A stretch of DNA of 64,000 nt from Ensifer sp. WSM1721 (lineage in GTDB: Bacteria > Pseudomonadota > Alphaproteobacteria > Rhizobiales > Rhizobiaceae): NCBI RefSeq assembly GCF_000513895.2, contig NZ_CP165782.1, forward strand, positions 2,867,501 to 2,931,500, read 5' to 3'. The translations under genes and the position numbers were made by a program. Numbering within the stretch: the stretch's first letter is position 1; each line of letters opens with the position of its first letter. A model generated the notes under the pieces. The model ran no database searches. It was not told the DNA's origin and saw only the letters and a list, made by a program, of their open reading frames with translations. Positions 1 to 64,000 of this stretch are shown here, in pieces.

Positions 1-1
1 C

Positions 2-70
2 TGGTGCGAGTTGCAGGGCATCCCGGCACGCCCGCTCCACTTGGTCGGTTACGAGGACGAGGGAGAATGA
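2..70 (+). CDS. Ligase-associated DNA exonuclease, C-terminal end (partial)
   Basis: Only the last 22 codons are inside the window, read from base 2 to a TGA at 68-70; the peptide ends in HLVGYEDEGE. No domain can be seen in so short a piece. The identity is inferred from position: the stop lies 3 bp before the start of an ATP-dependent DNA ligase. In many alphaproteobacteria that ligase is preceded by a metallo-beta-lactamase-fold exonuclease in the same transcript. The upstream sequence is needed to confirm it. Confidence 0.5.
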   Translation, partial: WCELQGIPARPLHLVGYEDEGE

Positions 71-73
71 CGG

Positions 74-1687
74 ATGAAAACCTTCGCCGAACTCCTCGAC
101 CGCCTCGTTCTGACGCCGCAACGGAACGGCAAGATACGGCTGCTCGCCGATTATTTCCGCAGCACCCCCGATCCGAGCCGGGGCTACGCGCTCGCGGCGA
201 TCGCCGGGACGCTCTCGCTCAACACGGTGAAGCCGGCGCTCATCCGCGACCTGCTGCTCGAACGCATGGACGAGGTACTGTTCCATTACTCCTACGACTA
301 TGTCGGCGACCTCGCGGAAACGGTTTCGCTTGCCTGGGAGCCTCCGGAGGGTATTGCGCCTGCAGACATTTCGCTCGGCGAGGCTGTCGAGCGGCTTCAG
401 AGAGCGGGGCGTTCCGAGGTGCGTTCGCTCGTCCGCGACATGCTGGACCGGCTGGACACCTCCGGCCGATTTGCGCTGCTGAAACTCGTCACCGGAGGCT
501 TGCGGATCGGCGCCTCGGCGCGGCTCGCCAAGCAGGCGCTGGCGGAAATGGGCGGCAAGGAAGTGGGCGAGATCGAAACGCTTTGGCACGGATTGGCGCC
601 GCCTTATCTGCCCCTCTTCCTCTGGCTGACCGGCCAGGCGGAAATGCCGGTACTGAAGACACCCGCCGTCTTCCACTCGGTCATGCTTGCGACGCCGATT
701 GGCGAGGGCGATCTCGAGGGGCTCGATCCGGCCGACTTCGCGGCGGAATGGAAATGGGACGGCATCCGCGTCCAGCTTGCCAATGTCGGCGGGCTTCGGC
801 GCCTCTATTCGCGTAGCGGCGACGAGATCTCGGCCGCCTTTCCGGAGATCCTCGAAGCGGCCGACTTTTCCGGCGTGATCGACGGCGAGCTGCTGGTCGG
901 CGGAACGATGCGCAGCAACCGCGCGACCGCCACCTTCGCCGACTTGCAGCAACGGCTGAACCGCAAGACCGTCAGCCGCAAGCTGCTGGAGGATTATCCC
1001 GCCTTCGTTCGCGGCTACGACATCCTCTTTTCAGGCGAGCGTGACATCCGGCCCGAGCCCTTTCGCGTCCGCCGCGAGGCCTTGTCGGCTCTGATCGAGG
1101 CCGCCTCGCCCCAGCATTTCGATCTCTCGCCTCTCGTCGCCTTCTCGACCTGGAAAGAACTCGACCGCCTGCGCTCCGACCCTCCGGATCCCGTGATCGA
1201 GGGCGTGATGCTGAAGCGACTCGATTCGCCCTACGTGGCCGGACGAGCGAAGGGCCCCTGGTTCAAGTGGAAGCGGGCGCCGTTCAACATCGATGCCGTG
1301 CTGATGTATGCTCAGCGCGGCCACGGCAAGCGGTCCAGCTACTATTCCGATTTCACCTTCGGCGTCTGGGCCGAGAGCGAAGGCGTGACCAGTCTGGTGC
1401 CCGTCGGCAAGGCCTATTTCGGCTTCACCGACGCCGAACTCGAAATCCTCGACCGTTTCGTGCGCGACAACACGGTCGAGCGCTTCGGTCCCGTGCGGGC
1501 GGTGCGCGCCGAGCCCGACGCCGGCTTCGTCGTCGAGGTTGCCTTCGAAGGTCTCAACCGCTCGACCCGGCACAAGTCAGGCGTGGCCATGCGTTTTCCG
1601 CGCATCGCGCGGCTCAGGCCCGACAAGCTGCCCCGCGACGCCGACAGGCTGGAGACCTTGCAAGCGATGATCGGGATAAAAGCCTAG
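74..1687 (+). CDS. ATP-dependent DNA ligase (ligase-associated repair cluster type)
   Basis: A 537-residue protein with the length and layout of bacterial ATP-dependent ligases that work in DNA repair alongside an Lhr-type helicase and an MBL-fold exonuclease. The N-terminal 200 residues are the helical DNA-binding domain. The adenylation domain follows, with the ExKxDG nucleotidyl site as EWKWDG; the lysine near residue 227 should be the AMP-carrying residue. The late motif EGVMLKRL and then WFKWK fit motifs IV and V. The C-terminal third is the OB-fold. It starts 3 bp after the preceding stop, so the two genes are almost surely co-transcribed. It is not the NAD-dependent replicative LigA, and it lacks the polymerase and phosphoesterase domains of LigD. 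Confidence 0.9.
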   Translation: MKTFAELLDRLVLTPQRNGKIRLLADYFRSTPDPSRGYALAAIAGTLSLNTVKPALIRDLLLERMDEVLFHYSYDYVGDLAETVSLAWEPPEGIAPADISLGEAVERLQRAGRSEVRSLVRDMLDRLDTSGRFALLKLVTGGLRIGASARLAKQALAEMGGKEVGEIETLWHGLAPPYLPLFLWLTGQAEMPVLKTPAVFHSVMLATPIGEGDLEGLDPADFAAEWKWDGIRVQLANVGGLRRLYSRSGDEISAAFPEILEAADFSGVIDGELLVGGTMRSNRATATFADLQQRLNRKTVSRKLLEDYPAFVRGYDILFSGERDIRPEPFRVRREALSALIEAASPQHFDLSPLVAFSTWKELDRLRSDPPDPVIEGVMLKRLDSPYVAGRAKGPWFKWKRAPFNIDAVLMYAQRGHGKRSSYYSDFTFGVWAESEGVTSLVPVGKAYFGFTDAELEILDRFVRDNTVERFGPVRAVRAEPDAGFVVEVAFEGLNRSTRHKSGVAMRFPRIARLRPDKLPRDADRLETLQAMIGIKA

Positions 1688-1688
1688 T

Positions 1689-1733
1689 GCATGTCGCCCA
1701 AAAGTGTGCAGCGCTTTTGGGACATCGACATGC
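1689..1733. repeat. Rhizobial intergenic palindrome
   Basis: Directly after the ligase stop, the arms GCATGTCGCCCAAAAG and CTTTTGGGACATCGACATGC form an interrupted hairpin around a short loop. A purine-rich tail (about 1734-1756) follows. I recognise this as a dispersed Rhizobiales intergenic palindrome; from memory, similar copies sit between many genes in Sinorhizobium and Rhizobium. It may end ligase transcription or stabilise the 3' end. It lacks a T-run, so a classical terminator is not supported. Confidence 0.6.
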
Positions 1734-1855
1734 TCAAAAACAAAGGAGCTAAAGCGAACTCAGCTATTTCAGCGAATGCGAATGAAGAATTGTTAAGGAG
1801 AGTTTGGAATATTCAAGCTGACTAACGCACCAGTTCGCATTCGCAGGGCCGTCTT

Positions 1856-4522
1856 GTGTCAGAAACAAATCTTCAGCATCTTGGGAAATCCCGCCTCTCG
1901 CGATTTCTGACGCTCAATTATCTGCCGGCAATGATCGCGACCTTTGTTGTTCTGATTGCCGGCATCCTCGCCGACAATCAGAACCGGATCATTTCGGACG
2001 CCCGCATGCGTTCGATCGTGGCCGACGAGTTGAATCCGATCCGCTCCAAACTGGAGACCTATATCAACGGAAACGTCCAGCTCGTCCGCGGTCTGATCGG
2101 CACGGTCGCGACCGAGCCCGACATGCAACAGCCTCGGTTCAGTGACCTGGCCCGAAGCATTTTCAGCGAGCGTTCGCAACTGCGCAACCTTGCGGCCGCG
2201 CCTGGCCTGGTCGTTTCGATGGTCTATCCGGTAGCAGGCAACGAAAAGGCGATCGGGCTCGACTACCGCACCAATGACAAGCAACGCGGATCCGTCATGC
2301 GTGCGGTGGCCACCGGAAAGATGGTGCTTGCCGGCCCGGTCGATCTCGTCCAGGGCGGACGCGGACTGATCGGCCGGTTTCCGGTGACGACGAGTGCCGG
2401 CGGCCGCGAGCGTTTCTGGGGCCTGATTTCAGCGGTCATCGATATCGACCGGCTCTACCGCGACAGCGGCCTGGTCTCCTCTACGCTCGGTCTGGACATC
2501 GCCATTGCCGGCCGTGACGGCCAAGGTCGAGGTGGCGCGATTTTCTTTGGCGATGCAGCGATCTTCGATAAGGCGCCGGTGGAGCTGAACGTGATGCTGC
2601 CCGGCGGCACCTGGCGAATGGCGGCCATACCGAAGGGCGGCTGGCCGACCACGCCGCAGAATGCCTGGCTGGTTCGACTGCTCATCCTGCTCGGCGGCCT
2701 CATGATCGTCGTCCCGATGATCGTGACCGGGCATTTGACGACCGAACGACAAGACAACATGCGCGCCCTGCGGCAGAACAAGGACCAGCTACAGGAGCTG
2801 TCCCACCGGCTGAAGATCGCCCTCGACACCTCCGAGATCGGCGTCTGGGAGCTCGATATCGACAGCGGCAAGCTCCTGTGGGACAGCCGCATGAAGGAGC
2901 TTTACGGCATCGGATCTTCGATGCGCGAGGTCTATGACGACTGGAGGGACACGCTGCATCCGGAGGATCTCGCGCGCGCCGAAGCGGAATTCGCCGAGGC
3001 GCTGGCGACGGGCAGCGCTTACAACACCGAATTTCGCATCCGCCTGCCAAGCGGCGAGATCCGCCACATCCGTGCCATCGGTTCGACCTATGTCGGGGCC
3101 AACGGCAACAGGAAGATCGTCGGCGTCAACTGGGACGTCACGGCCGACGTCGAGACGCGCGCGACCCTATCGGAGGCCAAACGCCTCGCCGAAGCCCACA
3201 GCGCCGAGCTGGAAGCCGCTCGCCACCGCATGGAATTCAACGCGCTGCACGATCCGCTGACCGGCCTGCCGAACCGCCGCTTCCTCGACCAGATCCTCGC
3301 CGACCGCGTCCGAAAGTTCGACGCCGGTGCCAGGCTCAGTATCTTCCACATCGATCTCGACCGCTTCAAGCAGATCAACGATACGATGGGCCATGCGGCC
3401 GGGGACGAAATTCTGAGGCACGCCGCCGGGCTCCTGCGCTCGAACGCGCGGGAGAGCGACTTCGTCGCCCGGATCGGCGGCGACGAGTTCGTCATCATTC
3501 GCGCAGGCGGCAGCTCCGAAGAGGATGCGGCGCTGGCTTCGCGCATCATCGAGGCGATGAGCTCGCCCGTTCGTTACAAGGATCAGGAGTGCCGCATCGG
3601 GGTCAGCATCGGCATCGCCGCGCAAACTGCCGCGGCGGACGAGCTTTCCCAGATTCTCGTCAATGCCGATATCGCCCTTTACGAGGCCAAGCGCCGCGGC
3701 CGCAACCGGCACGAAACCTTCACCGGCGCGTTGAAAACAGCCGTCTTCCAGACGAAGCAGACGGCCGACGAGATCCTGCGCGGGCTGGAGCAGAATGAAT
3801 TCGTCGCCTATTTCCAGCCGCAGTTCTCTCCGAAGTCGCTGGAAATCATTGGCGTCGAAGCCCTGGCGCGGTGGGATCATCCGACCAAGGGGCTAATCGG
3901 ACCGCATGCCTTCCTCAAGACGGCGGAAGACATCAACGTGGTCGCCGCGATCGACCAGAAGATCCTGGAACAGGCGCTCTTCCAGATCTGCCGCTGGGAG
4001 GCGAACGGCATTCACATCCCCAAGGTTTCGGTCAACCTTTCCTACTCGCGTCTGCGGGACGAGGGCCTCGTCGCCCGGCTGGAGCAGATGTCCATACCGA
4101 AAGGGCGGCTCTCATTCGAACTGCTTGAATCGATCTCCTTCGACGAGAACGACGTCACGGTCATGTCGAATATCCGGCGCATCAAGGAACTCGGCATCGA
4201 CATCGAGATCGACGACTTCGGCACCGGCTATGCCTCGATCTTGAGCCTTCTGAAACTCACACCGCGCCGCCTGAAAATCGACCGCCAACTGGTGCTGCCT
4301 ATCCTCGACTCTCCGGCTGAGCGCCGGCTCGTGGAGTCGATCATCGACATCGGCACATCGCTCGGCATCGAGGTCATCGCCGAGGGCGTCGAAACACTCG
4401 ACCATGCCCATATCCTGAAAGAGCTGGAGTGCCATGGATTGCAGGGCTATGCCTTCGCCCGGCCGATGAGCGCCAACGATCTTGCCACCTTCGTCTTCGA
4501 GCGGAGATGGCGCGCCGCCTGA
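1856..4522 (+). CDS. Membrane CHASE-PAS-GGDEF-EAL cyclic-di-GMP signalling protein
   Basis: An 888-residue protein read from a GTG. A transmembrane helix lies at about residues 23-40 and a second at about 271-293. They bracket a periplasmic sensor of CHASE type. A PAS domain (about 318-440) follows, then a cyclase domain whose GGDEF signature (near 541) is intact, then an EAL phosphodiesterase domain. The EAL motif reads VEALARW (near 668); DDFGTGY and the late AEGVET motif are also intact. Sequence alone therefore allows both synthesis and breakdown of c-di-GMP, with the periplasmic and PAS inputs deciding. The first ATG in frame is about 75 bp downstream, inside the first membrane helix, so the GTG start is preferred. 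It stands alone between two intergenic repeats. Confidence 0.92.
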   Translation: MSETNLQHLGKSRLSRFLTLNYLPAMIATFVVLIAGILADNQNRIISDARMRSIVADELNPIRSKLETYINGNVQLVRGLIGTVATEPDMQQPRFSDLARSIFSERSQLRNLAAAPGLVVSMVYPVAGNEKAIGLDYRTNDKQRGSVMRAVATGKMVLAGPVDLVQGGRGLIGRFPVTTSAGGRERFWGLISAVIDIDRLYRDSGLVSSTLGLDIAIAGRDGQGRGGAIFFGDAAIFDKAPVELNVMLPGGTWRMAAIPKGGWPTTPQNAWLVRLLILLGGLMIVVPMIVTGHLTTERQDNMRALRQNKDQLQELSHRLKIALDTSEIGVWELDIDSGKLLWDSRMKELYGIGSSMREVYDDWRDTLHPEDLARAEAEFAEALATGSAYNTEFRIRLPSGEIRHIRAIGSTYVGANGNRKIVGVNWDVTADVETRATLSEAKRLAEAHSAELEAARHRMEFNALHDPLTGLPNRRFLDQILADRVRKFDAGARLSIFHIDLDRFKQINDTMGHAAGDEILRHAAGLLRSNARESDFVARIGGDEFVIIRAGGSSEEDAALASRIIEAMSSPVRYKDQECRIGVSIGIAAQTAAADELSQILVNADIALYEAKRRGRNRHETFTGALKTAVFQTKQTADEILRGLEQNEFVAYFQPQFSPKSLEIIGVEALARWDHPTKGLIGPHAFLKTAEDINVVAAIDQKILEQALFQICRWEANGIHIPKVSVNLSYSRLRDEGLVARLEQMSIPKGRLSFELLESISFDENDVTVMSNIRRIKELGIDIEIDDFGTGYASILSLLKLTPRRLKIDRQLVLPILDSPAERRLVESIIDIGTSLGIEVIAEGVETLDHAHILKELECHGLQGYAFARPMSANDLATFVFERRWRAA

Positions 4523-4853
4523 CTGCGACGTGACGGCGCAACGACCGCAAAAGTCGCTCGGCGCAGGTCTTTTTCTTGCCGCCGAGTCTTGGCAGCCGTC
4601 CGGAAAAAAGTCATAAAAACATATGCTTTCTGCCGCTTCGCGGATGATCTACAGCGCCGCGCGCCTTAGACGCGCAAAGGTCGCTGTAGCACTTTGAAAT
4701 GCTGCATGTTTTATCCTTAAATCGGCTACGATTTAAGGAAACATGCAGTAGGCACCTTCTGCGACCGCCGCTCGGCGGCAGTCCTTACGGGACCGGGAGT
4801 CCCGATCTCCAACACACCCATAAGGGGACGGAACGATCGAATACGCGGAGAAA
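4523..4853. other. Intergenic region with RIME-type element and antiporter operon leader
   Basis: No convincing gene in these 331 bases. The middle holds the double-hairpin element listed separately at 4649-4748. The last 100 bases are the leader of the antiporter operon, with purine-rich runs AAGGGGA (about 4822) and GGAG (4847-4850). I could not assign a sigma-70 promoter with confidence. Confidence 0.6.
4649..4748. repeat. RIME-type intergenic mosaic element, copy 1
   Basis: Two consecutive hairpins. The first has outer arms CTACAGCG and CGCTGTAG with inner GCGCG and CGCGC arms. The second has arms starting CTGCATG and ending CATGCAG, with CCTTAAATCG pairing to CGATTTAAGG. The same arrangement recurs at 51547-51649 with only scattered differences. 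This matches the Rhizobium-specific intergenic mosaic element family as I remember it. It is non-coding. Confidence 0.85.
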
Positions 4854-7763
4854 TTGCTTTCGGTTTTCATTCTCGCCCCCTTCGCGGGAAGCCTCATCGC
4901 AATCTTCTTTCCGTCCGATCAACGTGGTGCCACAGCCTGGTTCGCGGGCGCCATCGCTCTCGTCTGCTTCCTGGTGACGGCCGGCCTCTACCCCATCGTC
5001 GCCTCTGGCAACGTGCTTCGCTATCAGCTCGAGTGGATCCCCGAGCTCGGCCTGAACTTCACGCTCCGGATGGATGGCTTCGCCTGGCTGTTTTGCGCGC
5101 TGATCACGGCGATCGGAGTGCTCGTCGTTCTCTACGCCCGCTACTACATGGCCGAGGAAGACCCGGTGCCGCGCTTCTTCGCGCTCTTCCTCGCCTTCAT
5201 GGGCTCGATGCTCGGCGTCGTCCTTTCCGGCAACCTCATCCTGCTTGCGGTCTTCTGGGAGCTTACGAGCATCGTCTCCTTCCTGCTGATCGGCTACTGG
5301 CATCACAATGCACACGCCCGCGACGGCGCCCGCATGGCGCTGACCATGACCGGCATGGGTGGTCTCGCCATGCTGGTCGGACTGGTGATCATCGGTCGGA
5401 TCGTCGGCAGCTACGATCTCGACGCGGTGCTCGCGTCCGGCGACGCGATCCGCAACCATCCGCTCTACGTGACGGTGCTCATCCTGGTCCTGCTCGGCGC
5501 ATTGACGAAGAGCGCTCAGTTCCCGTTCCACTTCTGGCTGCCGCACGCCATGGCGGCGCCGACGCCGGTCTCCGCCTATCTGCATTCGGCGACAATGGTG
5601 AAGGCCGGCGTCTTCCTGCTTGCGCGACTCTGGCCGGTGATGGCCGGCACCGAGGCCTGGTTCTGGCTCGTCGGCCTCGCGGGCCTGACGACTTTGCTGC
5701 TCGGGGCCTATTTCGCGATCTTCCAGCAGGACCTGAAAGGGCTGCTCGCCTATTCAACGATCAGCCATCTCGGGCTCATCACCGTGCTCCTGAGCCTCGG
5801 CAGCCCGCTCGCCGCCGTCGCCGCGGTCTTCCACATCGTCAATCATGCCACCTTCAAGGCTTCGCTCTTCATGGCGGCCGGCATTATCGACCATGAAACC
5901 GGCACGCGCGACATGCGTAGGCTGAGCGGGCTCTTCCAATTCATGCCGATCACGGCGACGCTCGCCATGGTGGCCAGCGCCGCCATGGCCGGCGTGCCGC
6001 TGCTGAACGGCTTCCTGTCGAAGGAGATGTTCTTCGCCGAGGCGATCGAAACGCACCTCGTCAACCCGCTCGACACGGCAACGCCTTATGTCGCGACGAT
6101 CGCCAGCATGTTCGCCGTGACCTATTCGCTCCGCTTCATTCACAGCGTCTTTTACGGTCCGACTCCAACGGACCTGCCGCGCAAGCCGCACGAACCGCCG
6201 CGTTGGATGCGGGCACCGATCGATTTTCTGGTGCTCGCCTGCCTCGTCGTCGGGATTATCCCCGCCCAGACGATCGGCCCCTTCCTGCATACTGCCGTCA
6301 TCTCGATCCTCGGCGACGCAACGCCGGACTACAGCCTTGCGGTCTGGCACGGCCTGAACATCCCGCTGATCATGAGCTTCGTCGCGCTTTCGGGCGGCGT
6401 CGGCCTCTATTTTCTGATGCGCTCCTATCTCGCGACCGGCATAGAGGGACCGCCGGTCTTCCGCCTGCTCGAGGGGCAGCGCATCTTCGAACGCGTTCTG
6501 GTGACCCTTTCGTGGAAATGGGCGCGCTCGCTCGAGCAGCAGCTCGGCACGCGCCGCCTGCAGCCGCAGATGCGCCTCCTTGTTTTTCTTGCCCTTGTGG
6601 CAGGGGCGTCGCCCCTTCTCACCCGCGGCTTCACCCTACCCCCACTCGTGATCCGCGGCATCGATCCCGCCTTCGCGCTGCTTTGGGCGGTCGGTATAGC
6701 CTGCGCTGTCGGCTCGGCCTTCATGGCGAAGTTCCATCGCCTCGCCTCGCTCGTGCTCCTTGGCGGCGCGGGGCTCGTTACCTGCATCACCTTCGTCTGG
6801 CTGTCCGCGCCGGATCTCGCCGTCACCCAGCTTCTCGTGGAGATCGTCACCACCGTGCTCATCCTGCTCGGATTGCGCTGGCTGCCGAAACGCATCGCGG
6901 GGCCGGAGACCGCCGAAGACATTCCGCTGCGAACCCGCGCCCGGCGCCTGCGCGACTTCCTGCTCGCGATCATCGCCGGCGGAGGACTGATGCTCATCTC
7001 CTATACGGTGATGACGCGACCGCTCCCCGAGACCGTTGCCGACTACTTCCTCGCCCGCGCCTACCAGGAGGGTGGCGGAACCAACGTCGTCAACGTCATC
7101 CTCGTCGATTTCCGCGGCTTCGACACGCTTGGCGAAATCGCCGTCTTGTGCATCGTCGCGCTGACGGTGTTTGCGCTCCTCCTGCGCTTCCGACCGCAGG
7201 CCGACAGCCTCGAAACACCGGAACAGCAAAGGGTGCAGAACGCCTTCGATGACGACCATCCCGACCGCACCGCGGGCGACAGTGTCGCCGAATACCTCTT
7301 CGTCCCCTCCGTGATCATGCGCTGGATGTTCCCGGTGACCGGCATGCTCGCCGCCTTTCTCTTCCTGCGCGGGCATGACCTCCCGGGCGGCGGCTTTGCC
7401 GCGGGTATTGCCATGTCGATCGGCTTCATCCTGCAGTACATGTCGGGCGGGACCCGCTCGGTCGAGGAGCGGCTGCGCATTCATCCGCTTCGTTGGATGA
7501 GCATCGGTCTCCTGATTGCCGTCGCCACGGGCGCAGGATCATGGCTCTTCGGTTATCCGTTCCTCACCTCGCGCGCCGAATATGCGACCCTGCCGATCAT
7601 CGGCAAGGTGCCAGTCGCGAGCGCCATCCTCTTCGACCTCGGAGTATTCTCGCTCGTGCTCGGCGCAACCGTGCTCATGCTTATTGCGCTGGCGCACCAG
7701 TCGGTGCGCGCGCCTCGCGCACACACCCGAGCCACACGTCCGGAGAAGGAGGCGGCAGAGTAA
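4854..7763 (+). CDS. phaA: Pha/Mrp-type cation/H+ antiporter, fused subunit A+B
   Basis: A 969-residue polytopic inner-membrane protein, the largest subunit of the multi-subunit K+ or Na+/H+ antiporter (Pha in rhizobia, Mrp or Mnh elsewhere). Residues 1 to about 760 are the MrpA part, related to NuoL. The segments LTKSAQFPFHFWLPHA and SAYLHSATMVKAG hold the conserved lysines and histidine of the proton path. The C-terminal 180 residues (from about 800, with RGHDLPGGGFAAG) are the MrpB domain, separate in Bacillus but fused in rhizobia. The only standard start in frame is TTG, with GGAG 3 bases upstream. The frame stays open further upstream through IEYAEK without ATG or GTG, so the true N-terminus is uncertain. 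The stop overlaps the start of phaC. Confidence 0.95.
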   Translation: MLSVFILAPFAGSLIAIFFPSDQRGATAWFAGAIALVCFLVTAGLYPIVASGNVLRYQLEWIPELGLNFTLRMDGFAWLFCALITAIGVLVVLYARYYMAEEDPVPRFFALFLAFMGSMLGVVLSGNLILLAVFWELTSIVSFLLIGYWHHNAHARDGARMALTMTGMGGLAMLVGLVIIGRIVGSYDLDAVLASGDAIRNHPLYVTVLILVLLGALTKSAQFPFHFWLPHAMAAPTPVSAYLHSATMVKAGVFLLARLWPVMAGTEAWFWLVGLAGLTTLLLGAYFAIFQQDLKGLLAYSTISHLGLITVLLSLGSPLAAVAAVFHIVNHATFKASLFMAAGIIDHETGTRDMRRLSGLFQFMPITATLAMVASAAMAGVPLLNGFLSKEMFFAEAIETHLVNPLDTATPYVATIASMFAVTYSLRFIHSVFYGPTPTDLPRKPHEPPRWMRAPIDFLVLACLVVGIIPAQTIGPFLHTAVISILGDATPDYSLAVWHGLNIPLIMSFVALSGGVGLYFLMRSYLATGIEGPPVFRLLEGQRIFERVLVTLSWKWARSLEQQLGTRRLQPQMRLLVFLALVAGASPLLTRGFTLPPLVIRGIDPAFALLWAVGIACAVGSAFMAKFHRLASLVLLGGAGLVTCITFVWLSAPDLAVTQLLVEIVTTVLILLGLRWLPKRIAGPETAEDIPLRTRARRLRDFLLAIIAGGGLMLISYTVMTRPLPETVADYFLARAYQEGGGTNVVNVILVDFRGFDTLGEIAVLCIVALTVFALLLRFRPQADSLETPEQQRVQNAFDDDHPDRTAGDSVAEYLFVPSVIMRWMFPVTGMLAAFLFLRGHDLPGGGFAAGIAMSIGFILQYMSGGTRSVEERLRIHPLRWMSIGLLIAVATGAGSWLFGYPFLTSRAEYATLPIIGKVPVASAILFDLGVFSLVLGATVLMLIALAHQSVRAPRAHTRATRPEKEAAE

Positions 7764-8110
7764 TGGAGCTCGTTCTCTCCACCGGCATTGGCGTGCTGAC
7801 GGCATCCGGCGTATATCTTCTTCTGCGGCCGAGAACCTATCAGGTGATCATTGGGCTTTCGCTGCTCTCCTTTGCCGTCAATCTCTTCATCTTCGGCATG
7901 GGCAGGTTGAAGGTAAACGCCCCGCCGGTGCTCGAACCGGGCGGCGTCGGCGACCTCGTTCGATACACCGATCCCGTTCCGCAGGCGCTGGTGCTGACGG
8001 CAATCGTCATCGGCTTCGCCATGACCGCGCTTTTCCTCGTCGTGCTGCTCGCCTCGCGCGGCTTCACCGGGACAGACCACGTCGACGGGAGGGAGCAGCG
8101 CGGTGATTGA
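7763..8110 (+). CDS. phaC: Pha/Mrp antiporter subunit C
   Basis: A 115-residue protein with three membrane helices, related to NuoK. It begins MELVLSTGIGVLTASG. The ATG overlaps the phaA stop by one base (TAATG) and follows GGAGAAGGAGGCGG. The longer reading frame upstream is read-through inside phaA and is not used. The loop after the second helix (NAPPVLEPG) and the helix QALVLTAIVIGFA are typical of MrpC. Its 3' end overlaps phaD by 8 bases, which indicates translational coupling. Confidence 0.93.
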   Translation: MELVLSTGIGVLTASGVYLLLRPRTYQVIIGLSLLSFAVNLFIFGMGRLKVNAPPVLEPGGVGDLVRYTDPVPQALVLTAIVIGFAMTALFLVVLLASRGFTGTDHVDGREQRGD

Positions 8111-9716
8111 GTGGCTGCAACATCTCCTGGTCCTGCCGATCCTCGTGCCGCTCGCCGTGGCGGCGGTGCTGATCCCGATCGACGAGCGCAAGCGCACGCT
8201 CAAAGGCGCCATCGGTTTCGTCTCAACGCTCGTCGTCTTCGTCGTCACGATGATCCTCGTGCGCCTTGCAGCGGCGGGCGGCCCGCCCGGAACGGGTGTC
8301 TACCAGCTCGGCAACTGGCCTGCGCCCTTCGGCATCGTCCTCGTTCTCGACCGGCTTTCGGCGCTGATGCTGTGCCTTGCGAGCGGCCTCGCGCTCGCCG
8401 CCCAGGTCTATTCCATGGCGCGCTGGCACACGGCGGGCCACCACTTCCACTCGCTGTGCCAGCTTCTCGTCGCCGGGCTCAACGGTGCCTTCCTGACGGG
8501 CGACCTGTTCAACCTCTTCGTCTTCTTCGAGATGATGCTGGCGGCGTCCTACGGCCTGCTGCTGCATGGCTCCGGTCCCATGCGCGTCAAAGCGGGGCTG
8601 CATTATATCGCCATCAACCTCGCCGCCTCGGCGCTGTTCCTGATCGGCGTAAGCCTGATCTACGGGGTGACCGGCACGCTCAACATGGCGGATCTCGCAA
8701 CGAAACTCGCAACGCTTGCCCCAGAAAACAGAAATTTCGTGGAAGCGGGCGCCGCCATTCTCGGCGTCGCCTTCCTTGTCAAGGCCGGCATGTGGCCCTT
8801 GAGCTTCTGGCTGCCGACGGCCTATGCGGCGGCGACGCCGCCGGTCGCTGCCGTCTTCGCGGTCCTGACCAAGGTCGGGATCTACATCATCATCCGCCTG
8901 CATCTGCTCGTCTTCGGCGCCGCGGCGGGAGCCTCGACCGGCTTCGGTCAGGACTGGCTCGTCGCTGGCGGCATGCTGACGATCGCCTACGGCGCGATCG
9001 GCGTGCTTGCTTCGCAGGCGATGGGTCGCCTCGCGGGCTATTCGGTCCTTGTCTCTTCCGGAACGTTGCTTGCCGCGCTAGGCCTCGGGCATCAGGGGAT
9101 GCTGGCAGGCGCGCTCTTCTATCTCGTCAGTTCGACACTGACGATCGCCGCCTTTTTCCTGCTCATCGAGCTCGTCGAACGCGGCCGAGATGCCGGCGCC
9201 GACGTGCTGGCGGTGACGATGGAAGCCTATGGCGACTTCGACGAGGATGAAGAAGAGGAAGAGGTCGGCGTCGCGATACCCGGGACGATGGCTGTGCTCG
9301 GCCTCTGCTTCTGCCTATGCGCGGTGCTCTTGTCCGGCCTGCCGCCGCTTTCGGGCTTCATCGCCAAGTTCGCGCTGCTGCATGGCCTCTTCGACGGCCC
9401 GAGCGCGGATCTTGCAGCCGCGACATCGGCGGCCGACTGGACCTATGTATTGCTCATCATCCTGTCGGGCCTGGCCGCGATGATCGCCATGAACCGCATC
9501 GGCATCCGCACCTTCTGGGCCTCCATCGAGGGCACGATACCGCGTGTCGTCGTCATCGAGATCGCGCCCGTTCTCGTTCTGCTCGGCGCCTGCATCTTCC
9601 TGAGCCTGCAGGCGGGGCCCGCCATGCGCTACATGCAGGCGACCGCCGACGATCTGCTCTCGCCCCTCGTTCACAGCGAGCGGGTGCTTTCGGCGCCAAG
9701 GACGGGAGGCAATTAG
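8103..9716 (+). CDS. phaD: Pha/Mrp antiporter subunit D
   Basis: A 537-residue polytopic subunit related to NuoM/NuoN that, with PhaA, forms the ion-translocating core. It starts at a GTG inside the end of phaC. The conserved membrane glutamate (FFEMML, near residue 143) and the lysines of LVKAGMWPLSFWLP and VLTKVGIY are present. An unusual run of acidic residues (DFDEDEEEEEVG, near 379-390) sits in a loop between late membrane helices. I know of no functional role for it. A 3-base gap separates it from phaE. Confidence 0.95.
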   Translation: MIEWLQHLLVLPILVPLAVAAVLIPIDERKRTLKGAIGFVSTLVVFVVTMILVRLAAAGGPPGTGVYQLGNWPAPFGIVLVLDRLSALMLCLASGLALAAQVYSMARWHTAGHHFHSLCQLLVAGLNGAFLTGDLFNLFVFFEMMLAASYGLLLHGSGPMRVKAGLHYIAINLAASALFLIGVSLIYGVTGTLNMADLATKLATLAPENRNFVEAGAAILGVAFLVKAGMWPLSFWLPTAYAAATPPVAAVFAVLTKVGIYIIIRLHLLVFGAAAGASTGFGQDWLVAGGMLTIAYGAIGVLASQAMGRLAGYSVLVSSGTLLAALGLGHQGMLAGALFYLVSSTLTIAAFFLLIELVERGRDAGADVLAVTMEAYGDFDEDEEEEEVGVAIPGTMAVLGLCFCLCAVLLSGLPPLSGFIAKFALLHGLFDGPSADLAAATSAADWTYVLLIILSGLAAMIAMNRIGIRTFWASIEGTIPRVVVIEIAPVLVLLGACIFLSLQAGPAMRYMQATADDLLSPLVHSERVLSAPRTGGN

Positions 9717-9719
9717 CCG

Positions 9720-10205
9720 ATGCGCACCTGGCTTCCCTACCCGCTGCTTTCGATCGGCCTGTTCCTCATGTGGCTGCTGCTCAACCAGTCGGTGGCACCG
9801 GGCTCGATCCTGCTGGGCCTGGTTCTGAGCGCGGTGCTCGCCTGGGTGACGCTCAAGCTGCAGCCCGCGCGGTCCAATCTGCACCGTCTGGGACGCGCCT
9901 TCGGGCTTGCCGTTCACGTCGTGGGGGACATCATACGGTCGAATATTGCCGTCACCGGCATTATCCTGCGCTCGCGCAGGCGTTCGGCCAATGCCGGCTT
10001 CTTGACCGTCGATCTCGATCTCGAGGACGAAAACGCGTTGGCGCTGCTCGCCTGCATCGTGACAGCCACGCCCGGAACAGCCTGGCTCGAATATGACCGC
10101 CGCCTGAAAACGGTACTCATCCACGTGCTCGACATCGAGAACGAGGCCCTGTGGCGGCGAACCGTCAAGGGTTATGAGGCCGAACTGAAGGAGATATTCC
10201 AATGA
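9720..10205 (+). CDS. phaE: Pha/Mrp antiporter subunit E
   Basis: A 161-residue subunit with two N-terminal membrane helices (MRTWLPYPLLSIGLFLMWLL and the following segment) and a cytosolic C-terminal domain. The motif PGTAWLEYDRRLKTVLIHVL is characteristic of MrpE. It is needed for complex assembly in characterised Mrp systems. Its stop overlaps the phaF start by 4 bases. Confidence 0.93.
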   Translation: MRTWLPYPLLSIGLFLMWLLLNQSVAPGSILLGLVLSAVLAWVTLKLQPARSNLHRLGRAFGLAVHVVGDIIRSNIAVTGIILRSRRRSANAGFLTVDLDLEDENALALLACIVTATPGTAWLEYDRRLKTVLIHVLDIENEALWRRTVKGYEAELKEIFQ

Positions 10206-10483
10206 TCGAGCTTGCGATCATCTGGTCCGTGCTTCTCGCGCAGAGCATGCTGGCGCTCGCCATGGCCTTCGCGCTCTACCGCATCGCCAGGGGACCGCGG
10301 GCGCAGGACCGCATCCTCGGCCTCGATACGCTTTACGTCAACGCGATGCTCTTGCTCTTGAGCTTCGGCATCCGGACCGCGAACACCGTCTACTTCGAAA
10401 CGGCTCTGATCATTGCCGTGATTGGCTTCGCCTCTTCGATCGCGCTCGCCAAGTTCCTCATGCGCGGCGAGGTGATCGAATGA
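10202..10483 (+). CDS. phaF: Pha/Mrp antiporter subunit F
   Basis: A 93-residue protein with three membrane helices. The conserved segment RGPRAQDRILGLDTLYVNAMLL is split here by the helix boundary and is typical of MrpF. Its ATG overlaps the phaE stop (ATGA) and its own stop overlaps phaG in the same way. Translation along the operon is therefore likely coupled. Confidence 0.93.
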   Translation: MIELAIIWSVLLAQSMLALAMAFALYRIARGPRAQDRILGLDTLYVNAMLLLLSFGIRTANTVYFETALIIAVIGFASSIALAKFLMRGEVIE

Positions 10484-10845
10484 GCCACCTGACCGACCTG
10501 CCGCCCTGGGCGGCGATTGCGGTGTGCGCGCTGTTGCTTTTAGGCGCGACGACCACTCTGGTCGGGTCGCTCGGCCTTCTGCGTCTTTCCGATTTCTATG
10601 AGCGCCTGCACGCCCCGACAATCGCGACCAGCGGCGGCACGATCCTCATCTGCCTGGCGTCGATCCTCTGCTTCGCCGTGTTGCAGGGCCGCTGGGTCTT
10701 CCATGAGCTGCTGATCATCTTCTTCGTTACGGTGACGACGCCCGTAACGCTGATGCTGCTCGGCCAGGCAGCCCTTTACCGCGACCGGTTCGAGGAACGG
10801 CAGGACGTTCCCCGAAAGCCGAGACCCGCACTCGATGAGGAATAG
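10480..10845 (+). CDS. phaG: Pha/Mrp antiporter subunit G
   Basis: A 121-residue subunit with three membrane helices. The signature GSLGLLRLSDFYERLHAPT and the segment FVTVTTPVTLMLLGQAA identify MrpG. It is the last gene of the operon. Its stop directly abuts the stop of the convergent flavoprotein gene, and no hairpin terminator is visible between them. Confidence 0.94.
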   Translation: MSHLTDLPPWAAIAVCALLLLGATTTLVGSLGLLRLSDFYERLHAPTIATSGGTILICLASILCFAVLQGRWVFHELLIIFFVTVTTPVTLMLLGQAALYRDRFEERQDVPRKPRPALDEE

Positions 10846-11658
10846 CTACTCACCTGCCTGACGAAACGTCTCGCGCGCATCGTTGAGGTGAAGCGCGAAG
10901 CCGGTTGCGCCTGCTTCGCTGAGGCCGGGACGGAGCTGCATGCTCGGGATCAGATAGTCGCCGCCATTCTGTTGCCGATAGGGAATGGGCGGGGTCGAGC
11001 CGAGCCTCCGCATCCTCTCGCGCAGGCGCTCGGCCAGCGGCTCGAAAGCCGCTTCGTCGAAACGATCGACGCGATAGGCGACGAATGGAGGAAGCACGTC
11101 GTAGCCCGGATAGTAGAGGATGCCGTGGTTGATAGGGAACAGGAGGTCATCGATCGGGCCGTTCACGCCGCGGGCGGAATAGTGCTCCTCCCAGCCGCCG
11201 GCGGTCACGATGAGCATCGCGCGCTTGCCCGCCAATTTCCCTTCGCCGTAGCGGTCACCCCAGCGCTTGTCGCTATGCTCGCCGACGCCGTAAGCAAAGC
11301 CGTAGGCGAAGACGCGGTCGATCCAGCCCTTGAGAATAGCCGGCATCGAAAACCACCAGAGTGGAAACTGGAGGATCAAAACATCTGCCCATAGGAGCTT
11401 CTCGATCTCCGCCTTGACGTCATCCGTCAAGGCTTGCGTTTCGAAGGCCTTCTTGGAGGCTGCGACAGGCACGAGCCGCGCGTCGGGCGCCAGCAGGGGG
11501 AAGTCGGCGCGGTCGACCTCGGCTTTCCAGCCTTGGGCATAGAGGTCCGAGACCCGCACTTCATGGCCTTGCGCTTCGAGTTCGTTGAGTGCGACGTCGC
11601 GAAGCGCTCCGTTGAGCGAGCGCGGTTCCGGATGAGCAAAGACGAGCAGAATTTTCAT
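10846..11658 (-). CDS. NAD(P)H:quinone oxidoreductase-like flavodoxin-fold protein
   Basis: A 270-residue protein of the NQO1/YwrO/MdaB family. It begins MKILLVFAHPEPRSLNGAL, the typical FMN/FAD phosphate-binding start. The family segment QFPLWWFSMPAILKGWIDRV is near residue 100, and TAGGWEEHYS follows as the second flavin loop. Such proteins carry out two-electron reduction of quinones with NAD(P)H. At 270 residues it is longer than YwrO-type members (about 175-200) and closer to NQO1. It is divergent from a LysR regulator with 93 bp between them, so that regulator is its probable controller. Confidence 0.85.
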   Translation of the reverse strand: MKILLVFAHPEPRSLNGALRDVALNELEAQGHEVRVSDLYAQGWKAEVDRADFPLLAPDARLVPVAASKKAFETQALTDDVKAEIEKLLWADVLILQFPLWWFSMPAILKGWIDRVFAYGFAYGVGEHSDKRWGDRYGEGKLAGKRAMLIVTAGGWEEHYSARGVNGPIDDLLFPINHGILYYPGYDVLPPFVAYRVDRFDEAAFEPLAERLRERMRRLGSTPPIPYRQQNGGDYLIPSMQLRPGLSEAGATGFALHLNDARETFRQAGE

Positions 11659-11751
11659 AGATCATTCTCCAGGTGAGATTTTCGTCCCTCTAGGTAGCCA
11701 GCGTCCGCCCGATCCGCTACGTGTAAGGAATGCATAAGATCATGCCGAATA

Positions 11752-12678
11752 ATGGATAAATCCGACGTCACTCTCGAGCGCATGCGCACTTTCGTCCGCG
11801 TCGCAGAGCGTGGAAGCCTGTCGGCGGTCGCGCGCGAACTCGGGGTCGGCCAGTCGACCGTCACGAGGCATTTGCGCGAACTCGAGGAAGCCGTCGGTGT
11901 GCCTCTGCTCTCCAGGACCACCAGACGCGTGACGATGACCGACGAGGGCAGCCGCTACTATGCCCGAAGCGTCGAAATCCTCCGCCTCGTGGAGCAGGCC
12001 GGCGACGAGGTAAGAGGTACGAGAGGCGCGCCGGCCGGCACGGTCCGCGTCTCGTGCACGGCGGCTTTCGGGGTTCTCCATGTCAGCCGGCTGATCTTCG
12101 CGTTTCAGGACCGCTATCCGGACATCGGCGTCGATTTGAGCCTTACCGACGAGCGGGTCGACCTCGTGCGCGAGGGCGTCGACATCGCGCTCCGCCTGGG
12201 TCCGCTCACCGACAGCTCGATGCGGCTGAAGGCGCTCGGCCAGAGCCGTCGCCTGCTGGTGGCAGCGCCGGACTATCTGGCCGAGCGAGGAAGGCCGGCC
12301 GTTCCGCGGGATCTGACCGGCCATGAGGGCATCCGGATGTCGAACGTCGCAGGTAGCGACACGCTTGTCCTGCAGGGGCCGGATGGCAATCATCACGAGG
12401 TGCCCTTCGGCGGACGGTTGCGGGTCGACCATGGGCTTGCCGCGCGCGAGGCGCTCATCGCCGGGCGCGGCATCGCACCCGCGCATCAATGGCTTGTCGG
12501 AGATCTCCTGACAGCGGGCAGGCTCGAGGCGATACTGTCGGGTTACGTTCTGCCGTCCGTGCCGATCAACATGCTAATCGTTCCGGAGCGCGCGGGCATC
12601 GCCCGGGTCCGCCTTCTGATCGACTTCCTCGCCGAAGAGATCCGTGGCATCCCGGGGATCGAACAGTCGCAGCGTTAG
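11752..12678 (+). CDS. LysR family transcriptional regulator
   Basis: A 308-residue LysR-type regulator. The N-terminal winged helix (about 5-62) contains ERGSLSAVARELGVGQSTVTRHLRELE-type spacing and the segment TRRVTMTDEG that closes the domain. The effector-binding half begins with GTVRVSCTAAFG. It is transcribed away from the quinone reductase-like gene, a usual layout for LysR target pairs. It ends 17 bp from the convergent cobM stop, so it is unlikely to be functionally linked to the cobalamin genes. Confidence 0.9.
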   Translation: MDKSDVTLERMRTFVRVAERGSLSAVARELGVGQSTVTRHLRELEEAVGVPLLSRTTRRVTMTDEGSRYYARSVEILRLVEQAGDEVRGTRGAPAGTVRVSCTAAFGVLHVSRLIFAFQDRYPDIGVDLSLTDERVDLVREGVDIALRLGPLTDSSMRLKALGQSRRLLVAAPDYLAERGRPAVPRDLTGHEGIRMSNVAGSDTLVLQGPDGNHHEVPFGGRLRVDHGLAAREALIAGRGIAPAHQWLVGDLLTAGRLEAILSGYVLPSVPINMLIVPERAGIARVRLLIDFLAEEIRGIPGIEQSQR

Positions 12679-12695
12679 CCGACCGGCTGTTCCGC

Positions 12696-13454
12696 CTATT
12701 CGCGCCCGCGGAAGCGGCGCTGATAGGCGGGGTCGTAGAGCGAGCTTTCGCGGAAGTCCGAGGCTTCGAGACCCGGGCCGACGAAGATCAGCGCCGTGCG
12801 CTCGATCGGCTCGGCGGCGACCCTCGCGGCGATGTCGCCGAGCGTGCCGCGCAGGACGCGTTCATCCGGCCAGGAGGCCTTGACGACGATCGCCACCGGG
12901 CAGTCGGCGCCGTAAAGCGGCGTAAGCTCCTCGATGACAACCTCGAGCGCGTGGATGGCGAGATGGATGGCAAGCGTCGAGCCCGTGGCGCCGAAGGCGG
13001 CGAGTGTCTCGCTGTTCGGCATCGGCGAGGCACGGCCGGAAACGCGGGTCAGCACGAGGCTCTGCGCCACCGCCGGAATTGTCAGTTCGCGACCGAGCGC
13101 CGCCGCGGCGGCAGCGAAGGCGGGAACCCCCGGCGTCATCGTATAGGGAATGCCATGTTTCTCGAGCCGTCTGATCTGCTCCGCCATGGCGCTCCAGACG
13201 GAAAGGTCGCCCGAATGCAGCCGAGCCACATCCTCGCCGGCTTGCGCCGCGCGCACATATTCCGCCTCGATCTCGTCGAGCGACATCGGCGCCGTGTCGA
13301 CTATGCGGGCGCCCGGCGGGCAATATTGCAGGAGTTCCGGCGAGACGATCGAGCCGGCATAGAGGCAGACGGGGCAGCGGCCGATCAGGTCCCGTCCCCT
13401 GACCGTGATGAGATCCGCCGCGCCCGGGCCTGCGCCGATAAAGTGAACCGTCAT
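12696..13454 (-). CDS. cobM: Precorrin-4 C11-methyltransferase
   Basis: A 252-residue SAM-dependent tetrapyrrole methyltransferase that methylates C11 of precorrin-4 in the aerobic corrin pathway. It has the family start [20 protein letters not shown] and the segment [14 protein letters not shown] that separates CobM from the other methylases of the cluster. A further conserved loop is [16 protein letters not shown]. It follows cobL on the same strand with 22 bp between them and is the last gene of that transcript. Confidence 0.95.
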
Positions 13455-13476
13455 AGTCTATCCTCTCGAGAATCTT

Positions 13477-14718
13477 TCAGGCCTTGATCCACGACCATTG
13501 CGTGACCGGCATGGCCGGGCGCCAGCCCGTCATCGAGCCGACGGGCGCGGCCCGCGCGACATCGATGCGGATCAGTGATCCGCCAAGCCGCGCATGGTGA
13601 GCGATGAGCACCGCTTCCATTTCCGTTGTCACGGCATTGGCGACCAGCCGTCCGCCCGGGGGAAGTGCCGCGATCGCCGCGTCCATAACGCCCGGCTCGC
13701 TGCCGCCGCCGCCGACGAAGATTGCGTCCGGGCGGGCCAAGCCTCGCAGTGCGTCCGGCGCCTCGCCCTCGACGACCACCAAGCCGGGCACGCCGAAGCG
13801 GGTCGCATTGCGGCCGATACGCTGGGCTCGCTCGGATGACGCCTCGACCGCGATCGCCCGCATCGCCGGATCGGCAAGCATCCATTCGATGGCAATCGAG
13901 CCCGAGCCGGCGCCGACGTCCCAGAGAAGCTCTCCCCTGCGCGGCGCCAAGGCCGAGAGCGTCAAAGCCCGCACCTCGCGTTTGGTGATCTGGCCGTCAT
14001 GTTCGAAGAGCCGATCGTCGAGACCGCTCGCAAGCGGCAGGACGCGCGCGTCCGCATCGGCGACGACCTCGACGGCGCAGACGTTCAAGGCGTCGACCTG
14101 TTCCAGCGCGAAGCTTACGGCGATGTGACGGGAGACGCGCTCGCGCTCCCCTCCAATTGCCTCGAGGACTGTAAGCCACGACTGACCGAAACCGCTGCCG
14201 CTGAGCAGTTCGGCAAGCGCCTTCGGCCCGTTCTCGTCCGAGGTCAGTGCCAGCACGCGTGCGCCCGGCTGTAGATGCGGCCGAATGAGATCGAGCGGGC
14301 GCCCGTGCAGCGAAACCGTCGCGACCTCCTGCAGCGCCCAGCCCAGCCGCGAGGCGGCGAGACTAAAGGCGGACGGCGCGGGAATGGTGCGCATTTCGCT
14401 CGTATCGACGCGGCGGGCCAGCGTGGCGCCGACGCCGAAAAGGAAAGGGTCGCCGGAGGCGAGTACGACAACGGGGCTGCCGCGCCGCACAAGGATCGCC
14501 TCGACCGATTTTTCGAAGGGGCTCTGCCATATGTGGCACTGGCCCTTGATCAACGGCGCGGCAAGTTCGATGTGGCGCGCGCCGCCGAAGACAAGCGGTG
14601 CAGCTTCGATGAGCCGCTTGGCCTCGTCGCCGAGACCGGCTACACCATCCTCTCCGATACCGATGATGGTGAGCCAAGGGGCAATGATGGCCGAGCCACT
14701 GTTCGACATGTCAGCCAT
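13477..14718 (-). CDS. cobL: Precorrin-6Y C5,15-methyltransferase (decarboxylating)
   Basis: A 413-residue two-domain enzyme that methylates C5 and C15 of precorrin-6B and decarboxylates the C12 side chain. The N-terminal half is the CbiE-like tetrapyrrole methylase (WLTIIGIGEDGVAGLG). The C-terminal half is the CbiT-like SAM domain with ELLWDVGAGSGSIAIEW. Three ATG starts are possible, at 14733, 14718 and 14709 on this strand. I chose 14718 because a GAGG lies 7 bases upstream; 14733 also has a GAGG at a similar distance. All three lie inside the start of the divergent cobK gene, so the two 5' ends overlap. Confidence 0.93.
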   Translation of the reverse strand: MADMSNSGSAIIAPWLTIIGIGEDGVAGLGDEAKRLIEAAPLVFGGARHIELAAPLIKGQCHIWQSPFEKSVEAILVRRGSPVVVLASGDPFLFGVGATLARRVDTSEMRTIPAPSAFSLAASRLGWALQEVATVSLHGRPLDLIRPHLQPGARVLALTSDENGPKALAELLSGSGFGQSWLTVLEAIGGERERVSRHIAVSFALEQVDALNVCAVEVVADADARVLPLASGLDDRLFEHDGQITKREVRALTLSALAPRRGELLWDVGAGSGSIAIEWMLADPAMRAIAVEASSERAQRIGRNATRFGVPGLVVVEGEAPDALRGLARPDAIFVGGGGSEPGVMDAAIAALPPGGRLVANAVTTEMEAVLIAHHARLGGSLIRIDVARAAPVGSMTGWRPAMPVTQWSWIKA

Positions 14719-15487
14719 GGACAGACCTCGCATCCTGATCCTCGGCGGAACGACGGAGGCGCGTGAGCTGGCTGAGCGCCTCGCAGCCGATCTGCGCTAC
14801 GATGCGGCGATCTCGCTTGCCGGCCGCACGGCCGACCCGCGCCCGCAGCCCTTGCCGACGCGCATCGGCGGCTTCGGCGGAGCGGAGGGGCTCGCTGCCT
14901 TCCTGAAGGCCGAGAACATCGCCCTCCTCATAGATGCGACGCATCCCTTCGCGGCACGCATATCGCACAACGCCGCCGCGGCGGCGGATACGACCGGAAC
15001 GCCGCTCTTTGCGCTCCGCCGCCCCGTATGGGAGGCCGAAGCCGGCGATCGCTGGACGCGCGTCGAGAGCGTGGCCAAGGCGGTCTCCGCCCTCGGCGAA
15101 GCGCCGCGCCGCGTGTTTCTCGCGATTGGCCGCCAGGAGGCATTCCACTTCGAAAGGGCGCCGCAGCACAGCTATATTGTGCGCAGTGTCGACCCGGTTA
15201 CGCCCCCGCTCGCCCTTCCGGACGTCACCGCCATACTCGCTTGCGGTCCCTTCGCGGAGGCCGACGAGATCGAATTGCTCAGTGAGCATGGTGTCGACGT
15301 GGTCGTCGCCAAGAACAGCGGTGGCACCGCTACTTACGGCAAGATCGCCGCGGCGCGAAAGCTCGGGCTCGACGTGGTGATGGTCGAGCGCCACAAGCCC
15401 GCCGACGTGGCGACGGTCGGCGACTGCGACGAGGCGCTCGAACGCATCCATCAATGGCTTTCCCCGGTGAAGGACCGCGGCGTGTAA
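14687..15487 (+). CDS. cobK: Precorrin-6A reductase
   Basis: A 266-residue enzyme that reduces precorrin-6A to precorrin-6B with NADPH. It has the nucleotide-binding start RILILGGTTEARELAERLA and the family segments DATHPFAARISHNAA and VVAKNSGG. The start MAEPLFDMSAMDRP is chosen because AAGGGG (14676-14681) lies 5 bases upstream and because I recall Pseudomonas denitrificans CobK beginning in a similar way. Later ATGs at 14708 and 14717 would remove overlap with cobL. It is the only cobalamin gene here on the plus strand, and its 3' end overlaps the convergent cobJ by 37 bp. Confidence 0.93.
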   Translation: MAEPLFDMSAMDRPRILILGGTTEARELAERLAADLRYDAAISLAGRTADPRPQPLPTRIGGFGGAEGLAAFLKAENIALLIDATHPFAARISHNAAAAADTTGTPLFALRRPVWEAEAGDRWTRVESVAKAVSALGEAPRRVFLAIGRQEAFHFERAPQHSYIVRSVDPVTPPLALPDVTAILACGPFAEADEIELLSEHGVDVVVAKNSGGTATYGKIAAARKLGLDVVMVERHKPADVATVGDCDEALERIHQWLSPVKDRGV

Positions 15488-16215
15488 ACGAGATCCGGCT
15501 TTCCATCGCGAGCGATGATCCGCGTCTCGGGCGAGCCGATGATCACGCAGGTCGCCATATCGGCACGGGAGGGATCGGCTTCACCGAGCGGCATGACCGC
15601 GATGCGCTCATCGGGCCGCCCGGCCGCTCGGCCGAAGATCACCGGCACGCGCGCCGGCAGCACTTGCCGCAGGACCTCGAAAGCGTCGCCAAGTTGCCAG
15701 GGCCGCGCCTTGCTGATCGGATTATAGAGGGCGATGACAAACCCGGCCTCTGCGGCGAGCCTCAGCCGCTTGATGATGACATCCCAGGGTTTCAGATTGT
15801 CCGAGAGCGACATGGCGCAGAAATCGTGCCCGAGCGGCGCGCCGATACGCGCGGCAACGGCAAGCATGGCGGTGACCCCCGGCGTGATCGTGAGATCCAC
15901 CTGCCGCCACTCCTTAGGCCCGTTGTCGATCGCCTCGCAGACGGCCGCCGCCATCGCGAAGATGCCGGGATCTCCACCGGATACCACGCAGACGTCGACC
16001 CCGGCGCTGGCGCGGACAAGCGCCGCCTCGGCCCGATCCAGCTCTTCGCGGTTGTCGGAGGCGATGCGCCGCTGGTCGGCTCTGAGCTGCAGCCGGTCGA
16101 GATAAGGGCCATAGCCGAAGAACTCGGTCGCAACGGCGATCGCGTCTTTGGCCTCGGGCGTCATCTGTGCCGGATTGCCGGGGCCAGTGCCGACGATGAA
16201 GAGCCTCCCCGTCAT
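15451..16215 (-). CDS. cobJ: Precorrin-3B C17-methyltransferase
   Basis: A 254-residue SAM-dependent methylase that methylates C17 and contracts the ring to give precorrin-4. It begins MTGRLFIVGTGPGNPAQMTP. The motif VVSGGDPGIFAMA is specific to CobJ/CbiH, and TPGVTAMLAVAARIG follows. Its ATG overlaps the cobI stop by 4 bases, so it is the last gene of cobGHIJ. Its end overlaps the end of cobK on the opposite strand. Confidence 0.95.
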   Translation of the reverse strand: MTGRLFIVGTGPGNPAQMTPEAKDAIAVATEFFGYGPYLDRLQLRADQRRIASDNREELDRAEAALVRASAGVDVCVVSGGDPGIFAMAAAVCEAIDNGPKEWRQVDLTITPGVTAMLAVAARIGAPLGHDFCAMSLSDNLKPWDVIIKRLRLAAEAGFVIALYNPISKARPWQLGDAFEVLRQVLPARVPVIFGRAAGRPDERIAVMPLGEADPSRADMATCVIIGSPETRIIARDGKPDLVYTPRSFTGESH

Positions 16216-16964
16216 CGTATGTCCTCCCGCGGCCTGTCCTTCCAGCCGGGCACGAGCACCAGCGAGAAATAGGGCGCCTCGTCGTCCGGCTTCTCGCCGA
16301 GCGGGACCATCGCACTGTTCTTCATTGTGCCGCGCTCCACATAGACGGCGCTCTCCAAGCGGCCGGCCGCGGCAAGCGCCCGGCGGATCTTCGGCAGATT
16401 GCGGCCGACCTTCATAATGACGGCGGCTTCCGTGTCGGCGAGGCGGCGCTGAAGCTCACCCTCGCCCATCGTGCCGGGCAGGACCGAGAGCACGTCGTCG
16501 CCCTGCACCAGCGGCAGCCCCGCGAGCGACCAGCAGCCGGACATGGCGGTGATGCCGGGAATGACCTCGACCGGGAACCGGCCGGCAAGCCGCACATGCA
16601 GGTGCATATAGGAGCCGTAGAAAAGCGGATCGCCCTCGCTCAGCACCGCGACCGTTCGCCCGGCTTCAAGATGCACAGCCACGGCTTCGGCCGAGGCGTT
16701 GTAGAAATCGGTAATCTGACGCTTATAGGCCCCCGCGTCCTTGTCGATTTCGGTCGTCACCGGATAGTAGAGCGGCAACTCTACTAGGTCGGGCTTCAAC
16801 AGGCCCTCGACCACGGCACGGCCATTGCCGTTGCGCCCGGCCTTGGCGAAATAGGCAACGACATCCGCCTCGCCGAGCGTCCTGACCGCCTTCACCGTCA
16901 GAAGCTCCGGGTCGCCGGGACCTGTTCCTACACCGATCAGCCTTCCCACTTCGCCGGCGCTCAC
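16212..16964 (-). CDS. cobI: Precorrin-2 C20-methyltransferase
   Basis: A 250-residue SAM-dependent methylase that converts precorrin-2 to precorrin-3A. It has the start GRLIGVGTGPGDPELLTVKA, the CobI segment LSEGDPLFYGSYMHLH, and PGITAMSGCWSLAGLPL. It overlaps cobH upstream and cobJ downstream by 4 bases each, which implies translational coupling. Confidence 0.96.
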   Translation of the reverse strand: MSAGEVGRLIGVGTGPGDPELLTVKAVRTLGEADVVAYFAKAGRNGNGRAVVEGLLKPDLVELPLYYPVTTEIDKDAGAYKRQITDFYNASAEAVAVHLEAGRTVAVLSEGDPLFYGSYMHLHVRLAGRFPVEVIPGITAMSGCWSLAGLPLVQGDDVLSVLPGTMGEGELQRRLADTEAAVIMKVGRNLPKIRRALAAAGRLESAVYVERGTMKNSAMVPLGEKPDDEAPYFSLVLVPGWKDRPREDIR

Positions 16965-17593
16965 AGACCCGGCCTCGCGAGCGAATTCAGCGCCGCCGCC
17001 GTCATCGCGCTACCGCCGAGTCGGCCGCGCACGATGGCAAAGGGAACGCCGTAGGAATTCTCGGCGAGCGCATCCTTCGATTCCGCCGCGCCGACGAAGC
17101 CGACCGGCATGCCGAGAATCGCCGCCGGTTTCGGCGCGCCGTCGCGCAGCATTTCGAGCAGATAGAAGAGCGCCGTCGGCGCGTTGCCAATCGCGACGAC
17201 CGAGCCCGCCGTCCGCTCGCCCCAGAGCTTGAGCGCCGCGGCCGAACGCGTGTTGCCGATCTCGGCCGCAATCTCCGCCGTGCGCGGATCGCGTAGCGTG
17301 CAGATGACCTCGTTACCGGCGGGCAGCCTCGCCCGCGTCACACCGTGTGCGACCATTTCCGCGTCGCAGAAAATCGGCGCGCCGTTCTTCAGCGCCATGC
17401 GCGCCGCGGAGACGAAGTCCGGCGAGAAGACGAACTGGCGTGCCGCCTCGACGGAGCCGCAGGCATGCACCATGCGCACCGCAAGATCGGCCTCTTCCTC
17501 CGAGAAGCCGGAAAGATCGGCTTCTGCCCGGATGATCGCGAAGGAACGCTGGTATATGGCGTTGCCATCGCGGATATAATCGTAATCAGGCAT
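16961..17593 (-). CDS. cobH: Precorrin-8X methylmutase
   Basis: A 210-residue enzyme that moves a methyl group from C11 to C12 to form hydrogenobyrinic acid. It has the family start DYIRDGNAIYQRSFAIIRAE, the motif MVHACGSVEAARQ with the catalytic histidine, and PVGFVGAAESKDAL near the C-terminus. It sits 2 bp after cobG and overlaps cobI by 4 bases. Confidence 0.96.
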   Translation of the reverse strand: MPDYDYIRDGNAIYQRSFAIIRAEADLSGFSEEEADLAVRMVHACGSVEAARQFVFSPDFVSAARMALKNGAPIFCDAEMVAHGVTRARLPAGNEVICTLRDPRTAEIAAEIGNTRSAAALKLWGERTAGSVVAIGNAPTALFYLLEMLRDGAPKPAAILGMPVGFVGAAESKDALAENSYGVPFAIVRGRLGGSAMTAAALNSLARPGL

Positions 17594-17595
17594 TT

Positions 17596-18957
17596 CTATC
17601 CCTGTTCAAACGCTTGAGCGATGCGCGCGGTCCCGAGCCGTGTAAGACAGGAGAGCGCCGATTCGCCAGCGTCTTTATTTTGCCGCACCAGGCTATTGAG
17701 AGCGGCCAGTGCGGATCGTATTCGGTTTTCATCCCTGTAGGCACTCGGCGCGACGGAAGCAGTGCCATTTACGACAAGCGCATATCCTGATGGCGCACCG
17801 ACGAGCGCCAGCGGAGAGGCCGCCGGCCTGGCGCATCCCTTGCGGCAGCCGGAAAGGTGCACGATAAGCGAACCGTCGAGAAGGTCAGGCGCCGCTTCGA
17901 TCATTAGCGCTGCTGTCGCCTTGGTGTCCATCCGGGCCGAAGCGCAGGCGAGGCCGGCGCAGGTCGCTATATGATTGCGCGGATCGTCGCAGGAGACGAG
18001 AAACCCGTGTGCGTGCGCGAGGTGCTGCGCCAGTGCTGCCGCCTCGTTCGAAAGCCCGAGCACGAAAAGGCCGTGTCGCGGCGCTAGGCGGATCTCGGTG
18101 GCCCCAAGCTCCTCGACCTGCCGGATGAAGGCGGTGAGATTGGCCGCATCGGTCTGCGCAAAGGCCAGGCCGAGGCCGAGCACAATGCCAGCACGGCCGA
18201 AAGCATGGATGCCCGCCGGCGGCAAAGGTCTGCCGCCGTCGCCTGCAGGCGGCAAGTCCATGTCGGAGGGCCAGAGCTGGCGAAGGCGATCCGCATCGAG
18301 GTCGCGGCCGCGGGCCGCGGGGCCAAGCGCGTTGAGACCAGTCAGCACATCCATGACTGCGGCGACCGCTTCTCGCGCCTTGAGAAGGGCAATGGGCGTC
18401 GCCGAGTGCGCCGTGCCGGCGATCGAAAGCAGCCAGAAAACACGTTTGTCCCGGACGATCGCACTGAGACGCAGATCGGCGACCATGTCTTGAAGATGGA
18501 AACGGCCGCCGCCGTCGACGACGATCGACAGTTTCGGCGCAAGCCTGAGCGCCCGTGCGCGGGAAATCGCCGCCCGCAACGCCTGCGCCAGCGGCCGGGG
18601 ATCGCCGATCTCGTCCGGGTCGAATCCGGCAAGCGGCGGCGTCTCGATCGCAACGCCCTCGGCAATGGCGATCCCCGCCTTCCCGATCGCTTCGGTTAGC
18701 GCCGGAACGCTCGCTGCGGTCAGACCGCGGATCTGCAGGTTTCCTCGCGCGGTGATCTCGATGATCCCGCTGCCGCATGCCGCGGCCGCGCCGGCAAGCG
18801 CCTTCACTTCCGCCGGCGTCAGGCCAACGGCCGCGGGCCTCAGCCGCACGAGCAGCCCGTCACCGGTCTGCATCGGGGCGGCGAGCGACGGACAGGCGCC
18901 ACGGCGCATCGATGTGCCGGTTCCGGATAACTCAGGTGGCGCGGCGCAGCTTGTCAT
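17596..18957 (-). CDS. cobG: Precorrin-3B synthase
   Basis: A 453-residue oxygen-dependent enzyme of the sulfite/nitrite reductase fold that makes precorrin-3B; its presence marks the aerobic cobalamin route. The N-terminal domain begins after MRRGACPSLAAPMQTGDGLL, and ITARGNLQIRGL is typical of the fold. Cysteines for the Fe-S cluster are visible as TCAGLACASAR and LSGCRKGCARP. It is the first gene of cobGHIJ, separated from cobF by a 115 bp gap. A separate promoter there is possible but not identified. Confidence 0.94.
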   Translation of the reverse strand: MTSCAAPPELSGTGTSMRRGACPSLAAPMQTGDGLLVRLRPAAVGLTPAEVKALAGAAAACGSGIIEITARGNLQIRGLTAASVPALTEAIGKAGIAIAEGVAIETPPLAGFDPDEIGDPRPLAQALRAAISRARALRLAPKLSIVVDGGGRFHLQDMVADLRLSAIVRDKRVFWLLSIAGTAHSATPIALLKAREAVAAVMDVLTGLNALGPAARGRDLDADRLRQLWPSDMDLPPAGDGGRPLPPAGIHAFGRAGIVLGLGLAFAQTDAANLTAFIRQVEELGATEIRLAPRHGLFVLGLSNEAAALAQHLAHAHGFLVSCDDPRNHIATCAGLACASARMDTKATAALMIEAAPDLLDGSLIVHLSGCRKGCARPAASPLALVGAPSGYALVVNGTASVAPSAYRDENRIRSALAALNSLVRQNKDAGESALSCLTRLGTARIAQAFEQG

Positions 18958-19072
18958 CGTCCTCCGTCATCCTTCGCAAGAAATGCCGCCTCGGCGGCCA
19001 TTTCCTGATGGAGCCTATACCACAGGCCGGTGCCTTGAGAGAGATCAAAGGCACTCGAAGACCTTCGGGCGA

Positions 19073-19843
19073 CTATTCATCGAAATCGGCCCCCTTGCGC
19101 AGAAGATAGATGTCCATGATCCAGCCCATGCGCTCGCGCGCCGCCTCGCGTGCTTTCAGAATCTCGTCCTTCACCTCGGCAAGACGCCCGGAAATTAAGA
19201 TCTCGTCCGGCGTTCCGAGATAGGCGCCCCAATAGATCTCAGCGTCGGGATCTTCGATCTTCCGAAACGCCTGCTCGCCGTCGAGCATCACGACCGCCGT
19301 CTCGCTTCTGTGCGGAAAGCTCTCCGTAAGCCGTCGGCCGGTTGTTATCTCGACCGGCTTGCCGACGAGATTGAGCGGGATGCGGTGGCTGGCGCAGAGC
19401 GCCTGCACGCTGGTGATGCCGGGAACGACGTTGAAATCGAAGGTGATCCGTCCCTGAGCTTTCACCCTTTCGACGATGCGGATCGTGCTGTCATAGAGCA
19501 TCGGATCGCCCCAGACGAGGAAGGCGCCGGTCTGTCCATCTGCAAGTTCGTCCTTGAGCAGCGCCTCGTAGGTAGCGGCAATGCTCGCATGCCAGTCGTC
19601 GACGCTTTCGATATAGCTGCGACCTTCGGTGCTGCGGACCGGCACGGCGAATTCGACTGTACGGCTGTCGCTCCGCGTAACATAGCGACCGCAGATCTCG
19701 CGGCGCACTTCGGCGAGCTCCGTCTTCTTCGCTCCCTTGGTCGGGATGAAGAGCACGTCGGCCCGGTTCAGCGCATTGATCGCCTGGATCGTCATGTGTT
19801 CGGGGTTACCCGCACCGATACCGATGATCAGAATGTGCCGCAT
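19073..19843 (-). CDS. cobF: Precorrin-6A synthase (deacetylating)
   Basis: A 256-residue SAM-dependent methylase that methylates C1 of precorrin-5 and releases acetate. It has the start MRHILIIGIGAGNPEHMTIQ and the CobF segments DVLFIPTKGAKKTEL and FLVWGDPMLYDSTIRI. It is the most upstream cobalamin gene on this strand and probably begins the transcript. I looked for a cobalamin riboswitch in the short leader (19844-19939) and saw none. Genes for the earlier and later steps (cobA, cobN, cobO and others) are not in this window. Confidence 0.94.
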   Translation of the reverse strand: MRHILIIGIGAGNPEHMTIQAINALNRADVLFIPTKGAKKTELAEVRREICGRYVTRSDSRTVEFAVPVRSTEGRSYIESVDDWHASIAATYEALLKDELADGQTGAFLVWGDPMLYDSTIRIVERVKAQGRITFDFNVVPGITSVQALCASHRIPLNLVGKPVEITTGRRLTESFPHRSETAVVMLDGEQAFRKIEDPDAEIYWGAYLGTPDEILISGRLAEVKDEILKAREAARERMGWIMDIYLLRKGADFDE

Positions 19844-19939
19844 GCCTCTCTCCTTCGCGCTGACAGCGCATGGGGCCGTCTTTGGCGGATCGAGGTCGCG
19901 GGCGCAAGTCCGTTCGCGACGGGAGGCGCAATCACCGCG

Positions 19940-20677
19940 TCAACAGATGGGCGCGATCTGCCGGTCGACTGCCAGCGGTGGGTCCTCCGGCAGCCGCCAA
20001 TCGATCAGATCGAGCCCCTTGGACACAAGGAAGGCGTTTGCCTTGGAGAAATGCCGGCAGCCGAAGAAACCGGAGTGGGCCGAGAGCGGCGAGGGATGCG
20101 GCGCAGTCAACACCAGATGCCGGGAACGATCAACGAACGCCGCCTTCCTTTGCGCATAGGAGCCCCAGAGCATGAAAACGACCGGCTGCTCCTGCTCGTT
20201 GACGGCGCGAATGACGGCATCCGTGAAGCGCTCCCAGCCGCGCCCCTGATGCGAAGCGGCCCGGCCGCGCTCGACCGTCAGCACGGCATTGAGGAGCAGC
20301 ACTCCCTGCAGCGCCCAGCTCTCGAGGAAGCCGTGGCGGGCCGGTGGAATGCCAAGGTCTTCTTGAAGCTCCTTGTAGATATTGACAAGCGACGGCGGTA
20401 CGCGCACGCCCGGCCGCACGCTGAAGCAGAGCCCGTGCGCCTGGCCGTCTCCGTGATAGGGGTCCTGACCGAGAATGACGACGCGGACCTTGCCGAGCGG
20501 CGTCAGGTCGAGCGCCCGGAAATACTCGCTTCCCCTCGGAAAGATTTGCCGGCCCTGCTGCCTTTCTTCCACTAGGAAGCGCTTGAGATCAGCCATGTAG
20601 CTGTGACGGAATTCCGGCGCCAGCGCGGCCTTCCAGCTTTCTTCCAGCCTGATCGTCGCATCCATAAGCGTCGTCAC
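19940..20677 (-). CDS. ung: Uracil-DNA glycosylase (family 1)
   Basis: A 245-residue base-excision repair enzyme that removes uracil from DNA. The water-activating motif [11 protein letters not shown] and the DNA-intercalation motif [21 protein letters not shown], whose first residue is the catalytic histidine, are both complete. The [12 protein letters not shown] segment between them is also typical. It lies 96 bp upstream of cobF on the same strand but has no metabolic link to it. Confidence 0.96.
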
Positions 20678-20781
20678 CTTGTTTCGTCTCCATGGAATTT
20701 AGACGTGCGACCGACCATCGCAAGCGCCTCTGCAACATTTGGCCATCTCGGTTCACCGTTTTGATTACCCTCTCACGACAG

Positions 20782-20805
20782 CATTGTATTTCTTCAGATA
20801 TAGCG
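20782..20805. promoter_or_regulatory. Mo-box-like operator 1 (ModE type)
   Basis: CATTGTAT-N8-ATATAGCG. The right half and the 8-base spacing fit the ModE palindrome, CGnTATAT-N8-ATATAnCG in the E. coli form. The left half has two departures from it. It lies 116-93 bp before the modA start and 41 bp (centre to centre) from a second box. Confidence 0.6.
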
Positions 20806-20822
20806 CTACCAAAACAGCCATG

Positions 20823-20846
20823 CGTTATATCTTCGGAAATATCACG
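20823..20846. promoter_or_regulatory. Mo-box-like operator 2 (ModE type)
   Basis: CGTTATAT-N8-ATATCACG. Both half-sites and the spacing fit the ModE palindrome, with one symmetric position broken. It lies 52-75 bp before the modA start. With box 1 it would let ModE repress modABC when molybdate is plentiful. A modE-like gene lies at the other end of the operon. Confidence 0.7.
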
Positions 20847-20897
20847 GGTGAGATGGAGGCAGGTGTGACGAGAAGACGGAGAGACTGGCTCAAGGCG

Positions 20898-21683
20898 ATG
20901 AGATCTAGAGGTCTCGGACTGAAGACTTTGGCTCTGGCGCTTGGCATCGTCGTGGCGGGAGCCGCTTTCGCCCCCGCCAATGCGGCGGAAAAGGTGACCA
21001 TATTCGCAGCGGCAAGCCTTAAGAACGCCCTCGACGCAATCAACGAGGAATGGCGCAAAGAAACCGGCAAGGAGACGACCACCTCCTATGCGGCAAGCTC
21101 GGCTCTGGCAAAGCAGATCGAACAGGGGGCGCCCGCCGACATCTTCATCTCGGCCGACCTTGCCTGGATGGATTATCTTGCCGACGGGAAGCTGATTAAG
21201 GCCGATACCCGCTCCAACCTGCTCGGCAACCGCATCGTTCTCGTTACCGCGAAGCCAGACGCCGAAGCCGTCGAGATCAAGCCAGGCCTCGACCTCACCG
21301 GCCTTCTCGGCGACGGACGCCTGGCGATGGGTGCCGTCGATTCCGTCCCCGCCGGCAAATACGGCAAGGCAGCACTCGAAAACCTAGGGCTTTGGCCAAG
21401 TGTCGCCCCGAAGGTAGCCGGCGCCGAAAGCGTGCGCGCCGCCCTCCTTCTCGTGTCGCGCGGCGAGGCGCCCTTGGGTATCGTCTATCAGACCGACGCC
21501 GCGGCCGATCCGGGCGTGAAGGTGATCGGCACCTTCCCGGAAGACAGCCATCCGCCGATCATCTACCCGATCGCCATCACCGCCGAAAGCAAGAATGCCG
21601 ATGCGGCGGCGTATCTCCAATTCGTCAGATCACCAAAGGCCGCTGCGCTTTTCTCGGCGCAAGGCTTCGCGGTGCTGGAATAG
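20898..21683 (+). CDS. modA: Molybdate ABC transporter, periplasmic binding protein
   Basis: A 261-residue periplasmic protein that captures molybdate for ModBC. The start [17 protein letters not shown] is chosen because it gives a normal signal peptide ending near ANA-AEKV; the open frame further upstream runs through the operators and is not used. The mature protein begins with [20 protein letters not shown]. Further ModA segments are [21 protein letters not shown] and [16 protein letters not shown]. Two Mo-box-like sites precede it. Confidence 0.94.
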
Positions 21684-21731
21684 TTCGGCTCCTCTTCAGG
21701 AAGAGAAGCGAAGCACGTATTGTCGCCTTCT

Positions 21732-21757
21732 CCGCCGCAACTCCGGTTGCGCGGCGG
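21732..21757 (+). promoter_or_regulatory. Intercistronic hairpin between modA and modB
   Basis: Arms CCGCCGCAAC and GTTGCGCGGCGG around a TCCG loop, with one bulged base. There is no T-run. Such a structure may protect the modA message from 3' decay and give more binding protein than permease; that role is inference. Confidence 0.5.
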
Positions 21758-21794
21758 CGCGTTTCGAGAACAGGGGTTTCGACGTTTGGACTGG

Positions 21795-22487
21795 ATGAGC
21801 CTGAGCGACGCGGAGTGGACGGCCGTCCGGCTAAGCCTCCGGGTGGCCACCGTCGCCATGCTGTCGAGCCTGCCTGTCGCGCTTCTTGTCGCCATGGCGC
21901 TGGCGCGCGGTCGCTTCTGGGGCAAGTCGGTCCTGAACGGCCTCGTCCACATGCCGCTGATCCTGCCGCCGGTCGTTACCGGCTTCGTGCTTCTCCTGCT
22001 CTTCGGTCGGCGCGGACCGATCGGCGCCTTCCTTGCCGAGCATCTGGGGCTCGTCTTTTCCTTCCGCTGGACGGGGGCGGCACTCGCCTGTGCCGTCATG
22101 GGCTTTCCGCTTATGGTGCGCAGCATCCGACTCTCGATCGAAACGGTCGACCGCAAGCTCGAACACGCCGCCGCAACGCTCGGTGCGAGCCCCAGCTGGG
22201 TCTTCCTGACCGTGACGTTGCCCCTGATCCTTCCCGGCATCGTCGCCGGCATGATCCTCTCCTTCGCCAAGGCCATGGGCGAGTTCGGGGCGACGATCAC
22301 CTTCGTCTCCAACATCCCCGGCGAGACGCAGACCATCTCCGCGGCGATCTACACCTTCACGCAGGTGCCGGGTGGCGATGCGGGCGCAATGCGTCTCACC
22401 ATCATATCGATCGTCGTCTCGATGGCGGCGCTCATGCTGTCGGAGATTCTCGCCGCGGCCGCGGCGCGGCGAACGGTGGCTGCATGA
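21795..22487 (+). CDS. modB: Molybdate ABC transporter permease
   Basis: A 230-residue inner-membrane permease with about five membrane helices. The cytoplasmic EAA loop reads [27 protein letters not shown] and contacts ModC. The segment [19 protein letters not shown] is typical of ModB. The ATG at 21795 gives the usual [18 protein letters not shown] start; a TTG three codons earlier is possible. Its stop overlaps modC by 4 bases. Confidence 0.95.
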
Positions 22488-23557
22488 GGCTCGAGGTCGA
22501 AGCGCGTCATCGGATCGGCTCCTTCACGATCGACGCCGCCTTCGGCTCCGACGGTGGAGTGACAGCACTTTTCGGCCGCTCCGGCTCTGGCAAGACGTCG
22601 CTCGTCAATATCATCGCCGGTCTCCTGCGAGCTGACGCGGGCCGTATCGTCCTTGACGGTGACGTGATCGCCGACAGCACGCGCGGGGTCTTCACACCTA
22701 TCCACCGCCGCCATTTCGGCTATGTGTTCCAGGAAGCCCGGCTCTTTCCGCATTTGAGCGTCCGGCGCAATCTCGCCTATGGACGCTGGTTCGCAGGCGC
22801 GAGCGAGTCCGCGTCGGAATTCAGCAGGATCGTCGAAATGCTCGGTATAGGCCACCTGCTCGATCGGCGCCCGTCAACGCTTTCGGGCGGCGAGCGCCAG
22901 CGCGTCGCCGTCGGCCGGGCGCTGCTCGCCTCTCCCCGCCTGCTCCTGATGGACGAGCCGCTCGCCGCCCTCGATGAGGCAAGAAAGGCCGAGATCCTGC
23001 CCTATCTGGAACGACTTCGCGACGAGACCCGGATCCCGATCGTCTATGTCAGCCACTCGGTGGCCGAAGTCGCGCGGCTGGCCGAACGCGTCGTCGTGCT
23101 CGACGATGGCCGGGTGAAGGCAGCCGGCGACGTTTCCGCGGTCCTCAGCCAGCCCGCCGCCACGCTTGCGGTCGACCGGCGGGAGGCTGGCGCGCTGATC
23201 GGAGGCGTCGTCGACAGTCATGACAGCCATCACTATCTGACTTTGGTGCGCGCCGGCGAATGTCTCATCCGCGTGCCGCACCTTCTCGCGCCGCCAGGGC
23301 GGAGCCTGCGCCTCTACATTGCCGCTCGCGATGTCATGCTGGCGACCACGCGCCCGGAAGGCATCAGCGCGCTCAACGTGCTTGAAGGAAGGATCGCCGA
23401 TCTGTCGCCGGCGCAGCAAGGCAGCGTCGACGTTCGTGTGGATTGCGGCGGCAACATTCTGCTCGCCCGCATCACCGCGCTCTCCCGCGATGCGTTGGAA
23501 TTAGCACCCGGAAAGGCGGTCCACGCCATCATCAAGACCGTCGCGCTGGACTACTAG
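22484..23557 (+). CDS. modC: Molybdate ABC transporter ATP-binding protein
   Basis: A 357-residue ATPase. Walker A is [10 protein letters not shown], the signature is [16 protein letters not shown], Walker B is [12 protein letters not shown], and the switch histidine lies in [10 protein letters not shown]. The C-terminal 70 residues form one Mop/TOBE oxyanion-binding domain ([13 protein letters not shown] onwards). The ATG is inside the modB stop. The same frame is open far upstream through modB, which is coincidental. Its end overlaps the convergent modE-like gene by 26 bp. Confidence 0.95.
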
Positions 23558-23927
23558 GTTCATCCACCTCGTCGGAGTCGCGCATAGCCGCCAGCCAATG
23601 GAGGTCATCTTCGATTGCGGCGCGCGTCTTGGCTTCCATCGCGCGGAAGCGCACAATCAGCATTTCGCCGAAGGCGGTGACCACCGCCCCGCCGCCCTGC
23701 TTGCCGCCCCGCTGCGACTCGACGGACGGCTCCTTGAACAGGCGGTTCAAGGCATCGACGAGCAGCCAGGCACGCCGGTAGGACATGTCCATCGCCCGTC
23801 CGGCGGCGGAAATCGAGCCGGTTTCACGGATGAGTTCGAGAAGCATGATCTTGCCGCGCCCAAGCCGCTCGTCCGGCGGGAAATCGATGCGGAGGATGGG
23901 GCGGAGTTTTTCGTCGGTATCGCACAT
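23532..23927 (-). CDS. modE: ModE-type molybdenum regulator lacking the Mop domain
   Basis: A 131-residue protein made almost entirely of the ModE N-terminal winged-helix domain. It has [18 protein letters not shown], then [17 protein letters not shown] and the wing [17 protein letters not shown]. The two Mop domains that bind molybdate in E. coli ModE (262 residues) are absent, with no remnant in frame afterwards. It is convergent with modC and overlaps its end by 26 bp. Given the Mo-box-like sites before modA, it probably controls modABC. How it senses molybdate is not evident from its sequence. Confidence 0.85.
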
Positions 23928-24076
23928 GGAGCAAACATAAAGGCTACGGCAAGAGACGGAAAGGCGCGCCCGTACGGGGACCTGTGCATGGAGACCGGAA
24001 AACCGGCCTCGCGGGCTTGATCGAAGCCGCCAACGGATGCAGCGATAGGAAAAAGCGCCCGCGAAGAGACAACATC

Positions 24077-25408
24077 ATGCCCGGTCCCACTCTCGATCCC
24101 GTCACGACGGACCATTCGCTGCCCAGAAAGGCCGACGTCGTCATCATCGGCGGCGGCATCATCGGTGTCAGCGCGGCGCTTTTCCTCGCCGAACGCGGCC
24201 TCAAGGTGGTGCTTTGCGAGAAGGGCGTGCTCGGCGGCGAACAGTCGAGCCGCAACTGGGGCTGGGTGCGCGTCATGGGCCGCGATCGCCGCGAGATTCC
24301 GCTCGCGATCGCGGCACTCAAGATCTGGGACACGCTCGATGCCCATGTCGGCGGCGAAACCGGCTTTCGCCGCAGCAGCATTCTCTACATATCTGAGACG
24401 GGGCAGGACGTCGCCAACCGCGATGCCTGGCTCGCACTGGCGAGACCCTACGGCGTCGACAGTCGTCAGATCGGCCCGGACGAAACATCGGCCCTGATGG
24501 CCGGGGCGGCGACCCGCTACAAAGGCGGCCTCTATACACCGAGCGACGGCAGGGCCGAGCCGCAGAAGGCGGTGCCGGCGATCGCCGCCGGTGCCCGCCG
24601 CGCCGGGGCGCATATCGTCACCGGCTGCGCTGTCCGTGGCATCGAGAAAAGCGCCGGCAGAATCAGTGCCGTCGTCACCGAGAAGGGCCGCATCGAAAGC
24701 TCCAGCGTGGTGCTTGCCGGCGGCGCCTGGTCGCGGCTCTTCTGCAAAGGCCTCGGGATCCGGCTGCCGCAACTGAAGGTGCGCAACACCGTGCTCAGGA
24801 CCGCGCCGATCGAGGGCGGGCCGGAGGGCGCTGGCGCAACGGCGACCTACGCCTACCGCAAGCGCCTCGACGGCGGCTACACGATCGCCACCGCAGGCGC
24901 AAACCTGCACCCACTCGTGCCGGACACCTTTGCATTTTTCCGCGACTTTCGGCCGGCGCGAAAGGCCGAGAGCGAAGCCGTACAGGTGGGGCTCAGCGCC
25001 CAGAGCTGGCGCGAGCTTCTCGAGATCGCACCCCAACCGCTCGATCGACCGGGCGCCTTCGAGAGATGCCGCATCCTCGATCCGCGTCCCGATCCCAAAT
25101 CCGTGCTCAGAGCTTTCGAGGAAGCGAGAAAGGCTCTTCCGAAGCTCCGCGCCGTCGAACCGGTGCAGATCTGGGCCGGCCTGATCGATGTCACGCCGGA
25201 CGTGGTGCCGGTTATTTCCCACGCGGAACAGGTGCCGGGCCTCGTCATCGCCACCGGTTTTTCGGGCCACGGCTTCGGCATTGGACCTGGCGCCGGGCAC
25301 CTCGTCGCGGATCTCGTGACCGGGGAGAAACCCATCGTCGATCCTGCCGAGTTTCGGCTGTCGCGCTTCTCCGACGGCACGCCGATCGAGATCGCACCGC
25401 CCGTCTGA
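24077..25408 (+). CDS. FAD-dependent amine/amino-acid oxidoreductase (DAO family)
   Basis: A 443-residue flavoprotein of the D-amino-acid/sarcosine/glycine oxidase superfamily. The FAD-binding beta-alpha-beta unit is ADVVIIGGGIIGVSAALFLAERG near residue 17, and a second FAD segment is IATGFSGHGFGIGPGAGHL near the C-terminus. The start MPGPTLDPV is chosen over an open frame extending 93 bp upstream. The substrate cannot be told from sequence; DadA-like dehydrogenases and opine or sarcosine oxidases are all possible. It precedes the bkd operon in the same direction, but a 355 bp gap argues for separate transcription. Confidence 0.85.
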   Translation: MPGPTLDPVTTDHSLPRKADVVIIGGGIIGVSAALFLAERGLKVVLCEKGVLGGEQSSRNWGWVRVMGRDRREIPLAIAALKIWDTLDAHVGGETGFRRSSILYISETGQDVANRDAWLALARPYGVDSRQIGPDETSALMAGAATRYKGGLYTPSDGRAEPQKAVPAIAAGARRAGAHIVTGCAVRGIEKSAGRISAVVTEKGRIESSSVVLAGGAWSRLFCKGLGIRLPQLKVRNTVLRTAPIEGGPEGAGATATYAYRKRLDGGYTIATAGANLHPLVPDTFAFFRDFRPARKAESEAVQVGLSAQSWRELLEIAPQPLDRPGAFERCRILDPRPDPKSVLRAFEEARKALPKLRAVEPVQIWAGLIDVTPDVVPVISHAEQVPGLVIATGFSGHGFGIGPGAGHLVADLVTGEKPIVDPAEFRLSRFSDGTPIEIAPPV

Positions 25409-26996
<1,588 letters not shown>

Positions 26997-26997
26997 A

Positions 26998-28011
26998 ATG
27001 GCCAGGATGACAATGATCGAAGCGGTGCGCAGCGCCATGGACGTCTCGATGGCACGCGACGAGGATGTCGTCGTCTTCGGTGAAGATGTCGGCTATTTCG
27101 GCGGCGTTTTCCGCTGCACCCAGGGACTTCAGGCGAAATACGGCAAGACCCGCTGTTTCGACGCGCCGATCAGCGAGTCCGGCATCGTCGGCACCGCGAT
27201 CGGCATGGCGGCCTACGGGCTGAAGCCTTGTGTCGAGATCCAGTTCGCCGACTACATGTATCCGGCCTACGACCAGCTAACCCAGGAGGCGGCGCGGATC
27301 CGCTACCGCTCGAACGGCGACTTCACCTGCCCGATCGTCGTGCGCATGCCGACAGGCGGCGGCATCTTCGGCGGCCAAACCCACAGCCAGAGCCCGGAAG
27401 CGCTCTTCACCCATGTCTGCGGCTTGAAGGTCATCGTGCCTTCGAATCCCTATGACGCCAAGGGTCTTCTGATCTCGGCGATCGAGGATCCGGACCCGGT
27501 CATGTTCCTCGAGCCGAAGCGGCTATACAACGGCCCCTTCGACGGCCACCACGAGCGCCCGGTCATCCCCTGGTCGAAGCACGAGCTCGGCGACGTGCCC
27601 GACGGACACTACACCATCCCGATCGGCAAGGCGGAAATCCGCCGCCAGGGTTCGGCGGTAACCGTGATCACCTATGGTACGATGGTGCATGTGGCGCTCA
27701 CGGCTGCGGAGGAAACGGGGATCGACGCGGAAGTGATCGATCTGCGAAGCCTCTTGCCGCTCGACCTCGAGACGATCGTGCAATCGGTGAGAAAGACCGG
27801 ACGCTGCGTCGTCGTGCACGAGGCGACGCTGACCTCGGGCTTCGGTGCAGAGGTCGTATCCCTCGTGCAGGAACATTGCTTCTATCATCTCGAAGCCCCG
27901 ATCGTGCGGGTGACCGGCTGGGACACGCCCTATCCGCACGCCCAGGAATGGGATTACTTCCCCGGCCCGGCGCGCGTCGGCCGCGCGCTCATGGAAGCAA
28001 TGGAGGGCTGA
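26998..28011 (+). CDS. bkdAb: Branched-chain 2-oxoacid dehydrogenase E1 beta subunit
   Basis: A 337-residue partner of E1 alpha (also called bkdA2). It begins MARMTMIEAVRSAMDVSMARD one base after the bkdAa stop; a longer frame overlapping bkdAa is not used. It contains VFGEDVGYFGGVFRCTQGL and the cofactor segment GGGIFGGQTHSQSPEALF. The C-terminal domain with VIDLRSLLPLDLETI is the transketolase-type binding region. Confidence 0.95.
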   Translation: MARMTMIEAVRSAMDVSMARDEDVVVFGEDVGYFGGVFRCTQGLQAKYGKTRCFDAPISESGIVGTAIGMAAYGLKPCVEIQFADYMYPAYDQLTQEAARIRYRSNGDFTCPIVVRMPTGGGIFGGQTHSQSPEALFTHVCGLKVIVPSNPYDAKGLLISAIEDPDPVMFLEPKRLYNGPFDGHHERPVIPWSKHELGDVPDGHYTIPIGKAEIRRQGSAVTVITYGTMVHVALTAAEETGIDAEVIDLRSLLPLDLETIVQSVRKTGRCVVVHEATLTSGFGAEVVSLVQEHCFYHLEAPIVRVTGWDTPYPHAQEWDYFPGPARVGRALMEAMEG

Positions 28012-28015
28012 CGCG

Positions 28016-29314
28016 ATGGGCGAATTCATTCTCAAGATGCCGGATGTCGGCGAAGGCGTCGCCGAGGCCGAGCTTGTCGAATGGCATGTGAAACCCGGCG
28101 ACCCGGTCCGCGAGGATATGGTGCTCGCCGCCGTCATGACCGACAAGGCGACCGTCGAGATCCCCTCGCCGGTCTCCGGCAAGGTATTGTGGCTCGGAGC
28201 GGAAGTCGGCGATACCGTTGCCGTGAAAGCGCCGCTCGTCAGGATCGAGACAGCCGGCGAGGTAGGCGAACCACCCCCGGACAGCGTTCCGGAAGCGCTT
28301 GCCGAAGCAGTGCTCGAAGAGCCCTTGGCCGCCGCGCCTGCCCCAGCGCCCCAGCCGAAGAGGGAGGAAGTGCTGCGGCCGAAGCCTGAGCAGGCCGCCT
28401 CGAAACCGGCGCCAACGCCACGCGAAGCACAGGACCTCTCGAAGAAACCGCTGGCTTCGCCGGCGGTGCGACTGCGCGCCAAAGAGAGCGGTATCGATCT
28501 CCGCCAAGTGATCGGCACGGGACCCGCCGGCCGCATCACCCATGAGGACCTCGATCTCTTCATCAGCCGCGGAGCCGAGCCGGTGCCGGCGCAAATCGGC
28601 CTCGCCCGCAAGACCGCGGTCGAGGAGATCAAGGTTACAGGTCTCCGCCGGCGGATCGCCGAGAAGATGTCTCTTTCGACCTCGCGGATCCCCCACATCA
28701 CCTATGTGGAGGAGGTGGACATGACGGCGCTCGAGGACCTGCGGGCGACGATGAACCGGGACCGCAAGCCCGAGCAGCCGAAGCTGACGGTCTTACCCTT
28801 CCTGATGCGTGCGCTCATCAAGACGGTCGCGGAACAGCCCGGTGTCAACGCCACCTTCGACGATCATGCTGGCATCATCCACCGACACGCGGCCGTTCAC
28901 ATTGGCATTGCCACCCAGACGCCTGCCGGGCTTACCGTGCCGGTCGTACGTCACGCCGAGGCACGCACGATCTGGGATTGCGCTGCGGAGCTGAACCGCT
29001 TGGCGGAAGCCGCCCGCACCGGCACCGCGACGCGCGACGAGCTGACCGGCTCGACGATCACCATCTCTTCCCTTGGCGCTCTCGGGGGCATCGCCTCGAC
29101 GCCCGTCATCAACCATCCGGAAGTCGCGATCGTCGGCGTCAACAAGATGGCGATCCGTCCGGTCTGGGACGGTACGCAATTCGTGCCACGCAAGATCATG
29201 AATCTCTCGTCGAGCTTCGACCATCGCGTCATCGACGGCTGGGATGCCGCGGTCTTCGTCCAGCGGCTGAAGACGCTGCTCGAAACACCGGCGCTGATTT
29301 TCGTTGAAGGGTGA
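28016..29314 (+). CDS. bkdB: Branched-chain 2-oxoacid dehydrogenase E2 (dihydrolipoyl acyltransferase)
   Basis: A 432-residue core enzyme that passes the acyl group to CoA. One lipoyl domain (residues 1-78) carries the modified lysine at position 44 in VMTDKATVEIPSP. A proline/alanine-rich linker follows. The E1/E3-binding domain (about 148-184) reads ASPAVRLRAKESGIDL and then VIGTGPAGRITHED. The catalytic acyltransferase domain ends with the active-site motif SSFDHRVIDGWDAA. It starts 4 bp after bkdAb. Confidence 0.95.
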   Translation: MGEFILKMPDVGEGVAEAELVEWHVKPGDPVREDMVLAAVMTDKATVEIPSPVSGKVLWLGAEVGDTVAVKAPLVRIETAGEVGEPPPDSVPEALAEAVLEEPLAAAPAPAPQPKREEVLRPKPEQAASKPAPTPREAQDLSKKPLASPAVRLRAKESGIDLRQVIGTGPAGRITHEDLDLFISRGAEPVPAQIGLARKTAVEEIKVTGLRRRIAEKMSLSTSRIPHITYVEEVDMTALEDLRATMNRDRKPEQPKLTVLPFLMRALIKTVAEQPGVNATFDDHAGIIHRHAAVHIGIATQTPAGLTVPVVRHAEARTIWDCAAELNRLAEAARTGTATRDELTGSTITISSLGALGGIASTPVINHPEVAIVGVNKMAIRPVWDGTQFVPRKIMNLSSSFDHRVIDGWDAAVFVQRLKTLLETPALIFVEG

Positions 29315-29320
29315 GAAGCC

Positions 29321-30715
29321 ATGAAGGAAATATCCTGCAAGCTCCTGGTGCTCGGCGCCGGTCCCGGCGGCTATGTCTGCGCGATTCGCGCCGGCCAGCT
29401 CGGCGTCGACACGGTGATCGTCGAAAAGGCGAAGGCCGGCGGCACATGCCTCAACGTCGGCTGCATCCCTTCGAAGGCACTGATCCATGCCGCCGAGGAG
29501 TATTACAAACTTCGTGCGGCCGCCTCCGGCAAGAGCCCGCTCGGCCTGTCCTTGAATGCGCCGGCGATCGATCTCAGGCGGACCGTCGCCTGGAAGGACG
29601 GCATCGTCGGGCGGCTTAACGGCGGCGTCACCGGGCTCCTGAAGAAGGCGGGCGTCAAGGCCGTGGTCGGTCAGGCGCGCTTCGTCGACGGCAAGACGGT
29701 GGATGTGGAAACGGAGACCGGCTTGCAGCGCATTCGCGCCGAGGCAGTGGTGATTGCCACCGGTTCGGCGCCGGTGGAGCTTCCGGACCTGCCGTTCGGC
29801 GGCAATGTCATCTCCTCGACCGAAGCGCTTGCGCTGACAGAGGTGCCCGAGACGCTCGCCGTCATCGGCGGCGGTTATATCGGCCTCGAACTCGGCACCG
29901 CATTCGCCAAGCTCGGCTCGAAGGTGACGGTGCTCGAAGCCATGGACCGCATCCTGCCGCAATATGATGCCGACCTTTCAAGGCCAGTGATGAAACGTCT
30001 CGGCGAACTCGGCATCGACGTCTATACCCGCACTGCGGCCAAGCGGCTTGCGGCCGATCGGCGCGGTTTGCTTGCCGAAGAGAACGGGCGCGCCTTCGAG
30101 GTGCCGGCTGAGAAGGTGCTGGTGACTGTCGGCCGCAGGGCGGTTACCGAGGGATGGGGACTGGAGGAGATCGATCTCGACCGGTCCGGCCGCTTCATAC
30201 GCATCGACGAGCAGTGCCGCACCTCGATGCGCGGCATCTATGCGATCGGCGACGTGACCGGCGAGCCGATGCTCGCCCATCGCGCCATGGCCCAGGGCGA
30301 AATGGTCGCCGAGATCGTCGCCAGGCAGAAGCGAAGCTGGGACAAGCGCTGCATTCCGGCCGTCTGCTTCACCGACCCGGAAATCGTCAGCGCCGGGCTT
30401 TCGCCAGAGGAAGCCCGCGCGACCGGCATCGAGGTCAAGATCGGTCAATTTCCCTTCCAGGCGAACGGCCGTGCGATGACGACACTTGCGGAAGATGGCT
30501 TCGTGCGCATCGTCGCCCGCGCCGACAACCATCTCGTCCTCGGCATCCATGCGGTTGGCCATGGCGTCTCGGAGCTCTCCGCCACCTTCGCGCTAGCGAT
30601 CGAGATGGGTGCGCGTCTTGAGGATATCGCCGGGACGATCCACGCCCATCCGACCCAGTCGGAGGCTTTCCAGGAGGCCGCCTTCAAGGGATTGGGGCAC
30701 GCGCTGCATATTTGA
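29321..30715 (+). CDS. lpdA2: Dihydrolipoyl dehydrogenase (E3)
   Basis: A 464-residue FAD flavoprotein that reoxidises the lipoyl group of BkdB with NAD+. It has the FAD unit VLGAGPGGYVCAIRAGQLG, the redox disulfide GGTCLNVGCIPSKAL, the NAD-binding unit VIGGGYIGLELGTAF, and the C-terminal catalytic histidine in HAHPTQSEAFQEAA. It lies 6 bp after bkdB. Being inside the operon, it is most likely dedicated to this complex, with other lpd copies elsewhere serving pyruvate and 2-oxoglutarate dehydrogenases. Confidence 0.95.
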   Translation: MKEISCKLLVLGAGPGGYVCAIRAGQLGVDTVIVEKAKAGGTCLNVGCIPSKALIHAAEEYYKLRAAASGKSPLGLSLNAPAIDLRRTVAWKDGIVGRLNGGVTGLLKKAGVKAVVGQARFVDGKTVDVETETGLQRIRAEAVVIATGSAPVELPDLPFGGNVISSTEALALTEVPETLAVIGGGYIGLELGTAFAKLGSKVTVLEAMDRILPQYDADLSRPVMKRLGELGIDVYTRTAAKRLAADRRGLLAEENGRAFEVPAEKVLVTVGRRAVTEGWGLEEIDLDRSGRFIRIDEQCRTSMRGIYAIGDVTGEPMLAHRAMAQGEMVAEIVARQKRSWDKRCIPAVCFTDPEIVSAGLSPEEARATGIEVKIGQFPFQANGRAMTTLAEDGFVRIVARADNHLVLGIHAVGHGVSELSATFALAIEMGARLEDIAGTIHAHPTQSEAFQEAAFKGLGHALHI

Positions 30716-30751
30716 GGCTGTTCGCCGCTCACCAACTCCGCCGCCGTGAAC

Positions 30752-30917
30752 ACCCACCCCTCCCCAACCCTCCCCACAAGGGTGAGGGGCTTGGCGGCGA
30801 CACGCTCCTCCTCATCTCGATGCCTTTGAGGCTGTTGTAACGGCGATAAAGAAAGAAGAAGGCGCAGCGGGAGTAAGCCCCTCCCCCCGGTGGGGAGGGT
30901 TTGGGGAGGGTCCTTTG
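30752..30917. repeat. GC-rich inverted intergenic repeat
   Basis: The arm CCCTCCCCAACCCTCCCCAC near 30752 pairs with GTGGGGAGGGTTTGGGGAGG near 30895-30917, with about 120 bp between. This is a dispersed CCCTCCCC-type rhizobial repeat lying between the convergent bkd operon and thiolase gene. It could fold into a long hairpin that blocks read-through from either side. Confidence 0.65.
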
Positions 30918-30935
30918 AGTGACTCCCAAAACGCC

Positions 30936-32117
30936 CTACTGCAACAACTCCAGCCCCACCGCCGTCGCCTCGCCGCCGCCGATGCAGAGGGAAGCGATGC
31001 CGCGCTTGACGCCGTTGGCGCGCATTGCATGGAGCAGGGTCACGACGATACGGGCGCCCGAGGCGCCGATCGGGTGACCGAGCGCGCAGGCGCCGCCATG
31101 GATGTTGACGATGTCGTCGGAAAGCCCGAGATCGCGGATGGCCGCCAGAGCGACGACGGCGAAAGCTTCATTGATTTCGTAGAGGCCGACGCTTCCCTTT
31201 TCCCAGTTAAGCTTGTCAATGAGCTTTTCGATGGCGCCAATCGGCGCGGTGGTGAACCAGGCGGGCTCCTGCGCATGGCCGGCATGGCCGGCGACGATCG
31301 CGAGCGGCGTCAACCCGCGCTTCTCCGCCTCGCTCGCCCGCATCACGATGAGCGCCGCGGCACCGTCGGAAATCGAAGAGGAATTGGCGGCCGTGACGCT
31401 GCCGCCGTCGCGGAAGGCCGGCTTCAGCTTCGGGATCTTCGCCGGATCGGCCTTCATCGGCTGTTCGTCCCGGTCGAGATTGGCGCTCCCTCGCTTGCCG
31501 CCATCGGTGATCGTGACGATCTCCTCGGCAAAGGACGTGTCTTCCGCCGCCTTCAAGGCACGTTCGAGCGAGCGAACGGCGAAGGCATCCTGATCGGCGC
31601 GGGAGAATTGATAATGCTGCGCCGTATCCTCCGCATAGGTCCCCATCAGGCGGCCCGAATAGGCATCCTCAAGTCCGTCGAGGAACATGTGGTCCTTGAC
31701 CTCGCCGTGGCCGAGGCGGAAACCGCCGCGGGCCTTGGGCAGGAGGTAAGGGGCATTCGTCATCGACTCCATGCCGCCGACGGCAACGACGGATGCGCTG
31801 CCGGAGAGGAGCCCGTCATGGCCGAGCATCAGCGCCTTCATGCCCGAGCCGCAGACCTTGGAGACGGTGGTCGAGGGCGTCTCCTCGCCGAGGCCGGCGC
31901 CGAGCGCCGCCTGCCGGGCCGGGTTCTGTCCGAGCCCCGCCGGCAGAACATTGCCCATCAGCACCTCGTCGACCGCACCAAGACCGGCGCGATCGAGCGC
32001 CGCCTTCAGCGCGACGGCACCGAGCTCCGGCGCCGTCAAATCCTTGAGGCCGCCCTGAAAGGCGCCCATCGGCGTACGCGCCGCCGAAACGATGACCACC
32101 GGATCGCGATTGCTCAT
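30936..32117 (-). CDS. Acetyl-CoA C-acyltransferase (thiolase)
   Basis: A 393-residue thiolase. The nucleophile cysteine is in VSKVCGSGMKALMLG. The His and Cys of the C-terminal active site are in GGACALGHPIGASGAR and SLCIGGGEATAV. The ATG at 32117 has GGAGGA about 7 bases upstream; the longer frame runs into the upstream repeat and is rejected. Thiolases of this form cleave or condense acetoacetyl-CoA or longer ketoacyl-CoA. Next to bkd, a role in branched-chain or fatty-acid breakdown is plausible, but specificity is not visible. Confidence 0.9.
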   Translation of the reverse strand: MSNRDPVVIVSAARTPMGAFQGGLKDLTAPELGAVALKAALDRAGLGAVDEVLMGNVLPAGLGQNPARQAALGAGLGEETPSTTVSKVCGSGMKALMLGHDGLLSGSASVVAVGGMESMTNAPYLLPKARGGFRLGHGEVKDHMFLDGLEDAYSGRLMGTYAEDTAQHYQFSRADQDAFAVRSLERALKAAEDTSFAEEIVTITDGGKRGSANLDRDEQPMKADPAKIPKLKPAFRDGGSVTAANSSSISDGAAALIVMRASEAEKRGLTPLAIVAGHAGHAQEPAWFTTAPIGAIEKLIDKLNWEKGSVGLYEINEAFAVVALAAIRDLGLSDDIVNIHGGACALGHPIGASGARIVVTLLHAMRANGVKRGIASLCIGGGEATAVGLELLQ

Positions 32118-32171
32118 CTCAAGTCCTCCCGCAAGGAACGCGCGGGCTTTCCGCCCCTCATCCCGCTGCCG

Positions 32172-32268
32172 CCCTTCTCCCCGCAGGCGGGAAGAAGGAG
32201 CCGCGTCGCCCAAGTCCCCTCTCCCCATCCTTACGGGGAGAGGGTTAGTCCTCGGGTTAAACCCGAGG
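32172..32268. repeat. GC-rich intergenic palindrome cluster
   Basis: Three hairpins in a row between thiolase and purU: an imperfect CCCTTCTCCCCGC/GCGGGAAGAAGG stem, a perfect 10-bp CCCTCTCCCC/GGGGAGAGGG stem (32217-32244), and a perfect CCTCGGGTT/AACCCGAGG stem (32250-32268). All are typical of dispersed rhizobial intergenic elements. Confidence 0.65.
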
Positions 32269-32352
32269 AGAGGGGCAATCGCCCGCTTCGTCATAATTCA
32301 GGAGTGACTATAAGCCGCGACGACGGCGAAGCAACAGCGGGTAGTCCCGGCG

Positions 32353-33237
32353 TCAGCCCATCCGCTCGGACGCATAGCTCCCCGGGCTCGGCGGGAAGAC
32401 TACGACGCGGTTGCCGTTGATGAAGCAGCGGTGGTGGATGTGCGCGTGCACGGCCCGCGCCAGCACCTGGCTCTCTACGTCGCGGCCGATCGAGACGTAG
32501 TCCTCGGCGCTCTGGGCATGGGTGATGCGGGCGATGTCCTGCTCGATGATCGGACCTTCGTCGAGATCGGCGGTGACGTAATGGGCCGTCGCGCCGATCA
32601 GCTTGACGCCGCGCTCATAGGCCTGCTTGTAGGGGTTGGCGCCCTTGAACGACGGCAGGAAGGAGTGGTGGATGTTGATGATCTTCCCCGACATCTTCTT
32701 GCAGAGCGCATCCGAAAGCACCTGCATGTAGCGGGCAAGCACGATCAGCTCGGCGCCGGTCTGCTCGACGATCTCCATGAGCTGGGCTTCCGCCTTCGGC
32801 TTGTTCTCCTTCGTCACCTTGATGTAGTGGAAGGGGATGTCGTGGTTGACGACGACCTTCTGGTAGTCGAAGTGGTTGGAGACGACGCCGACGATGTCGA
32901 TCGGCAGCGCGCCGATCTTCCAGCGGTAGAGCAGGTCGTTGAGGCAATGGCCGAAACGCGACACCATCAGGAGCACCTTCATGCGTTCCTCGGAATCGCG
33001 GATCTCCATCGTCATGTCGAAACGCTTGACGACCGGGCTGAAGCCCTCGCGCAATTCTTCGAGCTTCGCGCCTTCCTGGCTGATGAAGGTGAGGCGCATG
33101 AAGAAGAGACCGGTTTCGAGATCGTCGAATTGCGAACTGTCGGTGATGTAACAGCCCTTTTCCGCCAGATAGCCTGTTATGGCGGCGACGATGCCGCGGG
33201 TGGATTTGCAGGTGACGGTCAGCACATAGCTTTTCAT
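32353..33237 (-). CDS. purU: Formyltetrahydrofolate deformylase
   Basis: A 294-residue enzyme that hydrolyses 10-formyl-THF to formate and THF. The N-terminal ACT domain (about 1-80) has SYVLTVTCKSTRGIVAAI. The C-terminal formyltransferase fold has HHSFLPSFKGANPYKQAY, and TAHYVTADLDEGPIIEQD holds the catalytic aspartate. The start MKSYVL is preferred to a longer frame without a ribosome site. It is not part of the homogentisate cluster upstream, although it lies on the same strand. Confidence 0.93.
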   Translation of the reverse strand: MKSYVLTVTCKSTRGIVAAITGYLAEKGCYITDSSQFDDLETGLFFMRLTFISQEGAKLEELREGFSPVVKRFDMTMEIRDSEERMKVLLMVSRFGHCLNDLLYRWKIGALPIDIVGVVSNHFDYQKVVVNHDIPFHYIKVTKENKPKAEAQLMEIVEQTGAELIVLARYMQVLSDALCKKMSGKIINIHHSFLPSFKGANPYKQAYERGVKLIGATAHYVTADLDEGPIIEQDIARITHAQSAEDYVSIGRDVESQVLARAVHAHIHHRCFINGNRVVVFPPSPGSYASERMG

Positions 33238-33397
33238 CGATGGGTCTCTCGTTCTTGAGGTGTTTCCGCGCCCCCTTACACGGGCAGTCACGCGAAAACT
33301 AGCGTGACGATCCATGCCCCGCCGATCCATTCGCGACATCGGCTGGACGGAACGGGTCACGGCTGCGCCAGCCGCAACGGCAATCGGAATGGGCTCG

Positions 33398-34039
33398 CTA
33401 ATGCTTTGCCTGATCGGGATGCGCCCTTGCGAAGGCGTCGATCTCGGCGCAGCGTTGATCTATGGCGACGATCCGCGGGCAAGGAGAGAGATCGAGCTCC
33501 CAGCGCCGGGCATTGTAGACCTGCGGCACGAGGCAGATGTCCGCCATGGTCGGACTATCGCCGTGGCAGAACGCGCCGGTCGAGGGGTGATCGAGCATCC
33601 GCTCGAGAGCGGCGAGGCCCTCGCCGATGAACTTCTGCATCCATGCCCGCCGCGCGGCCTCGCCGTCCTCAGCCGCTGCCATGACATGCGCAACGACGCC
33701 GAGATTGCAGACGGGATGGATCTCCATCGCGACGGCATAGGAAAGCGCCCGAACGCGTTGCCGGCCGAGCGCATCGGCGGGAAGAAAGCTGCTGCCGGCC
33801 CGCGTCTCCGCAAGATATTCGATGATAGCGAGCGATTGCGTCAGGCGCTCGCCATCGATATCGAGCACCGGGACCAGACCCTGCGGATTGCGCTCAAGAT
33901 GCTCGGGCGTGCGATGCGCCTTTGCAAGCAGATCGACCGGAACGGAGCGGTAGTCTTCGCCGATGAGGTTGAGGGCGACCCGCACGCGGTAGCTCGCCGA
34001 GGAGCGCCAGTAGTCGTAAAGAACGGTTTCGTTCGACAC
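33398..34039 (-). CDS. maiA: Maleylacetoacetate isomerase (zeta-class GST fold)
   Basis: A 213-residue glutathione-dependent isomerase converting maleylacetoacetate to fumarylacetoacetate. The zeta-class signature is YDYWRSSASYRVRVALNL near the N-terminus, with NPQGLVPVLDIDG after it. The GTG at 34039 has GGAGG 5 bases upstream; a GTG four codons earlier is the alternative. It lies about 20 bp after fahA on the same strand, so fahA and maiA are probably one transcript. Confidence 0.9.
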   Translation of the reverse strand: MSNETVLYDYWRSSASYRVRVALNLIGEDYRSVPVDLLAKAHRTPEHLERNPQGLVPVLDIDGERLTQSLAIIEYLAETRAGSSFLPADALGRQRVRALSYAVAMEIHPVCNLGVVAHVMAAAEDGEAARRAWMQKFIGEGLAALERMLDHPSTGAFCHGDSPTMADICLVPQVYNARRWELDLSPCPRIVAIDQRCAEIDAFARAHPDQAKH

Positions 34040-34060
34040 CTTCGCCTCCACGGCACCGCT

Positions 34061-35077
34061 TCAGGCGCGCTCGTATCTCTCGATCTTCTGCTCGATCGCG
34101 CCGAAGATGGAGTGGCCGCTTTCGTCCTTCATCTCGATCCGAACGACATCGCCGAACTTCAGGAACGGTGTTTTCGGCGCGCCGCTCTCGATCGTCTCGA
34201 TCATGCGCAGTTCGGCAATGCAGGAATAGCCGACGCCGCCCTCAGAAACCGGTTTTCCCGGCCCGCCGTCGAGCTTGTTGGAAACGGTCCCCGAACCAAT
34301 GATTGTGCCGGCGGAAAGCGGCCGGGTCCTGGCGGCATGCGCGATCAATTGCGGAAAAGCGAAGGTCATGTCGATCCCGGCATTGGCGCGGCCGAAGGGC
34401 CTGCTGTTCAGATCGACCTTGAGCGGCAGATGCAGCCTGCCACCTTTCCAGGCCTCGCCCAATTCGTCCGGCGTCACCGCCACCGGAGAGAAGGCTGAGG
34501 AGGGTTTCGACTGATAGAATCCGAATCCCTTGGCGAGCTCCTCGGGGATGAGCCCACGCAGCGAAACATCGTTGACGAGCATGATGAGGCGGATCGCATC
34601 CCTCGCCTCCTCGGGCGTCGCGCCCATCGGCACGTCGTCGACGATCGCCGCGACCTCCCCCTCCATGTCGATGCCCCAGGCCTCGTCGGCCATCAGGATC
34701 GGATCGCGCGGGCCCAGGAAATTGTCGGAGCCGCCCTGGTAGATCAGCGGATCGGTCCAGAAACTCGCCGGCATCTCGGCATTGCGCGCCTTTCGGACGA
34801 GCTCGACGTGGTTGACGTAGGCCGAACCGTCCGCCCAGTGAAAGGCCCGCGGCAGCGGCGATGCGGCGTCGTGCTCGTGAAAGCGCATGGTCGGCTGCGA
34901 CCCGGTCTCGATCCCCTCGGCGACGCGCGCAAGCCGCGGCCCCGCATGCGCCCAGTCATCGAGCGCTGCCTGGAGCGTGCGGGCGATATGGCCCACCTCG
35001 GAACAACGGGTCAGGTCTTTCGAGACCACGATGAGCTTTCCGTCGCGGGTGGAGTCTTTCAGCGTCGCGAGTTTCAT
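34061..35077 (-). CDS. fahA: Fumarylacetoacetase
   Basis: A 338-residue hydrolase that splits fumarylacetoacetate to fumarate and acetoacetate, the last step of tyrosine breakdown. The metal-binding core includes FWTDPLIYQGGSDNF, GIDMEGEVAAIVDDVP and IIGSGTVSNK. The N-terminus MKLATLKDSTRDGKLIVV is typical of the short bacterial form. It follows hmgA, with a perfect hairpin in the gap. Confidence 0.92.
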   Translation of the reverse strand: MKLATLKDSTRDGKLIVVSKDLTRCSEVGHIARTLQAALDDWAHAGPRLARVAEGIETGSQPTMRFHEHDAASPLPRAFHWADGSAYVNHVELVRKARNAEMPASFWTDPLIYQGGSDNFLGPRDPILMADEAWGIDMEGEVAAIVDDVPMGATPEEARDAIRLIMLVNDVSLRGLIPEELAKGFGFYQSKPSSAFSPVAVTPDELGEAWKGGRLHLPLKVDLNSRPFGRANAGIDMTFAFPQLIAHAARTRPLSAGTIIGSGTVSNKLDGGPGKPVSEGGVGYSCIAELRMIETIESGAPKTPFLKFGDVVRIEMKDESGHSIFGAIEQKIERYERA

Positions 35078-35096
35078 GGTGTTTCCCGATGTGTGT

Positions 35097-35128
35097 CGTT
35101 GATCCGCGCCGGACGGCGCGGATCAACG
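35097..35128 (-). promoter_or_regulatory. Perfect 14-bp hairpin in the hmgA-fahA gap
   Basis: Arms CGTTGATCCGCGCC and GGCGCGGATCAACG around the loop GGAC. There is no T-run on the transcribed side. It lies after the hmgA stop and 20 bp before the fahA start, so it could cause partial termination or protect the hmgA transcript 3' end. Confidence 0.7.
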
Positions 35129-35155
35129 AAGAATGTCACGGATTGCCGGCGGAAG

Positions 35156-36517
35156 TCACTTGATTCCGGGCGTGCCGTCGAATTTCCGCTCGAGCCCGGA
35201 CCAGCAGTCGATGTAATCGTCCTGCAGCGTCTCCAGTTCGCCCGCAAACTTGGTCAGTTGCTGCGGGAAGCGGGTCTCGAACATGAAAGCCATGGTGTTG
35301 TCGAGCTTGACCGGCTTCAGCTCGCCGTTCGAGGCCTTCTCGAAGCCGGAGAAATCCGGTCCGTGCGCCAGCATCATGTTGTGCAGGCTCATGCCGCCCG
35401 GCACGAAGCCCTCCTCCTTCGCATCGTAGCGCCCGTAGATCAGGCCCATGAACTCGCTCATGATGTTGCGATGATACCAGGGCGGGCGGAACGTATGTTC
35501 GGCGACCAGCCAGCGCGGCGGGAAGATGACGAAGTCGACATTGGCCGTGCCCTCCTCTCCCGAGGGTGCGGTGAGCACCGTGAAGATCGACGGATCGGGA
35601 TGGTCGAACAGGATCGCGCCGACCGGCGAGAAGGTCTTGAGGTCGTATTTGTAGGGCGCGTAATTGCCGTGCCAGGCGACGACGTCGAGCGGCGAATGGC
35701 CGATCTCGACCATGTGGAAGGAGCCGCACCATTTCACCTGCACCCGGCAAGGCGTTTCCTTGTCCTCGTAAGCGGCAACAGGCGTCTTGAAGTCGCGCGG
35801 ATTGGCGAGGCAATTGGCGCCGATCGGGCCGCGATCCGGCAGCGTGAATTTCGCTCCGTAATTCTCACAGATATAACCGCGCCAGACCTGCTCCTCGCCG
35901 ACGCGCGTGACCTTGAACATTGTACCGCGCGGCACGAGGCAGATTTCCGACGGCTCCACATCCATCTTGCCGAGTTCGGTGAAGACCTGGATGGCGCCGG
36001 CTTCTGGCACGATCAAAAGCTCTCCATCGGCGTTGAAGAAATAGTCGTCCATCATGTCGGCATTGAAGGCATAGACATGCGCGGCCATTCCGGCTTGCGT
36101 AAGCGCATCGCCCGCCGTCGTCATGGTGCGGATGCCTTCAAGGAAGTTGAGGGTGCCCGTTGGAACGGGAAGAGGGCTCCATCGCAACTGCCCGAGCGCG
36201 AGTGAATGCTCGACGATGTGCGGCGCCGTCTTCCAGAGAGGATAATCGATCCTGCGGAAACGACCCGTATGGCGCACGCTCGGCCGAATGCGATAGAGCC
36301 AAGATCGTTCGTTGGTGCCGCGCGGCGCCGTGAATGGCGAGCCGGAGAGCTGCTCGGCGTAAAGGCCATAGTTGCATTTCTGCGGACTGTTCTGCCCCTG
36401 CGGCAGGGCGCCGGGCAGACTTTCAGTTTCGAAGTCGTTGCCGAAACCGGGCATGTAATTGAGCGTCTGTTCCTGGCCCGCTGCGGTCCCGCGCCGCTTT
36501 TCCGCCTTCTCCAACAT
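35156..36517 (-). CDS. hmgA: Homogentisate 1,2-dioxygenase
   Basis: A 453-residue iron(II) ring-cleaving dioxygenase that opens homogentisate to maleylacetoacetate. The N-terminus has [19 protein letters not shown] and then [18 protein letters not shown]. The metal-binding C-terminal part has [20 protein letters not shown] and the segment [20 protein letters not shown]. The ATG at 36517 has GGAGG 8 bases upstream; a GTG three codons earlier is possible. It is divergent from a marR gene across 79 bp containing an inverted-repeat operator. Confidence 0.95.
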
Positions 36518-36548
36518 GGCTTGCACCTCCTCGTCTCCTCGTCATATT

Positions 36549-36582
36549 AGTTACAATCGTAACTATTGATTTTGTAACTATC
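36549..36582. promoter_or_regulatory. MarR-type operator between hmgA and marR
   Basis: A perfect inverted repeat TAGTTAC-AATC-GTAACTA, followed by a further half-site GTAACTAT at 36575-36582. It sits in the short divergent gap of an otherwise GC-rich region. The adjacent MarR protein is the obvious candidate ligand. Confidence 0.65.
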
Positions 36583-36596
36583 AAGGACAGGAGCGA

Positions 36597-37055
36597 ATGG
36601 CGGGGAACGGGTTCGAATTGGAGACATTCCTGCCCTATCGGCTGAACCGCGCGGCGGAATTCGTGGCGCTGCGCTTCGCCGCGCAATACAAGGCGCGCTT
36701 TCAGCTCACCCGTCCCGAATGGCGAACGCTCGCCGCGCTCGGCAGTTCGGGCCGTAGCATGACGGCAACCGAGATCGGCGCACATTCCTCCATGCACAAG
36801 ACGAAGGTGAGCCGCGCCGTCTTCAGCCTCGAGCAGCGCCGATGGCTCAAGCGCGAGGAGGATGGCCGCGATCGCCGCTTCGAGCACTTGGCGCTGATGC
36901 CGGCAGGTGAGCAGGCCTATAAGGAATTGACGAAACTCGCGAGTCGTTATCAGGCGGAACTGCTTTCCACCCTCGGCGCGGACGATATGGAAGCGCTCGC
37001 CACAGGCCTGCGCGCTGTGGAACGGGCGATGAAGAAATCGGTCGCACGTCAGTAA
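36597..37055 (+). CDS. MarR family regulator, probable controller of homogentisate genes
   Basis: A 152-residue winged-helix repressor. The DNA-binding core contains RPEWRTLAALGSSGRSMTA, then EIGAHSSMHKTKVSRAVFSL and the wing KREEDGRDRRFEHLALMPAG. It is transcribed away from hmgA, with a perfect 7-bp inverted repeat in the gap. It resembles in layout the regulators of hmg/fah/mai operons known in Pseudomonas (there of IclR or MarR type), but the ligand is not shown. Confidence 0.85.
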   Translation: MAGNGFELETFLPYRLNRAAEFVALRFAAQYKARFQLTRPEWRTLAALGSSGRSMTATEIGAHSSMHKTKVSRAVFSLEQRRWLKREEDGRDRRFEHLALMPAGEQAYKELTKLASRYQAELLSTLGADDMEALATGLRAVERAMKKSVARQ

Positions 37056-37058
37056 TCG

Positions 37059-37538
37059 CTAACCCTTCATTCGCTCCGGTATCGGTAGCCCTTCGAAACT
37101 CTTGAGCGTTTCGAGCACGATCGAAGTCTTCACGTGCTGGACGCTGTCGTGCGGCAAGAGCACGTCGTTCACGAAATGCGACAGCCCGGCAAGGTCGGGA
37201 GTCACCACGCGCAGGTGATAGTCCATCTCGCCGGTCAGCGCATAGGCTTCCAGCACCTCCGGCAGGCTGGAGACGAGCTTCGCGAAACGCTTGGCATTGT
37301 CGCGGTTGTGCGTGGCGAGCGTCACTGAAATCACCACCATAAGATCGAGCCCCAGCTTCTGGCGGTCGATCTGCGCCTGATAGCCGGTGATATAGCCTTC
37401 CGCCTCCAGCCGGGTGCGCCGCCGCGAGCATTGGGAGGGTGAGAGCGCGATCCGCTCGGACAATTCGTTGTTGGTCAGGTGTCCATCACGCTGCAATTCG
37501 CTGAGGATCTTGAGGTCGAATCCGTCAAGCTGCTCCAT
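37059..37538 (-). CDS. Lrp/AsnC family transcriptional regulator
   Basis: A 159-residue feast/famine regulator. The N-terminal helix-turn-helix reads DLKILSELQRDGHLTNNEL and then IALSPSQCSRRRTRLEAEGYI. The C-terminal RAM ligand-binding domain includes YALTGEMDYHLRVVTPD. It is divergent from hppD with 130 bp between and probably regulates it in response to an aromatic amino acid or its oxoacid; that is inference from position. It ends 3 bp from the convergent marR. Confidence 0.88.
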   Translation of the reverse strand: MEQLDGFDLKILSELQRDGHLTNNELSERIALSPSQCSRRRTRLEAEGYITGYQAQIDRQKLGLDLMVVISVTLATHNRDNAKRFAKLVSSLPEVLEAYALTGEMDYHLRVVTPDLAGLSHFVNDVLLPHDSVQHVKTSIVLETLKSFEGLPIPERMKG

Positions 37539-37573
37539 TCATGCGTCCCCGTGTCATCTTCCGCATATTTCAT

Positions 37574-37619
37574 GCATCATTCTCGTCAATTGATGCAAGA
37601 ATACAAGCATCATGCATCG
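37574..37619. promoter_or_regulatory. Phased half-sites between lrp-type gene and hppD
   Basis: GCATCA (37574), TGATGC (37591), GCATCA (37607) and GCATCG (37614) recur within 46 bp. TGATGC-N10-GCATCA is a perfect inverted pair. The 16-17 base spacing and location just before hppD suit an Lrp-family operator. Confidence 0.5.
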
Positions 37620-37668
37620 GGTTTGCGCCATACTTCAACGGAGTTTGGAGGATAAGAGGAGACTTCCG

Positions 37669-38784
37669 ATGGGCCCGTTCCCGCACGACGCACCGCCTGC
37701 AAATATCTCGGCGGACAATCCCGCCGGAACGGACGGATTCGAGTTCGTCGAATTCGCCCACCCGGAACCGGAGAAGCTCAAGGACCTCTTCAGTCGTATG
37801 GGCTACACGCCGGTTGCCAGGCACAGGACGAAGAACATCACCGTATGGCGTCAGGGCGACATCAACTACATCCTGAACGCGGAGCCTGGCTCGCATGCCA
37901 TGCGCTTCGTCGACAAGCACGGGCCCTGCGCCCCGTCGATGGCCTGGCGTGTCGTCGACGCGAAGCATGCCTTCGAGCACGCCGTTGCGAAAGGTGCCGA
38001 GCCCTATGCCGGCAATGACAAGAGCCTCGACGTGCCTGCAATCGTCGGCATTGGCGGCTCGCTTCTCTACTTCGTGGAAACCTACGGCGAAAAGGGCTCC
38101 GCCTACGAAGCCGAGTTCGAATGGCTGGGCGAGCGTGATCCGAAGCCGGCCGGCGTCGGTTTCTATTATCTCGACCACCTGACCCACAACGTCTATCGCG
38201 GCAATATGGACAAGTGGTGGGCCTTCTATCGCGAGCTGTTCAATTTCAAGCAGATCCACTACTTCGACATCGACGGTCGCATCACCGGCCTCGTCAGCCG
38301 CGCGATCACCTCGCCCTGCGGCAAGATCCGGATTCCCTTGAACGAGTCGAAGGACGACACCAGCCAGATCGAGGAATATCTGAAGAAGTACAAGGGCGAA
38401 GGCATCCAGCACATCGCCGTCGGCACCGAGGCGATCTACGACGCCGTCGACAAGCTGGCCGAGAACGGCCTCAAATTCATGCCGGGACCGCCGGAGACCT
38501 ACTACGAAATGTCGCACGAGCGCGTCCACGGCCACGAGGAACCGGTCGAACGGATGAAGGAGCACGGTATCCTGATCGACGGCGAGGGCGTGGTGAACGG
38601 CGGCATGACGAAGATCCTGCTGCAGATCTTCTCCCGCACCGTCATCGGGCCGATCTTCTTCGAATTCATCCAGCGCAAAGGCGACGAGGGCTTCGGCGAA
38701 GGCAACTTCCGCGCGCTGTTCGAATCGATCGAAGCCGATCAGATCCGCCGTGGCACCCTCAAGAATCCGCAGGCTGCCGAATAG
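37669..38784 (+). CDS. hppD: 4-Hydroxyphenylpyruvate dioxygenase
   Basis: A 371-residue iron(II) dioxygenase that converts 4-hydroxyphenylpyruvate to homogentisate, the substrate of HmgA. It has two vicinal-oxygen-chelate domains. The metal ligands fall in YYLDHLTHNVYRGNM (His), EGIQHIAVGT (His) and the C-terminal FFEFIQRKGDEGFGEGNF (Glu). The ATG at 37669 has AGAGGAGA 6 bases upstream. It ends at a strong hairpin. Confidence 0.96.
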   Translation: MGPFPHDAPPANISADNPAGTDGFEFVEFAHPEPEKLKDLFSRMGYTPVARHRTKNITVWRQGDINYILNAEPGSHAMRFVDKHGPCAPSMAWRVVDAKHAFEHAVAKGAEPYAGNDKSLDVPAIVGIGGSLLYFVETYGEKGSAYEAEFEWLGERDPKPAGVGFYYLDHLTHNVYRGNMDKWWAFYRELFNFKQIHYFDIDGRITGLVSRAITSPCGKIRIPLNESKDDTSQIEEYLKKYKGEGIQHIAVGTEAIYDAVDKLAENGLKFMPGPPETYYEMSHERVHGHEEPVERMKEHGILIDGEGVVNGGMTKILLQIFSRTVIGPIFFEFIQRKGDEGFGEGNFRALFESIEADQIRRGTLKNPQAAE

Positions 38785-38803
38785 ACGGCCGCCGCAATAC
38801 AGC

Positions 38804-38841
38804 CTCACGGCGCCGCACGTCACTTCGTGCGGCGCCGTGAG
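38804..38841 (+). terminator. Strong hairpin after hppD
   Basis: A perfect 16-bp stem, CTCACGGCGCCGCACG paired with CGTGCGGCGCCGTGAG around TCACTT, 20 bp after the hppD stop. No T-run follows, so it is a terminator of the GC-rich alphaproteobacterial kind or a 3' stabiliser. Confidence 0.7.
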
Positions 38842-38891
38842 TAGCCTTCAAGATGATAATCTCGGCGCTGCGCATGCAAAAAGGCGGCGCG

Positions 38892-39674
38892 TCAGTTGCG
38901 CCAACGCGAGGGCATGCGGAGCGAGCCGAGATCCGCTTCGCTTCTGAAGTAGCGCGACGCCGCCTCCGTCCGATTGCGCACGTTCATCTTCTTGTAGATG
39001 TTGCGAACATGCACCTTGACGGTGTTCTCGGAGAGGCCGAGCCGATCGGCGATGATCTTGTTCTGCGTACCCATGCAGATGAGATCGAGAATCTGAATCT
39101 CGCGCGCCGTCAGTACGCCTTTGCCGATGCCGGCGCCGCTTTCCAGATCGATGCTTTCACAAACCGCCTCCTGTTGCGCGACAAGACCACCGGCAGCGAG
39201 TCCTTGTGGCGCCAAACGCCTGAGCAGTGCGGCGGGAAAATGCTCTCCCCCCTTCATGAGGAGGTCGATAACCGTCAGGCAGACGTCGAGATGGAGATTG
39301 CGCGGCAGGACGCCGTGAATCAGTCCCTCGTCAACGAACCCGGCGATCGACGAGTCGAGATCGTCCGCATCCTCTACGACCAGACCGATCGCCGCCTTCG
39401 GATGAAACTCACGGATCATCCTGATGATCGATGGAAATGCCGCCGTGGGCATGCGATAGAGCATGACCAGGCTTAGGTCCACGAGATTCCCGTCCAAAAG
39501 GCCGTCGGCATCGGAAAGGCTCACGACTTCCTGATCTTGAAAACGCGCACTGATCGCCTGCGTCAGGCATTCGGCGAACAGGTCGGTCTTGGCGAGCATC
39601 AGGATCTTACTTTTCTTCTGCAATACCTTGTTGTTATCTTCAAAGTTGCTCAGACTCGAGCTCGTACGATACAT
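38892..39674 (-). CDS. LuxR-type regulator with degenerate receiver domain
   Basis: A 260-residue protein. The C-terminal LuxR/NarL helix-turn-helix (about 195-250) has LTAREIQILDLICMGTQNK, then IADRLGLSENTVKVHVRNIY. The N-terminal 120 residues have the spacing of a response-regulator receiver, but the key residues are gone. The aspartate expected three residues before MP (MLYRMPT) is Leu72, the first-strand acidic pair is replaced by AKTD, and VLPRN has Arg for the late lysine. It is probably phosphorylation-independent. GGAGGGG precedes the ATG. It lies about 2 kb from the type I secretion locus, which it may regulate; that is inference. Confidence 0.85.
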   Translation of the reverse strand: MYRTSSSLSNFEDNNKVLQKKSKILMLAKTDLFAECLTQAISARFQDQEVVSLSDADGLLDGNLVDLSLVMLYRMPTAAFPSIIRMIREFHPKAAIGLVVEDADDLDSSIAGFVDEGLIHGVLPRNLHLDVCLTVIDLLMKGGEHFPAALLRRLAPQGLAAGGLVAQQEAVCESIDLESGAGIGKGVLTAREIQILDLICMGTQNKIIADRLGLSENTVKVHVRNIYKKMNVRNRTEAASRYFRSEADLGSLRMPSRWRN

Positions 39675-39689
39675 TTACCCCTCCTTAGA

Positions 39690-39815
39690 CCCCCATATTT
39701 CTGCGGGTTTCTGACCCGTGGGGAGGGCCCAGTGCTTGAAAATTTATTCGGTTAAAAAAACGAATTTACCGTTAAGGAAAAATTCGTAATGACTAATCTA
39801 TCGTAAATATGGGGG
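39690..39815. repeat. 11-bp inverted repeat flanking the luxR-type promoter region
   Basis: CCCCCATATTT at 39690-39700 and AAATATGGGGG at 39805-39815 are exact inverted copies. The 104 bp between them are AT-rich, with a run TTAAAAAAACG. The pair lies immediately upstream of the luxR-type gene. It could be paired operators or the ends of a very small element. Confidence 0.55.
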
Positions 39816-40788
39816 ATCGCAAACCACCCAAAAGGGCTAGATGAGTGCCACATTCTCGTCTAAATCGTTCGAAAGTGAACCATTTTTGGGCTAATTGGCG
39901 GAAATACAGGCGCTAGGCCAAAGGCAATCCCGCTATCTTCTCGCTTCCAGCGGCGATCCTTTGCTTTTGACGGGTAAATGTGGCGTCACCGGCAGACGGG
40001 AAGAGCGCGCAATCGCGGCCGGTCCCGCCAACCTCCGTCGTTGGATGGGGCCCTGCGACGGCTCGCCCGCCGGGTCATGCATCCACAACCGTACTCACAA
40101 CGAATTACTGCCACAGGTGCTCCGGCGCCGGATCACGCTCCATCGGCCGAAGGGCGTTCCGATCGCTTGCCGGGCGCCTTCTTTCGTGGCTGCAACGGCG
40201 GCTGGCGATGCGCGAGCGGGAAAGCCCGTAAATCTCCAAATATTACCATTGCGTTAACGCGGAAGGCCGATTGACCTGACGACGCACCAGCGCACGAGCT
40301 GGGGGGTCGGCGCGCCGTCTCCTGCCTCGACGCATGCGCTTCGAGCGGTGATGGTCGCAGCCGCAGGGCGAGCGCCGTGAGTCCTAACTACAATTGATAG
40401 CTTTCGCTCCGTCGCATTCCGGATCACACTCCGATCGTCGCACAGGCTTTTGTGCGTCTCCGGGCAATGTCCAGCGTATCCGGAAGTATCTATATTGCGC
40501 ACATATGACTAAGCGTATGACTAAGTATTCAAACACGTAGTAATTTAGGCAGATGCCGCCAAGTATATTGAAAAGTAAAATATGGAAATCGGAACCCTTC
40601 GGTTGAACGAGAAGTTCATCTGAACTGTTAAGAGAGCCAGCGCCCCAAAAATCCCTATAAAAGATGAAAGGGTTTCGGTGCTGGCTCCCTCTTACCACAT
40701 CCTTCGTGACGAGAGCTGGGGCCTGTCCGAACGCGCCGTTAAATCTTTCCGATAGATCCAGAAAATAGCCCGGCTGCCCTGAATTCGC
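39816..40788. other. Long non-coding region before the secretion locus
   Basis: About 970 bp with no credible gene. Open frames of 95-120 codons on both strands lack ribosome sites and protein-like composition. About 40480-40600 is clearly AT-rich compared with its surroundings. I see no tRNA, transposase remnant or terminal repeat. It could hold an unrecognised small RNA or be degraded foreign DNA. Confidence 0.5.
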
Positions 40789-41271
40789 TCAGCGCGGAAA
40801 CGAGTGTCTCTCGACGATACTCCAGATCGCCCTGTTGATCTTCATGATTTGGTCGATCGCCTCGTTGATCCTCGCCACCTCCACATCGTCGATCTGTTCG
40901 ATCTTGCCATACCTGATGGTGTCCTTGCTGTCGAAGATGGCCATCAGCTGCGTGCTTGCCTGGTCACCGGTCTCATCGAACGAATAGACGCAGTGGCTGT
41001 ACTTGTTCCTGAGCTTTGCCCGTTTACCAAGCTGCTGAGTCACGGCCAGAATCTCCTGTCGGCGCTCGGGCGGCGTCTTGGCCATCTTGGCGAGCCGCTC
41101 TACGAGCTCGATGCGGGCGCGTGTCGTATTCAGCGTCAGGAAAATGATGACCGCAGTTTCCTTGTCCACATTCGCAAGGCCGGCAATCAGGTAGATGAGC
41201 AGACTTTCCGTGTTGGTCCACGTGTAGTTCAACTGTCCGATCAAGAGAAGTATCTCGTGAAATCTCTTCAT
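40789..41271 (-). CDS. HEPN-like protein A, left flank of type I secretion locus
   Basis: A 160-residue, mostly helical protein of no family I can name with certainty. It has a hydrophobic start EILLLIGQLNYTWTNTESLL, then LTLNTTRARIELVERLAK, and Arg88-Asn-Lys-Tyr-Ser-His93. R-X4-H preceded by a helix is the catalytic signature of HEPN RNases. By hand it aligns without gaps to the protein at 49420-49914, with about 85 of 160 identical residues and the same R88/H93. Its ATG overlaps the stop of a 49-codon frame (ATGA). It is transcribed away from the secretion genes. The HEPN assignment is inference from the motif and helical pattern. Confidence 0.7.
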   Translation of the reverse strand: MKRFHEILLLIGQLNYTWTNTESLLIYLIAGLANVDKETAVIIFLTLNTTRARIELVERLAKMAKTPPERRQEILAVTQQLGKRAKLRNKYSHCVYSFDETGDQASTQLMAIFDSKDTIRYGKIEQIDDVEVARINEAIDQIMKINRAIWSIVERHSFPR

Positions 41272-41417
41272 AGGCGCTGGTTGTCGTTGCCGACACCTCC
41301 GTCAGGATCACTCATGTCCACTTCCGACAGGTTTCTTCCGATTGGAGTAGCTTTGGCCTTGAAGATCGGCCGCGGCAAGTACCTCGAAAGTGGTAGCGTC
41401 CACAAAACGACTCGCAT
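41268..41417 (-). CDS. Predicted 49-residue protein coupled to HEPN-like gene A
   Basis: An ATG at 41417 on the minus strand preceded by an excellent ribosome site (GGAGGG, 5 bases away). The 49 codons give MRVVLWTLPLSRYLPRP, a basic middle FKAKATPIGRN, and an acidic tail. The stop overlaps the start of the HEPN-like gene by 4 bases, so the two would be translationally coupled. I do not recognise it. It could be an antitoxin-like partner, a leader peptide or an artefact. Confidence 0.45.
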   Translation of the reverse strand: MRVVLWTLPLSRYLPRPIFKAKATPIGRNLSEVDMSDPDGGVGNDNQRL

Positions 41418-41812
41418 GGTTTCCCTCCTATGACTCTCTCTTCCGCAATCAACCCTGAGGTGAGGTAAAAATCCCGCAGCTGCCCTGCGAGCTAATCCGA
41501 ACAGGCAGCTTACAATTTGTGCAGGTTGCAACCAGACTGCCCAGGCAAATGAACGAGCAGGGAGGCTCGGGTCCGGGAGGACCAGGATTGCGCCGGACGC
41601 GCAATGGAGGCGAGGCCCGACTGCTCCAAACAGGGGAGGACTGCTGCTACCGCGACAATCTGTGTGCGAGATCCGGGCTGCGCCAGGCCGCCCCCGCGAT
41701 CCAAATTTCATTGAAATACTTTGTTCATTTCACCCACCAGACCGCATGGCCCCAAACCGCGTGAGAGAAAAAGGCGGTTCGGCTGTCGCGGCCTCAACTT
41801 GAGGACATCTCT
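41418..41812. other. Divergent promoter region of the secretion locus
   Basis: 395 bp between the small minus-strand frame and the low-complexity exported protein. No convincing gene. It must carry promoters in both directions. GAGGA (41800-41804) before the ATG at 41813 is the ribosome site of the next gene. Confidence 0.5.
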
Positions 41813-43552
41813 ATGAGCAAGGATAAACATTTCCTGTGGCCGTGGGACAACCAAAGCCAAGATCAAGATCAGGACCAGAGCCAGCACGAGCTTCAAGCTC
41901 AGCTCGAACTTCAGAAGCAGAAGCAGGATCAGGACCAGGGGCAGGACCAAGGGCAGGATCAGGGGCAAGACCAGACGCAGTCCAGCGAGTCCTATAACCT
42001 CAACGGCAATCTGAACGGCAATGGCAATGCCAATGGAAACGCGAACGCCAACGGCAACGGGAACCTGAACGGGAACGGCAACGCCAACCTGAACGGGAAC
42101 GGCAACGCCAACCTGAACGGGAACGGCAATGCCAACCATAACGGCAACGCCAACCTTAACGCGAACCTCAACAAGAACGAGACGAAGGTCGACGTCGAAA
42201 GCAAGACCGATGTCGATGTGGACGTAGATGTCGATCTTGACCTCTCGGGGTGGGAGCCGACGGACGATGATTTTGTGGATGTCGACAATTCGACCATTCA
42301 CGGCATGGCGAGCGTCAGCTTCAAGGACATCTTGAACGACTCGCTTAATGGCTCCGGCAACGACGTTGGTAACGTCTTCAGCCAATCCGCCATCATGTCG
42401 GATGACGACCATCTGCACGACGTTTCGAACAGTGGCGTCCTGAACCAGAACGGCAACGCCAATGCCGGCTCCGCCACGTCTGACGACGGCATCGACGCCG
42501 GCGGCGACGGCGGCTCGGGTGGCGACGATGCCGATGCCGACGGCGGCAATGGCGGCGACGGTGGCAACGCACTTGGTGGCTTCGCCGGTGGTGGTAAGGC
42601 GATCGGCAGCGACGCCATCAACAATGGCTCTGCTGCCGGCGGCGATGGCCTCGGCGGCATCGCGGCAAGCGTCGGCGTCGGTACGGGCGGCACGAGCGGT
42701 AGCGCCAACGGCGGTACGGCTACCGCTGGCAACGGCGGTAACGGCGGTGCTGGCCTCGGCGTCGGACTCGGCCTCGGTGTTGGCCTCGGCGTCGGCGCGG
42801 CAGCCGGTGGCGACGGTGGCAACAGCACAGCCGGCAACGGCGGCGAGACGGGTGACGTCGAAAGCGACGACGCGAACGCTAGCGATGCCGGTAACGGCGG
42901 CGACGGTGCCGATACCGGCGACTTCTCGATTCCGATCCTGAACTTCGGCGGCGATGGCGGCGACAACGATGGCGGCAACAGCATCGCCGTTGGCAGGACC
43001 GGCAACGCCAATGGTGGCAGCTCGGGCGATGCAGGTGACGGCGGCGACGCGCTGGGCGCAGGCGTTGGCGTAGGTGCAGGCATCGGCCTCGGTGCCGGTA
43101 ACGGCGGCGGTGGTGGTGGCGGTGGCTCAGCTACCGCGAACGGCGGAAGCACCGGTGCTGCAGGTGGCGGCGTCGGGACCGGCGGAGCTGCGACCGGCGG
43201 CGACGGCGATGGCGGCCTTGCCCTCACGGGTGCATGGGCAGGCGACACCTGGGCCGGTGGCGGCGTAGCCGGTGATGCCACGGGTGGAGCTGGCGGCGCT
43301 GGTGGAGCTGGCGGCATCGCGACGACCGGGGCTGGCGGAGCTGGCGGAGCCGGCGGCACGTGGGGTTCCTACAATGGAGACGATAGTTTCCTCGAAGGAA
43401 TCTCCTCGGCAACGGCCGATGCGGTGATCGACACCAACGCCTTCAACCAGCAGATCGTGCTCGGCGCCAATCTGCAGGGCAATACCATCGACATGACGGT
43501 CGTCGGCGGCAACTACAGCAGCACGACGGTTGGCGAGGACGACGACGCCTGA
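41813..43552 (+). CDS. Gln/Asn/Gly-rich low-complexity protein, probable type I secretion substrate
   Basis: A 579-residue protein of striking composition. Residues 20-60 alternate Gln with Asp or Gly (QDQGQDQGQDQ). Residues 62-125 are Asn-Gly-Asn-Ala-Asn-Leu repeats. Next comes an Asp-Val run (DVDVDVDVDLDLSGW) and, from about 215 to 520, a Gly-rich region with Asp, Ala, Asn and Ser. The last 65 residues are of normal complexity (FNQQIVLGANLQGNTIDMTV) and end in GEDDDA. There is no Sec signal, membrane helix or cysteine. It is not a canonical RTX protein, since GGxGxDxxx nonapeptides are not regular. Its place before an ABC/membrane-fusion pair suggests C-terminal-signal export. A surface fibre or matrix role is inference. 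Confidence 0.8.
   Translation: MSKDKHFLWPWDNQSQDQDQDQSQHELQAQLELQKQKQDQDQGQDQGQDQGQDQTQSSESYNLNGNLNGNGNANGNANANGNGNLNGNGNANLNGNGNANLNGNGNANHNGNANLNANLNKNETKVDVESKTDVDVDVDVDLDLSGWEPTDDDFVDVDNSTIHGMASVSFKDILNDSLNGSGNDVGNVFSQSAIMSDDDHLHDVSNSGVLNQNGNANAGSATSDDGIDAGGDGGSGGDDADADGGNGGDGGNALGGFAGGGKAIGSDAINNGSAAGGDGLGGIAASVGVGTGGTSGSANGGTATAGNGGNGGAGLGVGLGLGVGLGVGAAAGGDGGNSTAGNGGETGDVESDDANASDAGNGGDGADTGDFSIPILNFGGDGGDNDGGNSIAVGRTGNANGGSSGDAGDGGDALGAGVGVGAGIGLGAGNGGGGGGGGSATANGGSTGAAGGGVGTGGAATGGDGDGGLALTGAWAGDTWAGGGVAGDATGGAGGAGGAGGIATTGAGGAGGAGGTWGSYNGDDSFLEGISSATADAVIDTNAFNQQIVLGANLQGNTIDMTVVGGNYSSTTVGEDDDA
41936..42133 (+). repeat. In-frame tandem repeats in the low-complexity gene
   Basis: A 12-base unit (CAGGACCAGGGG and variants, coding QDQG) repeats about four times near 41928-41975. 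A 24-base unit beginning AACCTGAACGGGAACGGCAA repeats three times at 42062-42133, with one substitution in the last copy. Near-identity at the DNA level points to recent slippage-type expansion. Confidence 0.8.
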
Positions 43553-43601
43553 CCGTAAAGCGACGTCACCGATCCGCATTTTTCGGAATCGGGCATTGAA
43601 A

Positions 43602-43632
43602 GGGACTGCGCGGGTTCGCCCCGCGCAGTCCC
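43602..43632 (+). promoter_or_regulatory. 13-bp hairpin between the two exported-protein genes
   Basis: GGGACTGCGCGGG and CCCGCGCAGTCCC form a perfect stem around TTCGC, 50 bp after the low-complexity gene and 30 bp before the next start. No T-run follows directly. It may allow only part of the transcription to continue, giving more of the first protein than of the transporter. Confidence 0.7.
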
Positions 43633-43662
43633 ACAGCACTGAAATAAAAAAGGGGGCTGACA

Positions 43663-45675
43663 ATGACCCTGTATTTCGACAAGACGACCGAGGCGATCTC
43701 CCACTTCATCGGCCTCTTCGCAATCGCTCTTGAAGAAATTCGTCTGCGTGACGCCTACGAAGAATTCAAGGCCCTCCAGAAAGCGCAGGACGAGCCGCCG
43801 GAGCTCCCTTCCGTGCCGGTCACGGTGAAGGCACCCTATGAGCTCAAGGACTTCGACCCCCGTATTCCCTACCGACCAGCCGAGCCGGATCTGGTCGAGT
43901 TGAACCCGAGGCTGTATCCCGGCCTTCGCCCACCCGAAATACCGGTTTCGCGCGAGGCTGACGGCATCGACGCTCGCGAGCTCGATAGCCGGCACGGATG
44001 GGCCGCCTCATCATCAGCCGGCACGCCCGAATTTCACATCGATCCGCCCGGATCGACGGCCGTGTACGCTTCTCAACAGATATGGCTCTCAGACAATGAT
44101 GCCGTCAGCCTTGGCGGTCATGGGTTGCGATTCGATCCTCAGCTCGACAACACCGCGCTCATGAACGGTCTCGTCGAAGCGGCACGGCAGATCTCTCCGA
44201 TCGGCGCCGAAGAGATTCCCGGCTCTCCCGAAGAAATCGCCACCTTCGTCACCACTGTGGCGCGAGAGCTTGATGCCTTCTCTGCGGAAAGTGACGGAGA
44301 AGAAGATACCGTCGTGGTGAAATCCGATACGCTCGAAGGAAGCTTCGTCAACGGAGAGCTCGTAGAGGACGCACCGCGTCTCGAGGACTACCTGCCGCCA
44401 CCGGAGGAAACGCCGGAGGACAAGCCGGCGACCTCCAATCACGCCAGCGGTAACTTCAAGGCAGGCGAGGGTCATGTCTCGATCGAGGCATCGGTCGAAC
44501 TGGAAGCCGGCGGCAACACGCTGGTCAATTCCGTCCAGCTGACGAGCAACTGGCTACAGTCGCATGTGCTCGCCGTTGCCGGCGACCATGTCGAGCTCAA
44601 TGCGATCGTGCAGATAAACGTCCTCTGCGACAACGATCTCTTGAGCCCCGCTCTCAATGGCTGGAACCTCGACCCGGGCAAGCCGACCGAGGCTTTCAAC
44701 ATCGCGATGTTCAAGCATCTCGATCCCGACCCCGGCAACGCAGAGCAGGCCGGACCCGGCGGCTTCCCCGCCGTTTGGGCCGTCACCGAGATCAAGGGCG
44801 ACCTCTTGATCATGAACTGGTTCGAGCAGTTCACCTTCATGACCGATGAGGACACGGCCATCCTGGCGTCCGCTGGCGCGACGGCTTCGATCATCACCGG
44901 CAATAACACCGCGATCAACAATGTCTCGCTCGCGGAGCTCGGACATTACTACGATCTCATCTTCATCGGTGGAAATGTCTACGACGCCAACATCATTCAG
45001 CAGTTGAACATCCTGCTGGACAACGATCTTGTCGGCGCCGTCGAAGGTTTCGGCACCAGCGGCAAAGGTTCGGCCTCCACCGATGGAAACCTGCTCTGGA
45101 ACGAAGCGGGCGTCGTTGAAGCCGGTGGCGCGACCTCCGTCAAGCCGATGCCGAAATCCTACCTCGACGCTTTCGGCGACCTCGCAAGCGGAAAAAAATC
45201 GCTCCCGGACGATGTGCTGCAGGATGGCGCCTTCGCCGGCATGAGCGGGCTGAGGGTGCTTTATATTTCAGGCGACCTGATCAACCTCAACTACGTCAAG
45301 CAAACCAACATTCTGGGCGATAGCGACGCGGTCGCGCTGGCGATGAGCAAGCTTGCGGCCCATCCGGAGGCAGACTGGACGATTTCGACAGGTTCGAACG
45401 CATTGGTCAACTACGCCGGCATCGTCGATGTCGACGCCGGCGGGACCATCTACACGGGCGGCCAGGCCTACTCGGACGAAATCCTGATCCAGGCCGAACT
45501 GATCAAAACCGAACCTTATCTCGGTGGTCAGGATCCCGATGCGCTCGTCAACGAAGCGGTGGCTTTTCTCGGTGAGGACATGATGGCCCCCGACCCGGGC
45601 CCGCAGCCGCCGGATCACGCACCGCCTGCAATCGATACGGCGAATGCCGACCCCATGCATAGCATGCTCGCCTGA
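43663..45675 (+). CDS. Large repeat protein of the type I secretion locus, unknown function
   Basis: A 670-residue acidic protein I cannot place in a named family. The N-terminus (about 1-45) is helical, TTEAISHFIGLFAIALEEIR. A Pro-rich stretch (45-115) follows. The second half holds diverged repeats of about 90-130 residues, each ending in a hydrophobic strand, a GG or GD turn and a signature: IVQINVLCDNDLL, IIQQLNILLDNDLV, YVKQTNILGDSDAV. The last (EILIQAELI) is degenerate. Related pieces occur earlier (QQIWLSDNDAV) and in the C-terminus of the preceding protein. It has no Sec signal and ends HSMLA. It is likely exported by, or an accessory of, the transporter that starts at its stop codon. 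Confidence 0.78.
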   Translation: MTLYFDKTTEAISHFIGLFAIALEEIRLRDAYEEFKALQKAQDEPPELPSVPVTVKAPYELKDFDPRIPYRPAEPDLVELNPRLYPGLRPPEIPVSREADGIDARELDSRHGWAASSSAGTPEFHIDPPGSTAVYASQQIWLSDNDAVSLGGHGLRFDPQLDNTALMNGLVEAARQISPIGAEEIPGSPEEIATFVTTVARELDAFSAESDGEEDTVVVKSDTLEGSFVNGELVEDAPRLEDYLPPPEETPEDKPATSNHASGNFKAGEGHVSIEASVELEAGGNTLVNSVQLTSNWLQSHVLAVAGDHVELNAIVQINVLCDNDLLSPALNGWNLDPGKPTEAFNIAMFKHLDPDPGNAEQAGPGGFPAVWAVTEIKGDLLIMNWFEQFTFMTDEDTAILASAGATASIITGNNTAINNVSLAELGHYYDLIFIGGNVYDANIIQQLNILLDNDLVGAVEGFGTSGKGSASTDGNLLWNEAGVVEAGGATSVKPMPKSYLDAFGDLASGKKSLPDDVLQDGAFAGMSGLRVLYISGDLINLNYVKQTNILGDSDAVALAMSKLAAHPEADWTISTGSNALVNYAGIVDVDAGGTIYTGGQAYSDEILIQAELIKTEPYLGGQDPDALVNEAVAFLGEDMMAPDPGPQPPDHAPPAIDTANADPMHSMLA

Positions 45676-45695
45676 TGGGAGCGCGGGAGGAGATG

Positions 45696-48023
45696 ATGAC
45701 CGACCACCGCGATCCGCCCTGGGAGCAATTCGCAACCGACGGCGACGAGGCTGCGGACGAGGCGGAGTTCTCCCCGCAGACCCCGGCCGCGGATGCTGCC
45801 TGCCAGCAACTGCTCCGCAGAATCGACCGCACGGAAAATGTCTTGGATCACAGTGTCAAGGAGTTCGACAAGGTGGTTGATCAGCTTCGCGGCGCGGCGG
45901 CCGCAAGAATTCGCCAGGAAACAGATCGTGCAGATACGGCCGCACCGCCTGCGTCCGAACGGAGCGCGACGGCGATGGCGGAGGTCATGCAACAGACAAG
46001 GACGCCCGCGCTAAAGGCCGATAACGCGAACACCGCCGAAATCGTGCCCGGCCCGCGAGGCGGCAGTGCCGAGCAGCGTCTGCCCGTCCAGGAGGTCCGG
46101 CCCGAACCACGCTTCGAAAAGCCGAGCATCGAGCCAAGGTCCGAACTCAAGGATAAGTCCTCCATACCGGGGATGGTCGTGATCGACGGCGACCGTGGCC
46201 CGATCAAGGCTGAGCCTAGATCTCCCGACAAAGGCGGCTCCTCGGGCGGGGGAGGTGGCGGTGGCAATGGCGGAGGCGGAGGCGTTTTCCATAAGCGCCT
46301 CGGCCCGGTCGATTTTTCCGCCAGCCTTAAGGCAGGTCTGCGGGCGATCAAGCAGAACCTGATGGTGGTGATGCTGTTCACGCTCGCCACCAACGTGCTC
46401 GTGCTCGCAATACCGATCTATCTGTTTCAGATATCGGACCGGGTGCTTACCAGCCGCTCGATCGACACGCTGGTCATGCTCACCGTGCTGATCGTTGGTG
46501 CGGTGATTCTGCAGGCCGTTTTCGACGGAATTCGCCGCATGATCCTCATGCGGACGGCAGTCGAGGTTGCCGCCCAGTTGGGTGCGCCGATCCTCAGCGC
46601 GGCCGCCCGAGCCTCGCTGCACAGCAACGGGCGGGAATATCAGACGCTTGGAGACCTGCAGCAGCTTCGCTCCTTTCTGGTGTCGAGCACCCTGCTTTCC
46701 TTCCTCGATGCTCCGATCGCGCCGTTCTTCGTCCTGGCGGTCTTCCTGATCCACCCGCATCTCGGCTCGATCGTCATCGCCTCGGCCCTGCTCCTGCTCA
46801 TCGTCACCTTGTTGAACCAGAAGGCGACGGCGGCCCCCTTTGGAGAGGCCAACACATTCCAGAGCAAGGCGAACCTCCACCTCGACTCGATGTCGCGCAA
46901 TTCGCAGATCATCAATGCGCTGGCGATGATCCCGGAAGCTGTGCGCATCTGGGGCAAGGACATGGCGGGCTCGCTCAAGGCCCAAGTCACGGCGCAGGAC
47001 CGCAACATAGCCCTTGCCTCGCTCTCAAAGGCCGTACGGCTGCTAACCCAGGTCATGATGCTCGGCTGGGGAGCTCATCTCGCGCTCGATGGCAAGCTAA
47101 CGGGCGGGATGGTCATTGCCGCATCGATCGTCGCCGGCCGGGCGCTCGGCCCGATCGAGGGAGCGATCGAAGGCTGGCACCAGGTCATCCAGTCGCGCGC
47201 CGCCTATTCGCGCATCGCTTCGCTGCTTCAGAGCTCGCCGCTCAATTTCGAGCGACTGAAACTGCCCCGTCCCGAGGGACGTCTCGACGTCGAGCGGCTG
47301 CTTTTCGTCCCGCAGGGCACCAAGCGTGTCGTCCTCAACGGAGTGACCTTCTCGCTCAGCCCCGGCGACTCCCTTGCCGTCATCGGCAGTTCCGGCGCGG
47401 GCAAGACGACGCTCGGCAAGATGCTCGTCGGCTCCATCCTGCCCACTTCCGGCAATGTCCGGCTCGATCTCATGGACCTGCGGAACTGGGATCAGCGTCA
47501 GTTCGGCGAAAATATCGGCTACCTCCCGCAGGACGTTCAGCTCTTTCCGGGAACGATCAAGGCCAATATCGCTCGGATGCAGGAGGACGCCAGCGACGCC
47601 GACATCTATGCCGCCGCCAAGCTTGCCGACGTGCACGACATGATCGCCCTGCTGCCGCACGGATACGAGACCTTCGTCGCGGCCGACGGATCGCCGCTCT
47701 CCGGCGGGCAAAAGCAGCGCGTCGCGCTCGCCCGGGCTTTTTTCGGCAACCCGCGCATGGTGGTGCTCGACGAGCCCAATTCCAATCTCGACAGCGCCGG
47801 CGAGACCGCGCTGACGCGCGCGCTTGCCCATGCCAGGCAGCAGAAAATCACCGTCATTACCATTACCCAGCGGCCCGCCCTCCTCAACAGCGTTGACAAG
47901 GTCCTGCTCCTGGTGAACGGCACCGTGGCCCTTTTCGGCATGCGCCAGGACGTCCTGAAGGCCCTCTCCGCGCGCGGCATGAATCTCGAGGGCAATCCGC
48001 TCGACCACAATCAGCTTACGTAG
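45696..48023 (+). CDS. Type I secretion ABC transporter (permease-ATPase, PrtD/HlyB type)
   Basis: A 775-residue inner-membrane half-transporter. Membrane helices begin near residue 222 (VMLFTLATNVLVLAIPIYLF). The ATPase domain has Walker A GSSGAGKTTLGKM (near 564), the signature LSGGQKQRVALARAFF (near 668) and Walker B MVVLDEPNSNLDS. The first 210 residues are unusual: a hydrophilic, Pro/Ala-rich and partly coiled extension (VLDHSVKEFDKVVDQLRG) ending in a Gly run. This is absent in PrtD and is not a C39 peptidase. The start is the second ATG of an ATGATG pair, 5 bases after GGAGG; an ATG overlapping the previous stop (45675) is possible. Confidence 0.93.
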   Translation: MTDHRDPPWEQFATDGDEAADEAEFSPQTPAADAACQQLLRRIDRTENVLDHSVKEFDKVVDQLRGAAAARIRQETDRADTAAPPASERSATAMAEVMQQTRTPALKADNANTAEIVPGPRGGSAEQRLPVQEVRPEPRFEKPSIEPRSELKDKSSIPGMVVIDGDRGPIKAEPRSPDKGGSSGGGGGGGNGGGGGVFHKRLGPVDFSASLKAGLRAIKQNLMVVMLFTLATNVLVLAIPIYLFQISDRVLTSRSIDTLVMLTVLIVGAVILQAVFDGIRRMILMRTAVEVAAQLGAPILSAAARASLHSNGREYQTLGDLQQLRSFLVSSTLLSFLDAPIAPFFVLAVFLIHPHLGSIVIASALLLLIVTLLNQKATAAPFGEANTFQSKANLHLDSMSRNSQIINALAMIPEAVRIWGKDMAGSLKAQVTAQDRNIALASLSKAVRLLTQVMMLGWGAHLALDGKLTGGMVIAASIVAGRALGPIEGAIEGWHQVIQSRAAYSRIASLLQSSPLNFERLKLPRPEGRLDVERLLFVPQGTKRVVLNGVTFSLSPGDSLAVIGSSGAGKTTLGKMLVGSILPTSGNVRLDLMDLRNWDQRQFGENIGYLPQDVQLFPGTIKANIARMQEDASDADIYAAAKLADVHDMIALLPHGYETFVAADGSPLSGGQKQRVALARAFFGNPRMVVLDEPNSNLDSAGETALTRALAHARQQKITVITITQRPALLNSVDKVLLLVNGTVALFGMRQDVLKALSARGMNLEGNPLDHNQLT

Positions 48024-48029
48024 GCGACC

Positions 48030-49367
48030 ATGACAGACACAGTCAAAGTTTACGACCTCCAATGGTATGCAGAGGTTCCGCGGTCGATCTGGAGGCAGAC
48101 CATCGCCGGGCTGGTGCTCATGGCCATCACGTTCGGGGGCTTCGGCCTGTGGGCATTCACGGCGCCGCTGGCAGCAGCCGTCATAGCGCAGGGAAGCTTC
48201 GTCGCCACCGGCCAGAACAAGATCATCCAACACCTTGAAGGAGGGATCATCGAGGACATCCTGGTGAGCGAAGGCGACCACGTAAACGCCGACCAGCCGC
48301 TCGTCCGGTTGGACGAGACGGCAGCGCTCGCCAATGAACGTCAGCTGTTTCTGCGGCGCGCCCGCCTTGAGGCGATCGTCGCCCGCCTCACGGCCCAGGT
48401 TCAGGGTCGCGACCAGATTGCCCTGCCGGACATTCTTGCCGCCCATCTCGATGATCCGGAGCTCGTCCCGATTATCGAGAGCCAGGAACTCAATTTTGAG
48501 GCCTGGAAAAGCAAGCTGGAGAGCGAAGTCGGGCTGTTCAGACAGAACATCGAGGGCTTTCGGTTCCGCGCCGAAGGCTACCAGCGCCAACTCGAAGCCG
48601 TTCGCCGGCAGCACGCCCTCCTCGAGGAGGAGCTGACCGGCAAGAAGTCTCTCCTCGAAAAGAACTTGATCCGCAGAACGGAGATCAAGTCGATCCAGCG
48701 GGCGATCGCCGACGCCGATGGCCAGATCGGGAGACTGATGGCTGAGATTTCGGAGACGGGCGCCCAGATCCTGAAGCAGGAGCAACAGGTCCGGCAAACT
48801 GAGGAAACCTATCGTGAGGGCGCGCTTGAAGAATTGCAGAAGGTGGAGGCCGAACTGGACACGGTCCGCGAGCAGTTGAGAGGTGCGGCGAGCGTGCTGC
48901 GTCGCGCGACGATAAACGCGCCGGTTAGCGGCACGGTCGTCCGGCTCTACTATCACACGCCCGGCGGCGTCATCGAAAGCGGCAAGCCCATTATGGAGAT
49001 CCTGCCGTCGGACGTCCCTCTCATCATCGAGGCGCAGGTGCTGCGCACCGAGATCGACAGCGTCAAGATCGGCCAGAAGGCGACCGTCAGGCTTACGGCG
49101 CTGAACCAACGGACGACGCCGGTCCTAAACGGGGAGGTCTACTATGTTTCTGCCGACTCGTTGCCGGATCCCGCAAACAACGGGGCACAGGACATCTATC
49201 TCGCCAGGGTCAATCTGCCCGTAAGTGAACTCACGCGAATTCCAGGCTTCGCGCCAACTCCGGGAATGCCCGCCGAGATCCTCATCCAAACGGCCGAACG
49301 AACCTTCTTCGACTACCTGACGAAACCGATCCGGGACAGCATGGCGCGCGCCTTTATGGAACGATGA
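48030..49367 (+). CDS. Type I secretion membrane fusion protein (HlyD/PrtE type)
   Basis: A 445-residue periplasmic adaptor. A short cytosolic tail and one membrane helix (about 24-43) precede a split lipoyl-like domain (IQHLEGGIIEDILVSEGD and VSGTVVRLYYHTPGGVIESG). Between them is a long coiled-coil hairpin (about 100-290). The C-terminal beta-barrel ends with the DYLTKPIRDSMARAFMER segment typical of PrtE-like proteins. It lies 6 bp after the ABC gene. No TolC-type outer-membrane gene is nearby, so a shared one is presumably used. Confidence 0.94.
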   Translation: MTDTVKVYDLQWYAEVPRSIWRQTIAGLVLMAITFGGFGLWAFTAPLAAAVIAQGSFVATGQNKIIQHLEGGIIEDILVSEGDHVNADQPLVRLDETAALANERQLFLRRARLEAIVARLTAQVQGRDQIALPDILAAHLDDPELVPIIESQELNFEAWKSKLESEVGLFRQNIEGFRFRAEGYQRQLEAVRRQHALLEEELTGKKSLLEKNLIRRTEIKSIQRAIADADGQIGRLMAEISETGAQILKQEQQVRQTEETYREGALEELQKVEAELDTVREQLRGAASVLRRATINAPVSGTVVRLYYHTPGGVIESGKPIMEILPSDVPLIIEAQVLRTEIDSVKIGQKATVRLTALNQRTTPVLNGEVYYVSADSLPDPANNGAQDIYLARVNLPVSELTRIPGFAPTPGMPAEILIQTAERTFFDYLTKPIRDSMARAFMER

Positions 49368-49419
49368 AGAAGCGAAGACCAGTCCTGGCGCTGCCCCTCA
49401 GGACCGCTTGGAGATCGCC

Positions 49420-49914
49420 ATGGCGGCTACACACGATGTGCTTTTGCTCGTTGGTCGCCTGAACTATGTCTGGACCAATACGGAAAGCCTTCTGATCTAT
49501 GTCATCGCCCACCTTCTGAAGGTGGAGAAGGAATCGGCGATCATCGTCTTCCTGACGCTGAACACCACGCGCGCGCGCATCGATTTGACCGAGCGTCTGG
49601 CGAAGCTCCCGACGACGCCCGCCGAGACTCGCGACGAGGTACTTGCGATCACGGAACGGCTCAAACTGCAAGCAAAGGTCAGAAATAAGTACAATCATTG
49701 CATCTACTCCTTCGATGAGCAGGGGGAGATTTCGAGCACGCAGATGATGCGGCTGGTCGAAGGCGAAAAGGACGTGCGCTACGGCAAGGTCGAGCAGGTC
49801 GATGCCCGCGAGCTGGAGCGCCTCGACAACGCAATCCGCGAGATTGCCGATATCAGCAAGCGTCTCTGGGCCTTCATTCGCTCGCGGCCCAACTTCGACG
49901 AGCGTTCGATCTAG
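49420..49914 (+). CDS. HEPN-like protein B, right flank of type I secretion locus
   Basis: A 164-residue paralogue of the protein at 40789-41271, with 66 of the first 100 residues identical in a gap-free hand alignment. It keeps LNYVWTNTESLLIYVIA, FLTLNTTRARIDLTERLAK and the Arg88-Asn-Lys-Tyr-Asn-His93 motif, then CIYSFDEQGE and RYGKVEQVD. The ATG at 49420 has GGAG 6 bases upstream and gives exactly the same N-terminal length as the paralogue; a TTG four codons earlier is rejected. It lies 52 bp after the membrane fusion gene on the same strand, so it is probably in the secretion operon. Confidence 0.75.
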   Translation: MAATHDVLLLVGRLNYVWTNTESLLIYVIAHLLKVEKESAIIVFLTLNTTRARIDLTERLAKLPTTPAETRDEVLAITERLKLQAKVRNKYNHCIYSFDEQGEISSTQMMRLVEGEKDVRYGKVEQVDARELERLDNAIREIADISKRLWAFIRSRPNFDERSI

Positions 49915-50241
49915 GGCCGGATGGAACCGAGCACGTCGACAATCTTGGATCGATTTGGGCGGCGACGCGCTTCGGAGCGAAAGCTCCAAATAGGCCGTTT
50001 GAATCCAGTTCGTTCCGACGCGGAAGGCAAAGACGAGAGCGAGCCTATGCTGTTTCCGCTCGCATCCCGCGCCAAGACCTGCTAATATTCAATTATGGGG
50101 CGTATCAATTCAAGGCTCTTCGCGCGAGCGCGGCACATAATACATAAGAGCTATTGACGCTTTAGCCCCGACCTTATTTTTAGAAGCATTTAATCGCAAT
50201 ATTTTTTTGTTCTTACTGCGTACAGCCTCGGAGAGGCGAAA
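49915..50241. other. Intergenic region after the secretion locus
   Basis: 327 bp without a gene. A small GGAGC-GAAA-GCTCC tetraloop hairpin (49974-49987) may end the secretion transcript. From about 50090 the DNA turns AT-rich, including ATATTTTTTTG. A TTGACG at about 50154 could be part of a promoter for the next gene; the -10 is unclear. Confidence 0.45.
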
Positions 50242-51480
50242 ATGATAGTAGAAGTCATCGAATACACTAAAGATTTTGAAGCGATCCGTGACAACTGGAA
50301 CGGAATATATCTCTCAGACCCCGAGTCTCATCCTTTCCTGTCCTGGGCCTGGCTGAAACAATACCTGCCGTGCAAAGAGCGATGGTTCATCCTCGCCTTG
50401 AGGCAGCAGCAGACCGGCGGGCACTACCAGGCTTTCCTGCCGCTTGAGGTGGCGACCTATCAGGATCAGGGAACAGGACTCTTCTGCGACGAGATCCTGA
50501 TGATCGGCAACCACGGCATCGGTCATGGCGGTTTCCTCTGCGTGCCGGGCCTGGAAGACGATGCGGCGGATGCATTCGCCGGCTTCATCGCGACCGAAAA
50601 CTGGACGAGCATCCGGTTCGATTGCTGCAGCCCCACTCCAGCCCGGCTGGAGCGGTTGCTCGGCGCCTTCCCCGACGGGCCGTTCGCCCGGGTGGAGAAC
50701 GCCGATGAAGGGGAGAAGGTAAATCCTTTCGGGCGGCGCATCCACAGCGTCCTCGTCAGAACCAGGACGGGCCGAAACCTGCACGACATGCTGAACCGGC
50801 GCAGCATCGATATCGTGTTCGAACGCGCGGTGGCGCTACATACGCAAGGCAGAATCGATGAGGCGGAGGCCGGATATCGACAGGTGATCCGTACCATGCC
50901 TGGGCATGTTCAGGCGCGGCGTGGGCTCGCGCTGCTCTGCAGCGACAAGAGTGACCATGCGGAGGCGGAGCATCTTTATCGCGGTCTGCTGTCGATCGCG
51001 CCGGATGCCGATGACGTTCGGCATCGACTCGGAGACTCGCAAGTGGCGCAAGCCTGCTATTGCGAGGCGAGCAAGACCTTCGAAAGCCTCCTTACCCGCT
51101 ACCCGCATCGCGGCCTCGTGCGATACAAGCTGGCCGTCGCACTTCTCGCTGCGGGGCGGAAAGACGCCGCCATAGCCGTGTTCTCGAGCTTCGAGGACAT
51201 CTCCTCCGACGATCCGGATCATATTCGCTGCAAAGCGAGGGCGCGGGAGGTCTTGTGGCGCCTGACGGCGACTGCCAGGGGCGCGGAAGAAGAGGAACCG
51301 GACGATCGAGCGTTCCAGCGGCCGATCTCCTTCGTACCGACCGGAAGCTCTCCCTCAGCCCGCTTCCTGACGGTGACGTCGCTATTGCCGCTGGAGCCTT
51401 CGCTGCCCGGCGGCGCATGGGCGCGCCTGCATGCCGGACCTACCCTCTACGGCTGCAAAGGCTCACGGCTGAAGCATTGA
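50242..51480 (+). CDS. GNAT-like domain fused to TPR repeats
   Basis: A 412-residue protein. Residues 1-170 resemble the N-terminal half of CelD/BcsL-type acetyltransferases (IRDNWNGIYLSDPESHPFLSWAWLKQYL, shown split: IRDNWNGIYLSDPES, then HPFLSWAWLKQYL), but the acetyl-CoA-binding half is missing. From about 190 to 345 there are tetratricopeptide-like repeats (FERAVALHTQGRIDEAEAGY, YRGLLSIAPDADD and FESLLTRYPHRG). The last 65 residues are Pro/Ser-rich and look unlike either domain. It ends 66 bp before a RIME-type element. It looks like a natural fusion or a remodelled remnant. No function can be assigned. Confidence 0.65.
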   Translation: MIVEVIEYTKDFEAIRDNWNGIYLSDPESHPFLSWAWLKQYLPCKERWFILALRQQQTGGHYQAFLPLEVATYQDQGTGLFCDEILMIGNHGIGHGGFLCVPGLEDDAADAFAGFIATENWTSIRFDCCSPTPARLERLLGAFPDGPFARVENADEGEKVNPFGRRIHSVLVRTRTGRNLHDMLNRRSIDIVFERAVALHTQGRIDEAEAGYRQVIRTMPGHVQARRGLALLCSDKSDHAEAEHLYRGLLSIAPDADDVRHRLGDSQVAQACYCEASKTFESLLTRYPHRGLVRYKLAVALLAAGRKDAAIAVFSSFEDISSDDPDHIRCKARAREVLWRLTATARGAEEEEPDDRAFQRPISFVPTGSSPSARFLTVTSLLPLEPSLPGGAWARLHAGPTLYGCKGSRLKH

Positions 51481-51546
51481 CGTCCATGTTTGGAATGGAC
51501 GCTGCGCTTGCGGCCGCGGCAGGCATACGGAAACCGCCGCGGCGAA

Positions 51547-51649
51547 CCTACAGCGCCGCGTCCTGTCAGACGCGCAACGGTCGCTGTAGCACTATAAGAG
51601 TGCTGCATGTCGTTATCCTAGAATCGGATACGATTTAAGGAAACATGCA
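51547..51649. repeat. RIME-type intergenic mosaic element, copy 2
   Basis: Same two-hairpin layout as at 4649-4748: CTACAGCG/CGCTGTAG, then a stem from CTGCATG to CATGCAG with GATTTAAGG in the right arm. It lies between two convergent genes. Confidence 0.85.
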
Positions 51650-51658
51650 GCTCACCGT

Positions 51659-52702
51659 TTACGCGCGCTTCTGGATAATGCCGTAGACGATGTTTCGGTT
51701 GGCGCCGAACACCAACTGCGCATCGACCGCGTTACGGTCGACGCTCGCATTGATAATTCTCCACATGTCCGCCTCCGAACGCAGCAACAAGGCCCAGTTC
51801 ATAAACGTTTCCATGTAGCCATCGTCGCTGATGTCCTGCGCGAAATTGGCAAAGAGGAAGACCCCATTGGGCTTCAGCATTTGCAGGCATCTCTTCGTGA
51901 GCTTCACCGCCACCTTGTCGGCAAGATAGTCGTAAAGTCCGGCGGCGTAGATGAAATCGAATTGACCCAGATTGTAGCCCTTGCCAAGAAGACCGCGGAC
52001 GGAACCGTCGATCGCCTCGACGCAGGTTCCCCGGAAGTCGCGCGCGATCAAGCCGACGCTCAAAGGATCCTGATCGAGCGCAATCCAGCGTTTTATCCGC
52101 TGCTCCTTGAGCGCGACGGAGCTGTCGGCCTCGCGCAGATGTCCGGCCGCGATCGTCAGGATTTCCGTTTCAGGGCCCCGTTCGGCCGCAATTGTATCAA
52201 CATACCGCGTCAGGAGATCGCGACGCTCCCTGACTGCGACCGACGACGGCGCGTCCTTGGTGTAATCATAAAGTGCGCGCCCCAGTGGAGACGCGTTTGC
52301 GATTTCCTTGGAGACGCTGGGATGACCATAGATGAAGTCGATCAGCTGCGCGTCGCCGGAATAGCCGCGCGGTTTCTCGAAAGACCAGCGCGTGAACGGA
52401 TCCTGATGAAAGAAATGAGACAGCGGGTGGTTCTGTACAATCGGGATCAGCGCTTGCCAGACGCTTGCGTCAAACCGGCGCCGCATCTCGTGAAGCGCCC
52501 CGATGAGATGATGGATGATCGCAGCCGGCTCCCGGCCCTGCTCGACCTGTTGCTGAGCGATCATGAGCGCAAGAGCGAGTTCGGCTCTGCCCGTCGCCAA
52601 CTGGTCGTCGTGGCGATCGGTCTTAGGCGATGAAAGCTCGGTTGAGATGGCAATGGGGGTGATAAGGCTTTCGCCGTCGAAAACAATCTGATTTTGGGTC
52701 AC
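51659..52702 (-). CDS. Class I SAM-dependent methyltransferase-like protein
   Basis: A 347-residue protein. Residues 60-170 are a helical domain with HHLIGALHEMRRRFDASVW and RGYSGDAQLIDFIYGHP. A Rossmann-type methyltransferase fold follows: ILTIAAGHLREAD stands in for motif I, IALDQDPLSV ends strand 2, and FDFIYAAGLYDYL matches the post-I region. LKPNGVFLFANFA is the usual strand before the C-terminal beta-hairpin. Proteins of this form are sometimes annotated as makers of a 3-hydroxypalmitate methyl ester signal; I cannot support that here. It is divergent from a GGDEF-EAL gene across about 290 bp of AT-rich DNA. Confidence 0.65.
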   Translation of the reverse strand: MTQNQIVFDGESLITPIAISTELSSPKTDRHDDQLATGRAELALALMIAQQQVEQGREPAAIIHHLIGALHEMRRRFDASVWQALIPIVQNHPLSHFFHQDPFTRWSFEKPRGYSGDAQLIDFIYGHPSVSKEIANASPLGRALYDYTKDAPSSVAVRERRDLLTRYVDTIAAERGPETEILTIAAGHLREADSSVALKEQRIKRWIALDQDPLSVGLIARDFRGTCVEAIDGSVRGLLGKGYNLGQFDFIYAAGLYDYLADKVAVKLTKRCLQMLKPNGVFLFANFAQDISDDGYMETFMNWALLLRSEADMWRIINASVDRNAVDAQLVFGANRNIVYGIIQKRA

Positions 52703-52993
52703 GCGAGACTCATCTGTTAATAGATCATTAACAATATGCGCAGGAGGACGTTGCGTGCCAATCCTCCCTCCAAGTTTTCAAATAATATGGTTAACAGCCG
52801 TTCGACTGACCTATTTCGCTACACCAGGACGCGCGTAATTGATCTTTTGCAATTCAGCAAAACTTAATCGACATGTACTAATGTGCCGAATAATGCTGCA
52901 TGTCCTCAGTAGTTGCCCGCCCAAGAGGCAGTTACGGGACGTTTCATTACGCTTGTGGAAGAGACAACTCGGGCTCTACAAGAAGACGCAAAA

Positions 52994-55000
52994 ATGGATC
53001 GGTGCATGAGGCACACGTTGGCCGACGTAGTTGAGATTGACCTCCACAGCGAGCCGCCGAGACCGGCTTCGGACGAGCTGCGCGCGCGCTACCAGGAAGA
53101 AGGCGCGGCCGCACGAAAGCTGGCGACGCGGCACGGCTTCTGGACTGCAGTCGCAGTGTATCTGCTGTTTTCGATAACCGACGTTCTGTTGGTTCCGGAC
53201 GTTGCGCATTTGACGATCGCGGCACGCTTCGCGATCGGCTTCGTCGCGCTCATCGTGCTCGAAATGCAAGCTCGTCTCGACGCGAGCGCAAATGCAATCG
53301 ACCGCACCGCTGCTTCAGCACTCGTCGTGGCCTATGCGGGCTGGCTTTACCCGGCGATGATGACTGCGGACGTGCAAAGCATCTCCTACTACATGGTCTT
53401 CGGCGCAATCTTCATGATGAGCGTCAACCTGTTCTTCAGCTTTCAATTTCGCCTTTCCCTTTTCGCATCCGTCGCCATTCTCCTGATTTTCTTTGCCGCG
53501 GTACTGTCTTTTTCTCCCGCGGAGACCTCCTATCGGCTCGCCTTCGGCACCTTTAATGTCTCATGCTTCGTCTTCACCTCCTATGTGAACTGGAAACTCA
53601 ACAGGGAGCGCTACAAGGTCTTTCTCAATGCCTTCGAAGCGCGGATCCAGCAGAATGAGGCGTCCGAACGCGGCAAGGCCCTGCTGCGTCTCTCCAACAC
53701 CGATTCTCTGACGGGCCTTGATAACCGCCGCGCGGTCGACCAAAAGCTCAGAGATTACTGGAGCGACTGGCAGAAACGGGGCGACAGCTTCGCGGCCATC
53801 CTCATCGACGTCGATTTCTTCAAGCGATATAACGATTTTTACGGCCATCAGGAGGGCGACCGCTGTCTCGTGCTCGTCGCCAATGCCCTCAAGGAGTCGA
53901 TCGGGCCGTACAACGCCTCCATCGGACGCTACGGCGGCGAGGAGTTCATCGTGCTCGCCCGCCTGAGGACGCGGGAGGAGGCGGCGGACCTCGCCGAGAC
54001 TATTCGATGCGGCGTCGAAACGCTTGCCCTGCCGCACGAGCAGCGACGGGACGGCATGTCTATCGTCACCGTGAGCGTCGGCGCCGCCTTCACGAGGAGC
54101 CAGACCGGATCGAAGCTCGAGAGGCTCATCCACGAGGCGGACCGCGCGCTTTACGGGGCAAAGGCAAGCGGCCGAAACTGCACCCGGCTGTTCGACCCGA
54201 ACGATCCTCAGAGCAGCGACGAGAGCGAGCATATCGCGGCCCTGTTGAAGATCGCGATCGACCAGAAGCTCGTTTCGCTCGTCTACCAGCCCATACGAAA
54301 CGTCGCGTCAGGCCGCGTCGACGCCGTCGAGGCGCTGATGCGGCTGAAAATGCTGGACGGCACCGCCGTGCCTCCAAGCCTGTTCATCCCCATTGCCGAG
54401 AGGACCGGCGCCATCCTGGATCTCGGCCGCTGGGCCATGCGGACGGTTTGCCAGGAACTGCTGGTGAACGATCATGTCCCGGTCGTGAGCGTCAACGTCT
54501 CGCCCATTCAACTGAGATCGCCCGGCTTCGCCGCTTCCGTTGCAGCCATCCTCGGGGAAACCGGCGTGGCGGGCGGCAGGCTGGCGCTGGAGATCACCGA
54601 AGGCCTCGACATGGAGATGCATTCGGATATCCTGCGCTGTATCAGCGACCTCAAGACGCTCGGCATCCGTATCTGGCTCGACGATTTCGGTACCGGCTTC
54701 GCCGGCCTGTCATGGCTGCGTTTGATCGATTTCGACACGGTGAAGATCGACCGGTCGTTCCTGCATGATTGCGACGCTCCGAGAGGCAAGGCCATGCTCA
54801 AGGACATCATCGGTCTCGTGCGCAATCGCGGCCCGAAAATCCTGGTCGAAGGCGTGGAGACCGAGGAACAATTGGCGCTGATGCGGCAATTCCGGATCGA
54901 CCAGGTCCAGGGCTTCCATGTCGGCCGCCCCGCGCCGGCGCGAAATTTCCGACCGGCCGCACCCGCCGGCACCCGTCCGGGACGCGTGGAGCCAGCCTGA
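52994..55000 (+). CDS. Membrane GGDEF-EAL cyclic-di-GMP signalling protein
   Basis: A 668-residue protein. About six membrane helices (residues 45-210) form an integral sensor of MASE type. The cyclase domain has RYGGEEFIVL (near 314), with LTGLDNRRA before it. The EAL domain has VEALMRLK (near 446), SVNVSPIQLR, LDDFGTGFAGLSWL and VEGVETEEQL. Both catalytic motifs are intact. The start is uncertain: the frame is open from a TTG at 52913, but the ATG at 52994 (MDRCMRHTLADVVEID) looks more natural. It may act with the divergent methyltransferase-like gene. About 290 bp upstream are AT-rich and non-coding. Confidence 0.9.
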   Translation: MDRCMRHTLADVVEIDLHSEPPRPASDELRARYQEEGAAARKLATRHGFWTAVAVYLLFSITDVLLVPDVAHLTIAARFAIGFVALIVLEMQARLDASANAIDRTAASALVVAYAGWLYPAMMTADVQSISYYMVFGAIFMMSVNLFFSFQFRLSLFASVAILLIFFAAVLSFSPAETSYRLAFGTFNVSCFVFTSYVNWKLNRERYKVFLNAFEARIQQNEASERGKALLRLSNTDSLTGLDNRRAVDQKLRDYWSDWQKRGDSFAAILIDVDFFKRYNDFYGHQEGDRCLVLVANALKESIGPYNASIGRYGGEEFIVLARLRTREEAADLAETIRCGVETLALPHEQRRDGMSIVTVSVGAAFTRSQTGSKLERLIHEADRALYGAKASGRNCTRLFDPNDPQSSDESEHIAALLKIAIDQKLVSLVYQPIRNVASGRVDAVEALMRLKMLDGTAVPPSLFIPIAERTGAILDLGRWAMRTVCQELLVNDHVPVVSVNVSPIQLRSPGFAASVAAILGETGVAGGRLALEITEGLDMEMHSDILRCISDLKTLGIRIWLDDFGTGFAGLSWLRLIDFDTVKIDRSFLHDCDAPRGKAMLKDIIGLVRNRGPKILVEGVETEEQLALMRQFRIDQVQGFHVGRPAPARNFRPAAPAGTRPGRVEPA

Positions 55001-55079
55001 ACGGAGCCAAGAAATGCCCCGAGCGGAAAGCCAGCGGGGCGCCATCCGAATTGAAACGGCGCCCCGGCTTGTGATCCGA

Positions 55080-55916
55080 TCAGGCGGCGGCGGCGAAATC
55101 GGTCGAAGCGGAGACCGAGCGCCACTCAGCGAGAAGCTCGGCATCGGCGGCGTGCTTGGCCTCGATCGCCGCGACCGTGTCGCTTCCGAGCGGAAGCCGG
55201 ACCGGCGGATTCGGCGCATCGACGAAGGCGACCACCACCTCGGCCAGCTTGTCCGGGTCGCCCGGCTGGTTATGGCTGATCTCAGCCGCCTTCGTGCGCA
55301 CCGCGCCGGCCGTCTCGGCATAGTCAACGATCTGCGTCGGGCTCACCGAAAGCGAGGTCGAGTCGAGGAAGTCGGTCCGGAAATAGCCCGGTTCAATCGC
55401 CGTCGCATGGATGCCGAGCGGGCGCAGCTCATCCGCAAGGGCCTCGGTCAGACCTTCGACGGCGAACTTCGTCGAGCAATAGACGCCGAATCCCGCAACG
55501 CTCCGGTAACCTCCGACCGATGAGAAGTTGAGGATGTGCCCGGACCGCTGTCGACGCATGTGCGGCAGCACCGCGCGGGTAACGGCGAGAAGACCGAAGA
55601 CATTCGTCCGATAGAGCGCTTCGATCTCTGCGCCGCTTGCTTCCTCGACCGCCCCGAGCAGCCCGTAACCGGCATTGTTGACGAGCACGTCGATGCGGCC
55701 GAAACGGGTAACGGCCTGCCTGACCGCCGCATGCGCCTGCGCCTCGTCGGTGACGTCGAGGCGCACGGCCAAGAGATTGGGCCGCTCGCCGAAACGCTCA
55801 AGGATGGCCTTGGGGTTGCGTGCGGTCGCAACGACCTGGTCGCCCTTGGCGAGTGCCTTCTCCACAATCAGGGCGCCGAAGCCGCGGGACGCCCCAGTGA
55901 TGAACCAAGTGTGCAT
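55080..55916 (-). CDS. Short-chain dehydrogenase/reductase
   Basis: A 278-residue SDR oxidoreductase. The cofactor motif is TGASRGFGALIVEKAL, NNAGYG is near residue 85, and the catalytic SSVGGYRSVAGFGVYCSTKFA gives Ser, Tyr and Lys. The start MHTWFITGASRG is used; a longer frame overlapping the divergent regulator is rejected. Substrate unknown. The 115 bp divergent gap with a LysR gene suggests control by that regulator. Confidence 0.9.
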   Translation of the reverse strand: MHTWFITGASRGFGALIVEKALAKGDQVVATARNPKAILERFGERPNLLAVRLDVTDEAQAHAAVRQAVTRFGRIDVLVNNAGYGLLGAVEEASGAEIEALYRTNVFGLLAVTRAVLPHMRRQRSGHILNFSSVGGYRSVAGFGVYCSTKFAVEGLTEALADELRPLGIHATAIEPGYFRTDFLDSTSLSVSPTQIVDYAETAGAVRTKAAEISHNQPGDPDKLAEVVVAFVDAPNPPVRLPLGSDTVAAIEAKHAADAELLAEWRSVSASTDFAAAA

Positions 55917-56031
55917 GTGAGTCTCCTTTGTCGGTCCGCCCATTTCATCGGCGGACGAGGAGGTTGTACGCCGATGGAACCATTGAGATAATCGGGTAGA
56001 TTTTGTTTGGGTTAGTGAATACTGCTCAATA

Positions 56032-56964
56032 ATGCGCAACATATCCCCGTCGGACCTGATGCCGTTTCTGGCGCTTGCGCGGCACCTGAGCTTCCGCCGC
56101 GCCGCCGACGAGATCGGCTGTACCCCCTCGGCCCTCAGTCACGCCCTTAAGGCGCTCGAGGAAAAGCTGGACCTGCGCCTCTTCAATCGCACGACTCGAA
56201 GCGTTGCCCTGACAGAAGCCGGCGAGCGCCTGCTCGCCCGTGTCGCCCCGGCGTTTCGCGACATCGACGACGCACTCGATGACCTCAACAATCTGCGCGG
56301 CGCACCGGTCGGCCGATTGCGACTCAATGCGGCACGCGTATCGGCAAAAATGGTGCTGCTGCCCGTCGTCGCACGATTTCTCGAGGCCTATCCGCGGATC
56401 AGCATCGAGATCGTCGTCGAAGACGACCTTGTCGATGTCGTCTCCAAGGGCTTCGACGCCGGCATACGCTTCGGCGAAGTGATCGCTCAGGACATGATCG
56501 CCGTCCCGATTGGATCGCGGCAGCGCTCGGCGATCGTCGCAGCGCCGTCGGTTTTCGAGCGCTACCCGAGGCCGAGAGCTCCCGACGAGCTCAAGGACCT
56601 GCCCTGCATCGGACTGCGTTTCGAGAGCGGTCGGCTCTATGAATGGGAATTCGAGCGCGGCGGCATTGCGTTGAGCGTCGAAGTGAACGGTCCGCTCGTC
56701 GTCGGCGACCAGGATCTCATGGTCGAAGCCGCCCTACTCGGCGCCGGCATTGCCTATGCTTTCGAGGATCAGATCGAAAAGCACATAGCCGAAAATCGGC
56801 TCGTAAGGGTACTCGAAGACTGGTGCCCGTATTATGGCGGTTTCCATCTCTATTACCCCAGCCGGAGGCAGATGCCCGCCGCGTTGCGCGCCTTCGTCGA
56901 TTTTCTGAAGGCGGCGAACCTGCGGCCGCGGCGCGAATCCGGGGACCGACTTGGTTCGCCCTGA
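56032..56964 (+). CDS. LysR family transcriptional regulator
   Basis: A 310-residue LysR-type protein. The winged helix (about 1-60) has FLALARHLSFRRAADEIG, then CTPSALSHALKALEEKL and TRSVALTEAG. The effector domain starts with GRLRLNAARVSAKMVLLPVV. It is divergent from the SDR gene, its likely target. Its length and the closing segment YYPSRRQMPAALRAFVDFL are typical of the family. Confidence 0.9.
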   Translation: MRNISPSDLMPFLALARHLSFRRAADEIGCTPSALSHALKALEEKLDLRLFNRTTRSVALTEAGERLLARVAPAFRDIDDALDDLNNLRGAPVGRLRLNAARVSAKMVLLPVVARFLEAYPRISIEIVVEDDLVDVVSKGFDAGIRFGEVIAQDMIAVPIGSRQRSAIVAAPSVFERYPRPRAPDELKDLPCIGLRFESGRLYEWEFERGGIALSVEVNGPLVVGDQDLMVEAALLGAGIAYAFEDQIEKHIAENRLVRVLEDWCPYYGGFHLYYPSRRQMPAALRAFVDFLKAANLRPRRESGDRLGSP

Positions 56965-57087
56965 GGAGCGGCATCGTTTATGATGGCGTGCTGCACGTCT
57001 GATCGGAAGGTCTACCGTGGCACTTCAAAGCCAGATCGGAACAAAGGCCCGGGGGGCCCCGGCGCCGGCGGACCGCGCGCCGTTTCC

Positions 57088-57384
57088 TCATCCAGCTATC
57101 GCCGATGATGCCTGCCACTTAATCGGCGCGCATGACGCGGATTGCGGGAGCCTGTCCGGCGTTTCCGCGTCTTTCCTCCTGCCGACCGTTTCTCGTTCGC
57201 AGAATGCCGGTGATGCCCCGTCGGAAACCCGTTTCGGCTCCGGGCTCGGCTGCTTGCCTGTAAAGCCACCACCCCTGATCAGGAGCACGCTGAAGAGCGA
57301 CGCGATCATCAGCGCAATGACGATCAGAAGCAGCCTGTTCATGATCGCCGTATGGATGATGCGGAATAGGCTGGGCTTGGTCAT
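57088..57384 (-). CDS. Possible small membrane-anchored protein
   Basis: A 98-codon frame with one strong hydrophobic segment (MNRLLLIVIALMIASLFSVL) followed by a hydrophilic tail. Two starts are possible (57384 and 57342), neither with a good ribosome site. The overlapping plus-strand frame is less protein-like. Kept as a low-confidence candidate because the membrane segment is clean. Confidence 0.3.
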   Translation of the reverse strand: MTKPSLFRIIHTAIMNRLLLIVIALMIASLFSVLLIRGGGFTGKQPSPEPKRVSDGASPAFCERETVGRRKDAETPDRLPQSASCAPIKWQASSAIAG

Positions 57385-57674
57385 TTTTGGGTACCACGGA
57401 GAGCTTTCGTCCTCGCCGGGCCGACTGCTGCCGCTCACCGAGAGCAGCATACACCCAAATGATATGTTTGACGCGGATCGAAGCGGTCCATGCCGAAGCG
57501 GCAAGGACCCAACCCCGATAGTGGCGGCTCCATGAATTGCTCTTCGCGAATTTTGCGTAATCCGGCCACGACGTCTCCGGTAAGAAAGCATCGCCTCCCG
57601 ACCGGCCTGCGTTCCACTTCGACTTTGAACGCGGGCGCGGCTAATTAGGAACGAAGGCTCGACGGCGCCGGCCC

Positions 57675-58466
57675 TTAAAACCGCACCACCAGACCCAGGA
57701 TCGGCCCCTGCTGCACGACGTCGAACACGAAACCGTCGTCGCTGTAGTCCACCCCGAGGGCGCGGTAGCCGGCGACAGCCGAGACCGTATCGCTGAACCG
57801 GTAGCCGACCGCCGCGGCGACATCCCAGTCGAGGTCGGCACCACCGGCACCGACAAGGCCCCAGCCCGTCAGGTAGATTTCCGGCGTGATCGAGTAGGTG
57901 CCGCGGAAACCGGCCAACCCGTCCACCCAGGTCGCGTCATCCGTTCTGGAACGCCCGTCGAGAATGCCGCCGCGGAAGGAGAGCTCGCTTTCGACCGACC
58001 ACAGGCGCAGGCCACCGACGATATCGAGCCGCGCGGAACTGTCCTCGAAGACCGCGTAACCGGCGCCGAGCAGACTGGCGAAGGTCTCGGAGGTCAGTTC
58101 GACATCGGTTGCAAGAATGCCCCTCGGTGTGCCGGCCTGACCGGAAATCTTGGTATACATGACATCGCCGAAAATGCTGTAGGGGCCATAGCGAGCTTCG
58201 CCGATCGCCATCGCCCCGAAATCGAGATGGTCGAAGATGTCGCTGAAGCTAGCGTCGACATGGGCTTCCGGCAGCCCGAACTGCGCAACGTCGCCCGACA
58301 GTCCCGCCGCCCAGAAGTAAGGCGCGAACGAGAAGGTCCAACCGCTCTCGGTCGTCGTCTCTTGAAGCTCCGGCGTCAACGGTGAACGGATATCCGCGGC
58401 CATGGCGCCGCCGGCGGCAAGAAGGCTTCCGACGAATGTCAGAGCTCGAATGAGGCGAGACGTCAT
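57675..58466 (-). CDS. Outer-membrane beta-barrel protein
   Basis: A 263-residue protein with a signal peptide cleaved after about residue 23 (AGGAMA-ADIR). The rest alternates polar and apolar residues, as in a barrel (WTFSFAPYFWAAGLSGDV, YSIFGDVMYTKISGQ), and ends in VVRF, the C-terminal phenylalanine recognised by the outer-membrane assembly machinery. No specific family or ligand can be named. Confidence 0.82.
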   Translation of the reverse strand: MTSRLIRALTFVGSLLAAGGAMAADIRSPLTPELQETTTESGWTFSFAPYFWAAGLSGDVAQFGLPEAHVDASFSDIFDHLDFGAMAIGEARYGPYSIFGDVMYTKISGQAGTPRGILATDVELTSETFASLLGAGYAVFEDSSARLDIVGGLRLWSVESELSFRGGILDGRSRTDDATWVDGLAGFRGTYSITPEIYLTGWGLVGAGGADLDWDVAAAVGYRFSDTVSAVAGYRALGVDYSDDGFVFDVVQQGPILGLVVRF

Positions 58467-58574
58467 CTTTTCCCCCGATAGATCTGTTGCACCGTCAGTG
58501 ACTCACTTTGACTTCATCATGACCGAGTGCCCTCGTTTGACCAGACACTTTTTGACACGCATGGTTAGAAGCAA

Positions 58575-59900
58575 TTACCGAGTGCAACTTGCGGCCTTGA
58601 CCTCATTTCTGCCGTTGCACGCGGCGTCGGTTGTGGTTCCCGCTGCCTGACCCGCAGGCCCGACAAGCGCCTCGACATGGTGGGCGTAGTTTTGCCTGGT
58701 ATTCTGGTCGACGATTGCCGCCGGAGCGGCAACGACCAGACCCGCTGTGGTCCCGACCGCATGCGCGGCGCCGGCGGTCGCCGCCACGATGTGATCGCCA
58801 AGCCCCAGACGGCTGTCGGTCAAAGTCTGACCGGCCGACAGGCGTGTACCGATCAGTTGGACGATCTCGGGCGATTCCGCGAATTTGCTGTGGTGCAGCC
58901 TGTCGCCCGCCTGGATCTTGGTGAGGTCGATGACCGTGATGTTGTTCGCCGCCAGTTCTTCCCTATAGGGAGACTGCTCCGGATCGATCGCGCCGAGCCG
59001 CGAGACATTGCCCCAGACGCGTCGCGACACCGCCAGCGCGCGATCGTCGCGCGAGACGAAAAGCGTGAAGCGCGGGCGTTGCTTTCCCATGTCGGCGATC
59101 TGCGACCGAAAGACGTCCACATCGACATCGGGCGCCGCCAGCATGACATTCTTGAACTTGGCCGGCAGCCCGTCGTTGCGGATGGCCATCTGGCGCAAGG
59201 ATTCGAGCGCCAGCCAGTTGCCCATCGAATGCGCGAGGATCGAAACCTCCTTCACCTCCGGGTCGCGCGCCAGATACTGGAACAGCCTTTCGACCGCATT
59301 GCGCGTATAGTTCGTGCTCTCCCGATCATAGCCATAGGCAAGCAGGCTGCCGCGCGACGGCCATGTCGCCAGTACCGGGGTGCTGTGCGCGCCCGAGTCG
59401 TGGACAATCTGGGCGAAGCGGAAGACGGCATCCTCGAAATGATTGTTGAAGCCGTGGATGAAGACGAGGACGCTGCGGTCCGGGCTCTTGCGCACGGCAT
59501 TGCTCAGCCACCGCTCGGCCGCAGCCCGATCGACCTGCTCAGCCTTGACCGTTGCGAAATCCGTTGACGGATTGGGCGGAAGCCTGCGCGGCCAGGCGAC
59601 TTCGCCGGCCTTTCTCACACCTGTAGGTGGGACCGATACGGTGATGTCGGCGAAGGCGGGCTCCAGCGCACGCTCGCCGCTGAACATCTCGCCGGGATTT
59701 TCCGATCGATCCCGCGTGGTCGCAACCAGCATCTCGACCTGGCTGGCGGCCGGTGAGGCCGCTACCGGTTGAAGCACGCCCGTCGGGCGGCTGGCGCAAG
59801 CTGCCAACAGGGACGTGACGAGAACAACGACCGCCAGCGCGCCAAAACCGCGTCCCGCAGGATGACCGAAGGAGGGGTGGACGGTGGACCTGTGCTTCAT
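58575..59900 (-). CDS. Alpha/beta-hydrolase lipoprotein (DUF900 type)
   Basis: A 441-residue protein with a lipoprotein signal ending LLAACASRP; the cysteine is the lipidation site. The hydrolase core has VLVFIHGFNNHFEDAVFRFA and the nucleophile elbow ILAHSMGNWLALESLRQ. VLATWPSRGSLLAYGYDRES is typical of the DUF900 family. The C-terminal 120 residues add an Ala-rich segment without a known domain. Substrate unknown. Confidence 0.88.
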   Translation of the reverse strand: MKHRSTVHPSFGHPAGRGFGALAVVVLVTSLLAACASRPTGVLQPVAASPAASQVEMLVATTRDRSENPGEMFSGERALEPAFADITVSVPPTGVRKAGEVAWPRRLPPNPSTDFATVKAEQVDRAAAERWLSNAVRKSPDRSVLVFIHGFNNHFEDAVFRFAQIVHDSGAHSTPVLATWPSRGSLLAYGYDRESTNYTRNAVERLFQYLARDPEVKEVSILAHSMGNWLALESLRQMAIRNDGLPAKFKNVMLAAPDVDVDVFRSQIADMGKQRPRFTLFVSRDDRALAVSRRVWGNVSRLGAIDPEQSPYREELAANNITVIDLTKIQAGDRLHHSKFAESPEIVQLIGTRLSAGQTLTDSRLGLGDHIVAATAGAAHAVGTTAGLVVAAPAAIVDQNTRQNYAHHVEALVGPAGQAAGTTTDAACNGRNEVKAASCTR

Positions 59901-60086
59901 AGGCGCACAAGTCCGTTCTTGTTAGACGCGCAAGCTGAAAGCTGCCCAAGTGTCATCTTGATATCCCGGGTTGGCGGTGGCGGTCGCCGTAATTTACGAC
60001 TATCACGTGTATCTTCAGCGGACCAGACCTTTGGCGCAGCAAATGGCGGCGACGCCCGACGAGCGAATGGCGGCAGGAGGCATCGA

Positions 60087-60374
60087 CTAAGGGCATCGAT
60101 ACCCGACGACGTTTCCGGAAGCATCCTGGACGGGTACGCATGCCGGCGCATAGTAGGTCGCCGCTGCAGCGCCCGCGTAGACGGCGCGCCGTGTCGTGCG
60201 GCGCGCGACACCGGCGTAGCTGACGGGCGTCAATGGCCTTCCGATCCTTGCCTCCGCCTTCGATATCAATCCGCTTGGTGCCCCAGCGGGAATCGTCCCG
60301 TCCCAGACGAGCGCGAATACGCCGGCAGCAGTTGCGAACACGAGCGTTGCCGTTTTGCGGATATCCATTGTCAT
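60087..60374 (-). CDS. Small exported protein coupled to DUF2092 gene
   Basis: A 95-residue protein with a signal-peptide-like start (ATLVFATAAGVFALVW) and a short tail with two cysteines, APACVPVQDASGNVVGYRCP. Its start overlaps the upstream DUF2092 gene by 4 bases, so it is translated with it. Function unknown. Confidence 0.7.
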   Translation of the reverse strand: MTMDIRKTATLVFATAAGVFALVWDGTIPAGAPSGLISKAEARIGRPLTPVSYAGVARRTTRRAVYAGAAAATYYAPACVPVQDASGNVVGYRCP

Positions 60375-61186
60375 TGCTCCTTCATCGCTTCTGCCGGGGG
60401 CGGCAGTTCGCCGATATCGGCCAGTGCCGTGACGTCGACAGACGTTGCGCCTGCAGGTGGTTCAAAGGTGAATGCCTTTGCGTCGAGCGGCGTCTCCGCA
60501 TCCCATGCCTTGATCCGTAAGGTATATTGAGGCGCCGCGGCGAGGGTCTTGCTGGTGATGACGTACTTCCGCGGGATGGGCGCGCTTCCGCGCTCCACCC
60601 AGAGCTGCCAGTCCGTCTCCTGATTGCGGAAGGCAAGATGCTCGCACTCGACGCCATCCACTACACCGTGGCCGATATATTTGGCCTCGATCACACCGGC
60701 GACGAGTTCGTCATAGAGGTTGGATAGAAGCAGGTCCGCTCCCGGCAATTCAATATAGTGTTCGGTTCTCAGCCGATCGATCATCTGGTCGATCGACCCT
60801 CTTGCATCGAGTTGTGCGAAGGTATTGCTGTCCTTGCCGAGCACGGTCGCGGTCTTTCCGTCGAAAACAAGTTCGACGTCCGTATACCCCCCGGTCCGTG
60901 TCGCCCGCAGTTTGTCGGGTCGGCTCAGTTTCAGATCGCCCGAGGAGGCGAACTGAAGCTTTTCCAGGTGCGGCGTGATCACCTCGATATCGACGTCATA
61001 CTGCAACTGGATGTGCTGTTGGCTGGTGACGTAGTCCGACATCGCCTTCAAAATTTGTTTTGCGTCCTCGCCCTCGGCCAGTGCAGGGGATGAGACCGCA
61101 AGAGCGACGAGGAATGTCAATGATGCCAGCCGCGCCCTCTTCGGCCGGGCAGTCGATGGTGGGCCATTCGATCGCGAGTTGTTCAT
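60371..61186 (-). CDS. DUF2092-type periplasmic protein
   Basis: A 271-residue protein with a signal peptide (LTFLVALAVSSPALA-EGED). The mature part has the lipoprotein-carrier-like pattern of DUF2092: DAKQILKAMSDYVTSQQHI, KLSRPDKLRATRTGGYTDV and FDGKTATVLGKDSNTFAQLD. In this family the fold resembles LolA/LolB. The role is unknown; binding a hydrophobic ligand in the periplasm is a reasonable guess. The small exported protein after it is translationally coupled. Confidence 0.85.
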   Translation of the reverse strand: MNNSRSNGPPSTARPKRARLASLTFLVALAVSSPALAEGEDAKQILKAMSDYVTSQQHIQLQYDVDIEVITPHLEKLQFASSGDLKLSRPDKLRATRTGGYTDVELVFDGKTATVLGKDSNTFAQLDARGSIDQMIDRLRTEHYIELPGADLLLSNLYDELVAGVIEAKYIGHGVVDGVECEHLAFRNQETDWQLWVERGSAPIPRKYVITSKTLAAAPQYTLRIKAWDAETPLDAKAFTFEPPAGATSVDVTALADIGELPPPAEAMKEQ

Positions 61187-61327
61187 GCGTACGTCCTCTT
61201 CATCGTCTGGACCGCGTTTTCTCTGCGACTTCTAGTATGAAGAGGGGCTGAGCACATGTAGCATCGCGTAACGTCTATCGACGTGAGCACCCGCAAATGC
61301 GGGAAATCGCCCCTCGCTTGTGCGGAC

Positions 61328-63091
61328 TTAGCGGACAGTCAGGCCTGCCTTTTCCAACCCGTCCAGGAAGTGGGCCTGGTCCTCGGGCCGATGGATGCGC
61401 ATCGCCACCTCGCGGCGGATATTCTTGAGAAGGCCCATCGCATTGGCCTCGATCCATTGACGCTCCCGGGCCACCTCCTCCGTCTTTTCAAGTTGTCCGA
61501 GAATGGCCGCGACGATGAAATGATAGAGCGGATTGATCTGCACGTCGGCCGCCCGGATCCATTGCTCTGCGGCGACATAGTCCTCCTGCATGTAGGAGCA
61601 GAGGGCGAGCGAGGTCTCGAAATAGCCGAGCGGACCCGGATTTCTGCCGACAGCTTCCGCGACGAGCGCACAGCCGCGCTTCCATTCGCCTGAAAGAGCA
61701 AGCCGAATCCCATATTCCGCACTGAGCTCGGGATCGTTCGGATTCGTTGCCAGCGCGCGCGAGCCGATCTTCAATGCAGTCTCGACGTCACCGCGGAAGA
61801 AGAAGGCGAGCATCTCGGCCTGGAGCCCGCGCACGTTCTGCGGATCGAGTTCGACGGCGCGTCTGGCCGCACCGATGGCAAGGTCGAGCGGCGGGGGAGA
61901 GGGAGCGTCGAGGCGGTAGCGGAACCGCAACTGGTCGATGTAGGTGAGCGAAAGCAGCGCCCAAGCGGTCGCATAACCGGGAAATCTTTCGACTGCCCGC
62001 TTGAGGCAGCCCTGAACCGCAGCATGAGTCTGCGGATTGAGATCGGCACGATAGCCATAATAGGCCAAGGTGCATTGATAGGCTTCCCAGTCGTCCGGCG
62101 GCATGTTGGCCGCCTTCGATGCATCCGCTCGGAAAATGACCCCATAGGGATGAGCCAGGGCCGTGGCCACCGCGCGCGCCACATTGGTTTCGAGGTCAAG
62201 GAGGCTGCGAACCTGAAGGCTCTCGCTATAACTTTCGGCCCACAAGACCGAACCGTCGTCGCGTTTGACGAGGCGGGTTGCAAGGCGAAGCTTGTCACCG
62301 TCGAGCCGCACGCCACCCGAGAGGGCATAGCGCGCCGCCATGGCGTCGCCGCTCGAGGGCGTTTGCCCCGATGTCTCGGGTGGGTGGCCGGCAATCACGA
62401 CGATCTCCTTGAACTTGGAGATCTGTTCGATGACCTTGTCGGTCAAACCTCTCGCGACGATGTCCGAACTACCGGTCCGCGACAGATCCTCGAACGGCAG
62501 CACAATCAGTCGCGGCACATCCGGCACCGCCCGCACGATGTCTGCCGAGTTCATGGGGGCGTCGGCCAACTCGTCGGTTCTCAAGAAGCTGTACAGTACA
62601 CTGAATACGAGAATGAGGATGCCGGCGGCGAGAAGGATCGGTTTCCAACGCCCTACCCGATGCTCGCTATGCTCTTCTGTTTTGCCCTGCGCGTTTCCTT
62701 CCGGGAACGGGCCGCGATCATTCCGACTGAAAGCAGGAACATACGCTCCCTTCGGCATGGTGATGCGGATCGGGTCGCTCTGGCCCGCAATCAGGTAGTA
62801 ACGTTCAAGCGCTCTCCTGATGCGTCCGGCTTCTATTCGAACGACGGGATCGCTCTGCGCATCGAACGACGAGTCACGGCCAAAGACCTCCACCGCGATC
62901 GAATAGGCCTTTATTCGATCCCCTCGCCCGGCGAAGGCTTCCTCCACGACATAGGAGAGAAACCTGCGCGCCCGTTCCGGCACGTCGAATTCCGGACTCG
63001 TCTGAATCCGCTGCAATTGCGCGCGTATTTCGGACTCCGGCAGCGGCGGTGTCGCCGCCTGGTCGATTTCGACTGAACGGGTCTGGACCAT
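61328..63091 (-). CDS. Membrane TolB-like/TPR protein with N-terminal winged-helix-like domain
   Basis: A 587-residue protein. Residues 18-120 form a conserved N-terminal domain (RARRFLSYVVEEAFAGRGD, DPVVRIEAGRIRRALERYY and MPKGAYVPAF) common in rhizobia and possibly DNA-binding. One membrane helix lies at 151-170. The periplasmic part has a TolB-N-like segment (RLIVLPFEDLSRTGSSDIVA) and TPR-type repeats to the C-terminus. The layout resembles CadC-like one-component regulators and non-cyclase relatives of class III adenylate cyclases. No cyclase domain is present. The ATG at 63091 has a purine-rich GGGGGGCAAGG run before it; an in-frame GTG is 15 bp upstream. Confidence 0.82.
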   Translation of the reverse strand: MVQTRSVEIDQAATPPLPESEIRAQLQRIQTSPEFDVPERARRFLSYVVEEAFAGRGDRIKAYSIAVEVFGRDSSFDAQSDPVVRIEAGRIRRALERYYLIAGQSDPIRITMPKGAYVPAFSRNDRGPFPEGNAQGKTEEHSEHRVGRWKPILLAAGILILVFSVLYSFLRTDELADAPMNSADIVRAVPDVPRLIVLPFEDLSRTGSSDIVARGLTDKVIEQISKFKEIVVIAGHPPETSGQTPSSGDAMAARYALSGGVRLDGDKLRLATRLVKRDDGSVLWAESYSESLQVRSLLDLETNVARAVATALAHPYGVIFRADASKAANMPPDDWEAYQCTLAYYGYRADLNPQTHAAVQGCLKRAVERFPGYATAWALLSLTYIDQLRFRYRLDAPSPPPLDLAIGAARRAVELDPQNVRGLQAEMLAFFFRGDVETALKIGSRALATNPNDPELSAEYGIRLALSGEWKRGCALVAEAVGRNPGPLGYFETSLALCSYMQEDYVAAEQWIRAADVQINPLYHFIVAAILGQLEKTEEVARERQWIEANAMGLLKNIRREVAMRIHRPEDQAHFLDGLEKAGLTVR

Positions 63092-63392
63092 TGCCTTGCC
63101 CCCCACAGGCCGCAGCGGTGCATTGCCTGCCGCTTGTTCCTGTTTGCTCGCGTAAATTACATCCCTGCATTGATCTAAAGCAATATGATCCCAATCAAAT
63201 TATTCCAGGTTGCAAAGGCTACTCGAAAATGGGGCGGCGATCGGAGAGCAGTGGTGCCGAGAGTGGCTTGCAAGTTGGCACTCGGCAACCGGTTGGGAAG
63301 GCCTGCCAACGATCGGTGGGCGTCATTTCGTCGCTTACATCGACTGAACTCAGTGCCTGCGTCGAAACTCAATTTTTTGCTGGAGGGATAAA
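63092..63392. other. Divergent intergenic region
   Basis: 301 bp between the TPR protein and the DUF1254-type gene. No gene, repeat or clear promoter is visible. The last bases hold the ribosome site GGAGGG (63382-63387). Confidence 0.5.
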
Positions 63393-64000
63393 ATGTGTAT
63401 TACGCGTCGTGACTTGACGGCGGCCGGTCTTGGGGCGCTTGCGGCTGGGTCTCTTGGTACGCCGGCGATGGCCGGAGAAGCGTTGGTAGCAGATTTGCCG
63501 GAAGGACTCGATGAGTTCGCGCTGGCTGTCGAGGCCTATATTTATGCATATCCTCTGGTGACAATGGAAATGACCAGGCGCGTGATTACCAATGTCGCCG
63601 AGGCGAAGGGAAGCCGGGGCCCTATGGGGCATCTGATCAAGTTGCGCCAGTATCCGGACGCCAAGTTCCGGGACGTGACGGCGCCCAATGCCGATACCCT
63701 CTATACCACCGCGTTCTTTGACGTGGGGGATGAGCCTTGGGTGGTCAGCCTGCCGGATATGAAAGACCGCTATGCCCTGTTTCCGATGCTGGATGGCTGG
63801 ACGACAGTGTTCGACGTTCCCGGAAAACGCACCACGGGCACGGGCGCACAGACGTTCGTGGTTACCGGCCCAGGTTGGGAGGGGACGCTCCCGGAGGGTG
63901 TGATCCAATATAAGTCTCCGACGAGCATCGTTTGGCTGCTTGGACGCATTTACTGCACAGGCACCCCGGAGGACTACGCCGAAGTTCATACGCTGCAGGA
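63393..64000 (+). CDS. Tat-exported DUF1254-type protein (cut by window end)
   Basis: About 202 codons are visible, with no stop before the window edge. The ATG is 5 bases after GGAGGG. The N-terminus is a twin-arginine signal, ITRRDLTAAGLGALAAGSLG, ending PAMA-GEA. The mature protein has FALAVEAYIYAYPLVTMEMT and then NADTLYTTAFFDVGDEPWVV and DRYALFPMLDGWT, typical of DUF1254 proteins that usually continue into DUF1214. The biochemical role of the family is not known. An overlapping minus-strand frame is its shadow. Confidence 0.88.
   Translation, partial: MCITRRDLTAAGLGALAAGSLGTPAMAGEALVADLPEGLDEFALAVEAYIYAYPLVTMEMTRRVITNVAEAKGSRGPMGHLIKLRQYPDAKFRDVTAPNADTLYTTAFFDVGDEPWVVSLPDMKDRYALFPMLDGWTTVFDVPGKRTTGTGAQTFVVTGPGWEGTLPEGVIQYKSPTSIVWLLGRIYCTGTPEDYAEVHTLQ

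Follow-up and report, generated by a model that had tools for sequence, protein, structure and literature searches.

A toaDE-type secretion locus with candidate fibre cargo, a HEPN-like protein and a structured leader RNA

What does a type I transporter export when its neighbours resemble no familiar substrate, and why should two related HEPN-like proteins stand at either end of it? The question arose in a window of Ensifer sp. WSM1721 (the whole 64,000-nucleotide stretch of DNA analysed), where an initial annotation had described a type I secretion locus with a low-complexity protein (here LCP), a repeat protein (REP), an ABC transporter and a membrane fusion protein, flanked by a HEPN-like pair (here HEPNa and HEPNb). 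All module genes proved to lie where they had been placed, and gene calls and family matches agree that the locus is real. The description of genes running in one direction is correct from LCP to HEPNb, but HEPNa is divergently transcribed. The locus also reaches further than first drawn, left to a LuxR gene and right to a GNAT/TPR gene.

38892..39674, minus strand: LuxR-family regulator, resident type (PF00196, 3.9e-21; 82% identical to S. saheli L056)
40375..40695, plus strand: resident-type intergenic DNA up to the left breakpoint (78% DNA identity to L056; matches L057-L059, L064 and L071)
40631..40707, plus strand: relic leader RNA of the Sinorhizobium type, once that of the resident LCP and now followed by no LCP
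40789..41271, minus strand: HEPNa, which arrived with a plasmid-type cassette
41728..41812, plus strand: leader of the present LCP
41813..43552, plus strand: LCP, low complexity rich in Q, N, G and D, conserved C-terminal block, candidate cargo
43663..45675, plus strand: REP, repeat protein with a mostly beta predicted core and a conserved C-terminal motif, candidate cargo
45675..48023, plus strand: PrtD-type ABC exporter, very probable ToaD orthologue (TIGR01842 matches residues 222-764 of 782)
48030..49367, plus strand: HlyD-family adaptor, very probable ToaE orthologue (TIGR01843, 9.2e-121, 404 bits, cut-off 209)
49361..49410, no strand: right breakpoint of the exchange
49420..49914, plus strand: HEPNb, the resident HEPN-like protein
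50242..51480, plus strand: GNAT/TPR protein, a frequent neighbour (Acetyltransf_6 domain absent here)

The module and its mosaic history

LCP, REP, the ABC exporter, the HlyD adaptor and a HEPN-like protein are partners shared across Alphaproteobacteria. In an order-level panel of 297 genomes, REP occurred in 25 and the HEPN-like protein in 26, with both together in 24, and a phylum panel of 299 genomes, partly the same ones, gave 8, 9 and 8, respectively. Exceptions were one genome with a strong HEPN-like match and no REP (G294) and one with a REP-like match and no HEPN (G108). The order REP-ABC-HlyD was kept in 24/24 loci. Of the 80 named loci, 77 have the HEPN-like gene immediately behind HlyD, the other three being deletion derivatives. 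The proposal that these genes form a single functional module, recurring in the same order among relatives, therefore survived: LCP, REP, a PrtD-type ABC exporter, HlyD and one HEPN-like protein per cassette constitute a conserved module, usually with a LuxR gene. No further gene family was common to most of the 25 gene maps, which came from a purpose-made codon-model gene caller that missed or clipped some genes (e.g., HEPN in L031). Clustering of raw ORFs was abandoned because shadow ORFs of GC-rich DNA spoiled the clusters.

As first noted, the proteins at the two ends are related (HEPNa and HEPNb are 55-56% identical over 153 residues). A HEPN-like protein stands on both sides because the module here is a hybrid of two versions. 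Trees and identities, the DNA map and the relic leader give good support to an exchange in which a plasmid-type HEPNa-LCP-REP-ABC-HlyD replaced the resident LCP-REP-ABC-HlyD, with breakpoints near 40695/40788 and 49361/49410, leaving LuxR, the relic leader and HEPNb as resident remnants. HEPNa groups with L196 and L200 (support 98/96; 81-82% identity), and HEPNb is 93% identical to its S. saheli counterpart. On the right, the best plasmid-type match stops at 49361 and the resident HEPN match starts at 49410-49420. The relic was recognised by RNA-model matches, by reading of the sequence and by local alignment to L056; model R1 matched 40634-40687 (E = 0.16 in a search of 1.86 Mb), and model R2, whose training set already included the relic, matched 40631-40707. 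Among the 80 named loci, the bracketing pair recurs only in Ensifer aridi L055, a near-identical locus, so that what had looked like a design feature is better read as a product of cassette exchange. The HEPN-like gene moved together with the cassette. As the mosaic demonstrates, cargo and exporter get exchanged as one whole cassette while the resident regulator remains.

The transporter pair and its candidate cargo

The ABC exporter matched TIGR01842 at 4.7e-211 (702 bits, cut-off 510) behind a Gly-rich N-terminal extension of about 220 residues, and its gene adjoins that of a HlyD-family adaptor, the arrangement of a type I system. These two genes are very probably the same as toaDE (RL0072/RL0071) of Rhizobium leguminosarum 3841, a predicted type I system called "enigmatic" and left without a substrate in 2008, according to the accessible text of PMC2275737. 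Three PrtD-type ABC proteins of strain 3841, encoded at 91.5, 671 and 3854 kb, score above the family cut-off; these positions fit the order RL0072, RL0623, RL3658, and the module ABC corresponds to the copy at 91.5 kb. The available portion of PMC2275737 gives 86% identity between toaD and A. tumefaciens, whereas we obtained 77% over the whole ABC ORF, variable extension included. The remark that no named system has this composition thus needs splitting: the transporter pair already had a name, but the literature searched yielded no paper on the full combination of transporter, cargo, HEPN and leader RNA.

The same source, in its accessible sections, had already noted that the neighbourhood of toaD is syntenic in S. 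meliloti and A. tumefaciens; it places no known type I substrate gene within 10 kb of toaD and detected no toaD-dependent protein (PMC2275737). Its toaD mutant of 3841 did not differ from the wild type in nodulation, motility, glycanase, the biofilm ring or gels of supernatant protein (PMC2275737), and export of any cargo is therefore a prediction. Those sections do not describe LCP and REP as cargo, and they mention neither the HEPN-like gene nor the leader RNA (PMC2275737).

LCP and REP are likely the exporter's own cargo: they are encoded beside it, have few RTX repeats and include, in REP, a conserved C-terminus. Outside the cell, they would probably make up a matrix fibre or an adhesin. 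The RTX nonapeptide GGxGxDx(hydrophobic) was absent from the LCP and REP of the window and rare overall (3/97 LCP ORFs and 2/96 REP ORFs). PrsDE/PrtD-type exporters, whose cargo is of the RTX or Rap kind, share the TIGR01842 and TIGR01843 families with this system, which differs from them in having cargo with few or no RTX repeats, the Gly-rich ABC extension, a leader RNA and a partner of the HEPN-like kind. When 403 called genes (at least 100 aa) from the window and 24 relatives' loci were ranked by Q+N richness of their best 80-residue stretch, the top 17 were all LCPs, so the low complexity first noted is not a matter of chance, although a few LCPs (e.g., L039 and L051) were no richer than ordinary genes. 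Within REP, at least five units recognise one another in part by profile. Its C-terminus carries, after a variable stretch, a conserved motif with Asp at position -8 in 86/91 sequences, a candidate for the uncleaved C-terminal signal of type I cargo. The best 15-residue hydrophobicity mean was 1.57 for the N-terminal stretch of REP, 1.97 for HlyD and -1.43 for LCP; by this crude test, a Sec-type start would be possible for REP because its N-terminal stretch is moderately hydrophobic.

LCP and REP have motifs in common. Against one REP-unit profile, LCP C-termini scored above 5 bits in 49/91 cases compared with 9/455 shuffles, and they exceeded shuffles more weakly with the other four profiles; profile-profile comparison (hhalign) reached a probability of at most 19%, with no significant match. 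Together, this hints at homology. Searches of LCP, REP and HEPN against Pfam, NCBIfam, PADLOC, PHROGs and PDB sequences returned chance-level rows only, those of PHROGs and PADLOC covering the four uncharacterised proteins. Fold searches with the HEPN-like and REP models gave no significant match, and the top Foldseek rows for REP, likewise non-significant, were FapC (E = 0.37) and CsgA (E = 0.74). The curli (CsgA) and Fap (FapC) amyloids have spaced N, Q and G repeats, as do the candidates here, but they use another secretion route and no sequence homology to them was detected. Composition and these weak fold rows would fit a fibre in which REP is the ordered partner and LCP a prion-like, fast-evolving bulk subunit. 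LCP and REP, and not RTX proteins, can now be proposed as candidate cargo of a transporter that had none when it was described in 2008.

The leader RNA ahead of LCP

Comparative analysis indicates that a structured RNA leader ahead of LCP is conserved in Rhizobiaceae, and it looks like a new RNA family there. Across 107,424 bases from six loci, Rfam at gathering score gave 0 matches; one of these loci, of the L055/L001 type, is without a standard leader before LCP. R1 matched at E ≤ 0.08 in 69/69 Rhizobiaceae loci given, 29 of which were in training. In the alignment (A7), which was fitted to the structure, 96% of cells were paired, compared with 33-57% when the structure was slid along, and 50 cells showed double changes, compared with 14.5 after shuffling. 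The LCP starts behind these leaders were chosen by a Shine-Dalgarno rule, some of them by eye. RNAalifold on a plain alignment was rejected, as it misplaced the Shine-Dalgarno hairpin.

The outer helix (P1) and the Shine-Dalgarno hairpin (H2) share bases in 68/70 leaders. With H2 taken as the best-scoring candidate of each sequence, the median energy difference was 3.3 kcal/mol in favour of P1; the energies omit four of the 74 A7 rows (the window relic, L034, L036 and one off-target L072 row). Among 26 distinct loops in a CTCC...GGAG frame, with frameless leaders and duplicates dropped and relatedness kept in the shuffling, the outer pairs of H2 formed jointly in 16, compared with 9.9 when shuffled, and the third outer position was paired in just nine. 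A Shine-Dalgarno hairpin of free loop length and a stem of at least 5 discriminated weakly, occurring in 81/93 leaders and 51/132 control genes (L133 was left out of this and several other leader analyses).

Relatives of the leader likely exist in other families and in Rhodobacterales. A hairpin with a related loop was found in 25/31 diverse leaders, two from Sulfitobacter among them, and in 19/398 control genes; the motif derives partly from the same leaders, and the 31 include close relatives (e.g., L034-L036, and L049 with L051). Beyond Rhizobiaceae, R1 found no match in 22 of 26 other sources, and the RNA models found only L034-L036 there. R2 did not match the plasmid-type leaders L196-L200, and its sole row in L047 was off target. 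The present LCP leader of the window was likewise matched by neither R1, R2 nor the loop-motif scan, whose six misses also comprised L031, L050, L053, L060 and L081; its single-sequence fold has an outer helix, an inner hairpin and a Shine-Dalgarno hairpin, CCTCA-ACT-TGAGG.

The HEPN-like protein and the proposed mechanism

The HEPN-like protein keeps an R-N-x3-H motif in 108/109 sequences, in agreement with the Rx4-6H pattern and polar residue after R that characterise the HEPN superfamily. Its model has helices at 4-23, 25-33, 37-46, 50-61, 68-96 and 129-154, and helix 68-96 bears R88 and H93 towards its end; equating these with HEPN helices is our own assignment. The likeness extends to a motif closing a long helix, preceded by an insert and followed by a hairpin, as the accessible text of PMC3710099 describes the superfamily. 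However, no Pfam HEPN family reached threshold, and this protein, unlike those families, is tied to an exporter. The family had no significant match in Pfam or PDB (best Pfam HEPN row, HEPN_Cthe2314 in 3/16 members, best E = 0.011), and there was no HEPN entry among the fold matches listed. The protein is predicted to be a metal-independent RNase acting on RNA; the superfamily includes MtlR-like operon regulators, as stated in the available part of PMC3710099. The literature searched contained no paper on a HEPN protein in an exporter context, and a link to an export locus would extend a family known chiefly for its part in defence and in toxin systems.

Our main reading, to which we assign a probability of roughly 0.6, is a conserved toa module, mosaic here, with LCP and REP as fibre cargo, a gating leader and a HEPN-like protein acting on a transcript. 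The module would be dedicated to exporting a pair of matrix or fibre proteins, for the most part without RTX repeats, and LuxR and an RNA switch would control it. With less certainty, P1 around the inner hairpin (H1) would free the Shine-Dalgarno sequence and the competing H2 would hide it, gating LCP translation, and the HEPN-like protein might cut or bind the leader or another transcript. Aggregation-prone LCP would then be made only while export is possible. A stronger version is tentative and on balance doubtful: a bistable leader would gate translation of a fibre subunit that is prion-like, and a HEPN RNase dedicated to the system would read or cut the leader, matching synthesis to export capacity. 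If true, no earlier case is known to us of a HEPN enzyme that serves an export pathway specifically, or of a switch RNA that belongs to a type I cargo. The pairing scheme of the leader yields direct predictions for reporter tests.

A genuine leader could instead respond to temperature or to a general regulator of the Hfq or CsrA type, with an unrelated target for the HEPN-like protein. A-R-N runs are bound by Hfq, some H1 loops (e.g., AGAAGAU and GAGAUGAGA) are similar to such runs, and the link between HEPN and leader is so far a prediction. Against this, a single strong leader copy per genome (two genomes searched) fits a reader of its own better than a general one, if weakly, and we regard the general regulator as a serious possibility that falls short of even odds. 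An unlikely reading makes the HEPN-like protein a secretion chaperone or pilot that holds aggregation-prone LCP or REP unfolded and passes it to the exporter. Such a role would suit a small protein modelled as a helical bundle that is inherited and swapped along with exporter and cargo and that matches no catalytic HEPN family significantly, but a chaperone has no need of the nearly invariant R, N and H, and in some loci the HEPN-like gene is coupled to luxR rather than to the operon.

Toxin or bacteriocin delivery, with the HEPN-like proteins as toxin, antitoxin or immunity protein, would draw on the fact that type I systems export bacteriocins. HEPN proteins are also often toxins, as the accessible text of PMC3710099 has it. 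However, LCP and REP matched no toxin domain, and among the nine window proteins there was no match to a toxin or antitoxin family and no adjacent nucleotidyltransferase gene of the HEPN-MNT antitoxin kind. In PADLOC, the best row of HEPNa was JetA (E = 0.008, 12.8 bits), and the other queried proteins had no row. The role in immunity first suggested for the HEPN-like pair thus found no backing, and toxin delivery appears very improbable. That the gene set is a chance neighbourhood could be argued from LuxR and GNAT/TPR, present in 69 and 50 of the 80 named loci (counts that include truncated contigs), but presence and gene order common to many genomes already contradict it, leaving it a negligible prospect.

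The LuxR protein has a GerE DNA-binding domain as its sole Pfam match. In 17 aligned LuxR-LCP intergenic regions, we also observed a conserved block, TA-x-CCC-x-AATTG.

Conservation of the module across genomes

The window derives from an Ensifer/Sinorhizobium whose closest named locus is that of Ensifer aridi LMR001 (HEPNb 100% identical; DNA identity 92.7% across 14.6 kb). Gene positions in the initial annotation agree with the genes called here. The locus and its surroundings contain the following features:

38892-39674 (-), LuxR gene
40631-40707, relic leader RNA
40789-41271 (-), HEPN-like gene HEPNa
41813-43552, low-complexity protein (LCP)
43663-45675, repeat protein (REP)
45675-48023, ABC protein
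48030-49367, HlyD protein
49420-49914 (+), HEPN-like paralogue HEPNb
50242-51480, GNAT/TPR gene
51659-55000, methyltransferase-like gene and GGDEF-EAL gene (the latter domains by our own reading), beside the module

Family searches assign the ABC protein to the PrtD-type exporters and the product of the adjoining gene to the HlyD adaptors. LCP, REP, HEPNa, and HEPNb gave only chance-level rows in Pfam, NCBIfam, PADLOC, PHROGs, and PDB, the last compared by single sequence for HEPNa and REP only and by profile for the HEPN-like and REP families.

We regard the conserved module and its cassette mosaic in the window as very probable (above 0.9). Of the 297 genomes in the order panel, 25 carry REP and 26 a member of the HEPN-like family, with 24 carrying both. 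HEPN-like matches without REP occurred in G294 (strong; REP absent by profile too) and G261 (weak, E 5.7e-4), and G108 carried REP, in a weakly matching shorter variant, without a HEPN-like gene. In the class panel (289 genomes), both genomes with REP had a HEPN-like gene, and six more had HEPN-like matches, one partial (G362, E 1.8e-23) and five weak. The phylum panel (299 genomes) gave REP in 8, HEPN-like in 9, and both in 8, all nine belonging to the window's class. These panels overlap: all three include the window's genome, and six more of the phylum panel's eight recur in the order panel.

Co-occurrence of the module's genes, as expected of the single module initially proposed, was borne out in related genomes. 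Up to 20 kb was taken around 24 of the REP matches; the order REP-ABC-HlyD was kept in 24/24 and a HEPN-like gene was present in 21. Of the other three, one is the G108 locus, and two (L032 and L042) are cut within the locus by the start of their contig; both genomes have a HEPN-like gene near the end of another contig, which carries a LuxR gene ~4 kb away in the first genome (L179) and LCP plus the start of REP in the second (L180). Among the best 80 of 534 relatives, ranked by similarity to HEPNb and almost wholly Rhizobiaceae, the HEPN-like gene lies directly 3′ of HlyD in 77, with ABC in 77, LuxR in 69, REP in 67, the LCP C-terminus in 67 (stubs in L085 and L088 counted), and GNAT/TPR in 50. 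The 13 loci without REP comprise 10 contigs starting inside the operon and three deletion derivatives. Because the methyltransferase-like gene adjoins the module in only 7 of these 80, it and the GGDEF-EAL gene lie outside the conserved core.

In the deletion derivatives (Sinorhizobium medicae USDA1037, L085, and L088), REP, ABC, and HlyD are gone; LuxR, the leader, and the HEPN-like gene survive together with an LCP that is short or a stub. Eight loci from other families (L045-L049, L051-L053) have a small gene of ~173 aa between the HEPN-like gene and LCP, for which Pfam gave no match in the one locus searched. Five of the eight hold a second extra gene; the one examined encodes a zinc ribbon of the IS1595 type (PF12760) and may be part of a domesticated transposase. 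Four loci (L039-L041, L172) have a tandem LCP pair upstream of REP. The GNAT/TPR gene lacks the Acetyltransf_6 domain in the window and E. aridi (412 aa), is likewise short in other Sinorhizobium loci (401-433 aa), and includes the domain in L103 (559 aa) and L107 (554 aa).

Cassette exchange and the two HEPN-like genes

The HEPN-like pair bracketing the locus had been taken as a feature of the module. Instead, the groupings, DNA map, and relic leader lead us to read it as a scar left when one cassette was exchanged for another. HEPNa and the ABC protein group with Ensifer adhaerens p-1 and Sinorhizobium chiapasense pA (support 98/96 and 100/100, respectively), so the HEPN-like gene travelled with its exporter. 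HEPNb belongs to the second large group (87/92), where its closest neighbour is Sinorhizobium saheli (93% identical), and the window's LuxR shares 82% identity with its S. saheli counterpart. In the DNA comparison, 38001-39895, 40375-40695, and the stretch from 49410 onward are homologous to the resident type, and 40789-41265 and 41743-49361 match the plasmid type best; resident and plasmid-type ABC and HlyD genes match each other at ~70-73%. Immediately before the left breakpoint lies a resident Sinorhizobium-type leader RNA with no LCP behind it.

The leader RNA and the HEPN-like protein

The ~80 bases before LCP hold three pairing elements: P1 as the outer helix, H1 as a hairpin inside it, and H2, a hairpin including the Shine-Dalgarno sequence. 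A model trained on 29 leaders (R1) gave one match at E <= 0.08 in each of 69/69 Rhizobiaceae loci supplied, 40 of them outside training, and also matched L038; the other 25 sources yielded weak matches in the relic, L034, and L036 and none in 22. In a 74-row alignment (66 distinct) that was fitted to the structure, 96% of cells pair, vs. 33-57% for slid structures, with double changes in 7/13 pairs (50 such cells vs. a shuffled mean of 14.5). A plain 29-row alignment offers thinner support (2 double-change cells vs. 0.2). Rfam gave no match in six loci. Whole-genome searches with a second model, R2, found one strong copy each, the relic in the window's genome and the LCP leader in Rhizobium leguminosarum 3841. 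The relic's R2 E-value is flattering because the relic was in that training set; the fair test with R1 gave E 0.16, and the relic also plainly resembles the leader of S. saheli.

P1 and H2 overlap in 68/70 leaders, P1 being favoured by a median of 3.3 kcal/mol and 29/70 lying within 3. Both outer H2 pairs formed in 16/26 distinct loops vs. 9.9 shuffled (4/2000 shuffles as high). A hairpin with a related loop lies 27-49 bases before the start codon in 25/31 diverse leaders vs. 19/398 control genes; these 25, two Sulfitobacter leaders among them, have quite different stems. We lean towards the leader acting as a switch. The LuxR-LCP intergenic regions of L103 and its relatives share a conserved block, TA-x-CCC-x-AATTG, which lies some hundreds of bases ahead of LCP and is a candidate regulator site.

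In the predicted structure (pLDDT 85), the HEPN-like protein is a helical bundle. Helix 68-96 carries R88, N89, and H93 at its end and leads through a hairpin to the last helix. This R/N/H motif is intact in 108/109 sequences, the exception being the partial relative in G362; fold and family searches with the protein gave no significant match. In L034-L036, and likewise on the Sulfitobacter and Shinella plasmids, its gene shares at least a few bases with luxR; in Rhizobium it comes after HlyD. A regulatory role fits both positions. We put action on RNA at about even odds, and consider the LCP leader a doubtful target.

Candidate cargo and its exporter

The simplest account is of an export system in which LuxR would control a sticky cargo transcriptionally and the leader would control it translationally, and in which the HEPN-like protein would act on RNA. 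Low-complexity text in LCP varies by lineage (DQDQKQDQ, NLNGNGN, NDNSQDND, GGDGGNGG, YDWSYDSKSYSDND) while its C-terminal block is kept. The top 17 of 403 called genes by Q+N are all LCP; some LCPs score low, and the ORF of Sinorhizobium meliloti 4H41 is only 199 aa without repeats. REP has at least five units with partial mutual recognition, and its core is predicted to be mainly beta (pLDDT averages 65 over the whole model and is higher in the core). The REP C-terminus is conserved (Asp at -8 in 86/91) after a stretch that varies between relatives and is modelled with low confidence, which is how a type I signal would look. RTX nonapeptides are rare (3/97 LCP and 2/96 REP ORFs), and N-terminal hydrophobicity is nil in LCP and moderate in REP. 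Export of this cargo by the module's transporter is probable. Polysaccharide genes surround the locus on two Sulfitobacter plasmids, and the window's module adjoins the gene we read as GGDEF-EAL; a putative matrix role would suit these surroundings. For mature Agrobacterium tumefaciens biofilm matrix, a review reports no data by 2014 for protein as a structural element (PMC4018554).

Strain 3841 has three PrtD-type exporters above the family-search cut-off, at 91.5, 671, and 3854 kb, the first being the module's. Matched by order along the genome, these are RL0072, RL0623, and RL3658, and by this agreement in order the module's exporter is very probably RL0072 (toaD). The R. leguminosarum secretion survey names toaDE (RL0072/RL0071), terms the system enigmatic, and reports biofilm ring, glycanase, motility, nodulation, and secreted proteins all unchanged in a toaD mutant (PMC2275737). 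In open literature, which leaves most subscription journals outside its scope, “toaD” with “type I secretion” returned only that survey and “HEPN domain” with “type I secretion” returned no paper.

The ABC protein has an N-terminal extension of ~220 aa (45675-46337) ending in a Gly-rich linker, possibly a cargo-docking tether, and its length differs greatly among relatives. The annotation of a Sulfitobacter REP orthologue (L199, 8998-11106) reads “type I secretion protein ATPase,” likely an error borrowed from the neighbouring gene.
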